Source: Phymorhynchus buccinoides (lineage: Eukaryota > Mollusca > Gastropoda > Neogastropoda > Raphitomidae). Taken from it: a stretch of 64,000 nucleotides of DNA. The stretch spans positions 46,414,548-46,478,547 of the forward strand of contig CM065700.1 of assembly GCA_017654935.2 (NCBI GenBank), written 5' to 3'. The position numbers and the translations under genes were made by a program. The notes under the pieces were generated by a model. It ran no database searches and was not told where the DNA came from. It saw only the letters and a program-made list of their open reading frames with translations. Below are positions 1 through 64,000 of the stretch, one piece after another (the first letter of the stretch is position 1; the number at the start of each line of letters is the position of its first letter).

Positions 1-340
1 TTTTATACATAAATTATAATAAAATACATTACATCTGTGCCAGAAAAGTCAGTAGTAATGAGAGGTCTTTTAATGGAGGGTCTTATAATAGAGGTTTGAC
101 TGTACTTTGTCTACTTCTAGTCACAAAATACCCAGCCAAGTTCATCTTTTCATATCTTTATATCTTAAAACAACAAATGATTATCTAATATTTAATACCT
201 ATCTGAACTTATAAAATAAATACCCAACCAGATTACTCTCTTCATATCCTCTCAATATCATTGTAAGCGACAAATGCTTTTCTATTACCTGGCATTCTAT
301 TGAATGGGCAGGCTGCCATCAGTGCCGATCTAATATATTT

Positions 341-450
341 CTCAAATCCTTTCTTATCCCATGCTGCGCATCTTCGTCTTTGAACCCCTGTCCATGTCAA
401 TAATTGCCGATAAACGGCAGGTGGACATTACTGGAAGAAGAAGAAGAAGA
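341..450 (+). repeat. Probable SINE/LINE 3' tail ending in (GAA)n
   Basis: The stretch ends in a GAA triplet run (432-450) after a short hairpin-like segment (GCCGATAAACGGC, about 406-418). Such tails end many invertebrate retroposons. No A/B box or reading frame is visible, so assignment to a family is inference. Bases 1-340 and 451-1,044 hold nothing recognisable beyond AT-rich DNA and short homopolymers. Confidence 0.3.
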
Positions 451-1046
451 AGTCTTGGTTTTGGCTGTACATGGATAAAAGAGTTTGTTGTGTGACTTGA
501 GTCTTGTAGAGTGCCGTGAGTTCCATTCTATAATATGCAGGTAAAATGAAGTAACGTGAGGCCAATCTATGGCAATGGTTTTTTTGGTTTAAAAAAAAAA
601 TCTTGCCATTGATTACGCATTAGCTCCTGTGTGAAGTAGGGCTTATGGAATTGTTCATGTCCGTCTGCTTCTAATTTTTCTTCTTCTTTGTTTGTCTGTC
701 CACACAATGTCTTGTGAATCTTTGCTTAGAATAATGTTGGACGGAAGAATATTACCTACTTCCAGTTGATGAGTTTTCTTGAGTAACTCCAGTTGAACCT
801 TAGCATAGAGACCACCAAACTGACTGAACAAAAAATGTCCGCAATTGCAAGATGGCTGTTGTATAACAGATTGCATTTCAGTAAAATAAAATAAAAAAGT
901 GGAAAAGAGACTGAGTAAAACTGTCCTGGATTCCCATTTTTCAGGGTTGCAACGTATAACCTTGTTCAGTTGTTGACCTTGACCTTGACCTTTCACAAAT
1001 TCGTTGACAGCCTTTGATTTGTTTGTTTATTTGTTTTGAGAACATA

Positions 1047-1536
1047 CAGTGGAACCTCCCTTATAAGACGCCCACCCCACCCCCTTATAACTCCCTCCCA
1101 CTTAAGACCTACTTCTCCGAGACACTGCCCTTCTTTGTAAGTATCAAAAGTAACTCCCTTATGCAACTCCCTCCCATGTAAGACCTACTTCTCAGAGACA
1201 CTGCCCTTCTTTGTAAGTATTAAAAGTACCTCCCTTATGCAACTCCCTCCCATGTAAGACCTACTTCTCAGAGACACTGCCCTTCTTTGTAAGTATTAAC
1301 ATTACCTCCCTTATGACTCCCTCCCATGTAAGACCTACTTCTCCGAGACATCTGCCCTTCTTTGTAAGTATTAACAGTACCTCCCATTATAAGACTCCCT
1401 CCCATGTAAGACCTACTTCTCCCAGACATTGCCCTTCTTTGTAAGTATTAACATTACCTCCCTTATGCAACTCCCTCCAACTTAAGACCTTATTTTGGAT
1501 GATTTTTGTCAAGGTCTTAAAATGTCTGTTCCACTG
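1047..1536. mobile_element. Pogo/Tigger-like MITE with internal 76-bp tandem repeats
   Basis: The left end CAGTGGAACCTCCCTTATAAG and the inverted right end (CAGTGGAAC followed by a TTAAGACC block) match the style of pogo/Tigger termini. A TA precedes the left end. The inside is about 5-6 units of roughly 76 bp, each with a conserved AGACCTACTTCT core (1,105; 1,181; 1,257; 1,331; 1,409; 1,485). No transposase is present, so this is a non-autonomous derivative whose centre expanded by tandem duplication. Confidence 0.55.
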
Positions 1537-1544
1537 AATTACCG

Positions 1545-1920
1545 TACAAACTGGACTGTAAGCCGCACCTGTATATAAGCCGCATCCCTTAAAATGACAA
1601 AATATTAGGTATTTATTCACATATAAGTACAAACCAACACAAATATAGAAATTCTCCTATCAGAGCATAAATATTGAATGTTCTCAGACACTTTAAGCAT
1701 GAGATTTTAATCTATTGATTACCAAAACCAGTTTTGAGTCTAAAGAAGCTAAAAAATAAGCTGATGAATGTGGCCCAAAACAGATTTAATCATACTGATA
1801 AATGTAGAATGGGGAAAAAAAATCCACAGATAAGCCGCACCAGTCTTTAAGCCGCATGGGCCAAAGTTGAGGAAAAAAGTAGCGGGGCATATCGTCCGCA
1901 TTTTGCGGTATTGCACATTC
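1545..1920. repeat. Possible MITE with repeated TAAGCCGCA motifs
   Basis: TAAGCCGCA occurs twice near the left (about 1,558-1,590) and twice near the right (about 1,828-1,858). The flanks have loosely inverted TACCG/GCGGTA ends. Motifs of this kind occur in short non-autonomous DNA elements, but terminal repeats are too degenerate to fix the borders. Confidence 0.3.
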
Positions 1921-2184
1921 CATTTGACAATGATTTTGTTCCAGGCTTACCCCTTTGTCGAGAGAAGGAGAAATTGATCCGGAAACATTTACATTCATGA
2001 ACAGGTAACCTTTCAAGTTCCTCATCATGTTTTACTTTTAGCCTTGAATGTTGGCGTTTTACTCCAAAGGCTTTAATTATAGGGTGTCTGACATTTACCC
2101 TCCATCTTCGGGCCAACAGTAAAGTGAGACTGAGAGCTGTGTGAGAACTGATTTTCTCCACCACTGGCAGCTTGTTTTACAGCT

Positions 2185-2290
2185 TAGTCTGTTAGAAAGC
2201 AGCCCCCCTCCCCCCTGTTGGGATGCCTGGGGTTCTTTTGAATAAATTGCTCCCTCACCTTCTGGAAGCTCTGTGCTTGTAAGTGCTCGA
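2185..2290 (-). repeat. Diverged copy of the dispersed CTTCCAGAAGG repeat
   Basis: On the minus strand this reads AGCACAGAGCTTCCAGAAGG, then a GGGAGCAATTTATTC segment and a G/C-rich end. It is the most diverged of four independent loci of one repeat family (also about 3,695-3,875; 18,225-18,405; 20,078-20,165). Confidence 0.45.
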
Positions 2291-2468
2291 GACCTGGGCA
2301 GAGAATGTTCAGTATAAAGCCTCATTAAAGTGACGTCATAGTGGAGCGTTTGGAGCAGCAAAACATAAATGTCGTTGAGGGACATTTTGAACGATGAAAT
2401 AATGTTTTTGTGGGTGTTATTTTGTGCAGGTTGAGTGACTTCCTGTTCACTGCCGCTCGCTTTGCTGC

Positions 2469-3292
2469 AATGAAAGAAGGAAGGGAGGAGCAGATCTACA
2501 GACGAACAGGCTCCAACAAAGAACAATGAAAGAAGGAAGGGAGGAGCAGATCTACAGACGAACAGGCTCCAACAAGGAACAATGAAAGAAGGAAGGGAGG
2601 AGCAGATCTACAGACGAACAGGCTCCAACAAAGAACAATGAAAGAAGGAAGGGAGGAGCAGATCTACAGACGAACAGGCTCCAACAAAGAACAATGAAAT
2701 AAGGAAAGGAGGAGCAGATCTACAGACGAACAGGCTCCATCAAAGAACAATGAAATAAGGAAAGGAGGAGCAGATCTACAGACGAACAGGCTCCAACAAA
2801 GAACAATGAAAGAAGGAAGGGAGGAGCAGATCTACAGACGAACAGGCTCCAACAAAGAACAATGAAAGAAGGAAGGGAGGAGCAGATCTACAGACGAACA
2901 GGCTCCAACAAAGAACAATGAAAGAAGGAAGGGAGGAGCAGATCTACAGACGAACAGGCTCCAACAAGGAACAATGAAAGAAGGAAGGGAGGAGCAGATC
3001 TACAGACGAACAGGCTCCAACAAAGAACAATGAAAGAAGGAAGGGAGGAGCAGATCTACAGACGAACAGGCTCCAACAAAGAACAATGAAAGAAGGAAGG
3101 GAGGAGCAGATCTACAGACGAACAGGCTCCAACAAAGAACAATGAAAGAAGGAAGGGAGGAGCAGATCTACAGACGAACAGGCTCCAACAAAGAACAATG
3201 AAAGAAGGAAGGGAGGAGCAGATCTACAGACGAACAGGCTCCAACAAAGAACAATGAAAGAAGGAAGGGAGGAGCAGATCTACAGACGAACA
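2469..3292. repeat. 56-bp tandem array, about 14.7 units
   Basis: AATGAAAGAAGG recurs at 2,469, 2,525, 2,581, 2,637 and onward at exactly 56 bp. Each unit contains AGATCT. Units are nearly identical except two adjacent variants (AAATAAGGAAAGG, about 2,695-2,800), which suggests recent unequal exchange. The period is not a multiple of three and there is no stop-free frame through it, so it is a minisatellite rather than coding. Confidence 0.95.
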
Positions 3293-3694
3293 GCAACTTT
3301 TAAAAAAACATGCACATAGCCAGAACACGCACGAACAGAAAAGAAAATATGCACAAGTTAGATGGATGGGTAGATAAATGATTGTATGCATGCGCATGAC
3401 GTGTGTGTATATGTGTGTGGTTGTGGGTGGGTGTGACCAAGAATTGTACGTGCGCACAGTGTTTAAAATAGTCGCATATTTTATTTTTTGGCTTTTCTAC
3501 ATACTATGTCTGTCTTCACCGTGTGTGTGTGTGTGTGTGTGAATATGCTTATTGACATTCTTCTTCTTCGATCGCTGAGACAGTTTCTTATCAATTATGA
3601 GCGCAGATGCGTCATGCTGCCGTTATGAGCCTAAGTAAGAAATAATTAGGCCCAGTATGTCCGACTTCGGCTGGAGGAAATCTTTTTTGAAAGT

Positions 3695-3875
3695 TTTTAT
3701 TTGAAAAAAGGCAGGAGAATGGACCAGCCAGGCAGAAAGATAGTTCATGACAGCAAGCAGAGGGAAAAGGCAGAGTCAAAGAGAGTGACCGATTAGAGGA
3801 AGTTACAAGCACAGAACTTCCAGAAGGTGGGGGAACTATTTTCAAAAGACCCCCGGTATCCCCACTGGGGGGGAT
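3695..3875 (+). repeat. Dispersed ~180-bp repeat (member)
   Basis: It runs from GGCAGGAGAATGGACCAG to CCCCCGGTATCCCCACTGGG. It aligns over its whole length with 18,225-18,405. Small inverted motifs are visible: GAAGTT...AACTTC and CTTCCAGAAG. No pol III boxes or reading frame are seen. Confidence 0.6.
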
Positions 3876-3952
3876 CTTTGACATAATAACACTTGTTTTT
3901 GTAGGAAGTTTTTCATTCATACAATTTTCTAATATTGAATTTATGTCATGTT

Positions 3953-4098
3953 TTTTCCAGTTTCAATGTACTATTATGGATTTTTCCAGTTTCAATGTAC
4001 TATCTGGATTTTTCCAGTTTCAATGTACTATCTGAATTTTTCCAGTTTCAATGTACTATCTGGATTTTTCCAGTTTCAATGTACTATCTGGATTTTTT
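3953..4098. repeat. 28-bp tandem array, about 5 units
   Basis: CCAGTTTCAATGTACTATCT recurs every 28 bp (3,986; 4,014; ...), with the first interval 29 bp. The repeat creates a short open frame (3,935-4,195) that is a by-product and not a gene. Confidence 0.9.
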
Positions 4099-4606
4099 CA
4101 AAGAGCACTTTCGTTTGCTAATTTATCAGCTATTTTATTCCAATAAATACCACAATGTGATGGAATCCAGCAAAACTCTACAAAAAATCCTTTAGCCATG
4201 ATATAATGTATCATGGATTTGATATAAAAAATCAAGTCTCTCCTAATGTTTACATTCCAGTTCTGTAAGCTATAAAGGACATATTTTTAGAGTCAACGCA
4301 AAATAGAACGCTGTAAATTGCCATATTAACATCAGATATCCAAGATAAGACCATAAGGATCGCATACAGTTATGCGGTATAGGCCCTATACAGAAAAGTC
4401 TTTTCGTAAACAAAATGAGTCTAAGTTAGTTTTAAATCAGGGATCACAAACCCAGCTCCTGTATAATAAGATTCTAAAGCTGAGCCATCTGTGTATGATG
4501 TGGATATGTATTTTTGACGTGTCGTTTTGCTTCTTTCTACTGATATTAAATGGATATGATCATCTTTTTTTCAGAGTCGTATAATCCATATCAGATTTTG
4601 GAGAAT

Positions 4607-4643
4607 TGGTGTGTGTGTGTGTGTGTGTGTGTGTGTATTATAT

Positions 4644-4700
<57 letters not shown>

Positions 4701-4716
4701 TGTGTATGTGTGTGTG
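4607..4716. repeat. (GT)n/(AT)n compound microsatellite
   Basis: A GT run is followed by an AT run with single interruptions and a short GT tail. Both strands yield spurious short open frames of Val-Cys and Tyr-Ile repeats. Confidence 0.95.
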
Positions 4717-4759
4717 GAGTACATTATGCATAACATTGCATTTAAAATAAATAGCCATT

Positions 4760-5085
4760 TTACACTCCTTCCCGTTCACTCAGGTCCTCAAACACAAAAA
4801 CTTCTGAAAGTTCCAAAAAATAAATCTAAGATCATTTGGTGACCGCAGTTTCAGTTTCAGTGCCCCTGCTGTTTGGAATTCCCTCCCAGTCGATCTCCGC
4901 CATGAACCAACTATCTCTACTTTCAAAGCTAAACTCAAGACTCACTACTTTCAAAGCTCATTCTTCGGTTTGTAAATTTTTCCTTCTTGATCTTGTACCT
5001 GGGTGAATGATTGGGTAATAATGTCTTGTGTGACTGCGAGGTGTAAAATACTTATAGAAAGGCACTATAGAAACCCCCCACAAAA
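4760..5085 (+). pseudogene. 3' end of an L2/CR1-like LINE (reverse-transcriptase ORF tail plus 3' UTR)
   Basis: From 4,838 to the TAA at 4,973-4,975 an open frame reads GDRSFSFSAPAVWNSLP, then a stretch with STFKAKLKTHYF. This is the conserved C-terminal end of ORF2 in L2/CR1-clade non-LTR retrotransposons. A similar upstream segment around 4,780-4,837 continues in another frame, so there is at least one frameshift. The 3' UTR ends in ATAGAAAGGCACTATAGAAA, which resembles the L2-type tail. It is 5'-truncated, as is usual for dead LINEs. The next 970 bases (5,086-6,055) hold nothing I recognise. Confidence 0.7.
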
Positions 5086-6055
5086 AACTAACACCGCTTA
5101 CATTTAAAGCGCAGAAGGAAGGGAATGATAAAAAATAAATAAAAAATACATGGGTTTGCACACACCTGTAATGTCTCCTCGTCTACTATTGCACAGCAGC
5201 ACAAACACAGAAGCATATTCAAATATATTTTCGTGGTTGGGGAAAGACTGCTTGTGGGTCGTTTTTGTTTGGCCCTGATTTTGGTTTTATAGGCAAAAGT
5301 TGATCATTTTTGGGGGAGGGACCCAATTTACAACAACATTAACAGGCCAGAGGCATTGTTGAAGAAGAAGTCGTCTTTTAGTGGCAAAAGTTAATTTTAT
5401 TGTAATCATTAGCGTTAGGGGCTGGATTTCATCAGTACTACTAGTTCACCGCCGTTAAGTAACGACTTAATGTTTTAGATTAGCCTTACACTAGTACTGT
5501 CCCAAAAGGGTTGATGTCGAGTTATTAATGTGGAGCATGTTGGAAAAATATTTTTCCGTGACTGAAGATTTAAAAAGTTTTAATACCTTTTGTGGTTCAG
5601 TTGGCCAATTTTAAATCCTTTTTTTTTTTGAGATACATTTTACACAGTAAGGTTATTGTCAAAAGTGATGCCATAACATTTATGTGACACCACTTCTGCA
5701 ATTTTGTGCCTTCCACACATGGTGGAAATGGGTGAGACAGTCATATTTTGTCGCTTTTGCCTTTTCAGTGGTTGCAGTGATTCATTGACGAACATTCTCG
5801 TAGAGCTCGGTAGGTTTGAAAGGACATGACTAGGATCACCGATTACTTGTAACAGTGGTATCACTTTAGCCTGTTTGAATTATGAGGAAACCAGATTGTA
5901 AAGATAACGTCAATGTTATGACAAAACTGGGTGAGGCGACTTTTAGGATGTATGCTGTCTTAATTAATTCCAAACCTATCCAAATCTCTAGATCTGGACT
6001 GTTTTAAATGTATTAGACAATTGGCTATTTCATGAACTGATATTGAATTGCTGGG

Positions 6056-6178
6056 ATGCCCCCCATAATCCACAACCACCCCATCCCCCACCCCCCAACC
6101 CACCCCACCCCACCACCCCCCCCCCCTGCCCACCCACAAGATCCTACCTCCCCCCCCCCCCCTACCCCCCCCCCCCAA
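6056..6178. repeat. C-rich low-complexity tract
   Basis: CCCCACC-type repeats and C runs of 13 or more. Proline- or glycine-rich open frames here on both strands are composition artefacts. Confidence 0.9.
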
Positions 6179-6699
6179 AAAGTGCTGACGAAATATTTGT
6201 TGCGTTATAGCAGAAATGTTCTAAAAACTTCAAGGTTGTTGTTCGTTTGTTCTATCATTTTTGATAATCTTTGAAAATATAATATTTGGAAAAATGAAGG
6301 TTCAAAGTCATCTGGCTTGAGAGTTCAATTTATACAGTTCTGTATTTGTCTAGATGCGATCCTGTGCGTTGAATTGTTTCTTGGTTAAAAAGGTTTATGC
6401 TTTCCAAATCCTTGCCATTTTTTGAAATTTTGTGAAGAAGATACCAATTTTTGAAAAGTATGTTTTTTTTAGCACTTAAACACTCCAAACATCAATACAG
6501 ATAGATGATGTCCTATACTAATTTACTATTCAGATAACGACAAACAATATCAACAAGAAGAGTAGATTATAACATCATGGAAAAATAACTTTGTACCATA
6601 ATAAGAAAACAAGACCTGTGACATTTTTATCCATAAAATCATCGAAAACAACTGATTTATGAGCTGTAAAGAAGTGCTTAAGTTTCATCAAAAGTTTAC

Positions 6700-7093
6700 G
6701 GTGCGCACCGGTTTCGCATTTATTGCCGTTTCGAATACTGCCGCTTTCGCAAAATAAAGCGATTCACATACTGTCCGGCCTTCGGCATACAAGCGTTGTG
6801 TGACATGGCATTTCGCATAATAATTAGAAAGTTAGGCGATAGGTTAGGAGATAGTAAGAAAGTAACAGAAAAGTCACGTAGAGTGCATTAGCATACCTGC
6901 AAGAGGTGCATAATGTTATGCGAAAAATAAATGGCAAAAAAAAAAAAAAAAAAAAAAAACCCACCCCCCGTTTATGCGAACTGCAGGTTTTTTTTTTTGA
7001 CAGACACTCGACTTTTGCCAGCCCCGCGGCTCTGATCTGATCAAAGGATTATTATGACGTGTAAAACACGCATTATGCGAACCGGTGGGCACC
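6700..7093. mobile_element. Non-autonomous DNA transposon with ~20-bp TIRs
   Basis: The left end GGTGCGCACCGGTTTCGCAT and the right end, read inverted as GGTGCCCACCGGTTCGCATA, are near-perfect terminal inverted repeats about 394 bp apart. AAAGTTT occurs just outside both ends and may be a target-site duplication, which would suit an hAT-like element. That class is inference. The interior has a 20+ bp A run and no transposase. Bases 7,094-7,690 show nothing further. Confidence 0.55.
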
Positions 7094-7705
7094 CAAAGTT
7101 TCTTATTTTCTTTCTTGAAATTAATCCTTTGACAAAAAAAAAATAAAGCATTAAAATTTTTATACAGCATTTGGTCGATTATAAAAGTACTGCGGAAAAC
7201 CGAAGATATCTATTTTCTTTCACATTGAAAAAGGGACAAATAAGGAGAACTCCTCTGGCACATTCATGTACATTACACTTTTCACCGATTCTTTCACTTC
7301 TGGGTATATTATCATAGCGACATTTTATTTGAATAGCAAGTTATTACTATTGTGAAAATTTATAGAATGGTAAACACATAAACAAAACAGTAGAATTGGT
7401 TTATAACAGAGTAGTATTCACGCGAATCACGTGGGGGCGGGACGAGGGAAAAAGATGAGAGTTACGTTTTCGGTGTCAGCAGGTCGTCCGGAGTAAGCTT
7501 ATTGTTTTGTTTCAACAAAAAAAAAAAATTCTTCTTCTATAATCCTCCGGTTGGTTAAGAGTAATTATATTTATATTATTTGGATATTATTCTAGTCACA
7601 GGGACTATCTGTGGAAATTCGTGATGAACTGCGTCACGCTAAAGTTCGCAAAAGGTGCTGCATTACTAGTAGACCAAATCCAACAATTTTTTTTTTTGAT
7701 GTTGT

Positions 7706-7726
7706 CTGGGGGGGGGGGGGGGGGGG
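7706..7726. repeat. Poly-G run
   Basis: About 20 consecutive G. Several such runs in this window are sites where length is unreliable. Confidence 0.9.
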
Positions 7727-8119
7727 CACAGGCGTCTATCGTCGTGGTTGAGGGGTGTTGTTGAGCATACACTGTTTGGGGTTTCTATCTTTTTCGTATC
7801 TTGGGAATGGGAAAGAAAAAGGGTTGGTTGGGGGGGGGAAAATGAAGCTTTACTAGTCATATTACCAATTTGGCAAATACCAGGCAGTCGGTGAATTTCT
7901 CCTTACCCGTACTTATTTAATATTGCATCATCTACGTTCAAAAAACCACCTGCCAGCTTGGAATTTCTTACGTGAGGTGGGGCAGGCGTTAAAGCGCTCA
8001 CCAGTACGCCACACTCGTATACGAGGCTAGATTGCGAACAGGCACTAGCTTTTAAGTCCCCCTTACGATAGGATTTCTGCACGTTCCCAGTCGAACAAAT
8101 TTTCCCTGTCAAATCTAGA

Positions 8120-8250
8120 GAAAGGAAAAGGGCCGCGGAGGTCCTGGAATTCGAACCAAATCTCGCACGGGTTACTTCACGCTATGCCAGTCAACGCTCA
8201 TTTTACACATATTGGCAAGGCGAACGTTCTTAACCACTCTGACACCTTCT
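8120..8250 (-). repeat. tRNA-like SINE head or tRNA pseudogene
   Basis: Read on the minus strand, an A-box-like GTCAGAGTGGTTAAG (about 8,228-8,243) is followed by a B box GGTTCGAATTCC (about 8,147-8,158). The spacing is longer than in a normal tRNA, as in Ser/Leu-type tRNAs with a long variable arm or a SINE head. Pairing of the acceptor stem is not convincing, so I favour a SINE remnant over a functional tRNA. Confidence 0.4.
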
Positions 8251-8319
8251 TCTGTGCACTAATTAGAACCCTCTAATCATCTTGTTATCAGGACCAGGAA
8301 TATGTAAATGTTCTCAATC

Positions 8320-8530
8320 CCTCTCCCCTTTTGCTACCTCCAACGCCCCGCCACCCTCCCCTGCTCCAGCTTACCCCTCCCTCCTCCCCTGCACTCCCCT
8401 CCGCCCCTCCCCCATTCTCCCCCCACCCCAACCTCACATTTCCCCCAATCCCCCGTCCCGCCGCGAATCCTCACCTGCCTACCATCTCTTCCCGCCTCCT
8501 CGTCCTCTTCATCCCCCCCCCGCCAACAAA
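8320..8530. repeat. Pyrimidine-rich (C/T) tract
   Basis: Almost entirely C and T on the plus strand. Three overlapping proline/serine-rich open frames arise from composition alone. Confidence 0.9.
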
Positions 8531-8854
8531 AATGAGAACAGATAAAGTTCACCTGACGAGTTGATGTACATTTAAAACAATGTAATTTCAAGGTTGCCTT
8601 TCGGTTATCTCTTGCGTAAGGAGTGACCCGATATCAATTCGCACTATCATGCTCGCGAGTCTTATGTCCCAATTTGCAACTATACTAGGTGTTGTGGTGG
8701 AGTTGCACGGTTTCTAAGGGAGGTAAGATTAAATAGCTTTCCTTCGATTGCCCGTTCTGTCGTGGGGTGTGTGGTGTGTGTATGCTGTGAGTGCGGCGTG
8801 TGTGTGTGTGTGTTGCGTCCCCCATCCCATTTTATTTTAAAAAACTCCGTATCT

Positions 8855-9545
8855 TCCTTTTCAGTTTCGATGATGTCTGATATTCCCAGTGATATAAAAA
8901 CAATAGGTCAATGTATACTACTGACTTTCGTCCATACATTTGTTTCCGATATAGTCTGATATTCCTCAGTGATACAAACCAAAATAAGGTTCAAATGTTA
9001 TACTACTGACTTTCGTCCATAACATTTGTTTCGATGATGTCCTGATATCTTCCTCATGATAAAAAACAATAAGGTCAATGTATAATTACTGACTTTGTCA
9101 TACATTTTGTTTCGATGATGTCCGTGGATAGTCCTCAGTGATTAAAAACAATCAAGTAAAGTAAGGTCAATGTATTACTTATACTGACTTTCGTCCAGAC
9201 ATTTGTTTCGAGGATGTCGCTGATATTCCTCGTGATAAAAATTTCTATTAGTTTTTAAAAAAATACAATAAGGTCAATGTATTTTTTTTTTTTTTTGACT
9301 TACTGACTTCGTCAACATAACATGTTGGTGTCGAGGCTAGTCCTGTGATATTACTCCTCAGTGATAAAAAAAAAATTAAAAAAATAAAAAAAACAAGAAG
9401 GTCAATGTATACTTACTGACTTGGCGTCCATACCACTTTTGTTTCGAGGATGTCCTAGATATTGCCTCAGTGATTTAAAAAAAAAAAAAAAAACAATTAA
9501 GGTCAATTGTATACTTACGGAGCTTTCGTCCATACATTGGTTTTT
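8855..9545. repeat. Degenerate ~75-90 bp tandem array, indel-rich
   Basis: About eight units share CATACATTTGTTTCGATGATGTC...CAGTGATAAAAA...CAATAAGGTCAATGTATAC...CTGACTTTCGTC. Units differ mainly by single-base indels and homopolymer length, the pattern of uncorrected long reads more than of mutation. The next gap is 0.7 kb away. Confidence 0.7.
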
Positions 9546-9767
9546 ATCAGTTCGCGGTGTATTGTCCTTTCCTATAAATATATAATAAAGATATTTGATT
9601 GTGTGAGATTTCCACGAAGTCACGGAGAACATTAATTTTTGATTCTAAAGCGTTTAGTTGTCCAATAGGCAAATTTAATTTTTCGGTTTGTAAAGCTGTG
9701 AAATAAGACACCCGCAGACACGCCTGCATGCGCGCCGCGGCACGCCAACATCACACTACGCACACAC

Positions 9768-9885
9768 GCACGGAACGGGAAACACCACCACACCACACAC
9801 ACCACACACATACACAAACCACACATACACACACACAGAGAGAGCGAGACGAGAGAGAGAGGAGAGAGGAGAGAGACGAGGAATT
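9768..9885. repeat. (CA)n and (GA)n microsatellites
   Basis: ACACAC-rich then GAGAGA-rich sequence with interruptions. The fragment AACTTAAA...TTTTATTTTCCAAGGA occurs at both 9,963-9,990 and 10,175-10,205, a local duplication next to the gap. Confidence 0.8.
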
Positions 9886-10215
9886 TCACGAAAGAAATGG
9901 CAGAGGAAAATACTACATTCTAAAAAATATAAGATAAAAAATATTAATAACGTCTTGGGAAAACTTAAACTTTTATTTTCCAAGGACTATAGTTTTTAGG
10001 CAACGCCATTCTTCCAATCTGTCCTGGATATTACATACAAAGCACAGAACACAAACATGGCAAGGAGACACCACATCAGAGCTCTACACACAAAGGTAGC
10101 AACACACGTGATCATTATCAAGCAAAGAGAGGGGGAGAGAGAGAGAGAGGCGACGAAGACGTCAGAGAGAACTTTGAACTTAAATACTTTATTTTCCAAG
10201 GATATACAGTTTAAG

Positions 10216-10715
10216 NNNNNNNNNNNNNNNNNNNNNNNNNNNNNNNNNNNNNNNNNNNNNNNNNNNNNNNNNNNNNNNNNNNNNNNNNNNNNNNNNNNNN
10301 NNNNNNNNNNNNNNNNNNNNNNNNNNNNNNNNNNNNNNNNNNNNNNNNNNNNNNNNNNNNNNNNNNNNNNNNNNNNNNNNNNNNNNNNNNNNNNNNNNNN
10401 NNNNNNNNNNNNNNNNNNNNNNNNNNNNNNNNNNNNNNNNNNNNNNNNNNNNNNNNNNNNNNNNNNNNNNNNNNNNNNNNNNNNNNNNNNNNNNNNNNNN
10501 NNNNNNNNNNNNNNNNNNNNNNNNNNNNNNNNNNNNNNNNNNNNNNNNNNNNNNNNNNNNNNNNNNNNNNNNNNNNNNNNNNNNNNNNNNNNNNNNNNNN
10601 NNNNNNNNNNNNNNNNNNNNNNNNNNNNNNNNNNNNNNNNNNNNNNNNNNNNNNNNNNNNNNNNNNNNNNNNNNNNNNNNNNNNNNNNNNNNNNNNNNNN
10701 NNNNNNNNNNNNNNN
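10216..10715. other. Assembly gap (500 N)
   Basis: Exactly 500 N, so its size is nominal. Open frames reported across it are meaningless. Confidence 1.
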
Positions 10716-10842
10716 TAGCCACTCACTACTCAGTCTTGGTAGGAGTCGGTCCAGGCCCAAAACCCTCGCCTCTATGGGATTCGAACCTTCGACCTCCCAG
10801 CCCATTAGTACCACGTCGCTAACCACTACCCACGCTGCTGGT
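10716..10842 (-). repeat. tRNA-derived SINE, head only (copy 1)
   Basis: On the minus strand an A-box region and the B box GGTTCGAATCCC (about 10,778-10,789) are readable, but with many small differences from the three full copies. It is cut by the gap. It marks the left visible end of repeat unit copy 1. Confidence 0.7.
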
Positions 10843-12020
10843 CCAAAAGTAATTTCTAGAACTCCTATCCCTTACCCCTTGAACTTGAAGTACAACAGTT
10901 GGTGAAGCATTACCGTAATGTGAACTTGGCATTAAACTGTCACAATTTTTACGGGAATTTCCCATGGTTTACGGCAATACTGATTGGCGACTCTGCATTT
11001 AGAGGGTTTACGTTCGTTTTTCCTTGCTGCTTATTTTAATTTTCCAAACTTTCTGTAGAATGAAAATGATTCTTTGGTCTCTATATCAGTATATGTAGGT
11101 ATTCCAAAGGGGTTTTCAATAGTACATGCTGCACATTGTCTGTTGCTACAGTTTGATAGATCTTTTGATCCTGATTAATGTGATACCAGAAACAAGTCTG
11201 TGTTGTAAAAAATAAAAAAGTTATGACGTTTTTTTGTGATTTTTGGACTTAGAAAATTTTTGGGCAACATTTTTTTGCCATTTTCACTCACACACAGCAA
11301 AAAAAAAACAGAGATCTCAAAGTTCATGTTTTTAATCTTTATATACTGGTAATCAAACACACAAAATTTGTTGACATCAAATGCTTTACGAAAAAAAGTT
11401 GTAAATCTCCAAACTCGGTCGAAAATTAAGTTATTTCCACAGATTCTTGGAACAAAATCGCACAATGGGGGTATTTCAAAGGTCTGGTACACAGTTGTTT
11501 TCAGTACTATAACTACAAAATCTGGATTACAACTTTATAGTGATAAAGAGATTATGCTCAATTTTTTTCAGAACTCTGTGATAGTTACATCATACTGGTC
11601 CAATGAAAATGGTACATCATCGAATTTGAGCGCCTGGCCAAAAAGGATTAATTTTGAAGGTTTTTCAAATTGCTATATGACTTTGTCATTTTTAATGCTA
11701 TTGAGTTGTCCTTTATACCAGATTGTCAAGTTTTTAATGTTCTCTACTCTGAAAACAAGTAAAAGAGCTAAATTTACCAAACATATTTAAAATTTTAATG
11801 CTTTTGTTTACAAAAATATTCAAATTTGCATTTTTTTCACATTTTCGTCATTACATAAACATCTATATTTCAAGCATAAGGTGTGAAATATATGTCAAAT
11901 GTTCAGTTTATAAACTTCTCTTGATTGCAATTTACATAAAATAACAACAGAAACATACTTTTATCATTATAGGTATAGAGAATAAGGAAACCAGAAATCC
12001 AGCACAGTATCGGTTTCACT
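10843..12020. other. AT-rich repeat-unit DNA without a recognised gene (copy 1)
   Basis: This segment is shared by all four units (34,500-35,675; 42,870-44,070; 60,260-61,450). It contains a GAAGCATTACCGTAATGT motif at 10,905-10,922 and several short open frames. The longest, in copy 2 (35,026-35,442), is broken or shortened in the others, lacks family motifs and is poor in Ala/Gly, so I read it as non-coding AT-rich sequence. Confidence 0.6.
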
Positions 12021-12029
12021 CCTCTATTT

Positions 12030-12560
12030 ATTTAAAAACAACAAAAACACTACTTTTAGGGCGAAATAAAATAATTAAAAAAAAATCCGCCCCTTTACCT
12101 CCCATTTTAGATACAAAAACACTACTTTAAGGGTGAAAAAAAAGCAAATAATCAGACTTTTTAAACCCCATTTTAGATACAAAAACACTACTTTAAGGGG
12201 CAAAAAAGCAAGAAATCAGACTTTCCTTTATCCCGTCAATTAGGAGGAAAAAAACACTACTTTAAGGGGCAAAAAAGCAAGAAATCAGACTTTCCTTTAT
12301 CCCGTCAATTAGGAGGAAAGAAACACTACTTTTAGGGGCAAAAAAGCAAGAAATCAGACTTTCCTTTATCCCGTCAATTAGGAGGAAAAAAACACTACTT
12401 TTAGGGGGCAAAAAAAAGCAAAAAATCAGACTTTCCTTTATCCCGTCAATTAGGAGGAAAGAAACACTACTTTAAGGGGCAAAAAAGCAAGAAATCAGAC
12501 TTTCCTTTATCCCGTCAATTAGGAGGAAAGAAACACTACTTTTGGGGGCAAAAAAAAAAA
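12030..12560. repeat. 69-bp tandem array beside the element (copy 1)
   Basis: CCCGTCAATTAGGAGGAAA recurs at 12,232, 12,301, 12,370, 12,442 and 12,511 (69, 69, 72 and 69 bp). Three proximal units carry CCCATTTTAGATAC instead. Every unit holds AACACTACTTTAAGGGGC. It lies 0.5 kb outside the palindrome in all four copies. Confidence 0.92.
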
Positions 12561-13092
12561 AAGATAAAAAAAGAACGTCACCATAGAATGGGGAAATCCC
12601 GATTGAGTCATACTGTTAAACATAAGACGGAACAGGGAATTCCCGATTAAGTAGCCATCTATTTTAGGCAAATTAAACAGGGGATATAACTCAGACCTAA
12701 TGTTTTTAAATTTAAAAAGCGGGTTGTTTTATAAACTATTGTGGAAACTGAATAAAGACATTATTGTTTAGTTGTACTATTTCAGTATTTGATTAAAACT
12801 TTTAGAATAAAGAACTAAATAAGTTAAATTATTATTGTTTTGATCAAATAAATAACAAGTAAACCATCATAGATATTTTGCAAGATTTGTTAGTTATATA
12901 ATACTGTGTTTAGTAAAGGTGATTAGGTGTTTGTTTCCTTCCCTTATCTTACTCTTAGCGCAATCTCTACTCACTTTTAGCCTATTTCGTTTTGTACGTC
13001 TGTAAAAAGGGTCACTGGCACAGACGTAGGAAGATTGTTTAAATGGGGGTTCTAAAGTAAGAAAATAGAGTTAATGTAGTTAACAAACACCT

Positions 13093-13229
13093 AAAACTGT
13101 ACACAACTGACCTTGCTAACTCATCGCTAGTCCTTTGGATCTAGCTTGGGGTCCTATAGGGCCCGTGGGATCTCAAGTGAGATTCAGAGAACTGGTGGTG
13201 AGTTAGCAAGGTCAGATGAGCACAGTTTT
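13093..13229. repeat. 137-bp imperfect palindrome (hairpin) at the gene block's outer edge, copy 1
   Basis: Perfect 16-bp arms TGACCTTGCTAACTCA (13,108-13,123) and TGAGTTAGCAAGGTCA (13,199-13,214) enclose 75 bp that is itself partly self-complementary (TTGGATCTA..., GGTCC/GGGCC centre). Outside, AAAACTGT (13,093-13,100) pairs with ACAGTTTT (13,222-13,229). The whole could fold into one long stem. It could be a terminus, origin or resolution site of the neighbouring element; function is inference. It is GC-rich relative to the AT-rich flanks. Confidence 0.85.
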
Positions 13230-13660
13230 GCTATTTTTTTTATAAAACTTACTTTTTTTAAGTCACTTTTTTAAAACCTTAATTTTTATTTTTTTTGGTC
13301 CTTTTTTAAAACTTTTGGTTAAACTTTTTTTTATTTAAAAAAACCCCTTTTTTTTAAACATTAGTCACTTTTTAAAAAAAAACTTATTTTTTTGGTCCTT
13401 TTTTAACACTTGGTTAAACTTCTTTTTAAAAACATTTTAAGCAAAAAACAAACTTTTGGGCTTTTTTTAAAAGTTACTTTTAAGTTCTTTTTTAAGAAGT
13501 TAAGTTCTTTTTAAGTTATTTTTTAAGAAGTTACTATTTTATTTTTTAAAGTTCTTGCTAAGTCATCTTCAAGTCATTCTCAAGTATTTATTAAGTTCTT
13601 ACACAAAAACTTACTTAGTACTTATTAAGTTCTTATTAAGTTTTTATTATATTAAGTTTT
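13230..13660. repeat. AT-rich zone with 11-bp phased AAGT motifs (copy 1)
   Basis: AAGT starts at 13,549, 13,560, 13,571, 13,582 and 13,593, exactly 11 bp apart. Further in-phase pairs are at 13,471/13,482, 13,502/13,513 and 13,627/13,638. The outer part has long T and A runs and a duplicated TTGGTCCTTTTTTAA segment. The same zone recurs at 32,885-33,315, 45,241-45,690 and 58,665-59,089. Near-helical phasing suggests curved DNA or iterons. Confidence 0.7.
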
Positions 13661-14094
13661 CATTGCATTAAAAATGGATCGCTCTCAGGTTTTAAGCTTT
13701 TTGGTTTTTGTTTTTCTTGTTTGTTTGCTGCTTTTTCTGATTGTTTTGTTTGTACTTCTACTCGTTTTTTTTTTGGTTGCATGTGTGTTTTATATAATTT
13801 ATAAGACAAATAACCAACACCAGCAACCACACCAACAGTAAGCAATACAACATCGTAATTCGTACTGTTTTGTTTGTCTTCTTCTTTTTTAACTGGTATT
13901 GCGCTTATGGTTGATTCATCTTCATTCTGAGACAACAGTTTTTGTTTTGTTTGTTTATTCATTTTTTGTTGTCGATTCCACTCTGACAACCTTTTACCTG
14001 CTTCAACTCGTCCTGGGCTCTTCGTTACCTTGGTTGTCGGACTGGGGCTTGTTTGCTGCTCCGTCTGATTCGTTTGATTCTCTGTCACGTTCAT
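13660..14094 (-). CDS. Small single-pass membrane protein with basic tail (element gene a, copy 1)
   Basis: I start at the ATG at 14,094 rather than the ATG four codons upstream, because it begins the MNVTENQT segment found in every copy. The ~144-aa product has a polar Gln/Thr/Lys-rich N-terminal half (residues 1-78), one hydrophobic segment about residues 82-98 (VVLLTVGVVAGVGYLSY), and a Lys/Gln-rich tail. The tail contains PKKKRVEV, which resembles a nuclear localisation signal. It is the last leftward gene of the block and its 5' end overlaps gene b. I recognise no family. Only this copy keeps the long tail; the others stop soon after the membrane segment through an indel in an A run. Confidence 0.55.
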   Translation of the reverse strand: MNVTENQTNQTEQQTSPSPTTKVTKSPGRVEAGKRLSEWNRQQKMNKQTKQKLLSQNEDESTISAIPVKKEEDKQNSTNYDVVLLTVGVVAGVGYLSYKLYKTHMQPKKKRVEVQTKQSEKAANKQEKQKPKSLKPESDPFLMQ

Positions 14095-14549
14095 TTTTAA
14101 TAGCAATAAAATCTATATGATTAAAAGTAATTAACCCCATGACAACAGGTGATAAAAGCCCGCCAAACCTATAAAAAAGATCACAACTAAGAGACTCTAA
14201 CGATTTAATTAAAACAGGATCTTGACTTAAATCGTACATTAAATCTTGGCTTGAATCGAGTGGGAAAAAACTGACTAACTAACTTAGTGTACAAGCTTAA
14301 CACTGTTAGACCTAAACTTTTAACCATTTTAGATCCTAATTGTGCTTCGTATCTGTTGTAGTACTTTTCAATGTCAGCAGAAGACATTACTTGAATCTGT
14401 TCTATACTAAATTCTGTTCCTAAGTATTGCTTTGTTTTTCCACACGCAGCCAGAGAATACAACTTTTCCTTTTTATTCATAACACTTGTCGACACTTCAT
14501 CAGAAATTACTGCTTCCTGCGCATTTAACAACAGTTCGTCACAATTCAT
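14003..14549 (-). pseudogene. Element gene b, frame-broken (copy 1)
   Basis: The first open part (14,205-14,549, 114 aa) begins MNCDELLLNAQEAV and contains a helical stretch with EQIQVMSSADIEKYYNRYEA, which I associate with conserved small proteins of Polinton-like elements. A second open part in another frame (14,003-14,239, 78 aa) carries a hydrophobic segment (LLSPVVMGLITF) and probably belonged to the same gene. The switch lies near a T run at about 14,270. The start at 14,549 is only 37 bp from the divergent gene c, with AT-rich DNA between, so the two probably share a promoter. Function is unknown. Confidence 0.55.
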
Positions 14550-14586
14550 TTTTAGTTGATTTATTATTTTTATTTTAAAAACAAAA
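14550..14586. promoter_or_regulatory. Divergent intergenic region, probable shared promoter (copy 1)
   Basis: Only 37 bp of A/T (with TTTATTATTTTTATTTTA) separate the start codons of leftward gene b and rightward gene c. Any promoter for either gene must lie here or inside the opposite gene. Promoter function is inferred from layout alone. Confidence 0.35.
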
Positions 14587-14826
14587 ATGAGTGCTGAAAA
14601 AACTGTTGCTAACCTTGTATATCAATCTGCTCTGATTGGTGGACTTTCTGTTGCGTACACGATGGTTGGTAAGAAACTATTGAAAATGAAAGCTGCTGAC
14701 CTTGGAAAACTTGACCTAGAGCCAGTAGAGGACTCTGGTAAACTAATCGCGGTAATCACTGCTTCAATCGCAACAAAAGACTTTTTAGTTAAACAAGGAA
14801 TAATTCCAGAAAATATAAATATCTAA
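14587..14826 (+). CDS. Small two-helix membrane protein (element gene c, copy 1)
   Basis: The 79-aa product begins MSAEKTVANLVYQSALIGG. It has two hydrophobic segments, about residues 11-30 and 51-64, joined by a charged loop (KKLLKMKAADLGKLDLEPVEDSGK). It is identical in copy 2. Copies 3 and 4 share a short deletion near codon 13 that shifts the frame. It lies in tight tandem with gene d (7 bp apart). I recognise the type as a recurrent small ORF of Polinton-like elements but know no assigned function; a virion membrane component is one possibility. Confidence 0.6.
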   Translation: MSAEKTVANLVYQSALIGGLSVAYTMVGKKLLKMKAADLGKLDLEPVEDSGKLIAVITASIATKDFLVKQGIIPENINI

Positions 14827-14833
14827 AAATAAA

Positions 14834-15139
14834 ATGGCTTCACTCGCAATGATGATTGGCGGTGCTGTAGTAAACGCACTTGCTTTTTCAGGTAGTAATT
14901 ACATGTTTAGTAAGCTAGAAACAAACACGGAAAGACAAAGACATAATCGAGCAATGGAGCAATTAGCAGCAGCACAAGACGCTTATGAAAAACAAAGACT
15001 CGCTCAGTTAGATTTCATTAACAACAAATTAAAACTGCAAAACCATGCAGCCTACACTTTTAAGAATGTTGACGACGCTATTAAAGAGTATTATTTAGTG
15101 ACAGGAGAAGAAATAGTTCAGTTACCACCACCGAAATGA
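14834..15139 (+). CDS. Membrane-anchored coiled-coil protein (element gene d, copy 1)
   Basis: The 101-aa product starts MASLAMMIGGAVVNALAFSG, a hydrophobic Ala/Gly-rich N-terminus (residues 2-19) that may be a membrane anchor. From about residue 28 to 68 an Arg/Lys/Glu/Gln/Ala-rich helix follows (ERQRHNRAMEQLAAAQDAYE), likely a coiled coil. The end is Pro-rich (QLPPPK). All four copies keep this frame intact with one Thr/Lys difference at codon 32. Its stop overlaps the ATG of the next short ORF (ATGA, 15,136-15,139), typical of compact viral gene blocks. Function is not known to me. Confidence 0.65.
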   Translation: MASLAMMIGGAVVNALAFSGSNYMFSKLETNTERQRHNRAMEQLAAAQDAYEKQRLAQLDFINNKLKLQNHAAYTFKNVDDAIKEYYLVTGEEIVQLPPPK

Positions 15140-15227
15140 AGCGACTTCCGAAAAACAAAAACTCCAGGAAATAGCATTTATTGTAGTTGGTATGACTGCT
15201 GTTTATTTTATCGCGAAAAACGTGTAG
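15136..15227 (+). pseudogene. Tiny membrane-peptide ORF, frame-broken (element gene e)
   Basis: An ATG overlapping the stop of gene d starts MKRLPKNKNSRK and then stops. The other frame encodes a short hydrophobic segment (IAFIVVGMTAVYFIA) ending in TAG at 15,225-15,227. I infer one ~30-residue single-pass peptide gene broken at an A run. The same break exists in the other copies, so it predates the duplications or is a shared homopolymer miscall. Confidence 0.4.
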
Positions 15228-15257
15228 TATTAAAATAAATAATAAATTTATTATTCA

Positions 15258-16205
15258 CCAAAAGGTTATTGGAAAGGGTTAACTGCTATTCAAAAATTAA
15301 ATCAAGCTGCTGGAGTCACTGAACAAACGGCAAAAGAATGGCTATCTAAACAAGCTATTTGGCAAATCTATTTACCAGCGCCTAATCGAATTAAAAGACC
15401 GCACTTTGTCAACTCAACACCAAATGACACTCATCAAATGGATCTTCTATACCTCCCTCATGATTTATTCAGAAGAAAAAGATTTAAATACGCGCTTACA
15501 GTTGTTAACATCTCTTCAAGATATAAAGATGCTGAACCATTGTCTGATAAAAGTGCTACTTCAGTCTCTGTCGCTTTACAAGAAATCTATAGACGCGGTC
15601 CATTAACTTATCCACGTTTAATTCAAGTTGATGAAGGAAAATAATTTAAAGGACAATTCAATCAGCTACTGTTAAAACACAAAGTCGCTATTAAAAGGGG
15701 TATTCCTGGAAACCATAGATCTCAGGCTTTAGTTGAAAACTTTAACAAACAATTGGCAGAAAGACTTTTCTCTTATCAATACCATAGAGAACTCCTTGAT
15801 TCAACTAGAAACACTGAATGGGTTAGAAGACTGCCCTCCGTTCTGCGTGTCATGAATAACGAAGAATCTAAGGTCATTGGACTCCGACCAGTAAAAGCAA
15901 TACAGAAGAAAACAATTGACTTGCCAATTCAACATTCAATTACAAAACAACTAATACCATTTGGAGTAAAAGTAAGATTTCTTTATGCACCTGGAGAAGC
16001 AGAAGGAGACACTCGCATAAGAGCAACAGATCCAATTTGGAGCATTGATCCGTACGAAATAAAAAGAATAATAGAAATGAATCCTCCCGTGTATTATTTA
16101 AGAGAAACTGATACGACAAACCATATGGCACGACCTACACCGCAAAGAGTATTTGTTAAAGAAGAACTGCAGATAATCCCATCAGATACAGTTCCTATCA
16201 TTTGA
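15258..16205 (+). pseudogene. Retroviral-type (rve) integrase, Polinton-like, with internal stop (copy 1)
   Basis: One frame runs 948 bp from PKGYWKGL at 15,258 to TGA at 16,203-16,205, interrupted only by TAA at 15,642-15,644. The N-terminal part has an AIQKLNQAAGV/WLSKQAIWQIYLP helical segment. The catalytic triad is visible: Asp in HQMDLLYLPHD (15,441), Asp in LIQVDEGK (15,630) and Glu in QALVENFN (15,735), 35 residues on, a DD35E layout. The C-terminal part (PFGVKVRFLYAPGEAEGD, then IDPYEIKRI) looks like a small SH3-like tail. Such enzymes insert Polinton/Maverick and adintovirus-type DNA into host chromosomes. No in-frame ATG precedes it here. The stop four codons after the second Asp removes the catalytic Glu, so this copy is dead unless read through. 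rve assignment is firm; the Polinton link is inferred from the neighbours. Confidence 0.85.
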
Positions 16206-16302
16206 TTAATCTAAAAAATCGAAGATAAATTTGTTAGACTTTTAACAATTCCAAAAAAAAAAAAAAAAGTCCTTACAGACACTTCTTTTTTTTTTTCTTC
16301 TT
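16206..16302. terminator. Convergent gene junction with A16 and T12 runs (copy 1)
   Basis: The 3' ends of the integrase and the ATPase face each other across 97 bp. That spacer holds an A run (about 16,253-16,268) and a T run (about 16,285-16,296), which could serve as 3'-end signals for both strands. The same arrangement occurs in all copies with variable run length. Confidence 0.4.
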
Positions 16303-16917
16303 TCATAAGCATTTGTACTGACTAGGAAAATCTGTTTTTAATACTAGTTTACAAAATTTCTCTTTTCTTAGCTTTTGTTTAATTTTAGTTTTTTCTTCTT
16401 TTGATTCAACATCATTTTCATCAAGACACTCATCAAAGCTGTTTTTGTCTTTAGTAAAAAACAAAACAACTGTCTTTAACTGTTCTCTAAAGTCTTTTAA
16501 AACCGAGTTATACTTCTGAGTTAAAATCCATACGCTAATTCCTGCATGCCGACCACTGAATGCTAGTTTTGCTAAACTATTTCTTTTTTGGACAATGTCT
16601 CTTTCAGCTGAGCAATCAATGATAAACAAAGTTGGTGTTCCTTTAAACAGTTTATAAAAATACTCTAAACATTCGCTTAGTTTATTACTTGGATTGACTA
16701 AATAGATTTCGTCATCTGTCCAAATAAGCTTTCTTTCTTTATAAGATTTGTTGTATTCTAAAGTAGTACAAAAAATTACTATGTGTTCAAAGTGATTACG
16801 ATAAACTGTTAGGATTAAATCTAAAGCGAACACACTTTTCCCGCAGCCTGTCATTCCGCAAAATAAACCACAATGAGGTTCTTTTGTAAGAAAATTTAAA
16901 TTAGTCTTCAAATCCAT
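16303..16917 (-). CDS. A32/FtsK-like genome-packaging ATPase (copy 1)
   Basis: The 204-aa frame is intact from ATG 16,917 to TGA 16,303. Walker A is GMTGCGKS (residues 21-28). Walker B is TLFIIDCS (96-103), with a single Asp where copy 3 has two. LAFSGRHAG and VWILTQKY follow, the latter resembling the sensor/arginine region of the FtsK-HerA superfamily. Length and motif order fit the short packaging ATPases of Polintons, adintoviruses and virophages, which drive DNA into capsids. The gene is convergent with the integrase and forms the inner edge of the block. The end is Lys/Glu-rich (about 168-190). A different P-loop NTPase cannot be excluded, but pairing with an rve integrase supports this call. 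Confidence 0.75.
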   Translation of the reverse strand: MDLKTNLNFLTKEPHCGLFCGMTGCGKSVFALDLILTVYRNHFEHIVIFCTTLEYNKSYKERKLIWTDDEIYLVNPSNKLSECLEYFYKLFKGTPTLFIIDCSAERDIVQKRNSLAKLAFSGRHAGISVWILTQKYNSVLKDFREQLKTVVLFFTKDKNSFDECLDENDVESKEEKTKIKQKLRKEKFCKLVLKTDFPSQYKCL

Positions 16918-16978
16918 TATTTTAATACACGATATCTTTTAATCTGTTGTCTTCAATGTTCAGCTGAGCATCAAATTA

Positions 16979-17030
16979 TCCTGGAGGCAATGCCCGGAGG
17001 CAGTGCAACTCCAGGAAAGTCCCGAATTTA
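16979..17030 (+). repeat. 52-bp motif at the inner edge of the gene block (copy 1)
   Basis: It begins CCTGGAGG and ends CCTTTCC-complement (CCAGGAAAGTCCCGAATTTA). CCTGGAG and CTCCAGG form a 7-bp inverted pair around GCAATGCCCGGAGGCAGTGC. A related copy (about 41 of 53 positions by eye) lies ~8 kb away in the same unit (37,487-37,535 in copy 2), in the same orientation. It may mark an element border. Confidence 0.5.
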
Positions 17031-17180
17031 GTTTGATTAATCTCTATACTTAAAAAATACTTATGCAACATTACAAGCCTTCTCCAAGAAAGTTTCACAG
17101 GGTTTTTGTTGCTCTTGCTATAGTATTAAATGTTTTCTATTGGCTCAATCAAAATGAAATCAGGTACTGATGTAGAACAG

Positions 17181-17549
17181 TCATAAAATAAAGTGTTTCT
17201 TTGCTTTACTGCTAAAAATACTACTACTAGTAAATAGTGCAGATGCAGAAATAGCCAGGTATGGGAATGCCACAACTGAAAGTGGTGAGTGGAACATTTT
17301 TTGGGCCAGTTTATAATTCACTTCACCCGCCAAATGCGAGTGGGCAAAAAACGATGTTCTTTCTCGCGCAAGATTCCTTTCCCAATCCATGTTTTCCCAT
17401 GCACCGGAAATACGATACGCAAATTGCGTGCTCGCCAGCCAGTGCATGTTCGAAATTAAACATTCTTCGGCTTCAACTTCACGTTCAAAGGCATCGCAGC
17501 CATCACCCAAAAAGTGTGGGACTAGGAGTGAAACAAACATTTCTTCCAA
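17181..17549 (-). CDS. Unrecognised 122-aa ORF (copy 1)
   Basis: The product starts MEEMFVSLLVPHFLGDG and has an acidic EREVEAEECLISNMHWLASTQ region and a Ser/Ala-rich hydrophobic end (SVVAFPYLAISASALFTSS). Copies 1 and 4 keep the frame; copies 2 and 3 carry indels. The flanking minus-strand sequence upstream (to about 17,690) is GC-richer than the surroundings, as at a gene start. I do not recognise it; it could be an exon of a captured host or transposon gene. Confidence 0.3.
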   Translation of the reverse strand: MEEMFVSLLVPHFLGDGCDAFEREVEAEECLISNMHWLASTQFAYRISGAWENMDWERNLARERTSFFAHSHLAGEVNYKLAQKMFHSPLSVVAFPYLAISASALFTSSSIFSSKAKKHFIL

Positions 17550-17937
17550 AATGGTAGAAAGAATTTTCGTGGCTTCTCTTCAACGACAAGGCCAACAAAA
17601 TGAAGTGTTCAGTCTGTTCTCAAAACTCGTCACTGATTGGCAAAACGGATTTTGGTTTGGCTGGTAAAACTTTTGGTTTGGTTGTTAAAAAATGTAGGTT
17701 GCCAGCCAAAGGCTGGTGGACAACATTTTCCACTTTCAGGGCTGACTATACAAAACATGCAGGGTAAATAACCCCATGTCACTAGTCATAATTTAGCTAA
17801 CAAGAATTTACACTGAGGCAGTAGGTGACACAATGCAAAAGTTTTCAGTAATCGCAGATTTGGGGCTTTTCACGTTATGCTGTGCAGGTTTTCATGTGCA
17901 TTGTTGTGTCATTGGCAGAGTCAATAAAGCAAAGAAA

Positions 17938-18042
17938 ATGGAAGGTGATCAGCCACAGAAGAAAAAAGGGAGAGGAGGCCGAGGTCGAGGAGGCCAGAAG
18001 GACAAGCAGGGGCCACGGCCTGGTGGACCCCCACAGGCACAG
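17938..18042 (+). CDS. Possible first coding exon, RGG-rich (copy 1)
   Basis: ATG at 17,938 opens MEGDQPQKKKGRGGRGRGG, then a Lys/Gln/Gly/Pro-rich stretch to PPQAQ. It is followed at once by a donor-like CAG|GTCAGA at 18,043. The low-complexity KKKGRGGRGRGG motif resembles RNA- or DNA-binding tails. Codon composition is GC-richer than the flanks. The sequence is unchanged in all four copies, including the longer open frame around it. The family is unknown, and no downstream exon is identified. Confidence 0.35.
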
Positions 18043-18224
18043 GTCAGACTGAGAGCTACCTTCTTTAAAAAAAAAAAAATGTTATCGTGTCCAGGTTTTG
18101 ATTCTTAATGGGTAAGGTACATATATGTGTCCGGTTTTCAGTTTTCACTGGTCTCCCCGCTGCGTGCAGCCAACACATTCCGATTTTGGAGGAGCTCAAA
18201 GGACAAAACATTTGGAAGACTTTT

Positions 18225-18405
18225 TTTGGGGAAAAGGCAGGTTAATGGGCCAATAACTAAGTCAGAAAAATAGATGACAGAAAGTAAAGGGAAAAGACAG
18301 TCAACGAGAGTGACGTATTGGAGGAAGTTAGAAGCACAGAACTTCCAGTAGGTGGGGAACTATTTGTACGAAAGACCCCCGGTATCCCCATGGGGAGTTT
18401 TTATT
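18225..18405 (+). repeat. Dispersed ~180-bp repeat (copy 1)
   Basis: GGCAGGTTAATGGGCC...AGCACAGAACTTCC...CCCCGGTATCCCCATGGGG. It matches 3,695-3,875 end to end. TCCCCATGGGGA near its end is a perfect 12-bp palindrome. Confidence 0.65.
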
Positions 18406-18651
18406 CAAATCCTGCATCATGTTCTTATACCCGTTCCATCAAATTGGCTGATTTCGTCACAAGTCTAGATTGAAATTTTAAAGTCTGAAGTTTGGTAGAG
18501 GACGAGTGGTGCGAATGAGACTTATCTGTGAGCTAACGAGTGTTGCATTGTTTATTTTTTTGTTATGATGTCAATAGCGTTGTTTTGTCATTGTCATTGT
18601 TGGTCTGGGGCATTGTGTGAGAGATGCATAAGCTCCTAAGTGCTGCGTTAA

Positions 18652-19205
18652 TACAGACAAACCCCTATTTTACGACCCTGTGTTAAGCGACCACCTCTCA
18701 TTTGAGACCGGATTTGTTGGCACGGATGCATTTTACTATGTAAACGACTTCCTCTAAAACGCGACTTACGACCGCCATTTTGTTGGTTTTTATGACCGTT
18801 GTTGTCGTCTGCATAGACTTCGAGCAAAGGGAAACAACCACGGTCAAGGGCCTGAAAGCGGAGTCGCTTCCCTTGTTGTAGAAAAGATGGCGGAAAGCGT
18901 AGGAAAAGCACGAAAACCACTGACTTTGAAAAAGAAAACCACTGACTTTGGACGAGAGTGGAGGTGATTAACAGAAGTCGGTGAAGTGAAACTGTAATAC
19001 ATCGATTGCACAATCCTATGGAGTTGGAAAGACCCAAATCCAGTTTTAATATGTCATTGTATGTGTGCATGAAGAAGAGAGTATGAACTGTGCTGAACTT
19101 TTTCTTTCTACGGCTGCCAGTGAAAACCTCCATCATACGACCCCTCCAATTTACCACCGATTTGTCTGGACATTTTGGAAGTCTTAAAATAGAGATTTGT
19201 CTGTA
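18652..19205 (+). mobile_element. Pogo/Tigger-derived MITE with a transposase remnant (copy 1)
   Basis: The ends TACAGACAAACCCCTATTTTA and, inverted, TACAGACAAATCTCTATTTTA are TIRs bounded by TA. Inside, an ATG at 18,888 begins MAESVGKARKPLTLK. In copy 3 the frame continues (50,979 on) into LTLDERVEVINRS, the start of the CENP-B/pogo-type DNA-binding domain of Tigger transposases. In copy 1 a frameshift follows. Little else of the transposase remains in 554 bp. The long minus-strand frame over it is a shadow. Confidence 0.7.
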
Positions 19206-19364
19206 TTGTGTAAATAGCATTGTGTTTTGACATCTTTGGCACTGTGTGAGTGGGCAGACTATGTATTATGATAGCAAGAAGGTTGAAACTGGTGATGGAT
19301 TGGGGTTTGAAAGTAAAGAATACTTTCTTTTTTCTCTGTGTGTGTGTGTGTGTGTCTTTCTTTA

Positions 19365-19466
19365 TCAGATTGGTTTCTGGAGTCAGATGTTTTGCCTGTT
19401 AAAGTGTTATGCTGAGTGGATTGGTTTCTGGAGTCAGATGTTTTGCCTTTTAAAGTGTTATGCTGA
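19365..19466. repeat. Two tandem 51-bp units (copy 1)
   Basis: ATTGGTTTCTGGAGTCAGATG...GTTATGCTGAGTGG occurs twice in succession with one or two changes. The neighbouring (GT)n run is at 19,338-19,353. The rest of 19,206-20,070 is without a recognised gene. Confidence 0.85.
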
Positions 19467-20077
19467 GTGGTGTGATCATTGCTATAATATTCAAACTATA
19501 AGTATAACTTATACTATAAGGCAATATTTGTTCTACAATTTCGACCTATGCGCCTAATAAACGAGTGAACAAAATCATGAGAAGAGAGGCAACGATTGCC
19601 ATGCTCAGTACAGTCTAGACATCGAAAGTGGTCACAAATCACCAATTAGAGCCATTGTGGTGCGTAAATGCAACATTAGTGGCAAACGGGTTCAAGTGAT
19701 TTCTGACTGAATCATGCCTTTTTGGTCATGTTAGGAACTGAGTTCAGTGTTTCTTTAGTCTCTAGATGCTTGATGGCCCTTGCACAGTGGTTTCCATCTT
19801 TTTTAATACAAAAGTCATTTGTGTATAGTTGTATACTTTGAAATGAGATTATGATATTATTTCGTAAGAACACATAATGAGTCAGAGAGAGATCATTTGC
19901 ATGTAGGGTAAGTATCATATAGTGGCAATAAACATGTGTATTTCGCACCCCCAACACACATCGTCACACGCGCACACTCGCACGAACACACATACTTCCG
20001 CAAACGCGTAGGTGATTCGTTCTTGAAGATGACGTCACATATGGCATTTATTTATGTGGAAGGATTGAGTTAAGCTG

Positions 20078-20165
20078 CCCCCGTGGGGATACCGGGGTGT
20101 CTTTTGTATAATAGTTTCCCCACCTTCTGGAAGTTCTGCGCTTGTAGCTTCCTCTAATCTGTCAA
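20078..20165 (-). repeat. Partial dispersed repeat next to the DIRS-like element (copy 1)
   Basis: Minus-strand AGAGGAAGCTACAAGCGCAG...CCAGAAGGTGGGGAAACTAT...CCCCGGTATCCCCACGGGG. Only the 3' half of the repeat seen at 18,225 is present. It has its own substitutions, so it is an independent insertion. Confidence 0.6.
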
Positions 20166-20580
20166 TCTATTTTAACCATACATTACCAACACTTAAAACA
20201 TGTGCATTAGCTCTAATAAACCTGGAACCATACCCTAGAATAGGAAAACGAAAGTAGCCGGTGGCCTTGTCCCCCCTACCGGATGCTGGGTGGTAGTTAT
20301 CCCCCCTACATCCGGGTGGGCGTGGCACACCGGTCTAGTCCTATCTTCATTCCTCCATTTCCAGCTCACATGTCAAGACCTGGTTCCACCCTTCTCCACT
20401 TTTTTGCTATTTAGTTCGAACTCTGGTGGGTTTGTTCCTTTCTCTTCTGTTTTTCATTTCTTTAGAGTATCCTCTTGGGATATTCTTCGTCTTGTTTTTC
20501 TTGAATTTTATTTTCTCACAGGTGTTTGAAAATTTATGGGCACAGATTTTTATCTGGCCGTCTTTGTTGTGTTAGCCATT

Positions 20581-23270
20581 ATGGCTTCTCACTCTTCTTC
20601 TTCGGTTCCCGTTTCTAAGCCTTCGGGTTCCTCTTCGGTTTCAGTGGTTCCTTCTCATACCCCTAAGCGGGATGAGAGTGGTTAATTTGTCAAGGACTCA
20701 TCTCAAACTTTTTAATCTAGTCGCAAGTCTTCTTTCAAAACTTTGGCTAATTCAGTTCAAAATACGGCTTCACCGTCTAAATCGGTCGCTCCTTCTGTGA
20801 CAGAATCTAAGTCGACCTCGGTCTCGGTGGCTTCCACCCCTTCAATGGATTCTCAAGCTATGTTCAAGCTCATCCTCTCTCAGCTTGGTTCGTCAGAGTA
20901 CAAGTAATATCAGTTTTCCACTACTAATTCGTCGGGCTATTTTTCGAAGCCTAGTCGTCCGGAGTTTGTCCACCCTGTTCTTTCGTCCAAAGTGACAGGG
21001 TCGACTCTCTCCCCCTCTTCTGTTCACAGGGTTGCGGTTCGTGGCTCAGGGGGTCCCCTCTCCACCGAAGCCACGGTATCTTCTAGGCCCTCCAGTCGGA
21101 CCTACTATGCGGGCTTCAAGGCTGTGGGCACTGCTACTCCCTGAGGTTCTGTTAGTGCTCTCTCCACTGAGATATGGCCATTCTCTGGATATCTCTCCTT
21201 CCCTTGAAGAGGATCTCGCCTTTGACCAGGGGTCATTGGCAGAGCGTTGGTCCCCGCGTTGTCGGCAGACAATCTCTAGACAGGGCTGTCTAGATGGGGA
21301 AGAAAGGGCTGGTGCGTCGTCTTGGTACCAATCCGAATTCAGGGGGACCCCTGAATTCGAGGCCCAGCACCCGGTGGCACGGTCTCTCTTTAAGCTACGG
21401 GTGCGGTTGGAGCCTCCTTCCTCGGACGGGGATGTTGAGGTCCAACCGGCAGGTCTGCAACCGGTTATGGGGCAACCGGCAGACCTGCCACCGGTTATGC
21501 GGCAAGAGGCAACCGGCAGAAACCGGTAATACGAAAACCGGCAAGACCGCAACCGGCAGTTTGGCAACCGGTTAGAAGGCCACCGGCAATGTCGCAACCG
21601 GTTGTATGCAACCGGGAATGTTGCAACCGGCAGAAACCGGTAATTCGAAAACCGACAGAAACCGGTAATTCGAAGACCGCAACCGGCAGTTCGGCAACCT
21701 GTTAGAAGGCAACCGGCAATGTCGCAACCGGTTAGTAGGCAACCAGCAGTCCCTCAACCGGGAATTGCGCAACCGGAAATTGGGCAACCGGGAGAAGGGC
21801 GTAGGGCGTCCTCTTCTCGATCGGTTCGGAGGCAACCTGCGGCTTGGATGCAGTTGACCTCGGTGGGGTTTGCCACCCTGTTGATCACTTTCAAAGTGGT
21901 GACTTTGAGGAAGAACTTGGATATATGAGTACCACTCTGAGGCAGAGTTTGTGAGGCGAGTTCAACAGGAGGTTCTTCGTAGGCAATCTGAGCATCTCAG
22001 CTGGCTCCTTCAGATGACGATTCAGCTCAGCCCTCGGCTTCTGTTTTCTTCCAGAACACTGATGTTTCGGTCCAGGGTCTTCTCAGTGTTTTGGCCAATT
22101 CTTGCCCGGATGTGGTTGAGGTCCAGCAACCACAGTCTCAGTCGGCAACTGGCCCTTCAGTGGGAACTGTTCAGCAAGGGAAGAGCTCTTTGTTCCAGTG
22201 GGCTCCTTCTCAGTTCCCACGTTCAAGGCTAGTGTTTCTCTTACTGAGGACTACCTTCCCTTCGATACCTCGTCCAGGCCCACTAAGGAAGAGATAGATC
22301 GTCTTAGGTGTGGTCAAACGGTTCCTCCAGTGGTGCTGAAACCGGCGGTTTTCCGTCAATTGGAGGCTTCTCTTTCGGATTGCCTCAAGGCTTGCGGCAT
22401 TTCCACCTCTCGTGTGTACAGTGGCGGAGATCTTAGGTAGATCTCCCTCTGAGTCTCCTATGGACTACAGGTTGTTTGAGTCTGTTGACAATTCTGCAGT
22501 GGGTATCGCTCTAGCTCTGTTGGGCGACACGATGCGGGGTCTGGCCGACACCGTTTCCGCCCTCAAGGTCCAAACTAGTGTTCTGGCTAGGGACACTTTT
22601 TTGGCGGATTCTAAGACCTTCTCTCAGAGGGAGAAGGAACGCCTTCGCTGTCTCCCTCTTCCTCCGGTTGGGTTTTTTGGGAGATGACTCCTTTGAACCC
22701 ATCTTCGTTGCGGCGGATAAAAGAAAAGCAGAGGACCAGCATGAGGCCCTCATGCAGGCTCTATACAAGCGCTCTAGGCAGGATTTCTCCTCTCGTCAGT
22801 TCCATCCTAGATTTCCTCAAAGCATGTCTCGCTCAAGGGGCCGTTTTTGGGGTTCTTTTCGCGGTGCGAATCTAGGGGACAAACGTACTCCGCGAGAGTT
22901 CCCTTCAGGTCTAGGGCTATGAGACCTCGGCCTCTGGCTTTCCGTGGCTTCAGGAAGCCTTCGACTTCTTCCAAAGCCCAGCCTTTTCGTTAGACCCCGC
23001 ACAGTCCCGAGCATATCCAGGTGTTTCTGTGTCTAGTGTGGATGCGCTTTCACAAGCGTATCCCGCTTGGCAGTTCATTATCGGAAACACTTGGATACTC
23101 GGGGTTGTGCGGGACGGTTTCCGGTTCCAGTTCCAGCAGGAACTTTCTCCCTTGAACAAGTTCACCGCAAAGGTGAAATTCAAGATGGAGACCTCGGCCA
23201 TGGTCCGTGTATTTATTTGTCCTGGAGACTGGACCACGTCCATAGATCTCCAGGGCGCATGTTTTCCACG
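20581..23270 (+). pseudogene. DIRS-like retrotransposon, gag and 5' part of reverse transcriptase, cut at the palindrome centre (copy 1)
   Basis: ATG at 20,581 starts MASHSSSSVPVSKPSGSSS, a Ser-rich gag N-terminus with several stops. At 21,430-21,800 runs of CAACCGG encode degenerate Gln-Pro-x-x-x pentapeptides (clear at 21,719-21,790). The later gag part contains SVSLTEDYLPFD and DDSFEPIFVAADKRKAEDQH. From 23,029 the frame reads WQFIIGNTWILGVVRDGFRF, LSPLNKFTAKVKFKMET and CPGDWTTSIDLQGACF, the early fingers region of DIRS/Ngaro reverse transcriptases. It ends exactly at the palindrome spacer, before any catalytic YxDD box. RNase H, tyrosine recombinase and terminal repeats are absent. Confidence 0.7.
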
Positions 23271-23300
23271 TCCCCTCTCCCGCTGAACGCCGCCATTTCC
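23271..23300. other. Spacer at the centre of palindrome 1/2
   Basis: Thirty unpaired bases separate arms ending ...TTTTCCACG (23,270) and starting CGTGGAAAA (23,301). Positions x and 46,571-x correspond without any indel from 20,290 to 26,281. A single substitution (Pro/Leu codon near 22,930/23,641) was seen in the last 2 kb of each arm. Confidence 0.95.
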
Positions 23301-25990
23301 CGTGGAAAACATGCGCCCTGGAGATCTATGGACGTGGTCCAGTCTCCAGGACAAATAAATACACGGACCATGGCCGAGGTCTCCATCTTGAATTTCACCT
23401 TTGCGGTGAACTTGTTCAAGGGAGAAAGTTCCTGCTGGAACTGGAACCGGAAACCGTCCCGCACAACCCCGAGTATCCAAGTGTTTCCGATAATGAACTG
23501 CCAAGCGGGATACGCTTGTGAAAGCGCATCCACACTAGACACAGAAACACCTGGATATGCTCGGGACTGTGCGGGGTCTAACGAAAAGGCTGGGCTTTGG
23601 AAGAAGTCGAAGGCTTCCTGAAGCCACGGAAAGCCAGAGGCTGAGGTCTCATAGCCCTAGACCTGAAGGGAACTCTCGCGGAGTACGTTTGTCCCCTAGA
23701 TTCGCACCGCGAAAAGAACCCCAAAAACGGCCCCTTGAGCGAGACATGCTTTGAGGAAATCTAGGATGGAACTGACGAGAGGAGAAATCCTGCCTAGAGC
23801 GCTTGTATAGAGCCTGCATGAGGGCCTCATGCTGGTCCTCTGCTTTTCTTTTATCCGCCGCAACGAAGATGGGTTCAAAGGAGTCATCTCCCAAAAAACC
23901 CAACCGGAGGAAGAGGGAGACAGCGAAGGCGTTCCTTCTCCCTCTGAGAGAAGGTCTTAGAATCCGCCAAAAAAGTGTCCCTAGCCAGAACACTAGTTTG
24001 GACCTTGAGGGCGGAAACGGTGTCGGCCAGACCCCGCATCGTGTCGCCCAACAGAGCTAGAGCGATACCCACTGCAGAATTGTCAACAGACTCAAACAAC
24101 CTGTAGTCCATAGGAGACTCAGAGGGAGATCTACCTAAGATCTCCGCCACTGTACACACGAGAGGTGGAAATGCCGCAAGCCTTGAGGCAATCCGAAAGA
24201 GAAGCCTCCAATTGACGGAAAACCGCCGGTTTCAGCACCACTGGAGGAACCGTTTGACCACACCTAAGACGATCTATCTCTTCCTTAGTGGGCCTGGACG
24301 AGGTATCGAAGGGAAGGTAGTCCTCAGTAAGAGAAACACTAGCCTTGAACGTGGGAACTGAGAAGGAGCCCACTGGAACAAAGAGCTCTTCCCTTGCTGA
24401 ACAGTTCCCACTGAAGGGCCAGTTGCCGACTGAGACTGTGGTTGCTGGACCTCAACCACATCCGGGCAAGAATTGGCCAAAACACTGAGAAGACCCTGGA
24501 CCGAAACATCAGTGTTCTGGAAGAAAACAGAAGCCGAGGGCTGAGCTGAATCGTCATCTGAAGGAGCCAGCTGAGATGCTCAGATTGCCTACGAAGAACC
24601 TCCTGTTGAACTCGCCTCACAAACTCTGCCTCAGAGTGGTACTCATATATCCAAGTTCTTCCTCAAAGTCACCACTTTGAAAGTGATCAACAGGGTGGCA
24701 AACCCCACCGAGGTCAACTGCATCCAAGCCGCAGGTTGCCTCCGAACCGATCGAGAAGAGGACGCCCTACGCCCTTCTCCCGGTTGCCCAATTTCCGGTT
24801 GCGCAATTCCCGGTTGAGGGACTGCTGGTTGCCTACTAACCGGTTGCGACATTGCCGGTTGCCTTCTAACAGGTTGCCGAACTGCCGGTTGCGGTCTTCG
24901 AATTACCGGTTTCTGTCGGTTTTCGAATTACCGGTTTCTGCCGGTTGCAACATTCCCGGTTGCATACAACCGGTTGCGACATTGCCGGTGGCCTTCTAAC
25001 CGGTTGCCAAACTGCCGGTTGCGGTCTTGCCGGTTTTCGTATTACCGGTTTCTGCCGGTTGCCTCTTGCCGCATAACCGGTGGCAGGTCTGCCGGTTGCC
25101 CCATAACCGGTTGCAGACCTGCCGGTTGGACCTCAACATCCCCGTCCGAGGAAGGAGGCTCCAACCGCACCCGTAGCTTAAAGAGAGACCGTGCCACCGG
25201 GTGCTGGGCCTCGAATTCAGGGGTCCCCCTGAATTCGGATTGGTACCAAGACGACGCACCAGCCCTTTCTTCCCCATCTAGACAGCCCTGTCTAGAGATT
25301 GTCTGCCGACAACGCGGGGACCAACGCTCTGCCAATGACCCCTGGTCAAAGGCGAGATCCTCTTCAAGGGAAGGAGAGATATCCAGAGAATGGCCATATC
25401 TCAGTGGAGAGAGCACTAACAGAACCTCAGGGAGTAGCAGTGCCCACAGCCTTGAAGCCCGCATAGTAGGTCCGACTGGAGGGCCTAGAAGATACCGTGG
25501 CTTCGGTGGAGAGGGGACCCCCTGAGCCACGAACCGCAACCCTGTGAACAGAAGAGGGGGAGAGAGTCGACCCTGTCACTTTGGACGAAAGAACAGGGTG
25601 GACAAACTCCGGACGACTAGGCTTCGAAAAATAGCCCGACGAATTAGTAGTGGAAAACTGATATTACTTGTACTCTGACGAACCAAGCTGAGAGAGGATG
25701 AGCTTGAACATAGCTTGAGAATCCATTGAAGGGGTGGAAGCCACCGAGACCGAGGTCGACTTAGATTCTGTCACAGAAGGAGCGACCGATTTAGACGGTG
25801 AAGCCGTATTTTGAACTGAATTAGCCAAAGTTTTGAAAGAAGACTTGCGACTAGATTAAAAAGTTTGAGATGAGTCCTTGACAAATTAACCACTCTCATC
25901 CCGCTTAGGGGTATGAGAAGGAACCACTGAAACCGAAGAGGAACCCGAAGGCTTAGAAACGGGAACCGAAGAAGAAGAGTGAGAAGCCAT
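23301..25990 (-). pseudogene. DIRS-like gag and partial reverse transcriptase (copy 2)
   Basis: Mirror of the copy 1 remnant, with the same stops and the same truncation. Nothing on this side continues the reverse transcriptase past the spacer. The two halves face each other head to head. Confidence 0.7.
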
Positions 25991-26404
25991 AATGGCTAAC
26001 ACAACAAAGACGGCCAGATAAAAATCTGTGCCCATAAATTTTCAAACACCTGTGAGAAAATAAAATTCAAGAAAAACAAGACGAAGAATATCCCAAGAGG
26101 ATACTCTAAAGAAATGAAAAACAGAAGAGAAAGGAACAAACCCACCAGAGTTCGAACTAAATAGCAAAAAAGTGGAGAAGGGTGGAACCAGGTCTTGACA
26201 TGTGAGCTGGAAATGGAGGAATGAAGATAGGACTAGACCGGTGTGCCACGCCCACCCGGATGTAGGGGGGATAACTACCACCCAGCATCCGGTAGGGGGG
26301 ACAAGGCCACCGGCTACTTTCGTTTTCCTATTCTAGGGTATGGTTCCAGGTTTATTAGAGCTAATGCACATGTTTTAAGTGTTGGTAATGTATGGTTAAA
26401 TTAG

Positions 26405-26493
26405 ATTGACAGATTAGAGGAAGCTACAAGCGCAGAACTTCCAGAAGGTGGGGAAACTATTATACAAAAGACACCCCGGTATCCCCACGGGGG
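26405..26493 (+). repeat. Partial dispersed repeat (copy 2)
   Basis: Same junction with the DIRS-like element as in copy 1. Confidence 0.6.
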
Positions 26494-27363
26494 CAGCTTA
26501 ACTCAATCCTTCCACATAAATAAATGCCATATGTGACGTCATCTTCAAGAACGAATCACCTACGCGTTTGCGGAAGTATGTGTGTTCGTGCGAGTGTGCG
26601 CGTGTGACGATGTGTGTTGGGGGTGCGAAATACACATGTTTATTGCCACTATATGATACTTACCCTACATGCAAATGATCTCTCTCTGACTCATTATGTG
26701 TTCTTACGAAATAATATCATAATCTCATTTCAAAGTATACAACTATACACAAATGACTTTTGTATTAAAAAAGATGGAAACCACTGTGCAAGGGCCATCA
26801 AGCATCTAGAGACTAAAGAAACACTGAACTCAGTTCCTAACATGACCAAAAAGGCATGATTCAGTCAGAAATCACTTGAACCCGTTTGCCACTAATGTTG
26901 CATTTACGCACCACAATGGCTCTAATTGGTGATTTGTGACCACTTTCGATGTCTAGACTGTACTGAGCACGGCAATCGTTGCCTCTCTTCTCATGATTTT
27001 GTTCACTCGTTTATTAGGCGCATAGGTCGAAATTGTAGAACAAATATTGCCTTATAGTATAAGTTATACTTATAGTTTGAATATTATAGCAATGATCACA
27101 CCACTCAGCATAACACTTTAAAAGGCAAAACATCTGACTCCAGAAACCAATCCACTCAGCATAACACTTTAACAGGCAAAACATCTGACTCCAGAAACCA
27201 ATCTGATAAAGAAAGACACACACACACACACAGAGAAAAAAGAAAGTATTCTTTACTTTCAAACCCCAATCCATCACCAGTTTCAACCTTCTTGCTATCA
27301 TAATACATAGTCTGCCCACTCACACAGTGCCAAAGATGTCAAAACACAATGCTATTTACACAA

Positions 27364-27915
27364 TACAGACAAATCTCTATTTTAAGACTTCCAAAATGTC
27401 CAGACAAATCGGTGGTAAATTGGAGGGGTCGTATGATGGAGGTTTTCACTGGCAGCCGTAGAAAGAAAAAGTTCAGCACAGTTCATACTCTCTTCTTCAT
27501 GCACACATACAATGACATTAAAACTGGATTTGGGTCTTTCCAACTCCATAGGATTGTGCAATCGATGTATTACAGTTTCACTTCACCGACTTCTGTTAAT
27601 CACCTCCACTCTCGTCCAAAGTCAGTGGTTTTCTTTTTCAAAGTCAGTGGTTTTCGTGCTTTTCCTACGCTTTCCGCCATCTTTTCTACAACAAGGGAAG
27701 CGACTCCGCTTTCAGGCCCTTGACCGTGGTTGTTTCCCTTTGCTCGAAGTCTATGCAGACGACAACAACGGTCATAAAAACCAACAAAATGGCGGTCGTA
27801 AGTCGCGTTTTAGAGAAGGTCGTTTACATAGTAAAATGCATCCGTGCCAACAAATCCGGTCTCAAATGAGAGGTGGTCGCTTAACACAGGGTCGTAAAAT
27901 AGGGGTTTGTCTGTA
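27364..27915 (-). mobile_element. Pogo-derived MITE (copy 2)
   Basis: Both TIRs and TA borders are kept. Internal indels differ from copy 1, so the shadow frame is split here. Confidence 0.7.
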
Positions 27916-28165
27916 TTAACGCAGCACTTAGGAGCTTATGCATCTCTCACACAATGCCCCAGACCAACAATGACAATGACAAAACAACGCTATTGACATC
28001 ATAACAAAAAAATAAACAATGCAACACTCGTTAGCTCACAGATAAGTCTCATTCGCACCACTCGTCCTCTACCAAACTTCAGACTTTAAAATTTCAATCT
28101 AGACTTGTGACGAAATCAGCCAATTTGATGGAACGGGTATAAGAACATGATGCAGGATTTGAATA

Positions 28166-28346
28166 AAAACTCCCCATGGGGATACCGGGGGTCTTTCGTA
28201 CAAATAGTTTCCCCACCTTCTGGAAGTTCTGTGCTTCTAACTTCCTCTAATACGTCACTCTCTTTGACTGTCTTTTCCCTTTACTTTCTGTCATCTATTT
28301 TTCTGACTTAGTTATTGGCCCATTAACCTGCCTTTTCCCCAAAAAA
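28166..28346 (-). repeat. Dispersed ~180-bp repeat (copy 2)
   Basis: Full-length, with TCCCCATGGGGA at its end. Confidence 0.65.
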
Positions 28347-28525
28347 AGTCTTCCAAATGTTTTGTCCTTTGAGCTCCTCCAAAATCGGAATGTGTTGGCT
28401 GCACGCAGCGGGGAGACCAGTGAAAACTGAAAACCGGACACATATATGTACCTTACCCATTAAGAATCAAAACCTGGACACGATAACATTTTTTTTTTTT
28501 TAAAGAAGGTAGCTCTCAGTCTGAC

Positions 28526-28630
28526 CTGTGCCTGTGGGGGTCCACCAGGCCGTGGCCCCTGCTTGTCCTTCTGGCCTCCTCGACCTCGGCCTCCTCTCCC
28601 TTTTTTCTTCTGTGGCTGATCACCTTCCAT
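28526..28630 (-). CDS. Possible RGG-rich first exon (copy 2)
   Basis: Same peptide and the same donor-like GT as copy 1. Confidence 0.35.
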
Positions 28631-29015
28631 TTTCTTTGCTTTATTGACTCTGCCAATGACACAACAATGCACATGAAAACCTGCACAGCATAACGTGAAA
28701 AGCCCCAAATCTGCGATTACTGAAAACTTTTGCATTGTGTCACCTACTGCCTCAGTGTAAATTCTTGTTAGCTAAATTATGACTAGTGACATGGGGTTAT
28801 TTACCCTGCATGTTTTGTATAGTCAGCCCTGAAAGTGGAAAATGTTGTCCACCAGCCTTTGGCTGGCAACCTACATTTTTTAACAACCAAACCAAGTTTT
28901 ACCAGCCAAACCAAAATCCGTTTGCCAATCAGTGACGAGTTTTGAGAACAGACTGAACACTTCATTTTGTTGGCCTTGTCGTTGAAGAGAAGCCACGAAA
29001 ATTCTTTCTACCATT

Positions 29016-29380
29016 TTGGAAGAAATGTTTGTTTCACTCCTAGTCCCACACTTTTTGGGTGATGGCTGCGATGCCTTTGAACGTGAAGTTGAAGCCGAAG
29101 AATGTTTAATTTCGAACATGCACTGGCTGGCGAGCACGCAATTTGCGTATCGTATTTCCGGTGCATGGGAACACATGGATTGGGAAAGGATCTTGCGCGA
29201 GAAAGAACGTTTTTTGCCCACTCGCATTTGGCGGGTGAAGTGAATTATAAACTGGCCCAAAAAATGTTCCACTCACCACTTTCAGTTGTGGCATTCCCAT
29301 ACCTGGCTATTTCTGCATCTGCACTATTTACTAGTAGTAGTATTTTTAGCAGTAAAGCAAAGAAACACTTTATTTTATGA
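29016..29380 (+). pseudogene. Unrecognised 122-aa ORF, frameshifted (copy 2)
   Basis: The frame starting at 29,016 shifts near 29,200 (lost base around GAAAGGATCTTGCG), and the conserved C-terminal half continues in another frame to 29,380. Confidence 0.3.
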
Positions 29381-29530
29381 CTGTTCTACATCAGTACCTG
29401 ATTTCATTTTGATTGAGCCAATAGAAAACATTTAATACTATAGCAAGAGCAACAAAAACCCTGTGAAACTTTCTTGGAGAAGGCTTGTAATGTTGCATAA
29501 GTATTTTTTAAGTATAGAGATTAATCAAAC

Positions 29531-29582
29531 TAAATTCGGGACTTTCCTGGAGTTGCACTGCCTCCGGGCATTGCCTCCAGGA
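29531..29582 (-). repeat. 52-bp edge motif (copy 2)
   Basis: TTCGGGACTTTCCTGGAGTT...GCCTCCAGGA on the plus strand, 62 bp before the ATPase start. Confidence 0.5.
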
Positions 29583-29643
29583 TAATTTGATGCTCAGCTG
29601 AACATTGAAGACAACAGATTAAAAGATATCGTGTATTAAAATA

Positions 29644-30254
29644 ATGGATTTGAAGACTAATTTAAATTTTCTTACAAAAGAACCTCATTGTGGATTATTT
29701 TGCGGAATGACAGGCTGCGGAAAAAGTGTGTTCGCTTTAGATTTAATCCTAACAGTTTATCGTAATCACTTTGAACACATAGTAATTTTTTGTACTACTT
29801 TAGAATACAACAAATCTTATAAAGAAAGTTTATTTGGACAGATGATGAAATCTATTTAGTCAATCCAAGTAATAAACTAAGCGACTGTTTAGAGTATTTT
29901 TATAAACTGTTTAAAGGAACACCAACTTTGTTTATCATTGATTGCTCAGCTGAAAGAGACATTGTCCAAAAAAGAAATAGTTTAGCAAAACTAGCATTCA
30001 GTGGTCGGCATGCAGGAATTAGCGTATGGATTTTAACTCAGAAGTATAACTCGGTTTTAAAAGACTTTAGAGAACAGTTAAAGACAGTTGTTTTGTTTTT
30101 TACTAAAGACAAAAACAGCTTTGATGAGTGTCTTGATGAAAATGATGTTGAATCAAAAGAAGAAAAAACTAAAATAAAACAAAGACTAAGAAAACAGAAA
30201 TTTTGTAAACTAGTATTAAAAACAGATTTTCCTAGTCAGTACAAATGCTTATGA
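29644..30254 (+). pseudogene. A32-like packaging ATPase, frameshifted (copy 2)
   Basis: Walker A is intact, but a 4-bp deletion after AAAGAAAG (about 29,825) shifts the frame and ends it at 29,859. The Walker B half is open again from 29,928 to 30,254. Copy 3 has the same deletion; copies 1 and 4 do not. Confidence 0.75.
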
Positions 30255-30351
30255 AAGAAGAAAAAAAAAAAGAAGTGTCTGTAAGGACTTTTTTTTTTTT
30301 TTTTGGAATTGTTAAAAGTCTAACAAATTTATCTTCGATTTTTTAGATTAA

Positions 30352-31299
30352 TCAAATGATAGGAACTGTATCTGATGGGATTATCTGCAGTTCTTCTTTA
30401 ACAAATGCTCTTTGCGGTGTAGGTCGTGCCATATGGTTTGTCGTATCAGTTTATCTTAAATAATACACGGGAGGATTCATTTCTATTATTCTTTTTATTT
30501 CGTACGGATCAATGCTCCAAATTGGGTCTGTTGCTCTTATGCAAGTGTCTCCTTCTGCTTCTCCAGGTGCATAAAGAAATCTTACTTTTACTCCAAATGG
30601 TATTAGTTGTTTTGTAATTGAATGTTGAATTGGCAAGTCAATTGTTTTCTTCTGTATTGCTTTTACTGGTCGGAGTCCAATGACCTTAGATTCTTCGTTA
30701 TTCATGACACGCAGAACGGAGGGCAGTCTTCTAACCCATTCAGTGTTTCTAGTTGAATCAAGGAGTTCTCTATGGCATTGATAAGAGAAAAGTCTTTCTG
30801 CCAATTGTTTGTTAAAGTTTTCAACTAAAGCCTGAGATCTATGGTTTCCAGGAATACCCCTTTTAATAACGACTTTGTGTTTTAACAGTAGCTGATTGAA
30901 TTGTCCTTTAAATTATTTTCCTTCATCAACTTGAATTAAACGAGGATAGGTTAATGGACCGCGTCTATAGATTTCTTGTAAAGCGACAGAGACTGAAGTA
31001 GCACTTTTATCAGACAATGGTTCAGCATCTTTATATCTTGAAGAGATGTTAACAACTGTAAGCGCGTATTTAAATCTTTTTCTTCTGAATAAATCATGAG
31101 GGAGGTATAGAAGATCCATTTGATGAGTGTCATTTGGTGTTGTGTTGACAAAGTGCGGTCTTTTAATTCGTTTAGGCGCTGGTAAATAGATTTGCCAAAT
31201 AGCTTGTTTAGATAGCCATTCTTTTGCTGTTTGTTCAGTGACTCCAGCAGCTTGATTTAATTTTTGAATAGCAGTTAAACCTTTCCAATAACCTTTTGG
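30352..31299 (-). pseudogene. rve integrase with two internal stops (copy 2)
   Basis: The stop after the second catalytic Asp is as in copy 1. A further stop after NPPVYYLR (about 30,451) is shared only with copy 4. An ATG at about 31,322 precedes the gene but in another frame. Confidence 0.85.
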
Positions 31300-31417
31300 T
31301 GAATAATAAATTTATTATTCATTTTAATACTACACGTTTTTCGCGATAAAATAAACAGCAGTCATACCAACTACAATAAAAGCTATTTCCTGGAGTTTTT
31401 GTTTTTCGGAAGTCGCT

Positions 31418-31723
31418 TCATTTCGGTGGTGGTAACTGAACTATTTCTTCTCCTGTCACTAAATAATACTCTTTAATAGCGTCGTCAACATTCTTAAAAG
31501 TGTAGGCTGCATGGTTTTGTAGTTTTAATTTGTTGTTAATGAAATCTAACTGAGCGAGTCTTTGTTTTTCATAAGCGTCTTGTGCTGCTGCTAATTGCTC
31601 CATTGCTCGATTATGTCTTTGTCTTTCCTTGTTTGTTTCTAGCTTACTAAACATGTAATTACTACCTGAAAAAGCAAGTGCGTTTACTACAGCACCGCCA
31701 ATCATCATTGCGAGTGAAGCCAT
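31418..31723 (-). CDS. Element gene d, membrane-anchored coiled coil (copy 2)
   Basis: Intact 101-aa frame with Lys at codon 32. Confidence 0.65.
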   Translation of the reverse strand: MASLAMMIGGAVVNALAFSGSNYMFSKLETNKERQRHNRAMEQLAAAQDAYEKQRLAQLDFINNKLKLQNHAAYTFKNVDDAIKEYYLVTGEEIVQLPPPK

Positions 31724-31730
31724 TTTATTT

Positions 31731-31970
31731 TTAGATATTTATATTTTCTGGAATTATTCCTTGTTTAACTAAAAAGTCTTTTGTTGCGATTGAAGCAGTG
31801 ATTACCGCGATTAGTTTACCAGAGTCCTCTACTGGCTCTAGGTCAAGTTTTCCAAGGTCAGCAGCTTTCATTTTCAATAGTTTCTTACCAACCATCGTGT
31901 ACGCAACAGAAAGTCCACCAATCAGAGCAGATTGATATACAAGGTTAGCAACAGTTTTTTCAGCACTCAT
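31731..31970 (-). CDS. Element gene c, two-helix membrane protein (copy 2)
   Basis: Intact 79-aa frame, identical to copy 1. Confidence 0.6.
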   Translation of the reverse strand: MSAEKTVANLVYQSALIGGLSVAYTMVGKKLLKMKAADLGKLDLEPVEDSGKLIAVITASIATKDFLVKQGIIPENINI

Positions 31971-32007
31971 TTTTGTTTTTAAAATAAAAATAAAAAATCA
32001 ACTAAAA

Positions 32008-32490
32008 ATGAATTGTGACGAACTGTTGTTAAATGCGCAGGAAGCAGTAATTTCTGATGAAGTGTCGACAAGTGTTATGAATAAAAAGGAAAAGTTGTAT
32101 TCTCTGGCTGCGTGTGGAAAAACAAAACAATACTTAGGAACAGAATTTAGTATAGAACAGATTCAAGTAATGTCTTCTGCTGACATTGAAAAGTACTACA
32201 ACAGATACGAAGCACAATTAGGATCTAAAATGGTTAAAAGTTTAGGTCAAACAGTGTTAAGCTTGTACACTAAGTTAGTTAGTCAGTTTTTTTCCACTCG
32301 ATTCAAGCCAAGATTTAATGTACGATTTAAGTCAAGATCCTGTTTTAATTAAATCGTTAGTCTCTTAGTTGTGATCTTTTTTATAGGTTTGGCGGGCTTT
32401 TATCACCAGTTGTCATGGGGTTAATTACTTTTAATCATATAGATTTTATTGCTATTAAAAATGAACGTGACAGAGAATCAAACGAATGAG
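32008..32490 (+). pseudogene. Element gene b, frame-broken (copy 2)
   Basis: The first part is open to 32,352 with Gln instead of Leu in KSLGQTVLS. The C-terminal part has an additional 2-bp loss near 32,360 (AATCGTTAGTCTC), also seen in copy 3. Confidence 0.5.
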
Positions 32491-32787
32491 ACGGAGCAGC
32501 AAACAAGCCCCAGTCCGACAGTAACCAAGAGCCCAGGACGAGTTGAAGCAGGTAAAAGGTTGTCAGAGTGGAATCGACAACAAAGAATGAATAAACAAAC
32601 AAAACAAAAACTGTTGTCTCAGAATGAAGATGAATCAACCATAAGCGCAATACCAGTTAAAAAAGAAGAAGACAAACAAAACAGTACGAATTACGATGTT
32701 GTATTGCTTACTGTTGGTGTGGTTGCCGGTGTTGGTTATTTGTCTTATAAATTATATAAAACACACATGCAAAAAAAAACCGAGTAG
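32461..32787 (+). CDS. Element gene a, short form (copy 2)
   Basis: The membrane segment is present and the frame ends soon after (HMQKKTE). The Lys-rich tail lies downstream in another frame. Confidence 0.5.
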   Translation: MNVTENQTNETEQQTSPSPTVTKSPGRVEAGKRLSEWNRQQRMNKQTKQKLLSQNEDESTISAIPVKKEEDKQNSTNYDVVLLTVGVVAGVGYLSYKLYKTHMQKKTE

Positions 32788-32884
32788 AAGTACAAACAAA
32801 ACGATCAGAAAAAGCAGCAAACAAACAAGAAAGCCTAAAACCAAAAAGCTTAAAACCTGAGAGCGATCCATTTTTAATGCAATG

Positions 32885-33315
32885 AAAACTTAATATAATA
32901 AAAACTTAATAAGAACTTAATAAGTACTAAGTAAGTTTTTGTGTAAGAACTTAATAAATACTTGAGAATGACTTGAAGATGACTTAGCAAGAACTTTAAA
33001 AAATAAAATAGTAACTTCTTAAAAAATAACTTAAAAAGAACTTAACTTCTTAAAAAAGAACTTAAAAGTAACTTTTAAAAAAAGCCCAAAAGTTTGTTTT
33101 TTGCTTAAAATGTTTTTAAAAAGAAGTTTAACCAAGTGTTAAAAAAGGACCAAAAAAATAAGTTTTTTTTTAAAAAGTGACTAATGTTTAAAAAAAAGGG
33201 GTTTTTTTAAATAAAAAAAAGTTTAACCAAAAGTTTTAAAAAAGGACCAAAAAAAATAAAAATTAAGGTTTTAAAAAAGTGACTTAAAAAAAGTAAGTTT
33301 TATAAAAAAAATAGC
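32885..33315. repeat. AT-rich zone with 11-bp phased ACTT motifs (copy 2)
   Basis: Reverse-complement copy with the same spacing. Confidence 0.65.
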
Positions 33316-33452
33316 AAAACTGTGCTCATCTGACCTTGCTAACTCACCACCAGTTCTCTGAATCTCACTTGAGATCCCACGGGCCCTATAGGACCCCAAG
33401 CTAGATCCAAAGGACTAGCGATGAGTTAGCAAGGTCAGTTGTGTACAGTTTT
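33316..33452. repeat. 137-bp palindrome (copy 2)
   Basis: The 16-bp arms are at 33,331-33,346 and 33,422-33,437. The length equals that of the other copies. Confidence 0.85.
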
Positions 33453-33989
33453 AGGTGTTTGTTAACTACATTAACTCTATTTTCTTACTTTAGAACCCCC
33501 ATTTAAACAATCTTCCTACGTCTGTGCCAGTGACCCTTTTTACAGACGTACAAAACGAAATAGGCTAAAAGTGAGTAGAGATTGCGCTAAGAGTAAGATA
33601 AGGGAAGGAAACAAACACCTAATCATCTTTACTAAACACAGTATTATATAACTAACAAATCTTGCAAAATATCTATGATGGTTTACTTGTTATTTATTTG
33701 ATCAAAACAATAATAATTTAACTTATTTAGTTCTTTATTCTAAAAGTTTTAATCAAATACTGAAATAGTACAACTAAACAATAATGTCTTTATTCAGTTT
33801 CCACAATAGTTTATAAAACCCGCTTTTTAAATTTAAAAACATTAGGTCTGAGTTATATCCCCTGTTTAATTTGCCTAAAATAGATGGCTACTTAATCGGG
33901 AATTCCCTGTTCCGTCTTATGTTTAACAGTATGACTCAATCGGGATTTCCCCATTCTATGGTGACGTTCTTTTTTTATCTTTTTTTTTT

Positions 33990-34485
33990 TTTGCCCCCAA
34001 AAGTAGTGTTTCTTTCCTCCTAATTGACGGGATAAAGGAAAGTCTGATTTCTTGCTTTTTTGCCCCTTAAAGTAGTGTTTCTTTCCTCCTAATTGACGGG
34101 ATAAAGGAAAGTCTGATTTCTTGCTTTTTTGCCCCTTAAAGTAGTGTTTTTTTCCTCCTAATTGACGGGATAAAGGAAAGTCTGATTTCTTGCTTTTTTG
34201 CCCCTTAAAGTAGTGTTTCTTTCCTCCTAATTGACGGGATAAAGGAAAGTCTGATTTCTTGCTTTTTTGCCCCTTAAAGTAGTGTTTTTTTCCTCCTAAT
34301 TGACGGGATAAAGGAAAGTCTGATTTCTTGCTTTTTTGCCCCTTAAAGTAGTGTTTTTGTATCTAAAATGGGGTTTAAAAAGTCTGATTATTTGCTTTTT
34401 TTTCACCCTTAAAGTAGTGTTTTTGTATCTAAAATGGGGTAAAGGAGCGGATTTTTTTGCCCCTAAAAGTAGTGTTTTTGTTGTT
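33990..34485. repeat. 69-bp tandem array (copy 2)
   Basis: Five CCTCCTAATTGACGGG units then two or three CATTTTAGATAC-type units (as complement). C/T at one position alternates between units. Confidence 0.9.
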
Positions 34486-35678
34486 TTTAAATAAATAGAG
34501 GAGTGAAACCGATACTGTGCTGGATTTCTGGTTTCCTTATTCTCTATACCTATAATGATAAAAGTATGTTTCTGTTGTTATTTTATGTAAATTGCAATCA
34601 AGAGAAGTTTATAAACTGAACATTTGACATATATTTCACACCTTATGCTTGAAATATAGATGTTTATGTAATGACGAAAATGTGAAAAAAATGCAAATTT
34701 GAATATTTTTGTAAACAAAAGCATTACAATTTTAAATATGTTTGGTAAATTTAGCTCTTTTACTTGTTTTTAGAGTAGAGAACATTAAAAACTTGACAAT
34801 TTGGTATAAAGGGCAACTCAATAGCATTAAAAATGACAGTCATAGCAATTTGAAAAACCTTAAAAATTGATCGTTTTTGGCCAGGCGCTCAAATTCGATG
34901 ATGTACCATTTTCATTGGACCAGTATGATTTAACTATCACAGAGTTCTGAAAAAAATTGAGCATAATCTCTTTATCACTATAAAGTTGTAATCCAGATTT
35001 TGTAGTTATAGTACTGAAAACAACTGTGTACCAGACCTTTGAAATACCCCCATTGTGCGATTTTGTTCCAAGAATCTGTGGAAATAACGTAATTTTCGAC
35101 CGAGTTTGGAGATTTACAACTTTTTTTCGTAAAGCATTTCATGTCAACAAATTTTGTGTGTTTGATTACCAGTATATAAAGATTAAAAACCTGAACTTTG
35201 AGATCTCTGTGACTTTACGTTTTTTGCTGTGTGCGAGTGAAAATGGCAAAAACATTTTGCCCAAAAATTTTCTAAGTCCAAAAATCACAAAAAACTTCAT
35301 AACTTTTTTATTTTTTACCACACAGACTTGTTTTTGGTATCACATTAATCAGGATCAAAAGATCTATCAAACTGTAGCAACAGACAATGTGCAGCATGTA
35401 TTATCGAAAACCCCTTTGGAATACCTACATATACTGATATAGAGACCAAAGAATCATTTTCATTCTACAGAAAGTTTGGAAAATTAAAATAAGCAGCAAG
35501 GAAAAACGAACGTAAACCCTCTAAATGCAGAGTCGCCAATCAGTATTGCCGTAAACCATGGGAAATTCCCGTAAAAATTGTGACAGTTTAATGCCAAGTT
35601 CACATTACGGTAATGCTTCACCCAACTGTTGTACTTCAAAGTTCAAGGGGTAAGGGATAGGGTTAGAATTACTTTTGT

Positions 35679-36060
35679 GACCAGCCGCCGTGGTGTAGTG
35701 GTTAGCGTCGTGGACTACTGGCTGGGAGGTCGAAGGTTCGAATCCCATCAGAGGCGAGGGTTTTTTCGGGCCTGGACCGACTCCTACCCAGACTGAGAGT
35801 GAGTGGCTATGGGCTCAATGGGAAGACTGAAACCACACAGTCGAGTTTCATCCGCTTAACGGATGCAATTCTGAGAGTGTTGCTCTAATTGCAAGACCAA
35901 CACTGCAGGTGTCTGTAGTTCTCGGGCCTGGTTAACGCCGGGATATCATTATGAAAGGAAGCGTAGAATACAGCCCTGTCATGCAGTCTCAGACCGATAA
36001 GGAACTCCATAGCATCATCATCATCGGCCTCATTTTCCATCAATCATGAAGAAGAAAAAA
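35679..36060 (+). repeat. tRNA-derived SINE, full length (copy 2)
   Basis: A box TGGTGTAGTGGTTAGCGTC and B box GGTTCGAATCCC lie 40-50 bp apart in a tRNA-like head, followed by a ~280-bp body and a GAAGAAGAAAAAAATG tail. Copies at 42,490-42,867 and 61,453-61,835 agree closely. Pol III promoter boxes look intact. Confidence 0.85.
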
Positions 36061-36500
36061 ATGTCTCAAATTCTGTGGCTTTGCATGCCCTGCTCTCATG
36101 GTGACCTCAGTTTCGGTTTCCAATCCAGTCTATGCCTTGGTGCATTCGGGTCAAAGTCATGGGGATCAGTGTGTTCTGGGGAGCTGTCGGTGGACGGTCG
36201 TGGTGGCGCCCTCGGAGGAGGACCTCACTCACGCTGGCTCCGCGACTAAGAGAATAGTGTCGTCAGTAGGGGGCTTAGTAGGTGGTGTCCTGAACAGGCT
36301 CCACTGAACTCCACCGAACTGACTCAGCAGAAGTGCAGTGTCTCCTCGGTTGGTTGCCTCCTGACGGCCTAACATAGATTTGCTCCCCTTGGACTGCTGG
36401 TCTCGGATTCTGCGACTTGCACAAACCGGGGTGTAGCTGTGAATTGGGATTCGGAACGAGCGGCGTGGGAGCAACGCCACTGTACGGCCCAGAAGATGGG

Positions 36501-36505
<5 letters not shown>

Positions 36506-36539
<34 letters not shown>
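36506..36539. repeat. Poly-A run (copy 2)
   Basis: About 34 A. Length differs from the equivalent T run at 42,010-42,038 and A run at 62,280-62,310. Confidence 0.9.
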
Positions 36540-36540
<1 letters not shown>

Positions 36541-36599
36541 ACTTTTGTCCAAATGAAAGTTATAAAAGCCAAGTGTCCGTGTGTGTGTGTGTGTCTGAA

Positions 36600-37030
36600 A
36601 CACAAAACGGGCCTTATAACTCCGCCGCTTTTCGACCGAATCGCTTCAAATTTGCTGTGAGCCCTAACGGGGCGATGGCAACGGCAACCGAGGCGGCCGT
36701 GTCATTTGCGCGGTTTGGCAAATGCGCGAAACGCGTATCCGCCGGCCTCTCGGCGCCCGTATCTCCGGTATTTCTGGACCGATTGCCTTCAAATTTGGCA
36801 GGTACATGACCGGGGACAGTGACTATCGATGTGCCAAACCGGAAGCGAATCGATTCAGAAATGCGCGCGATATACGCCGCTTAACCTTTTCACAAACCGC
36901 GGCGTAACCAGACCCGACATTGATTCGAAATTTGGAATGTGCATGACCAGAGATAGTGACTATCTTGGTGCAAAATTTCAACAGCATCCGTTCATAACCG
37001 CGCGCTATAACCCGATTTACATTTTGCAGG
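36600..37030. repeat. GC-rich island of degenerate ~130-bp repeats (copy 2)
   Basis: Three related blocks each have a GACCGATTGCCTTCAAATTT-like core, then a GACAGTGACTATC-like core (the clearest are at about 36,777-36,830 and 36,907-36,965). Composition differs sharply from the AT-rich flanks. Open frames on both strands are not conserved between copies, so it is not read as coding. Confidence 0.5.
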
Positions 37031-37127
37031 ACGCTAATTTCAACCAACACATGACACCTGCTGCCAGCGAAGCGTCAACAACTAGTCAGAGTGTGCTGCG
37101 AGCTGCACCTATTTTTACACAGTGTAA

Positions 37128-37133
<6 letters not shown>

Positions 37134-37220
<87 letters not shown>

Positions 37221-37245
37221 TGACTGGGGGGGGGGGGGGGGGGGG
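37134..37245. repeat. (GA)n microsatellite and G20 run (copy 2)
   Basis: About 42 GA dinucleotides to 37,217, then TGACTG and 20 G (37,226-37,245). Lengths are unreliable in assembly. Confidence 0.95.
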
Positions 37246-37486
37246 AGTAGAACGCAGCAAACCGTGTGTACCTACGTTCGAGAAAATGTCTCCGGCCCAT
37301 ACTAATAAACACAGAGAGAGAGCCAGAGAGAGAGAGAGAGCTCATTGACGTTCGTGTGCCTGTGTGTATGGGGTGGGGGTGAGAAGTAGGAGGTTGGGGT
37401 TTAAGAGTACCTATACGTGTGGTAGTACCATAGCCAATGAGGTTTCTCCGAGGCGTGGTTACTACTACATATATCTGTATTATTAA

Positions 37487-37535
37487 AAAATCGGGACTTT
37501 ACTGGTCTAGCACTGCCTCCGGTATTGTTCCCTGG
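37487..37535 (-). repeat. Diverged edge motif, distal copy (copy 2)
   Basis: AAATCGGGACTTTACTGG...GCACTGCCTCCGG...CCCTGG matches 29,531-29,582 in the same orientation. Confidence 0.45.
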
Positions 37536-37768
37536 CCCACCATCTTTGTATTTACAAAATCAAATGCCCCACATGGCCGAAAGACCCTATATTTTCTTCT
37601 TCTTCATGAATAGGGTGGGGATGGGTGGGATGGGTGGGATGGTTGATGGGGGGTGCGGTGGGGAGTAGAACGCAATGAGAGAAGAAGATCCAAGGAAGGA
37701 GACACAAAAGTAACAACGGATGGGTGGGGGGTGGGATGGGAGGGCGGGTGAGGGGGTGCGGTGAGGGG

Positions 37769-38034
37769 TGTCATATGCAACCAAAAAAAAATAGCATTGT
37801 GTAAATACTTCGCTCGCTACTATGAGACTTAGCATTTGCGACATTGAACGATTTTTTTAAAATTTAACTTTTTTCCATAATCATGATAATGTCATGAAAT
37901 ATGAACGATTTGAGTACGGAAAAGTGTTTCAAATACGGAAAAAGTGAAAATTGTCGTTCATCCTTAATGTCGCAAATGCTAACTCATAGTAGCGAGCGAA
38001 GAATTTACACGATGCTACTTTTTTGCATACGACA
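37769..38034. mobile_element. 266-bp MITE with ~60-bp TIRs (copy 2)
   Basis: Ends TGTCATATGCAA and (inverted) TGTCGTATGCAA. The arms continue through TAGCAT-GTGTAAAT-CTTCGCTCGCTACTATGAG...TTAGCATTTGCGACATT with few mismatches. No coding capacity. The class is undetermined. Confidence 0.75.
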
Positions 38035-38039
38035 GGGGG

Positions 38040-38210
38040 TACAGCAGGATGAGAGAAAAAGATGGAAAGAAGGAGAGAAGGAAAGAAGGAGAGAAGGAAA
38101 GAAGGAGAGACACAAAAGTAATATATATTTCGTGGACCCAAAAAAACTGCTGCTCAGCATTACCGGTACTAGGCATTACCGGTACTCAGTATTTCTGGTA
38201 CTAGGCGTTG
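38040..38210. repeat. GGAGAGAAGGAAAGAA purine repeat and ~16-bp ATTACCGGTACT repeats (copy 2)
   Basis: Purine-only short tandem units at about 38,060-38,110, then three ATTACCGGTACT-like units at 38,158-38,208. Confidence 0.7.
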
Positions 38211-38500
38211 CGCTAGTAATCATAATTTAAGAAACTAAACTGCTCGACGAAGCATTACCGTAATGTAGGATGGTCATAAAATTTTAAAAAATATTTACTT
38301 TTTGTGAAATCCTAATGAAATTTGTCATTGGAAAGAGCCCGACAAGACCTTTAAAATGATACCCAAATTATCAAAATCGGTCGAAAATTGAGAAAGTTAC
38401 GACGTTTTAAAATGTTACTGTATCATGGTTTGGATGAATCAAACAGCCATAACTTATTTATTTTTTTACCAATAAACAAAACATTGGTACCAAAATAAAG

Positions 38501-39000
38501 NNNNNNNNNNNNNNNNNNNNNNNNNNNNNNNNNNNNNNNNNNNNNNNNNNNNNNNNNNNNNNNNNNNNNNNNNNNNNNNNNNNNNNNNNNNNNNNNNNNN
38601 NNNNNNNNNNNNNNNNNNNNNNNNNNNNNNNNNNNNNNNNNNNNNNNNNNNNNNNNNNNNNNNNNNNNNNNNNNNNNNNNNNNNNNNNNNNNNNNNNNNN
38701 NNNNNNNNNNNNNNNNNNNNNNNNNNNNNNNNNNNNNNNNNNNNNNNNNNNNNNNNNNNNNNNNNNNNNNNNNNNNNNNNNNNNNNNNNNNNNNNNNNNN
38801 NNNNNNNNNNNNNNNNNNNNNNNNNNNNNNNNNNNNNNNNNNNNNNNNNNNNNNNNNNNNNNNNNNNNNNNNNNNNNNNNNNNNNNNNNNNNNNNNNNNN
38901 NNNNNNNNNNNNNNNNNNNNNNNNNNNNNNNNNNNNNNNNNNNNNNNNNNNNNNNNNNNNNNNNNNNNNNNNNNNNNNNNNNNNNNNNNNNNNNNNNNNN
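38501..39000. other. Assembly gap (500 N) at the centre of palindrome 2/3
   Basis: The left contig ends in ACCAAAATAAAG, whose complement lies at about 40,010-40,021. So at least ~1 kb present on the right (39,001-40,010) has no visible mirror on the left. Confidence 1.
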
Positions 39001-39530
39001 TTTTTTTAATGGGCGAAGAATTTTCATGATCGGCATTTAAATTCTTCGCTCATGAAAAAAAAGTAGCAGTGCGAACTGATACTTTTTTGCATGCAGTACA
39101 CGTTGTGACAATTAATTGTAGTAGTTGTATAGTAGTAGCAGTAGTAGTGGTAGTGGTAGTAGTAGTAATGGTGGTGGTATAGTGCTAGTAATAAAGACTG
39201 CTACTTTTTTTTATGGGCGAAGAATTTTTATGGGCGAAGAATTTTCATGATCGGCATTTAAATTCTTCGCTCATGAAAAAAAGTAGCAGTGCGAACTGCT
39301 ACTTTTTTACATGCAGTACACGATGTGAAAAGTAATTGTAGTAGTGGTAGTGGTAGTAGTAGTAGTAGTGGTAGGGTTAGTATGGTAGTAATGGTGGTGG
39401 TCTCGTGCTAGTAATAAAGACTGCTACATTTTTTTTATGGGCGAAGAATTTTCATGATCGGAATTAAAATTCTTCGCTCATGAAAAAAAGTAGCAGTGAG
39501 AACTGCTACTTTTTTTTACATGCAGTCCGT
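39001..39530. repeat. Tandem array of ~210-bp hairpin-bearing units with GTAGTG triplet repeats
   Basis: GCGAAGAATT...AATTCTTCGC and AAAAGTAGCAGT...ACTGCTACTTTT inverted pairs recur around 39,028, 39,249 and 39,456. They are separated by TAG/GTG triplet runs. The motifs resemble the ends of the 266-bp MITE, so the array may be a tandemly amplified relative. Bases 39,531-40,010 hold only another short remnant of this motif (39,836-39,885). Confidence 0.6.
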
Positions 39531-40498
39531 CTCAACCTTGGTACAGGAAGGGTCAACTTTTTTATTTTTTAAGAAGAACACTAGTTTTGCGTATTCCGCC
39601 ATCTTGAAACTGAGTGAAAGGTAGAACCCCACTTCGCTAAGGCCATAGTTACGACTAAGGCTCCTTTTTTAAAGCATCGTTCAAGTAAGAAACTTTTCTT
39701 GACAATTCTTCAAAAATACTAGAGTAAAACAATACAAAATAGATAAAACAAATATTTATTTTTCCTAGCAACGACATTGCATGACAGCGCATGCGCAAAT
39801 ATCCGAAGTATGAGAAGAATTCAAAAGATTACTTCCGGCGAATTCTTTACACGAGCGACCTATTTTCATACGACAGGTGTTACATCGAAGCCTGTCCGAC
39901 ATGTTGTTTTCTGTCATGCTCACGTTGTTGTTGCGATCTTGTGAGTCGCACAAAAAGCTTAGGCCTAATCTGTCTAATGTTTTGGGTTGATGTTGCCCCT
40001 TTGAATAAGCTTTATTTTGGTACTAATGTTTTGTTTATTGGTAAAAAAAATAAATAAAGTTATGGCTGTTTTATTCATCCAAACCATGATACAGTAACAT
40101 TTTAAAAACGTCGTAACTTTCTCATTTTCGAGCCGATTTTGATAATTTGGGTATCATTTTGATTTTAAAGGTCTTGTCGGGCTCTTTCCAATGACAAATT
40201 TCATTAGGATTTCACAAAAAGTAAATATTTTTTAAAATTTTATGACCATCCTACATTACGGTAATGCCTCGTCGAGCAGCTTTAGTTTCTTAAAATAGAT
40301 TTACTAGCGCAACGCCTAGTACCGGAAATACTGAGTACCGGTAATACCTAGTACCGGTAATGCTGAGCAGCAGTTTTTTTGGGTCCACGAAATATAACTT
40401 TTGTGTCTCTCCTTCTTTCCATCTCTCCTTCTTTCCTTCTCTCCTTCTTTCCTTCTCTCCTTCTTTCCATCTTTTTCTCTCATCCTGCTGTACCCCCT

Positions 40499-40764
40499 GT
40501 CGTATGCAAAAAAAGTAGCATCATCGTGTAAATTCTTCGCTCGCTACTATGAGTTAGCATTTGCGACATTAAGTATGAACATAATTTCACTTTTTCCGTA
40601 TTTGAAACACTTTTCCGTACTCAAATCGTTCATATTTCATGACATTATCATGATTATGGAAAAAAGTTAAATTTTAAAAAAATCGTTCAATGTCGCAAAT
40701 GCTAAGTCTCATAGTAGCGAGCGAAGTATTTACACAATGCTATTTTTTTTGGTTGCATATGACA
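40499..40764. mobile_element. 266-bp MITE (copy 3)
   Basis: Same termini as copy 2, inverted. Confidence 0.75.
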
Positions 40765-40998
40765 CCCCTCACCGCACCCCCTCACCCGCCCTCCCATCCC
40801 ACCCCCACCCATCCGTTGTTACTTTTGTGTCTCCTTCCTTGGATCTTCTTCTCTCATTGCGTTCTACTCCCCACCGCACACCCCCATCAACCATCCCACC
40901 CATCCCCACCCATCCCCACCCTATTCATGAAGAAGAAGAAAATATAGGGTCTTTCGGCCATGTGGGGCATTTGATTTTGTAAATACAAAGATGGTGGG

Positions 40999-41050
40999 CC
41001 AGGGAACAATACCGGAGGCAGTGCTAAACCAGTAAAGTCCCGATTTTTTA
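40999..41050 (+). repeat. Diverged edge motif, distal copy (copy 3)
   Basis: CCAGGGAACAATACCGGAGG...GTAAAGTCCCGATTTTTTAA. Confidence 0.45.
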
Positions 41051-41287
41051 ATAATACAGATATATGTAGTAGTAACCACGCCTCGGAGAAACCTCATTGG
41101 CTATGGTACTACCACACGTATAGGTACTCTTAAACCCCAACCTCCTACTTCTCACCCCCACCCCATACACACAGGCACACGAACGTCAATGAGCTCTCTC
41201 TCTCTCTCTGGCTCTCTCTCTGTGTTTATTAGTATGGGCCGGAGACATTTTCTCGAACGTAGGTACACACGGTTTGCTGCGTTCTAC

Positions 41288-41311
41288 TCCCCCCCCCCCC
41301 CCCCCCAGTCA

Positions 41312-41402
<91 letters not shown>
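41288..41402. repeat. C run and (CT)n microsatellite (copy 3)
   Basis: The CT run is interrupted once (CCTAT, about 41,368) unlike the other copies. Confidence 0.95.
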
Positions 41403-41405
<3 letters not shown>

Positions 41406-41499
41406 TTACACTGTGTTAAAAATAGGTGCAGCTCGCAGCACACTCTGACTAGTTGTTGACGCTTCGCTGGCAGCAGGTGTCATGTGTTGGTTGAAATTA

Positions 41500-41935
41500 G
41501 GATCCTGCGCAAATGTAAATCGGGTTATAGCGTGCGGTTATGAACGGATGCTGTTGAAAGTTTGCACCAAGATAGTCACTATCTCTGGTCATTGCACATT
41601 CCAAATTTCGAATCAATGTCGGGTCTGGTTACGCCGCGGTTTGTGAAAAGGTTAAGCGGCGTAAGTTATATCGCTCGTGTTTCTGAATCGATTCGCTTCC
41701 GGTTTGGCACATCGATAGTCACCGTCCCCGGTCATGTACCTGCCAAATTTGAAGGCAATCGGTCCATAAATACCAGAGATACGGGCGCCGAGAGGCCGGC
41801 GGATACGCGTTTCGCGCATTTGCCAAAAAACCGCGCATATGAGACGGCCGCCTCGGTAGCCGTTGCCATCGCCCCATTAGGGCTCACAGCAAATTTGAAG
41901 CGATTCGGTCGAAAAACGGCGGAGTTATAAGGCCT
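41500..41935. repeat. GC-rich degenerate repeats (copy 3)
   Basis: Inverted relative to copy 2, with small indels. Confidence 0.5.
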
Positions 41936-42010
41936 GTTTTGTGTTTCAGACACACACACACACACGGACACTTGGCTTTTATAACTTCATTTGGACAAAA
42001 GTAATCTTTC

Positions 42011-42043
<33 letters not shown>

Positions 42044-42489
42044 CCCATCTTCTGGGCTGTACAGTGGCGTTGCTCCCACGCCGCTCGTTCCGAATCCCAA
42101 TTCGCAGCTACACCCGGGTTTGTTCAAGTCGCAGAAACCGAGACCAGCAGTCCAAGGGGAGATAATCTATGTTAGGCCGTCAGGAGGCAACCAACCGAGG
42201 AGACACTGCACTTCTGCTGAGTCACTTCGGTGGAGTTCAGTGGAGCCTGTTCAGGACACCACCTACTAAGCCCCCTACTGACGACACTATTCTCTTAGTC
42301 GCGGAGCCAGCGTGAGTGAGGTCCTCCTCCGAGGGCGCCACCACGACCGTCCACCGACAGCTCCCCAGAACACACTGATCCCCATGACTTTGACCCGAAC
42401 GCACCAAGGCATAGACTGGATTGGAAACCGAAACTGAGGTCACCATGAGAGCAGGGCATGCAAAGCCACAGAATTTGAGACATTTTTTT

Positions 42490-42867
42490 TCTTTTTCATG
42501 ATTGATGGAAAATGAGGCGGATGATGATGATGATGCTATGGAGTTCCTTATCGGTCTGAGACTGCATGACAGGGCTGTATTCTACGCTTCCTTTCATAAT
42601 GATATCCCGGCGTTAACCAGACCCGAGAACTACAGACACCTGCAGTGTTGGTCTTGCAATTAGAGCAACACTCTCAGAATTGCATCCGTTAAGCGGATGA
42701 AACTCGACTGTGTGGTTTCAGTCTTCCCATTGAGCCCATAGCCACTCACTAGCTCTGGGTAGGAGTCGGTCCAGGACCGAAAAAACCCTCGCCTCTGATG
42801 GGATTCGAACCCAAGACCTCCCAGCCAGTAGTCCCCGACGCTAACCACTACACCACGGCGGCTGGTC
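42490..42867 (-). repeat. tRNA-derived SINE (copy 3)
   Basis: Full length, with both pol III boxes present. Confidence 0.85.
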
Positions 42868-44084
42868 ACAAAAAGTAATTCTAACCCTATCCCTTACCCC
42901 TTGAACTTTGAAGTACAACAGTTGGGTGAAGCATTACCGTAATGTGAACTTGGCATTAAACTGTCACAATTTTTACGGGAATTTCCCATGGTTTACGGCA
43001 ATACTGATTGGCGACTCTGCATTTAGAGGGTTTACGTTCGTTTTTCCTTGCTGATTATTTTAATTTTCCAAACTTTCTGTAGAATGAAAATGATTCTTTG
43101 GTCTCTATATCAGTATATGTAGGTATTCCAAAGGGGTTTTCGATAATACATGCTGCACATTGTCTGTTGCTACAGTTTGATAGATCTTTTGATCCTGATT
43201 AATGTGATACCAAAAACAAGTCTGTGTGGTAAAAAATAAAAAAGTTATGAAGTTTTTTGTGATTTTTGGACTTAGAAAATTTTTGGGCAACATTTTTTTG
43301 CCATTTTCACTCGCACACAGCAAAAACACGTAAAGTCACAGAGATCTCAAAGTTCAGGTTTTTAATCTTTATATACTGGTAATCAAACACACAAAATTTG
43401 TTGACATGAAATGCTTTACGAAAAAAAGTTGTAAATCTCCAAACTCGGTCAAAAATTACGTTATTTCCACAGATTCTTGGAACAAAATCGCACAATGGGG
43501 GTATTTCAAAGGTCTGGTACACAGTTGTTTTCAGTACTATAACTACAAAATCTGGATTACAACTTTATAGTGATAAAGAGATTATGCTCAATTTTTTTCA
43601 GAACTCTGTTTGTGATAGTTACATCATACTGGTCCAATGAAAATGGTACATCATCGAATTTGAGCGCCTGGCCAAAAAGGATCAATTTTGAAGGTTTTTC
43701 AAATTGCTATAACTTTGTCATTTTTAATGCTATTGAGTTGCCCTTTATACCAAATTGTCAAGTTTTTAATGTTCTCTACTCTGAAAACAAGTAAAAGAGC
43801 TAAATTTACCAAACATATTTAAAATTTTAATGCTTTTTTTTACAAAAATATTCAAATTTGTATTTTTTTTCACATTTTCGTCATTACATAAACATCTATA
43901 TTTCAAGCATAAGGTGTGAAATATATGTCAAATGTTCAGTTTATAAACTTCTCTTGATTGCAATTTACATAAAATAACAACAGAAACATACTTTTATCAT
44001 TATAGGTATAGAGAATAAGGAAACCAGAAATCCAGCACAGTATCGGTTTCACTCCTCTATTTATTTAAAAACAACAAAAACACT

Positions 44085-44565
44085 ACTTTTAGGGGCAAAA
44101 AAATCCGCTCCTTTACCCCATTTTAGATACAAAAACACTACTTTAAGGGTGAAAAAAAAGCAAAAAATCAGACTTTTTAAACCCCATTTTAGATACAAAA
44201 ACACTACTTTAAGGGGCAAAAAAGCAAGAAATCAGACTTTCCTTTATCCCGTCAATTAGGAGGAAAAAACACTACTTTAAGGGGCAAAAAAGCAAGAAAT
44301 CAGACTTTCCTTTATCCCGTCAATTAGGAGGAAAGAAACACTACTTTTAAGGGGCAAAAAAGCAAGAAATCAGACTTTCCTTTATCCCGTCAATTAGGAG
44401 GAAAAAAACACTACTTTAAGGGGCAAAAAAGCAAGAAATCAGACTTTCCTTTATCCCGTCAATTAGGAGGAAAGAAACACTACTTTAAGGGGCAAAAAAG
44501 CAAGAAATCAGACTTTCCTTTATCCCGTCAATTAGGAGGAAAGAAACACTACTTTTGGGGGCAAA
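44085..44565. repeat. 69-bp tandem array (copy 3)
   Basis: Same organisation as copy 1, one proximal unit shorter. Confidence 0.9.
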
Positions 44566-45103
44566 AAAAAAAAAAGATAAAAAAAGAACGTCACCATAGA
44601 ATGGGGAAATCCCGATTGAGTCATACTGTTAAACATAAGACGGAACAGGGAATTCCCGATTAAGTAGCCATCTATTTTAGGCAAATTAAACAGGGGATAT
44701 AACTCAGACCTAATGTTTTTAAATTTAAAAAGCGGTTGTTTTATAAACTATTGTGGAAACTGAATAAAGACATTATTGTTTAGTTGTACTATTTCAGTAT
44801 TTGATTAAAACTTTTAGAATAAAGAACTAAATAAGTTAAATTATTATTGTTTTAATCAAATAAATAACAATTAAACCATCATAGATATTTTGCAAGATTT
44901 GTTAGTTATATAATACTGTGTTTAGTAAAGATGATTAGGTGTTTGTTTCCTTCCCTTATCTTACTCTTAGCGCAATCTCTACTCACTTTTAGCCTATTTC
45001 GTTTTGTACGTCTGTAAAAAGGGTCACTGGCACAGACGTAGGAAGATTGTTTAAATGGGGTTCTAAAGTAAGAAAATAGAGTTAATGTAGTTAACAAACA
45101 CCT

Positions 45104-45240
45104 AAAACTGTACACAACTGACCTTGCTAACTCATCGCTAGTCCTTTGGATCTAGCTTGGGGTCCTATAGGGCCCGTGGGATCTCAAGTGAGATTCAGAG
45201 AACTGGTGGTGAGTTAGCAAGGTCAGATGAGCACAGTTTT
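45104..45240. repeat. 137-bp palindrome (copy 3)
   Basis: The 16-bp arms are at 45,119-45,134 and 45,210-45,225. Confidence 0.85.
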
Positions 45241-45690
45241 GCTATTTTTTTTATAAAACTTACTTTTTTTAAGTCACTTTTTTAAAACCTTAATTTTTAT
45301 TTTTTTTGGTCCTTTTTTAAAACTTTTGGTTAAACTTTTTTTTATTTAAAAAAACCCCTTTTTTTTAAACATTAGTCACTTTTTAAAAAAAAACTTATTT
45401 TTTTGGTCCTTTTTTAACACTTGGTTAAACTTCTTTTTAAAAACATTTTAAGCAAAAAACAAACTTTTGGGCTTTACTTTTTAAACAGTTACTTTTAAGT
45501 TCTTTTTTAAGAAGTTAAGTTAAGTTCTTTTTAAGTTATTTTTTAAGAAGTTACTATTTTTATTTTTAAGTTCTTGCTAAGTCATCTTCAAGTCATTCTC
45601 AAGTATTTATTAAGTTCTTACACAAAAACTTACTTAGTACTTATTAAGTTCTTATTAAGTTTTTATTATATTAAGTTTTCATTGCATTAA
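45241..45690. repeat. AT-rich 11-bp comb zone (copy 3)
   Basis: As in copy 1, with a few indels in T runs. Confidence 0.65.
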
Positions 45691-46103
45691 AAATGGATCG
45701 CTCTCAGGTTTTAAAGCTTTTTGGTTTTAGGCTTTCTTGTTTGTTTGCTGCTTTTTCTGATCGTTTTGTTTGTACTTCTACTCGGTTTTTTTTTGCATGT
45801 GTGTTTTATATAATTTATAAGACGAATAACCAACACCGGCAACCACACCAACAGTAAAATACAACATCGTAATTCGTACTGTTTTGTTTGTCTTCTTCTT
45901 TTTTAACTGGTATTGCGCTTATGGTTGATTCATCTTCATTCTGAGACAACAGTTTTTGTTTTGTTTGTTTATTCATTCTTTGTTGTCGATTCCACTCTGA
46001 CAACCTTTTACCTGCTTCAACTCGTCCTGGGCTCTTGGTTACTTGTCGGACTGGGGCTTGTTTGCTGCTCCGTCTCATTCGTTTGATTCTCTGTCACGTT
46101 CAT
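45691..46103 (-). pseudogene. Element gene a, frame-broken (copy 3)
   Basis: Indels upstream of the conserved KSPGRVEAGKRLSEW block (about 46,045) and in the membrane segment (about 45,855) split the frame. Confidence 0.5.
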
Positions 46104-46556
46104 TTTTAATATCAATAAAATCTATATGATTAAAAGTAATTAACCCCGCAACAACTGGTGATAAAAGCCCTCCAAACCTATAAAAAAGATCACAACTAAG
46201 AGACTAACGATTTAATTAAAACAGGATCTTGACTTAAATCGTACATTAAATCTTGGCTTGAATCGAGTGGAAAAAAACTGACTAACTAACTTAGTGTACA
46301 AGCTTAACACTGTTAGACCTAAACTTTTAACCATTTTAGATCCTAATTGTGCTTCGTATCTGTTGTAGTACTTTTCAATGTCAGCAGAAGACATTACTTG
46401 AATCTGTTCTATACTAAATTCTGTTCCTAAGTATTGCTTCATTTTTCCGCACGCAGCCAGAGAATACAACTTTTCCTTTTTATTCATAACACTTGTCGAC
46501 ACTTCATCATAAATTACTGCTTCCTGCGCATTTAACAACAGTTCGTCACAATTCAT
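46080..46556 (-). pseudogene. Element gene b, frame-broken (copy 3)
   Basis: The first 114 codons are open (46,212-46,556). The 2-bp loss near 46,205 is shared with copy 2. Confidence 0.5.
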
Positions 46557-46593
46557 TTTTAGTTGATTTTTTATTTTTATTTTAAAAACAAAA

Positions 46594-46831
46594 ATGAGTG
46601 CTGAAAAAACTGTTGCTAATCTTGTATATCTCTGCTCTGATTGGTGGACTTTCTGTTGCGTACACGATGGTTGGTAAGAAACTATTGAAAATGAAAGCTG
46701 CTGACCTTGGAAAACTTGACCTAGAGCCAGTAGAGGACTCTGGTAAACTAATCGCGGTAATCACTGCTTCAATCGCAACAAAAGACTTTTTAGTTAAACA
46801 AGGAATAATTCCAGAAAATATAAATATGTAA
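46594..46831 (+). pseudogene. Element gene c, frameshifted (copy 3)
   Basis: TATATCTCTGCTC replaces TATATCAATCTGCTC near codon 13, a change shared with copy 4. Confidence 0.55.
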
Positions 46832-46838
46832 AAATAAA

Positions 46839-47144
46839 ATGGCTTCACTCGTAATGATGATTGGCGGTGCTGTAGTAAACGCACTTGCTTTTTCAGGTAG
46901 TAATTACATGTTTAGTAAGCTAGAAACAAACAAGGAAAGACAAAGACATAATCGAGCAATGGAGCAATTAGCAGCAGCACAAGACGCTTATGAAAAACAA
47001 AGACTCGCTCAGTTAGATTTCATTAACAACAAATTAAAACTGCAAAACCATGCAGCCTACACTTTTAAGAATGTTGACGACGCTATTAAAGAGTATTATT
47101 TAGTGACAGGAGAAGAAATAGTTCAGTTACCACCACCGAAATGA
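46839..47144 (+). CDS. Element gene d (copy 3)
   Basis: Intact 101-aa frame, Val at codon 5 and Lys at codon 32. Confidence 0.65.
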   Translation: MASLVMMIGGAVVNALAFSGSNYMFSKLETNKERQRHNRAMEQLAAAQDAYEKQRLAQLDFINNKLKLQNHAAYTFKNVDDAIKEYYLVTGEEIVQLPPPK

Positions 47145-47240
47145 AGCGACTTCCGAAAAACAAAAACTCCAGGAAATAGCATTTATCGTAGTTGGTATGA
47201 CTGCTGTTTATTTTATAGCAAAAAAACGTGTAGTATTAAA

Positions 47241-47273
47241 ATGAATAATAAAATAAATAATAAATTTATTATT

Positions 47274-47311
<38 letters not shown>

Positions 47312-48266
47312 AAAAGGTTATTGGAAAGGTTTAACTGCTATTCAAAAATTAAATCAAGCTGCTGGAGTCACTGAACAAACAGCAAAAGAATGGCTATCTA
47401 AACAAGCTATTTGGCAAATCTATTTACCAGCGCCTAATCGAATTAAAAGACCGCACTTTGTCAACACAACACCAAATGACACTCATCAAATGGATCTTCT
47501 ATACCTCCCTCATGATTTAATCAGAAGAAAAAGATTTAAATACGCGCTTACAGTTGTTGACATCTCTTCAAGATATAAAGATGCTGAACCATTGACTGAT
47601 AAAAGTGCTACTTCAGTCTCTGTTGCTTTACAAGAAATCTATAGACGCGGTCCATTAACTTATCCACGTTTAATTCAAGTTGATGAAGGAAAATAATTTA
47701 AAGGACAATTCAATCAGCTACTGTTAAAACACAAAGTCGTCTATTAAAAGGGGTATTCCTGGAAACCATAGATCTCAGGCTTTAGTTGAAAACTTTAACA
47801 AACAATTGGCAGAAAGACTTTTCTCTTATCAATGCCATAGAGAACTCCTTGATTCAACTAGAAACACTGAATGGGTTAGAAGACTGCCCTCCGTTCTGCG
47901 TGTCATGAATAACGAAGAATCTAAGGTCATTGGACTCCGACCAGTAAAAGCAATACAGAAGAAAACAATTGACTCTTCGATTGACCAATTCAACATTCAA
48001 TTACAAAACAACTAATACCATTTGGAGTAAAAGTAAGATTTCTTTATGCACCTGGAGAAGCAGAAGGAGACACCCGCATAAGAGCAACTGATCCAATTTG
48101 GAGCATTGATCCGTACGAAATAAAAAGAATAATACAAATGAATCCTCCCGTGTATTATTTAAGAGAAACTGATACGACAAACCATATGGCACGACCTACA
48201 CCGCAAAGAGCATTTGTTAAAGAAGAACTGCAGATAATCCCACCAGATACAGTTCCTATCATTTGA
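47241..48266 (+). pseudogene. rve integrase with 5' ATG and poly-Gly, stop and frameshifts (copy 3)
   Basis: This is the only copy with an in-frame ATG (47,241). It opens MNNKINNKFIIR, then a glycine run, then PKGYWKGL. The shared stop after the second catalytic Asp is at 47,694-47,696. Extra indels at about 47,740 (GTCGTCTATT) and 47,975 (GACTCTTCGATTGACC) break the frame further. The 3' part matches copy 1 (Arg in the GDTR-equivalent, no late stop). Confidence 0.85.
47275..47309 (+). repeat. G35 homopolymer at the 5' end of the integrase (copy 3)
   Basis: Thirty-five G lie between an upstream ATG (47,241) and the PKGYW start of the integrase. In this copy they are read in frame as glycine codons. 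Copies 1, 2 and 4 have CA here and no run. Confidence 0.9.
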
Positions 48267-48368
48267 TTAATCTAAAAAATCGAAGATAAATTTGTTAGAC
48301 TTTTAACAATTCCAAAAAAAAAAAAAAAAAAAAAGTCCTTACAGACACTTCTTTTTTTTTTTCTTCTT

Positions 48369-48986
48369 TCATAAGCATTTGTACTGACTAGGAAAATCTG
48401 TTTTTAATACTAGTTTACAAAATTTCTGTTTTCTTAGTCCTTTGTTTTATTTTATTTTTTTCTTCTTTTGATTCAACAACATCATTTTCATCAAGACACT
48501 CATCAAAGCTGTTTTTGTCTTTAGTAAAAAACAAAACAACTGTCTTTAACTGTTCTCTAAAGTCTTTTAAAACCGAGTTATACTTCTGAGTTAAAATCCA
48601 TACGCTAATTCCTGCATGCCGACCACTGAATGCTAGTTTTGCTAAACTATTTCTTTTTTTGACAATGTCTCTTTCAGCTGAGCAGTCATCAATGATAAAC
48701 AAAGTTGGTGTTCCTTTAAACAGTTTATAAAAATACTCTAAACATTCGCTTAGTTTATTACTTGGATTGACTAAATAGATTTCATCATCTGTCCAAATAA
48801 ACTTTCTTTATAAGATTTGTTGTATTCTAAAGTAGTACAAAAAATTACTATGTGTTCAAAGTGATTACGATAAACTGTTTGGATTAAATCTAAAGCGAAC
48901 ACACTTTTTCCGCAGCCTGTCATTCCGCAAAATAAACCACAATGAGGTTCTTTTGTAAGAAAATTTAAATTAGTCTTCAAATCCAT
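48369..48986 (-). pseudogene. A32-like packaging ATPase, frameshifted (copy 3)
   Basis: The 4-bp deletion of copy 2 is present (about 48,808). Walker B here reads FIIDDCS with two acidic residues, unlike the other three copies. A further indel near 48,440 changes the C-terminus. Confidence 0.75.
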
Positions 48987-49047
48987 TATTTTAATACACG
49001 ATATCTTTTAATCTGTTGTCTTCAATGTTCAGCTGAGCATCAAATTA

Positions 49048-49099
49048 TCCTGGAGGCAATGCCCGGAGGCAGTGCAACTCCAGGAAAGTCCCGAATTTA
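49048..49099 (+). repeat. 52-bp edge motif (copy 3)
   Basis: Identical to copy 1 by eye. Confidence 0.5.
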
Positions 49100-49249
49100 G
49101 TTTGATTAATCTCTATACTTAAAAAATACTTATGCAACATTACAAGCCTTCTCCAAGAAAGTTTCACAGGGTTTTTGTTGCTCTTGCTATAGTATTAAAT
49201 GTTTTCTATTGGCTCAATCAAAATGAAATCAGGTACTGATGTAGAACAG

Positions 49250-49590
49250 TCATAAAATAAAGTGTTTCTTTGCTTTACTGCTAAAAATACTACTACTAGT
49301 AAATAGTGCAGATGCAGAAATAGCCAGGTATGGGAATGCCACAACTGAAAGTGGTGAGTGGAACATTTTTTGGGCCAGTTTATAATTCACTTCACCCGCC
49401 AAATGCGAGTGGGCAAAAAACGATGTTCTTTCTCGCGCGAGATTCCTTTCCCAATCCATGTTTTCCCACGCACCGGAAATACGATACGCAATTTGCGTGC
49501 TCGCCAGCCAGTGCATGTTCGAAATGAAACATTCTTCGGCTTCAACTTCAAGTTCAAAGGCATCGCAGCCATCACCCAAAAAGGGTAGGA
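49250..49590 (-). pseudogene. Unrecognised 122-aa ORF, 5' end disrupted (copy 3)
   Basis: The frame is open from GDGCDAFELEVEAEE to the usual end. The N-terminal codons are altered by indels near 49,580-49,620. Confidence 0.3.
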
Positions 49591-50008
49591 GTGAAACATG
49601 ACTTTTTTTCTACCAAAATGGAAGAAAGAATTTTTCGTGGCTTCTCTTCGATGACAAGGCCAACAAAATGAAGTGTTCAGTCTGTTCTCAAAACTCGTCA
49701 CTGATTGGCAAACGGATTTTGGTTTGGCTGGTAAAACTTTTGGTTTGGGCGGTTTTTAAAAAATGTAAGTTACCAGCCAAAGGCTGGTTGACAACATTTT
49801 CCACTTTCAGGGCTGACTATACAAAACATGCAGGGTAAATAACCCCATGTCACTAGTCATAATTTAGCTAACAAGAATTTACACTGAGGCAGTAGGTGAC
49901 ACAATGCAAAAGTTTTCAGTAATCGCAGATTTGGGGCTTTTCACGTTATGCTGTGCAGGTTTTCATGTGCATTGTTGTGTCATTGGCAGAGTCAATAAAG
50001 CAAAGAAA

Positions 50009-50113
50009 ATGGAAGGTGATCAGCCACAGAAGAAAAAAGGGAGAGGAGGCCGAGGTCGAGGAGGCCAGAAGGACAAGCAGGGGCCACGGCCTGGTGGACC
50101 CCCACAGGCACAG
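50009..50113 (+). CDS. Possible RGG-rich first exon (copy 3)
   Basis: Same peptide and donor-like GT. Confidence 0.35.
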
Positions 50114-50299
50114 GTCAGACTGAGAGCTACCTTCTTTAAAAAAAAAAAAATGTTATCGTGTCCAGGTTTTGATTCTTAATGGGTAAGGTATGTATGTGTC
50201 CCGGTTTTCAGTTTTCACTGGTCCCCCCGCTGCGTGCAGCCGACAAATTCCGATTTTGGAGGAGCTCAAAGGACAAAAAATATTTGGAAGATTTATTTT

Positions 50300-50485
50300 T
50301 GGGGGGAAAAAGGCAGGTTTAATGGGCGCCAATAAACTAAGTCAGAAAGATGGTAGATGATAGAAAGTAAAGGGAAAAGACAGTCAACGAGAGTGACGGA
50401 TTGGAGGAAGTTAAGAAGCACAGAACTTCCAGAAGGTGGGGGAACTATTTTTATTAAAGACCCCCCGGTATCCCCATGGGGAGTT
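50300..50485 (+). repeat. Dispersed ~180-bp repeat (copy 3)
   Basis: Full length with extra single-base insertions. Confidence 0.6.
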
Positions 50486-50737
50486 TTTATTCAAATCCTG
50501 CATCATGTTCTTATACCCGTTCCATCAAATTGGCTGATTTCGTCACAAGTCTAGATTGAAATTTTAAAGTCTGAAGTTTGGTAGAGGACGAGTGGTGCGA
50601 ATGAGACTTATCTGTGAGCTAACGAGTGTTGCATTGTTTATTTTTTTGTTATGATGTCAATAGCGTTGTTTTGTCATTGTCATTGTTGGTCTGGGGCATT
50701 GTGTGAGAGATGCATAAGCTCCTAAGTGCTGCGTTAA

Positions 50738-51309
50738 TACAGACAAACACCTATTTTACGACCCTATGTTAAGCGACCACCTTTCATTTGAGACCGGATT
50801 TGTTGGCACGGATCCATGCATTTTAACTATGGAAACGACTTCCTCTAAAAACGCGACTTACGACCGCCAATTTGTTGGTTTTTACGACCGTTGCTGTCTT
50901 CTGCATAGACTTCGAGCAAAGGGAAACAACCAAGGTCAAGGGCCTGAAAGCGGAGTCACATCCCTTGTTGTAGAAAAGATGGCGGAAAAAGTAGGAAAAG
51001 CACGAAAACCACTGACTTTGAAAAGAAAACCACTGACTTTGGACGAGAGAGTGGAGGTGATTAACAGAAGTCGGCGAAGTGAAACTGTAATACATAGATT
51101 GCACAATCATATGGAGTTGGAAAGACCCAAATCCATTTTTAATATGTCATTGTATGTGTACCCATGAAGAAGAGAGTATGCACTGTGCTGAACTTTTTCT
51201 TTCTAACGGCTGCCATTGAAAACCTCCATCATAATACGACCGCTGCCCATTTACCACCGATTATGTCTGGACATGTTTTTGGAAGTCTTAAAATAGAGAT
51301 TTGTCTGTA
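50738..51309 (+). mobile_element. Pogo-derived MITE with the best-preserved transposase start (copy 3)
   Basis: From ATG 50,979 the frame runs about 50 codons through RKPLTLKRKPLTLDERVEVI and SETVIHRLHNHMELER, the N-terminal helix-turn-helix of pogo-type transposases. The rest of the gene is missing. Confidence 0.7.
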
Positions 51310-52034
51310 TTGTGTAAATAGCATTGTGTTTTGACATCTTTGGCACTGTTTGAGTGGGGCAGACTCTGTATTATGAATATACAGAAGGGTTGAAACTGGT
51401 GAATGGATTGGGTTTGAAGTAAAGAATACTTCTTTTTTCTCTGTGTGTGTTTGGTGTGTCTTTTCTTTAGCAGATTGGTTTTCTGGAGTCAGATGTTTTG
51501 TGCCTGTTAAATGTGTTTTATGGCTGAGTGGATTGGTTTTTTGGAGTCAGAGTGTTTTGCCCTTAAAGTGTGATGCTGAGTGGTGTGATCTTGCTATATA
51601 AATATTCAAACTATAGTTATAACTTATACTATAAGGCAATATTTGTTCTACAATTCGACCTATGCGCCTAAAATAAACGAGTGAACAAATCATGATAAGA
51701 GAGGCAAACGATTGCCATGCTCGTACATTCTAGACATCGAAAGTGGTCACAATCACCATTAGAGGCATTGTGGTGGCGTAAATGCAACATTAGTGGGCAA
51801 ACGGGTTCAAGTGATTTCCTGACTGAATCATGCCTTTTTGGTCATGTTAGGAACTGAGTTCACTGTTTTCTTTTATCATCTAAGATGCTTGATGGCCCTG
51901 CCACAGTGGTTTCCACTTTTTTAATACAAAAGTCATTTGGTGTATAGTTTTTTGTATATTTGATGAGATTATGATATTATTTCGTAGAACACATCATGAG
52001 TCAGAAGAGAGATCATTTGCATGTAGGGTAAGTA
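51310..52034. other. Indel-rich end of copy 3
   Basis: Compared with 19,206-19,914 there are dozens of single-base insertions and deletions, whereas copies 1, 2 and 4 agree here almost perfectly. This looks like uncorrected read sequence. Confidence 0.7.
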
Positions 52035-52416
52035 CAACCACCCAGCATCCGGTAGGGGGGACAAGGCCACCGGCTACTTTCGTTTTCCTATTCTAGGGTA
52101 TGGTTCCAGGTTTATTAGAGCTAATGCACATGTTTTAAGTGTTGGTAATGTATGGTTAAATTAGATTGACAGATTAGAGGAAGCTACAAGCGCAGAACTT
52201 CCAGAAGGTGGGGAAACTATTATACAAAAGACACCCCGGTATCCCCACGGGGGCAGCTTAACTCAATCCTTCCACATAAATAAATGCCATATGTGACGTC
52301 ATCTTCAAGAACGAATCACCTACGCGTTTGCGGAAGTGTGTGTGTTCGTGCGAGTGTGCGCGTGTGACGATGTGTGTTGGGGGTGCGAAATACACATGTT
52401 TATTGCCACTATATGA
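52035..52416. other. Turn of palindrome 3/4 (382-bp single-copy loop)
   Basis: The left arm stops at the equivalent of copy 1 position 19,914, and the right arm enters at the equivalent of 26,277 of copy 2. The loop holds the partial dispersed repeat (52,165-52,253). The DIRS-like remnant is absent. Confidence 0.75.
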
Positions 52417-53123
52417 TACTTACCCTACATGCAAATGATCTCTCTCTGACTCATTATGTGTTCTTACGAAATAATATCATAATCTCATTTCAAAGTATAC
52501 AACTATACACAAATGACTTTTGTATTAAAAAAGATGGAAACCACTGTGCAAGGGCCATCAAGCATCTAGAGACTAAAGAAACACTGAACTCAGTTCCTAA
52601 CATGACCAAAAAGGCATGATTCAGTCAGAAATCACTTGAACCCGTTTGCCACTAATGTTGCATTTACGCACCACAATGGCTCTAATTGGTGATTTGTGAC
52701 CACTTTCGATGTCTAGACTGTACTGAGCATGGCAATCGTTGCCTCTCTTCTCATGATTTTGTTCACTCGTTTATTAGGCGCATAGGTCGAAATTGTAGAA
52801 CAAATATTGCCTTATAGTATAAGTTATACTTATAGTTTGAATATTATAGCAATGATCACACCACTCAGCATAACACTTTAAAAGGCAAAACATCTGACTC
52901 CAGAAACCAATCCACTCAGCATAACACTTTAACAGGCAAAACATCTGACTCCAGAAACCAATCTGATAAAGAAAGACACACACACACACACAGAGAAAAA
53001 AGAAAGTATTCTTTACTTTCAAACCCCAATCCATCACCAGTTTCAACCTTCTTGCTATCATAATACATAGTCTGCCCACTCACACAGTGCCAAAGATGTC
53101 AAAACACAATGCTATTTACACAA

Positions 53124-53674
53124 TACAGACAAATCTCTATTTTAAGACTTCCAAAATGTCCAGAAAAATGGTGGTAAATTGGAGGGGTCGTATGATGGAG
53201 GTTTTCACTGGCAGCCGTAGAAAGAAAAAGTTCAGCACAGTTCATACTCTCTTCTTCATGTACACATACAATGACATTAAAACTGGATTTGGGTCTTTCC
53301 AACTCCATAGGATTGTGCAATCGATGTATTACAGTTTCACTTCACCGACTTCTGTTAATCACCTCCACTCTCGTCCAAAGTCAGTGGTTTTCTTTTTCAA
53401 AGTCAGTGGTTTTCGTGCTTTTCCTACGCTCTCCGCCATCTTTTCTACAGCAAGGGAAGCAACTCCGCTTTGAGGCCCTTAACCGTGGTTGTTTCCCTTT
53501 GCCCGAAGTCTATGCAGACGACAACAACGGTCGTAAAAACCAACAAAATGGCGGTCGTAAGTCGCGTTTTAGAGGAAGTCGTTTACATAGTAAAATGCAT
53601 CCGTGCCAACAAATCCGGTCTCAAATGAGAGGTGGTCGCTTAACAGAGGGTCGTAAAATAGGGGTTTGTCTGTA
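53124..53674 (-). mobile_element. Pogo-derived MITE (copy 4)
   Basis: TIRs intact. The interior matches copies 1 and 2 with a few substitutions. Confidence 0.7.
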
Positions 53675-53925
53675 TTAACGCAGCACTTAGGAGCTTATGC
53701 ATCTCTCACACAATGCCCCAGACCAACAATGACAATGACAAAACAACGCTATTGACATCATAACAAAAAAATAAACAATGCAACACTCGTTAGCTCACAG
53801 ATAAGTCTCATTCGCACCACTCGTCCTCTACCAAACTTCAGACTTTAAAATTTCAATCTAGACTTGTGACGAAATCAGCCAATTTGATGGAACGGGTATA
53901 AGAACATGATGCAGGATTTGAATAA

Positions 53926-54108
53926 AAACTCCCCATGGGGATACCGGGGGGTCTTTCGTACAAATAGTTCCCCCACCTTCTGGAAGTTCTGTGCTTCTAA
54001 CTTCCTCTAATACGTCACTCTCGTTGACTGTCTTTTCCCTTTACTTTCTGTCATCTATTTTTCTGACTTACTTATTGGCCCATTAACCTGCCTTTTCCCC
54101 AAAAAAAG
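53926..54108 (-). repeat. Dispersed ~180-bp repeat (copy 4)
   Basis: Full length. Confidence 0.65.
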
Positions 54109-54285
54109 TCTTCCAAATGTTTTGTCCTTTGAGCTCCTCCAAAATCGGAATGTGTTGGCTGCACGCAGCGGGGAGACCAGTGAAAACTGAAAACCGGACA
54201 CATATATGTACCTTACCCATTAAGAATCAAAACCTGGACACGATAACATTTTTTTTTTTTTAAAGAAGGTAGCTCTCAGTCTGAC

Positions 54286-54390
54286 CTGTGCCTGTGGGGG
54301 TCCACCAGGCCGTGGCCCCTGCTTGTCCTTCTGGCCTCCTCGACCTCGGCCTCCTCTCCCTTTTTTCTTCTGTGGCTGATCACCTTCCAT
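54286..54390 (-). CDS. Possible RGG-rich first exon (copy 4)
   Basis: Same peptide and donor-like GT. Confidence 0.35.
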
Positions 54391-54780
54391 TTTCTTTGCT
54401 TTATTGACTCTGCCAATGACACAACAATGCACATGAAAACCTGCACAGCATAACGTGAAAAGCCCCAAATCTGCGATTACTGAAAACTTTTGCATTGTGT
54501 CACCTACTGCCTCAGTGTAAATTCTTGTTAGCTAAATTATGACTAGTGACATGGGGTTATTTACCCTGCATGTTTTGTATAGTCAGCCCTGAAAGTGGAA
54601 AATGTTGTCCACCAGCCTTTGGCTGGCAACTTTTTTTTTTTTTACCAACCAAACCAAAAGTTTTACCAGCCAAACCAAAATCCGTTTTGCCAATCAGTGA
54701 CGAGTTTTGAGAACAGACTGAACACTTCATTTTGTTGGCCTTGTCGTTGAAGAGAAGCCACGAAAATTCTTTCTACCATT

Positions 54781-55146
54781 TTGGAAGAAATGTTTGTTTC
54801 ACTCCTAGTCCCACACTTTTTGGGTGATGGCTGCGATGCCTTTGAACGTGAAGTTGAAGCCGAAGAATGTTTAATTTCGAACATGCACTGGCTGGCGAGC
54901 ACGCAATTTGCGTATCGTATTTCCGGTGCATGGGAACACATGGATTGGGAAAGGAATCTTGCGCGAGAAAGAACGTTTTTTGCCCACTCGCATTTGGCGG
55001 GTGAAGTGAATTATAAACTGGCCCAAAAAATGTTCCACTCACCACTTTCAGTTGTGGCATTCCCATACCTGGCTATTTCTGCATCTGCACTATTTACTAG
55101 TAGTAGTATTTTTAGCAGTAAAGCAAAGAAACACTTTATTTTATGA
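54781..55146 (+). CDS. Unrecognised 121-aa ORF (copy 4)
   Basis: Open throughout, differing from copy 1 by Asn/His and the loss of one Ser codon (ERTFFAH versus ERTSFFAH). Confidence 0.3.
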   Translation: MEEMFVSLLVPHFLGDGCDAFEREVEAEECLISNMHWLASTQFAYRISGAWEHMDWERNLARERTFFAHSHLAGEVNYKLAQKMFHSPLSVVAFPYLAISASALFTSSSIFSSKAKKHFIL

Positions 55147-55296
55147 CTGTTCTACATCAGTACCTGATTTCATTTTGATTGAGCCAATAGAAAACATTTA
55201 ATACTATAGCAAGAGCAACAAAAACCCTGTGAAACTTTCTTGGAGAAGGCTTGTAATGTTGCATAAGTATTTTTTAAGTATAGAGATTAATCAAAC

Positions 55297-55348
55297 TAAA
55301 TTCGGGACTTTCCTGGAGTTGCACTGCCTCCGGGCATTGCCTCCAGGA
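55297..55348 (-). repeat. 52-bp edge motif (copy 4)
   Basis: As in copy 2. Confidence 0.5.
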
Positions 55349-55409
55349 TAATTTGATGCTCAGCTGAACATTGAAGACAACAGATTAAAAGATATCGTGT
55401 ATTAAAATA

Positions 55410-56027
55410 ATGGATTTGAAGACTAATTTAAATTTTCTTACAAAAGAACCTCATTGTGGTTTATTTTGCGGAATGACAGGCTGCGGAAAAAGTGTGTTCG
55501 CTTTAGATTTAATCCAAACAGTTTATCGTAATCACTTTGAACACATAGTAATTTTTTGTACTACTTTAGAATACAACAAATCTTATAAAGAAAGAAAGTT
55601 TATTTGGACAGATGATGAAATCTATTTAGTCAATCCAAGTAATAAACTAAGCGACTGTTTAGAGTATTTTTATAAACTGTTTAAAGGAACACCAACTTTG
55701 TTTATCATTGATTGCTCAGCTGAAAGAGACATTGTCCAAAAAAGAAATAGTTTAGCAAAACTAGCATTCAGTGGTCGGCATGCAGGAATTAGCGTATGGA
55801 TTTTAACACAGAAGTATAACTCGGTTTTAAAAGACTTTAGAGAACAGTTAAAGACAGTTGTTTTGTTTTTTACTAAAGACAAAAACAGCTTTGATGAGTG
55901 TCTTGATGAAAATGATGTTGTTGAATCAAAAGAAGAAAAAACTAAAATAAAACAAAGACTAAGAAAAGAGAAATTTTGTAAACTAGTATTAAAAACAGAT
56001 TTTCCTAGTCAGTACAAATGCTTATGA
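55410..56027 (+). CDS. A32-like packaging ATPase, intact frame (copy 4)
   Basis: 205 aa, one residue longer than copy 1 because of an extra Val (DVVESKEEK, shared with copy 3). Walker A GMTGCGKS is kept and Walker B has a single Asp. With copy 1, this is one of two uninterrupted ATPase frames. Confidence 0.78.
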   Translation: MDLKTNLNFLTKEPHCGLFCGMTGCGKSVFALDLIQTVYRNHFEHIVIFCTTLEYNKSYKERKFIWTDDEIYLVNPSNKLSDCLEYFYKLFKGTPTLFIIDCSAERDIVQKRNSLAKLAFSGRHAGISVWILTQKYNSVLKDFREQLKTVVLFFTKDKNSFDECLDENDVVESKEEKTKIKQRLRKEKFCKLVLKTDFPSQYKCL

Positions 56028-56124
56028 AAGAAGAAAAAAAAAAAGAAGTGTCTGTAAGGACTTTTTTTTTTTTTTTTGGAATTGTTAAAAGTCTAACAAA
56101 TTTATCTTCGATTTTTTAGATTAA

Positions 56125-57072
56125 TCAAATGATAGGAACTGTATCTGATGGGATTATCTGCAGTTCTTCTTTAACAAATGCTCTTTGCGGTGTAGGTCGT
56201 GCCATATGGTTTGTCGTATCAGTTTATCTTAAATAATACACGGGAGGATTCATTTCTATTATTCTTTTTATTTCGTACGGATCAATGCTCCAAATTGGGT
56301 CTGTTGCTCTTATGCAAGTGTCTCCTTCTGCTTCTCCAGGTGCATAAAGAAATCTTACTTTTACTCCAAATGGTATTAGTTGTTTTGTAATTGAATGTTG
56401 AATTGGCAAGTCAATTGTTTTCTTCTGTATTGCTTTTACTGGTCGGAGTCCAATGACCTTAGATTCTTCGTTATTCATGACACGCAGAACGGAGGGCAGT
56501 CTTCTAACCCATTCAGTGTTTCTAGTTGAATCAAGGAGTTCTCTATGGTATTGATAAGAGAAAAGTCTTTCTGCCAATTGTTTGTTAAAGTTTTCAACTA
56601 AAGCCTGAGATCTATGGTTTCCAGGAATACCCCTTTTAATAACGACTTTGTGTTTTAACAGTAGCTGATTGAATTGTCCTTTAAATTATTTTCCTTCATC
56701 AACTTGAATTAAACGTGGATAAGTTAATGGACCGCGTCTATAGATTTCTTGTAAAGCGACAGAGACTGAAGTAGCACTTTTATCAGACAATGGTTCAGCA
56801 TCTTTATATCTTGAAGAGATGTTAACAACTGTAAGCGCGTATTTAAATCTTTTTCTTCTGAATAAATCATGAGGGAGGTATAGAAGATCCATTTGATGAG
56901 TGTCATTTGGTGTTGTGTTGACAAAGTGCGGTCTTTTAATTCGATTAGGCGCTGGTAAATAGATTTGCCAAATAGCTTGTTTAGATAGCCATTCTTTTGC
57001 CGTTTGTTCAGTGACTCCAGCAGCTTGATTTAATTTTTGAATAGCAGTTAACCCTTTCCAATAACCTTTTGG
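56125..57072 (-). pseudogene. rve integrase with two internal stops (copy 4)
   Basis: Carries the shared stop after the second Asp and the late stop after NPPVYYLR found in copy 2. Tyr (as in copy 1) replaces Cys in SYQYHREL. Confidence 0.85.
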
Positions 57073-57184
57073 TGAATAATAAATTTATTATTTATTTTAA
57101 TACTATTTCGCGATAAAATAAACAGCAGTCATACCAACTACAATAAATGCTATTTCCTGGAGTTTTTGTTTTTCGGAAGTCGCT

Positions 57185-57490
57185 TCATTTCGGTGGTGGT
57201 AACTGAACTATTTCTTCTCCTGTCACTAAATAATACTCTTTAATAGCGTCGTCAACATTCTTAAAAGTGTAGGCTGCATGGTTTTGCAGTTTTAATTTGT
57301 TGTTAATGAAATCTAACTGAGCGAGTCTTTGTTTTTCATAAGCGTCTTGTGCTGCTGCTAATTGCTCCATTGCTCGATTATGTCTTTGTCTTTCCGTGTT
57401 TGTTTCTAGCTTACTAAACATGTAATTACTACCTGAAAAAGCAAGTGCGTTTACTACAGCACCGCCAATCATCATTGCGAGTGAAGCCAT
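57185..57490 (-). CDS. Element gene d (copy 4)
   Basis: Intact, Thr at codon 32 as in copy 1. Confidence 0.65.
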   Translation of the reverse strand: MASLAMMIGGAVVNALAFSGSNYMFSKLETNTERQRHNRAMEQLAAAQDAYEKQRLAQLDFINNKLKLQNHAAYTFKNVDDAIKEYYLVTGEEIVQLPPPK

Positions 57491-57497
57491 TTTATTT

Positions 57498-57736
57498 TTA
57501 GATATTTATATTTTCTGGAATTATTCCTTGTTTAACTAAAAAGTCTTTTGTTGCGATTGAAGCAGTGATTACCGCGATTAGTTTACCAGAGTCCTCTACT
57601 GGCTCTAGGTCAAGTTTTCCAAGGTCAGCAGCTTTCATTTTCAATAGTTTCTTACCAACCATCGTGTACGCAACAGAAAGTCCACCAATCAGAGCAGAGA
57701 TATACAAGATTAGCAACAGTTTTTTCAGCACTCATT
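57498..57736 (-). pseudogene. Element gene c, frameshifted (copy 4)
   Basis: Same short deletion near codon 13 as copy 3. The remainder stays open from an unrelated upstream frame (57,498-57,731). Confidence 0.55.
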
Positions 57737-57772
57737 TTTGTTTTTAAAATAAAAATAATAAATCAACTAAAA

Positions 57773-58260
57773 ATGAATTGTGACGAACTGTTGTTAAATG
57801 CGCAGGAAGCAGTAATTTCTGATGAAGTGTCGACAAGTGTTATGAATAAAAAGGAAAAGTTGTATTCTCTGGCTGCGTGCGGAAAAATGAAGCAATACTT
57901 AGGAACAGAATTTAGTATAGAACAGATTCAAGTAATGTCTTCTGCTGACATTGAAAAGTACTACAACAGATACGAAGCACAATTAGGATCTAAAATGGTT
58001 AAAAGTTTAGGTCTAACAGTGTTAAGCTTGTACACTAAGTTAGTTAGTCAGGTTTTTTTCCACTCGATTCAAGCCAAGATTTAATGTACGATTTAAGTCA
58101 AGATCCTGTTTTAATTAAATCGTTAGAGTCTCTTAGTTGTGATCTTTTTTATAGGTTTGGCGGGCTTTTATCACCTGTTGTCATGGGGTTAATTACTTTT
58201 AATCATATAGATTTTATTGCTATTAAAAATGAACGTGACAGAGAATCAAACGAATGAGAC
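57773..58260 (+). pseudogene. Element gene b, frame-broken (copy 4)
   Basis: An extra G after GTTAGTCAG (about 58,051) ends the first frame at 58,084, earlier than in the other copies. The C-terminal hydrophobic part lacks the 2-bp loss of copies 2 and 3. Confidence 0.5.
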
Positions 58261-58561
58261 GGAGCAGCAAACAAGCCCCAGTCCGACAGTAACCAAGGTA
58301 ACGAAGAGCCCAGGACGAGTTGAAGCAGGTAAAAGGTTGTCAGAGTGGAATCGACAACAAAGAATGAATAAACAAACAAAACAAAAACTGTTGTCTCAGA
58401 ATGAAGATGAATCAACCATAAGCGCAATACCAGTTAAAAAAGAAGAAGACAAACAAAACAGTACGAATTACGATGTTGTTTTTACTGTTGGTGTGGTTGC
58501 CGGTGTTGGTTATTCGTCTTATAAATTATATAAAACACACATGCAAAAAAAAACCGAGTAG
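58229..58561 (+). CDS. Element gene a, short form (copy 4)
   Basis: Open to HMQKKTE. One codon is missing in the membrane segment relative to copy 1 (DVVFTVGVVAGVGYSS). Confidence 0.5.
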   Translation: MNVTENQTNETEQQTSPSPTVTKVTKSPGRVEAGKRLSEWNRQQRMNKQTKQKLLSQNEDESTISAIPVKKEEDKQNSTNYDVVFTVGVVAGVGYSSYKLYKTHMQKKTE

Positions 58562-58664
58562 AAGTACAAACAAAACGATCAGAAAAAGCAGCAAACAAAC
58601 AAGAAAGCCTAAAACCAAAAAGCTTAAAACCTGAGAGCGATCCATTTTTAATGCAATGAAAACT

Positions 58665-59089
58665 TAATATAATAAAAACTTAATAAGAACTTAATAAGTA
58701 CTAAGTAAGTTTTTGTGTAAGAACTTAATAAATACTTGAGAATGACTTGAAGATGACTTAGCAAGAACTTTAAAAAATAAAATAGTAACTTCTTAAAAAA
58801 TAACTTAAAAAGAACTTAACTTCTTAAAAAAGAACTTAAAAGTAACTTTTAAAAAAAGCCCAAAAGTTTGTTTTTTGCTTAAAATGTTTTTAAAAAGAAG
58901 TTTAACCAAGTGTTAAAAAAGGACCAAAAAAATAAGTTTTTTTTTAAAAAGTGACTAATGTTTAAAAAAAAGGGGTTTTTTTAAATAAAAAAAAGTTTAA
59001 CCAAAAGTTTTAAAAAAGGACCAAAAAAAATAAAAATTAAGGTTTTAAAAAAGTGACTTAAAAAAAGTAAGTTTTATAAAAAAAATAGC
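58665..59089. repeat. AT-rich 11-bp comb zone (copy 4)
   Basis: Matches copy 2 almost base for base. Confidence 0.65.
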
Positions 59090-59226
59090 AAAACTGTGCT
59101 CATCTGACCTTGCTAACTCACCACCAGTTCTCTGAATCTCACTTGAGATCCCACGGGCCCTATAGGACCCCAAGCTAGATCCAAAGGACTAGCGATGAGT
59201 TAGCAAGGTCAGTTGTGTACAGTTTT
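59090..59226. repeat. 137-bp palindrome (copy 4)
   Basis: The 16-bp arms are at 59,105-59,120 and 59,196-59,211. Confidence 0.85.
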
Positions 59227-59759
59227 AGGTGTTTGTTAACTACATTAACTCTATTTTCTTACTTTAGAACCCCCATTTAAACAATCTTCCTACGTCTGTG
59301 CCAGTGACCCTTTTTACAGACGTACAAAACGAAATAGGCTAAAAGTGAGTAGAGATTGCGCTAAGAGTAAGATAAGGGAAGGAAACAAACACCTAATCAT
59401 CTTTACTAAACACAGTATTATATAACTAACAAATCTTGCAAAATATCTATGATGGTTTACTTGTTATTTATTTGATTAAAACAATAATAATTTAACTTAT
59501 TTAGTTCTTTATTCTAAAAGTTTTAATCAAATACTGAAATAGTACAACTAAACAATAATGTCTTTATTCAGTTTCCACAATAGTTTATAAAACCCGCTTT
59601 TTAAATTTAAAAACATTAGGTCTGAGTTATATCCCCTGTTTAATTTGCCTAAAATAGATGGCTACTTAATCGGGAATTCCCTGTTCCGTCTTATGTTTAA
59701 CAGTATGACTCAATCGGGATTTCCCCATTCTATGGTGACGTTCTTTTTTTATCTTTTTT

Positions 59760-60245
59760 TTTTTTTGCCCCCAAAAGTAGTGTTTCTTTCCTCCTAATTG
59801 ACGGGATAAAGGAAAGTCTGATTTCTTGCTTTTTTGCCCCTTAAAGTAGTGTTTCTTTCCTCCTAATTGACGGGATAAAGGAAAGTCTGATTTCTTGCTT
59901 TTTTGCCCCTTAAAGTAGTGTTTTTTTCCTCCTAATTGACGGGATAAAGGAAAGTCTGATTTCTTGCTTTTTTGCCCCTTAAAGTAGTGTTTCTTTCCTC
60001 CTAATTGACGGGATAAAGGAAAGTCTGATTTCTTGCTTTTTTGCCCCTTAAAGTAGTGTTTTTTTCCTCCTAATTGACGGGATAAAGGAAAGTCTGATTT
60101 CTTGCTTTTTTGCCCCTTAAAGTAGTGTTTTTGTATCTAAAATGGGGTTTAAAAAGTCTGATTTTTTGCTTTTTTTTCACCCTTAAAGTAGTGTTTTTGT
60201 ATCTAAAATGGGGTAAAGGAGCGGATTTTTTTGCCCCTAAAAGTA
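59760..60245. repeat. 69-bp tandem array (copy 4)
   Basis: Unit order and variants as in copy 2. Confidence 0.9.
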
Positions 60246-61452
60246 GTGTTTTTGTTGTTTTTAAATAAATAGAGGAGTGAAACCGATACTGTGCTGGATT
60301 TCTGGTTTCCTTATTCTCTATACCTATAATGATAAAAGTATGTTTCTGTTGTTATTTTATGTAAATTGCAATCAAGAGAAGTTTATAAACTGAACATTTG
60401 ACATATATTTCACACCTTATGCTTGAAATATAGATGTTTATGTAATGACGAAAATGTGAAAAAAATGCAAATTTGAATATTTTTGTAAACAAAAGCATTA
60501 AAATTTTAAATATGTTTGGTAAATTTAGCTCTTTTACTTGTTTTTAGAGTAGAGAACATTAAAAACTTGACAATTTGGTATAAAGGGCAACTCAATAGCA
60601 TTAAAAATGACAGTCATAGCAATTTGAAAAACCTTAAAAATTGATCGTTTTTGGCCAGGCGCTCAAATTCGATGATGTACCATTTTCATTGGACCAGTAT
60701 GATTTAACTATCACAGAGTTCTGAAAAAAATTGAGCATAATCTCTTTATCACTATAAAGTTGTAATCCAGATTTTGTAGTTATAGTACTGAAAACAACTG
60801 TGTACCAGACCTTTGAAATACCCCCATTGTGCGATTTTGTTCCAAGAATCTGTGGAAATAACGTAATTTTCGACCGAGTTTGGAGATTTACAACTTTTTT
60901 TCGTAAAGCATTTCATGTCAACAAATTTTGTGTGTTTGATTACCAGTATATAAAGATTAAAAACCTGAACTTTGAGATCTCTGTGACTTTACGTGTTTTT
61001 GCTGTGTGCGAGTGAAATGGCAAAAACATTTTGCCCACAAATTTTCTAAGTCCAAAAATCACAAAAAACTTCATAACTTTTTTATTTTTTACCACACAGA
61101 CTTGTTTTTGGTATCACATTAATCAGGATCAAAAGATCTATCAAACTGTAGCAACAGACAATGTGCAGCATGTATTATCGAAAACCCCTTTGGAATACCT
61201 ACATATACTGATATAGAGACCAAAGAATCATTTTCATTCTACAGAAAGTTTGGAAAATTAAAATAAGCAGCAAGGAAAAACGAACGTAAACCCTCTAAAT
61301 GCAGAGTCGCCAATCAGTATTGCCGTAAACCATGGGAAATTCCCGTAAAAATTGTGACAGTTTAATGCCAAGTTCACATTACGGTAATGCTTCACCCAAC
61401 TGTTGTACTTCAAAGTTCAAGGGGTAAGGGATAGGGTTAGAATTACTTTTGT

Positions 61453-61835
61453 GACCAGCCGCCGTGGTGTAGTGGTTAGCGTCGTGGACTACTGGCTGGG
61501 AGGTCTTGGGTTCGAATCCCATCAGAGGCGAGGGTTTTTTCGGTCCTGGACCGACTCCTACCCAGACTGAGAGTGAGTGGCTATGGGCTCAATGGGAAGA
61601 CTGAAACCACACAGTCGAGTTTCATCCGCTTAACGGATGCAATTCTGAGAGTGTTGCTCTAATTGCAAGACCAACACTGCAGGTGTCTGTAGTTCTCGGG
61701 TCTGGTTAACGCCGGGATATCATTATGAAAGGAAGCGTAGAATACAGCCCTGTCATGCAGTCTCAGACCGATAAGGAACTCCATAGCATCATCATCATCG
61801 GCCTCATTTTCCATCAATCATGAAGAAGAAAAAAA
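61453..61835 (+). repeat. tRNA-derived SINE (copy 4)
   Basis: Full length. The bases before the B box (GGTCTTGGGTTCGAATCC) match copy 3 rather than copy 2. Confidence 0.85.
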
Positions 61836-62274
61836 TGTCTCAAATTCTGTGGCTTTGCATGCCCTGCTCTCATGGTGACCTCAGTTTCGGTTTCCAATCC
61901 AGTCTATGCCTTGGTGCATTCGGGTCAAAGTCATGGGGATCAGTGTGTTCTGGGGAGCTGTCGGTGGACGGTCGTGGTGGCGCCCTCGGAGGAGGACCTC
62001 ACTCACGCTGGCTCCGCGACTAAGAGAATAGTGTCGTCAGTAGGGGGCTTAGTAGGTGGTGTCCTGAACAGGCTCCACTGAACTCCACCGAACTGACTCA
62101 GCAGAAGTGCAGTGTCTCCTCGGTTGGTTGCCTCCTGACGGCCTAACATAGATTATCTCCCCTTGGACTGCTGGTCTCGGTTTCTGCTACTTGCACAAAC
62201 CCGGGTGTAGCTGTGAATTGGGATTCGGAACGAGCGGCGTGGGAGCAACGCCACTGTACAGCCCAGAAGATGGG

Positions 62275-62312
<38 letters not shown>

Positions 62313-62384
62313 ATTACTTTTGTCCAAATGAAAGTTATAAAAGCCAAGTGTCCGTGTGTGTGTGTGTGTCTGAAACACAAAACA

Positions 62385-62815
62385 GGCCTTATAACTCCGC
62401 CGCTTTTCGACCGAATCGCTTCAAATTTGCTGTAAGCCCTAATGGGGCGATGGCAACGGCTACCGAGGCGGCCGTCTCATATGCGCGGTTTGGCAAATGC
62501 GCGAAACGCGTATCCGCCGGCCTCTCGGCACCCGTATCTCTGGTATTTATGGACCGATTGCCTTCAAATTTGGCAGGTACATGACCCGGGACAGTGACTA
62601 TCGATGTGCCAAACCGGAAGCGAATCGATTCAGAAATGCGAGCGATATAACTTAAGCCGCTTAACCTTTTCACAAACCGCGGCGTAACCAGACCCGACAT
62701 TGATTCGAAATTTGGAATGTGAATGACTGGAGATAGTGACTATCTTGGTGCAAACTTTCAACAGCATCCGTTCATAACCGCACGCTATAACCCGATTTAC
62801 ATTTTGCAGGATCCT
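62385..62815. repeat. GC-rich degenerate repeats (copy 4)
   Basis: As copy 2, preceded by an A31 run at 62,280-62,310. Confidence 0.5.
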
Positions 62816-62907
62816 AATTTCAACCAACACATGACACCTGCTGCCAGCGAAGCGTCAACAACTAGTCAGAGTGTGCTGCGAGCTGCACCTATTTTTACAC
62901 AGTGTAA

Positions 62908-62913
<6 letters not shown>

Positions 62914-63004
<91 letters not shown>

Positions 63005-63028
63005 TGACTGGGGGGGGGGGGGGGGGGG
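62914..63028. repeat. (GA)n microsatellite and G run (copy 4)
   Basis: Uninterrupted GA run to 63,001, then about 18 G. Confidence 0.95.
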
Positions 63029-63266
63029 AGTAGAACGCAGCAAACCGTGTGTACCTACGTTCGAGAAAATGTCTCCGGCCCATACTAATAAACACAGAGA
63101 GAGAGCCAGAGAGAGAGAGAGAGCTCATTGACGTTCGTGTGCCTGTGTGTATGGGGTGGGGGTGAGAAGTAGGAGGTTGGGGTTTAAGAGTACCTATACG
63201 TGTGGTAGTACCATAGCCAATGAGGTTTCTCCGAGGCGTGGTTACTACTACATATATCTGTATTAT

Positions 63267-63319
63267 TAAAAAATCGGGACTTTACTGGTCTAGCACTGCC
63301 TCCGGTATTGTTCCCTGGC
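63267..63319 (-). repeat. Diverged edge motif, distal copy (copy 4)
   Basis: As in copy 2. Confidence 0.45.
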
Positions 63320-63551
63320 CCACCATCTTTGTATTTACAAAATCAAATGCCCCACATGGCCGAAAGACCCTATATTTTCTTCTTCTTCATGAATAGGGTG
63401 GGGATGGGTGGGATGGGTGGGATGGTTGATGGGGGGTGCGGTGGGGAGTAGAACGCAATGAGAGAAGAAGATCCAAGGAAGGAGACACAAAAGTAACAAC
63501 GGATGGGTGGGGGTGGGATGGGAGAGGCGGGTGAGGGGGTGCGGTGAGGGG

Positions 63552-63814
63552 TGTCATATGCAACCAAAAAAAATAGCATTGTGTAAATACTTCGCTCGCT
63601 ACTATGAGACTTAGCATTTGCGACATTGAACGATTTTTTTAAAATTTAACTTTTTTCCATAATCATGATAATGTCATGAAATATGAACGATTTGAGTACG
63701 GAAAGGTGTTTCAAATACGGAAAAAGTGAAATTATGTTCATACTTAATGTCGCAAATGCTAACTCATAGTAGCGAGCGAAGAATTTACACGATGCTACTT
63801 TTTTGCATACGACA
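63552..63814. mobile_element. ~263-bp MITE (copy 4)
   Basis: TIRs as in copies 2 and 3, with a 3-bp shorter interior. Confidence 0.75.
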
Positions 63815-64000
63815 GGGGGTACAGCAGGATGAGAGAAAAAGATGGAAAGAAGGAGAGAAGGAAAGAAGGAGAGAAGGAAAGAAGGAGAGACACAAAAGTT
63901 ATATTTCGTGGACCCAAAAAAACTGCTGCTCAGCATTACCGGTACTAGGTATTACCGGTACTCAGTATTTCTGGTACTAGGCGTTGCGCTAGTAATCATA

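Follow-up and report, generated by a model that had tools for sequence, protein, structure and literature searches.

The virus-like gene cluster found in 64,000 nucleotides of Phymorhynchus buccinoides DNA (the whole stretch is called the window here) is very probably one end of a Polinton/Maverick of about 14.6 kb, which was truncated inside its capsid gene and later quadrupled together with host DNA. A sequence-only reading had offered two origins for it: a novel short element that depends on a helper, or a deletion derivative whose missing half should exist elsewhere in the genome. The second is supported, since a capsid gene adjoins the same ATPase gene in 20 of 20 sampled loci elsewhere in the genome and polymerase-like frames are linked in several loci.

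Extent and genes of the truncated unit

The unit had been placed at 13093..17030. Its true left end lies more than 1 kb further left, at a terminal repeat (11977..12057, forward strand) that starts AGAGAATAAGG and includes CAGTATCGGTTTCACTCC. The element terminus at 11977 starts AGAGAA, followed by GGTTTC repeats, and resembles the termini of other copies, which begin AGAGAAC, with 82.7% identity over 12007-12057. On the right no terminus was found near the proposed boundary; the element ends at a break against other DNA at 16972..16973. Terminal-repeat probes matched (E<=1e-7) only the left end of each copy in the window. Next to the left repeat, self-comparison showed a subterminal minisatellite with a 69-bp unit (12041..12555), which also occurs in L009, L020, L022, L023, L024 and L027. 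The near-perfect palindrome of 137 bp at 13093..13229 folds as single-stranded DNA into a hairpin of -38.1 kcal/mol (z -7.96). It showed 81% identity in the older copy L025; the remaining 19 loci of the sample, of which several end short of that region, gave no match.

The break falls within the gene of the major capsid protein, whose last 16 codons remain on the reverse strand at 16925..16972 (tblastn, 100% over residues 423-438). Eight open reading frames of longer copies, including polymerase-like frames and the capsid gene, were compared with the window by tblastn at E<0.01, which gave only these 16 C-terminal capsid residues. The statement that the unit contains neither polymerase nor capsid was accordingly right for the polymerase, but not for this capsid remnant.

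The open reading frames were confirmed at 13660-14106 and 14205-14549 (leftward), 14587-14826, 14834-15139 and 15246-16205 (rightward) and 16303-16917 (leftward). They had been counted among seven tightly packed genes, not all of which are intact: genes b and d are frameshifted, the supposed tiny membrane peptide belongs to gene d as its C-terminus, and the integrase gene has an in-frame stop. Gene a (13660..14106, reverse strand) encodes one hydrophobic segment and is open in the window; among the nine relatives with listed frames it comprises 146-149 amino acids in six and is shorter in L012, L019 and L026. Gene b (14003..14549, reverse strand) is broken into the overlapping frames 14205-14549 and 14003-14239, while five of the nine relatives (L012, L019, L020, L021, L024) have a single frame of 182 amino acids. 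It comprises 175 amino acids in L026 and is shorter or split in L013, L022 and L025. Gene c (14587..14826, forward strand) encodes a small hydrophobic protein in an open frame, with 74-76 amino acids in the relatives. In gene d (14834..15227, forward strand) the first frame stops at 15139 and the C-terminal membrane segment lies in a different frame. Since the gene is split by this frameshift, the tiny membrane peptide represents its tail. Seven of the nine listed relatives contain gene d as a single frame of 134 amino acids; in L025 and L026 the predicted frame begins further upstream and is longer. Among seven retrieved database homologues of gene d, one match being labelled Nucella lapillus, six comprise both parts in 134-141 amino acids, and P0324, the remaining one, corresponds to a different gene model. 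A programmed frameshift joining genes d and e was rejected because the relatives encode both parts in one frame.

The rve (DD35E) integrase gene (15246..16205, forward strand) carries the in-frame stop at 15642-15644 in all four copies of the unit in the window. The piece 15438-15644 matched rve with an E of 0.0032, under the Pfam cut-off, and the piece 15753-16205 showed no Pfam match. The intact integrase of a relative (327 amino acids, L020) matched PF00665 with an E of 1.6e-10, and 34 residues separate the second D from the E, which corresponds to DD35E. The A32-like packaging ATPase (16303..16917, reverse strand) is open and matched PF04665 with an E of 6.5e-10 (Pox_A32, 39.3 bits compared to a cut-off of 22.8). 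Both assignments of the sequence-only reading are hence confirmed, the integrase by way of the intact relative, the window's own gene being broken. The ATPase frame is open in two of the four window copies and shortened in copies 2 and 3. Among the best 150 scored of 841 ATPase candidates in the genome, a selection that favours the best copies, 143 had no stops.

Selection was estimated as dN/dS (Nei-Gojobori) between copies of the main subfamily and the older copies L025 and L026, using for each gene 4 to 8 pairs of selected frames, all of them open. The values were 0.54 for a, 0.24 for b, 0.22 for c, 0.17 for d, 0.11 for the integrase and 0.05 for the ATPase. The small genes, which had been described as not resembling cellular genes, are by these values genuine element genes, belonging to the full-length element. 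Since dN/dS of gene a within the main subfamily was 0.83, its constraint appears weak at best. Judged only by their hydrophobic segments, the small membrane proteins a-d probably serve in the virion or in its assembly. A filamentous-phage-like membrane-protein element was also considered and was dropped after the capsid gene had been located upstream of the ATPase.

Four linked copies and their origin

Self-comparison showed that the window consists largely of inverted duplications. Positions 10716-35809 form a single long palindrome (98.7% over 25 kb), with additional copies in 40010-52034 and 52034-64000. The truncated unit is present four times, at 11977-16972 (copy 1), 29589..34545 (copy 2, reverse strand), 44010..49041 (copy 3, forward strand) and 55355..60319 (copy 4, reverse strand). 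Compared to copy 1, the substitutions amount to 0.93% in copy 2, 1.41% in copy 3 and 0.81% in copy 4, and the pairwise divergence among all four ranges from 0.53 to 1.41%. All four show the integrase stop and precisely the same junction, which lies at 16972 in copy 1. A probe of 381 bp across this junction gave 973 candidate places in the genome (2.12 Gb, 3,962 contigs), the best 40 of which were scored, so that a rare second instance is possible. Four of the 40 matched end to end, and these were the window's own copies; the other 36 matched on the element side only, starting at most 4 bases from the break. Since all four copies share the stop and the junction, and among the 40 scored places only they span the junction, a single origin of the truncated fragment is most likely, followed by copying along with its neighborhood. 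Deletion, aberrant integration or recombination may have caused the truncation.

In the full element, the integrase would insert the linear DNA via the terminal repeats, a family-B polymerase would copy the element DNA and the A32-like ATPase would package it into a double-jelly-roll capsid. From the copy in the window all sequence past the last 16 capsid codons is missing, and with it the second terminal repeat. The fragment was then probably carried passively through inverted duplication of its host segment, leading to four copies. Because the copy is truncated, has no second terminal repeat and carries a broken integrase, b and d, it should be inert.

Large, near-perfect inverted repeats and two nearby gaps of 500 N (10216-10715 and 38501-39000) could also point to an assembly artefact, in which a full-length copy was mis-joined at 16972 and the palindromes were made by the assembler. 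This is very unlikely, as the copies are 0.5-1.4% apart by substitutions and yet have an identical junction, and as there is no gap at 16972. Even less probable is that the unit constitutes a separate short mobile element depending on a helper. Such an element would account for the compact gene block, the terminal repeat on one side and the several open genes, but the second terminal repeat is absent, the break falls inside the capsid gene, lesions inactivate three genes (those of the integrase, b and d), and the junction was confined to the linked copies of the window among the best 40 scored of 973. Being one-ended, with three broken genes and a junction unique among the 40 scored places, the unit lends no support to the short-element reading. 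The ATPase frame, still open in two of the four copies, would fit a block that was domesticated and retained for a host function. This is highly unlikely, since the ATPase frame is shortened in copies 2 and 3, the genes of the integrase, b and d carry lesions, and purifying selection was measured among other family copies and not at the window locus.

Full-length relatives and their gene order

The truncated Polinton end was compared with 20 further ATPase loci on 20 contigs, hand-picked from the 150 scored matches, with an ATPase 91-98% identical to that of the window. All 20 run on beyond the position equivalent to 16972 in the window, and each has the end of a capsid gene upstream of the ATPase, at a distance of up to about 140 bp. 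In L023 only capsid residues 397-438 are present, owing to a run of N, and L009, L015, L016 and L024 showed interrupted or short capsid frames. In 94 of 98 scored matches, again favoring the best copies, the capsid was free of stops. The capsid model reached its top scores against capsids of large DNA viruses, and the full family encodes a double-jelly-roll major capsid protein; a PDB sequence search with the capsid alignment was uninformative.

Linked polymerase-like frames occur in L029, L031, L032 and L047, and L033 has only a partial one. Two of the frames (P0241/P0242) contain what we take by eye to be exonuclease and polymerase motifs (DFES, HNLRGYD, DANNLYG, NNSCFGK and YTDTDSF). The polymerase-like frames had no polymerase match in Pfam, PHROGs, NCBIfam or PDB sequence searches (PDB query P0242). 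No convincing match to a penton protein or a protease was obtained for the remaining frames in Pfam, PHROGs and NCBIfam; P0245, which resembles a Polinton minor capsid protein, is a candidate for it. Scans of viral contigs revealed no relatives. Altogether, the integrase, the ATPase and the linked capsid and polymerase-like frames support the proposed Polinton/adintovirus-like kinship. The 20 sampled relatives are largely ordinary full-length Polintons, with the unit in the window as a random fragment; the sequence-only reading had named this outcome as a refutation, and by it the proposal of a new short element fails. Not all of these relatives are complete: they include the rearranged L027, the shortened L017 and L028, and some with interrupted genes.

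Two gene orders were observed. In form A (16 of 20 sampled loci), to which the window copy corresponds, the block comprising terminal repeat, a, b, c, d and integrase is arranged tail-to-tail relative to the ATPase. In form B (L011, L014, L015 and L016), the ATPase directly abuts a terminal repeat. On the far side of L011 (C27), the terminal repeat is followed by a and b leftward, by c, d and the integrase rightward and then by polymerase-like frames. This element (42508100-42522712) comprises 14,613 bp and has terminal repeats that are 255 bp long (95%), with the ends AGAGAACG...CGTTCTCT. As the single element with both complete ends readable, it showed flanks sharing 5 bp (AAACT); the usual target-site duplication of Polintons is 6 bp. 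The C11 element has terminal repeats of 177 bp at 93% and showed no target duplication, one end being without its outermost bases.

As read from the sequence, form B in C27 differs from form A by an inversion of the whole segment from polymerase to ATPase. The same would apply to the other three loci, which were read on the ATPase side and for which we infer the polymerase side, C27 being the only element read across both ends. An integrase-less deletion derivative was rejected for C27, the integrase being present at the polymerase end. In the ATPase tree (20 loci), the four form-B loci and the form-A locus L010 fell into one clade with a support of 0.93, most inner nodes being weaker, and in the capsid tree (17 of 20 loci; L009, L015 and L023 dropped) both forms were intermixed. 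Since L010 falls into the form-B clade and the capsid tree mixes the forms, a single origin of form B is not claimed. On balance, we favor the view that the family exists as two gene-order isomers in one genome, both of which have spread, and that flips, perhaps via the inverted terminal repeats, could generally change the gene order of Polintons.

Known systems and significance

With Polintons/Mavericks the family shares the rve integrase, the A32-like ATPase, the double-jelly-roll capsid, polymerase-like frames, 5'-AG inverted terminal repeats and a length of about 14.6 kb; the copy in the window, in contrast, is a fragment with only one of the ends. According to excerpts of PMC8097293, vertebrate Mavericks comprise 12.7-24.6 kb, with (AG)3 or (AGT)2 among their end motifs, and their module orientation varies between some host species. 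The same excerpts describe a two-module order; here, in contrast, the integrase block adjoins the ATPase (16 of 20) or the polymerase (one of the other four, where read). The 841 ATPase candidates (150 scored) also exceed the top vertebrate count of 287 in that source. Among the papers listed in literature searches, titles and abstract openings described neither this family nor two gene orders within a single genome; as evidence of absence this is weak.

In gene content the family can be likened to adintoviruses/meldviruses, single elements of which likewise combine polymerase-like frames with an rve integrase and a packaging ATPase. Features given for these in parts of the preprint PMC11071296 are an OTU-like domain of the polymerase and a chromodomain of the integrase. 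Meld23486 combines an adintovirus-like polymerase and integrase with poxvirus-like capsid genes (excerpts of PMC11071296), and the capsid model of the present family likewise scores best against capsids of large DNA viruses. Compared to these, the structural match to virophages (mavirus, Sputnik) was weaker, and the family described here differs from virophages in being multicopy in animal chromosomes.

The kinship was well read from the raw sequence by the sequence-only reading. The candidate new mini-element is removed, as the missing capsid and polymerase are explained by truncation. More interesting than the fragment is its parent family, which comprises hundreds of candidate copies, with mostly open frames among the best-scoring matches, and has two gene orders. 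This Polinton family is abundant in its animal host genome, with little degradation among the best-scoring copies and, in the comparison between subfamilies, a dN/dS under 0.6 in six genes. Accordingly, virion production, recent spread and the change of gene order are directly testable in the host.

Inverted duplications in the window

Large and nested inverted duplications cover the window from 10716 to 35809 and from 40010 to 64000. Self-comparison of the window showed a palindrome of 25 kb with 98.7% identity, centred near 23262, while the arms of a second inverted pair join near 52034. A GC-rich centre is present in the first palindrome and absent from the second pair. Two gaps of 500 N each lie at 10216-10715 and 38501-39000. 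The duplications represent either a true ampliconic structure or, in part, a product of the assembly.

Gene order and terminal features of the family

Within the same Polinton family, a second gene order was observed, in which the polymerase end, rather than the ATPase end, carries the integrase block. This order was read directly in the element on contig C27 (42508100-42522712; handles L011, L047 and L048), and the loci L014, L015 and L016 would share it, judging from their ATPase side alone. Between ATPase and integrase, three of the nine listed loci comprise an open frame of 70 aa (L022:2656-2868, L024:2660-2872 and L026:2669-2881), which is absent from the window.

The terminal repeats (termini of loci L010-L023; window 11977-12057) contain a variable number of GGTTTC units that look like telomeric repeats, and in the copy on contig C11 the count of these units is unequal between the two ends. 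The subterminal region of the window comprises a near-perfect hairpin of 137 bp (13093-13229, z -7.96) with a counterpart in the older copy L025:5677-5878. The remaining 19 loci of the sample gave no match to it; several of these stop short of the hairpin position.

Integrase lesion and copy number

The integrase frame of L021, a locus on contig C13, ends at the same residue as that of the window. Since both have this stop in common, the lesion may predate the truncation of the window copy.

In the host genome, 841 ATPase and 839 capsid candidates were found, compared to 287 as the highest count for vertebrate Mavericks in passages of PMC8097293. The scored matches (150 ATPase, 98 capsid) showed identities to the query of at least 91% and at least 95%, respectively, and their frames were mostly open.
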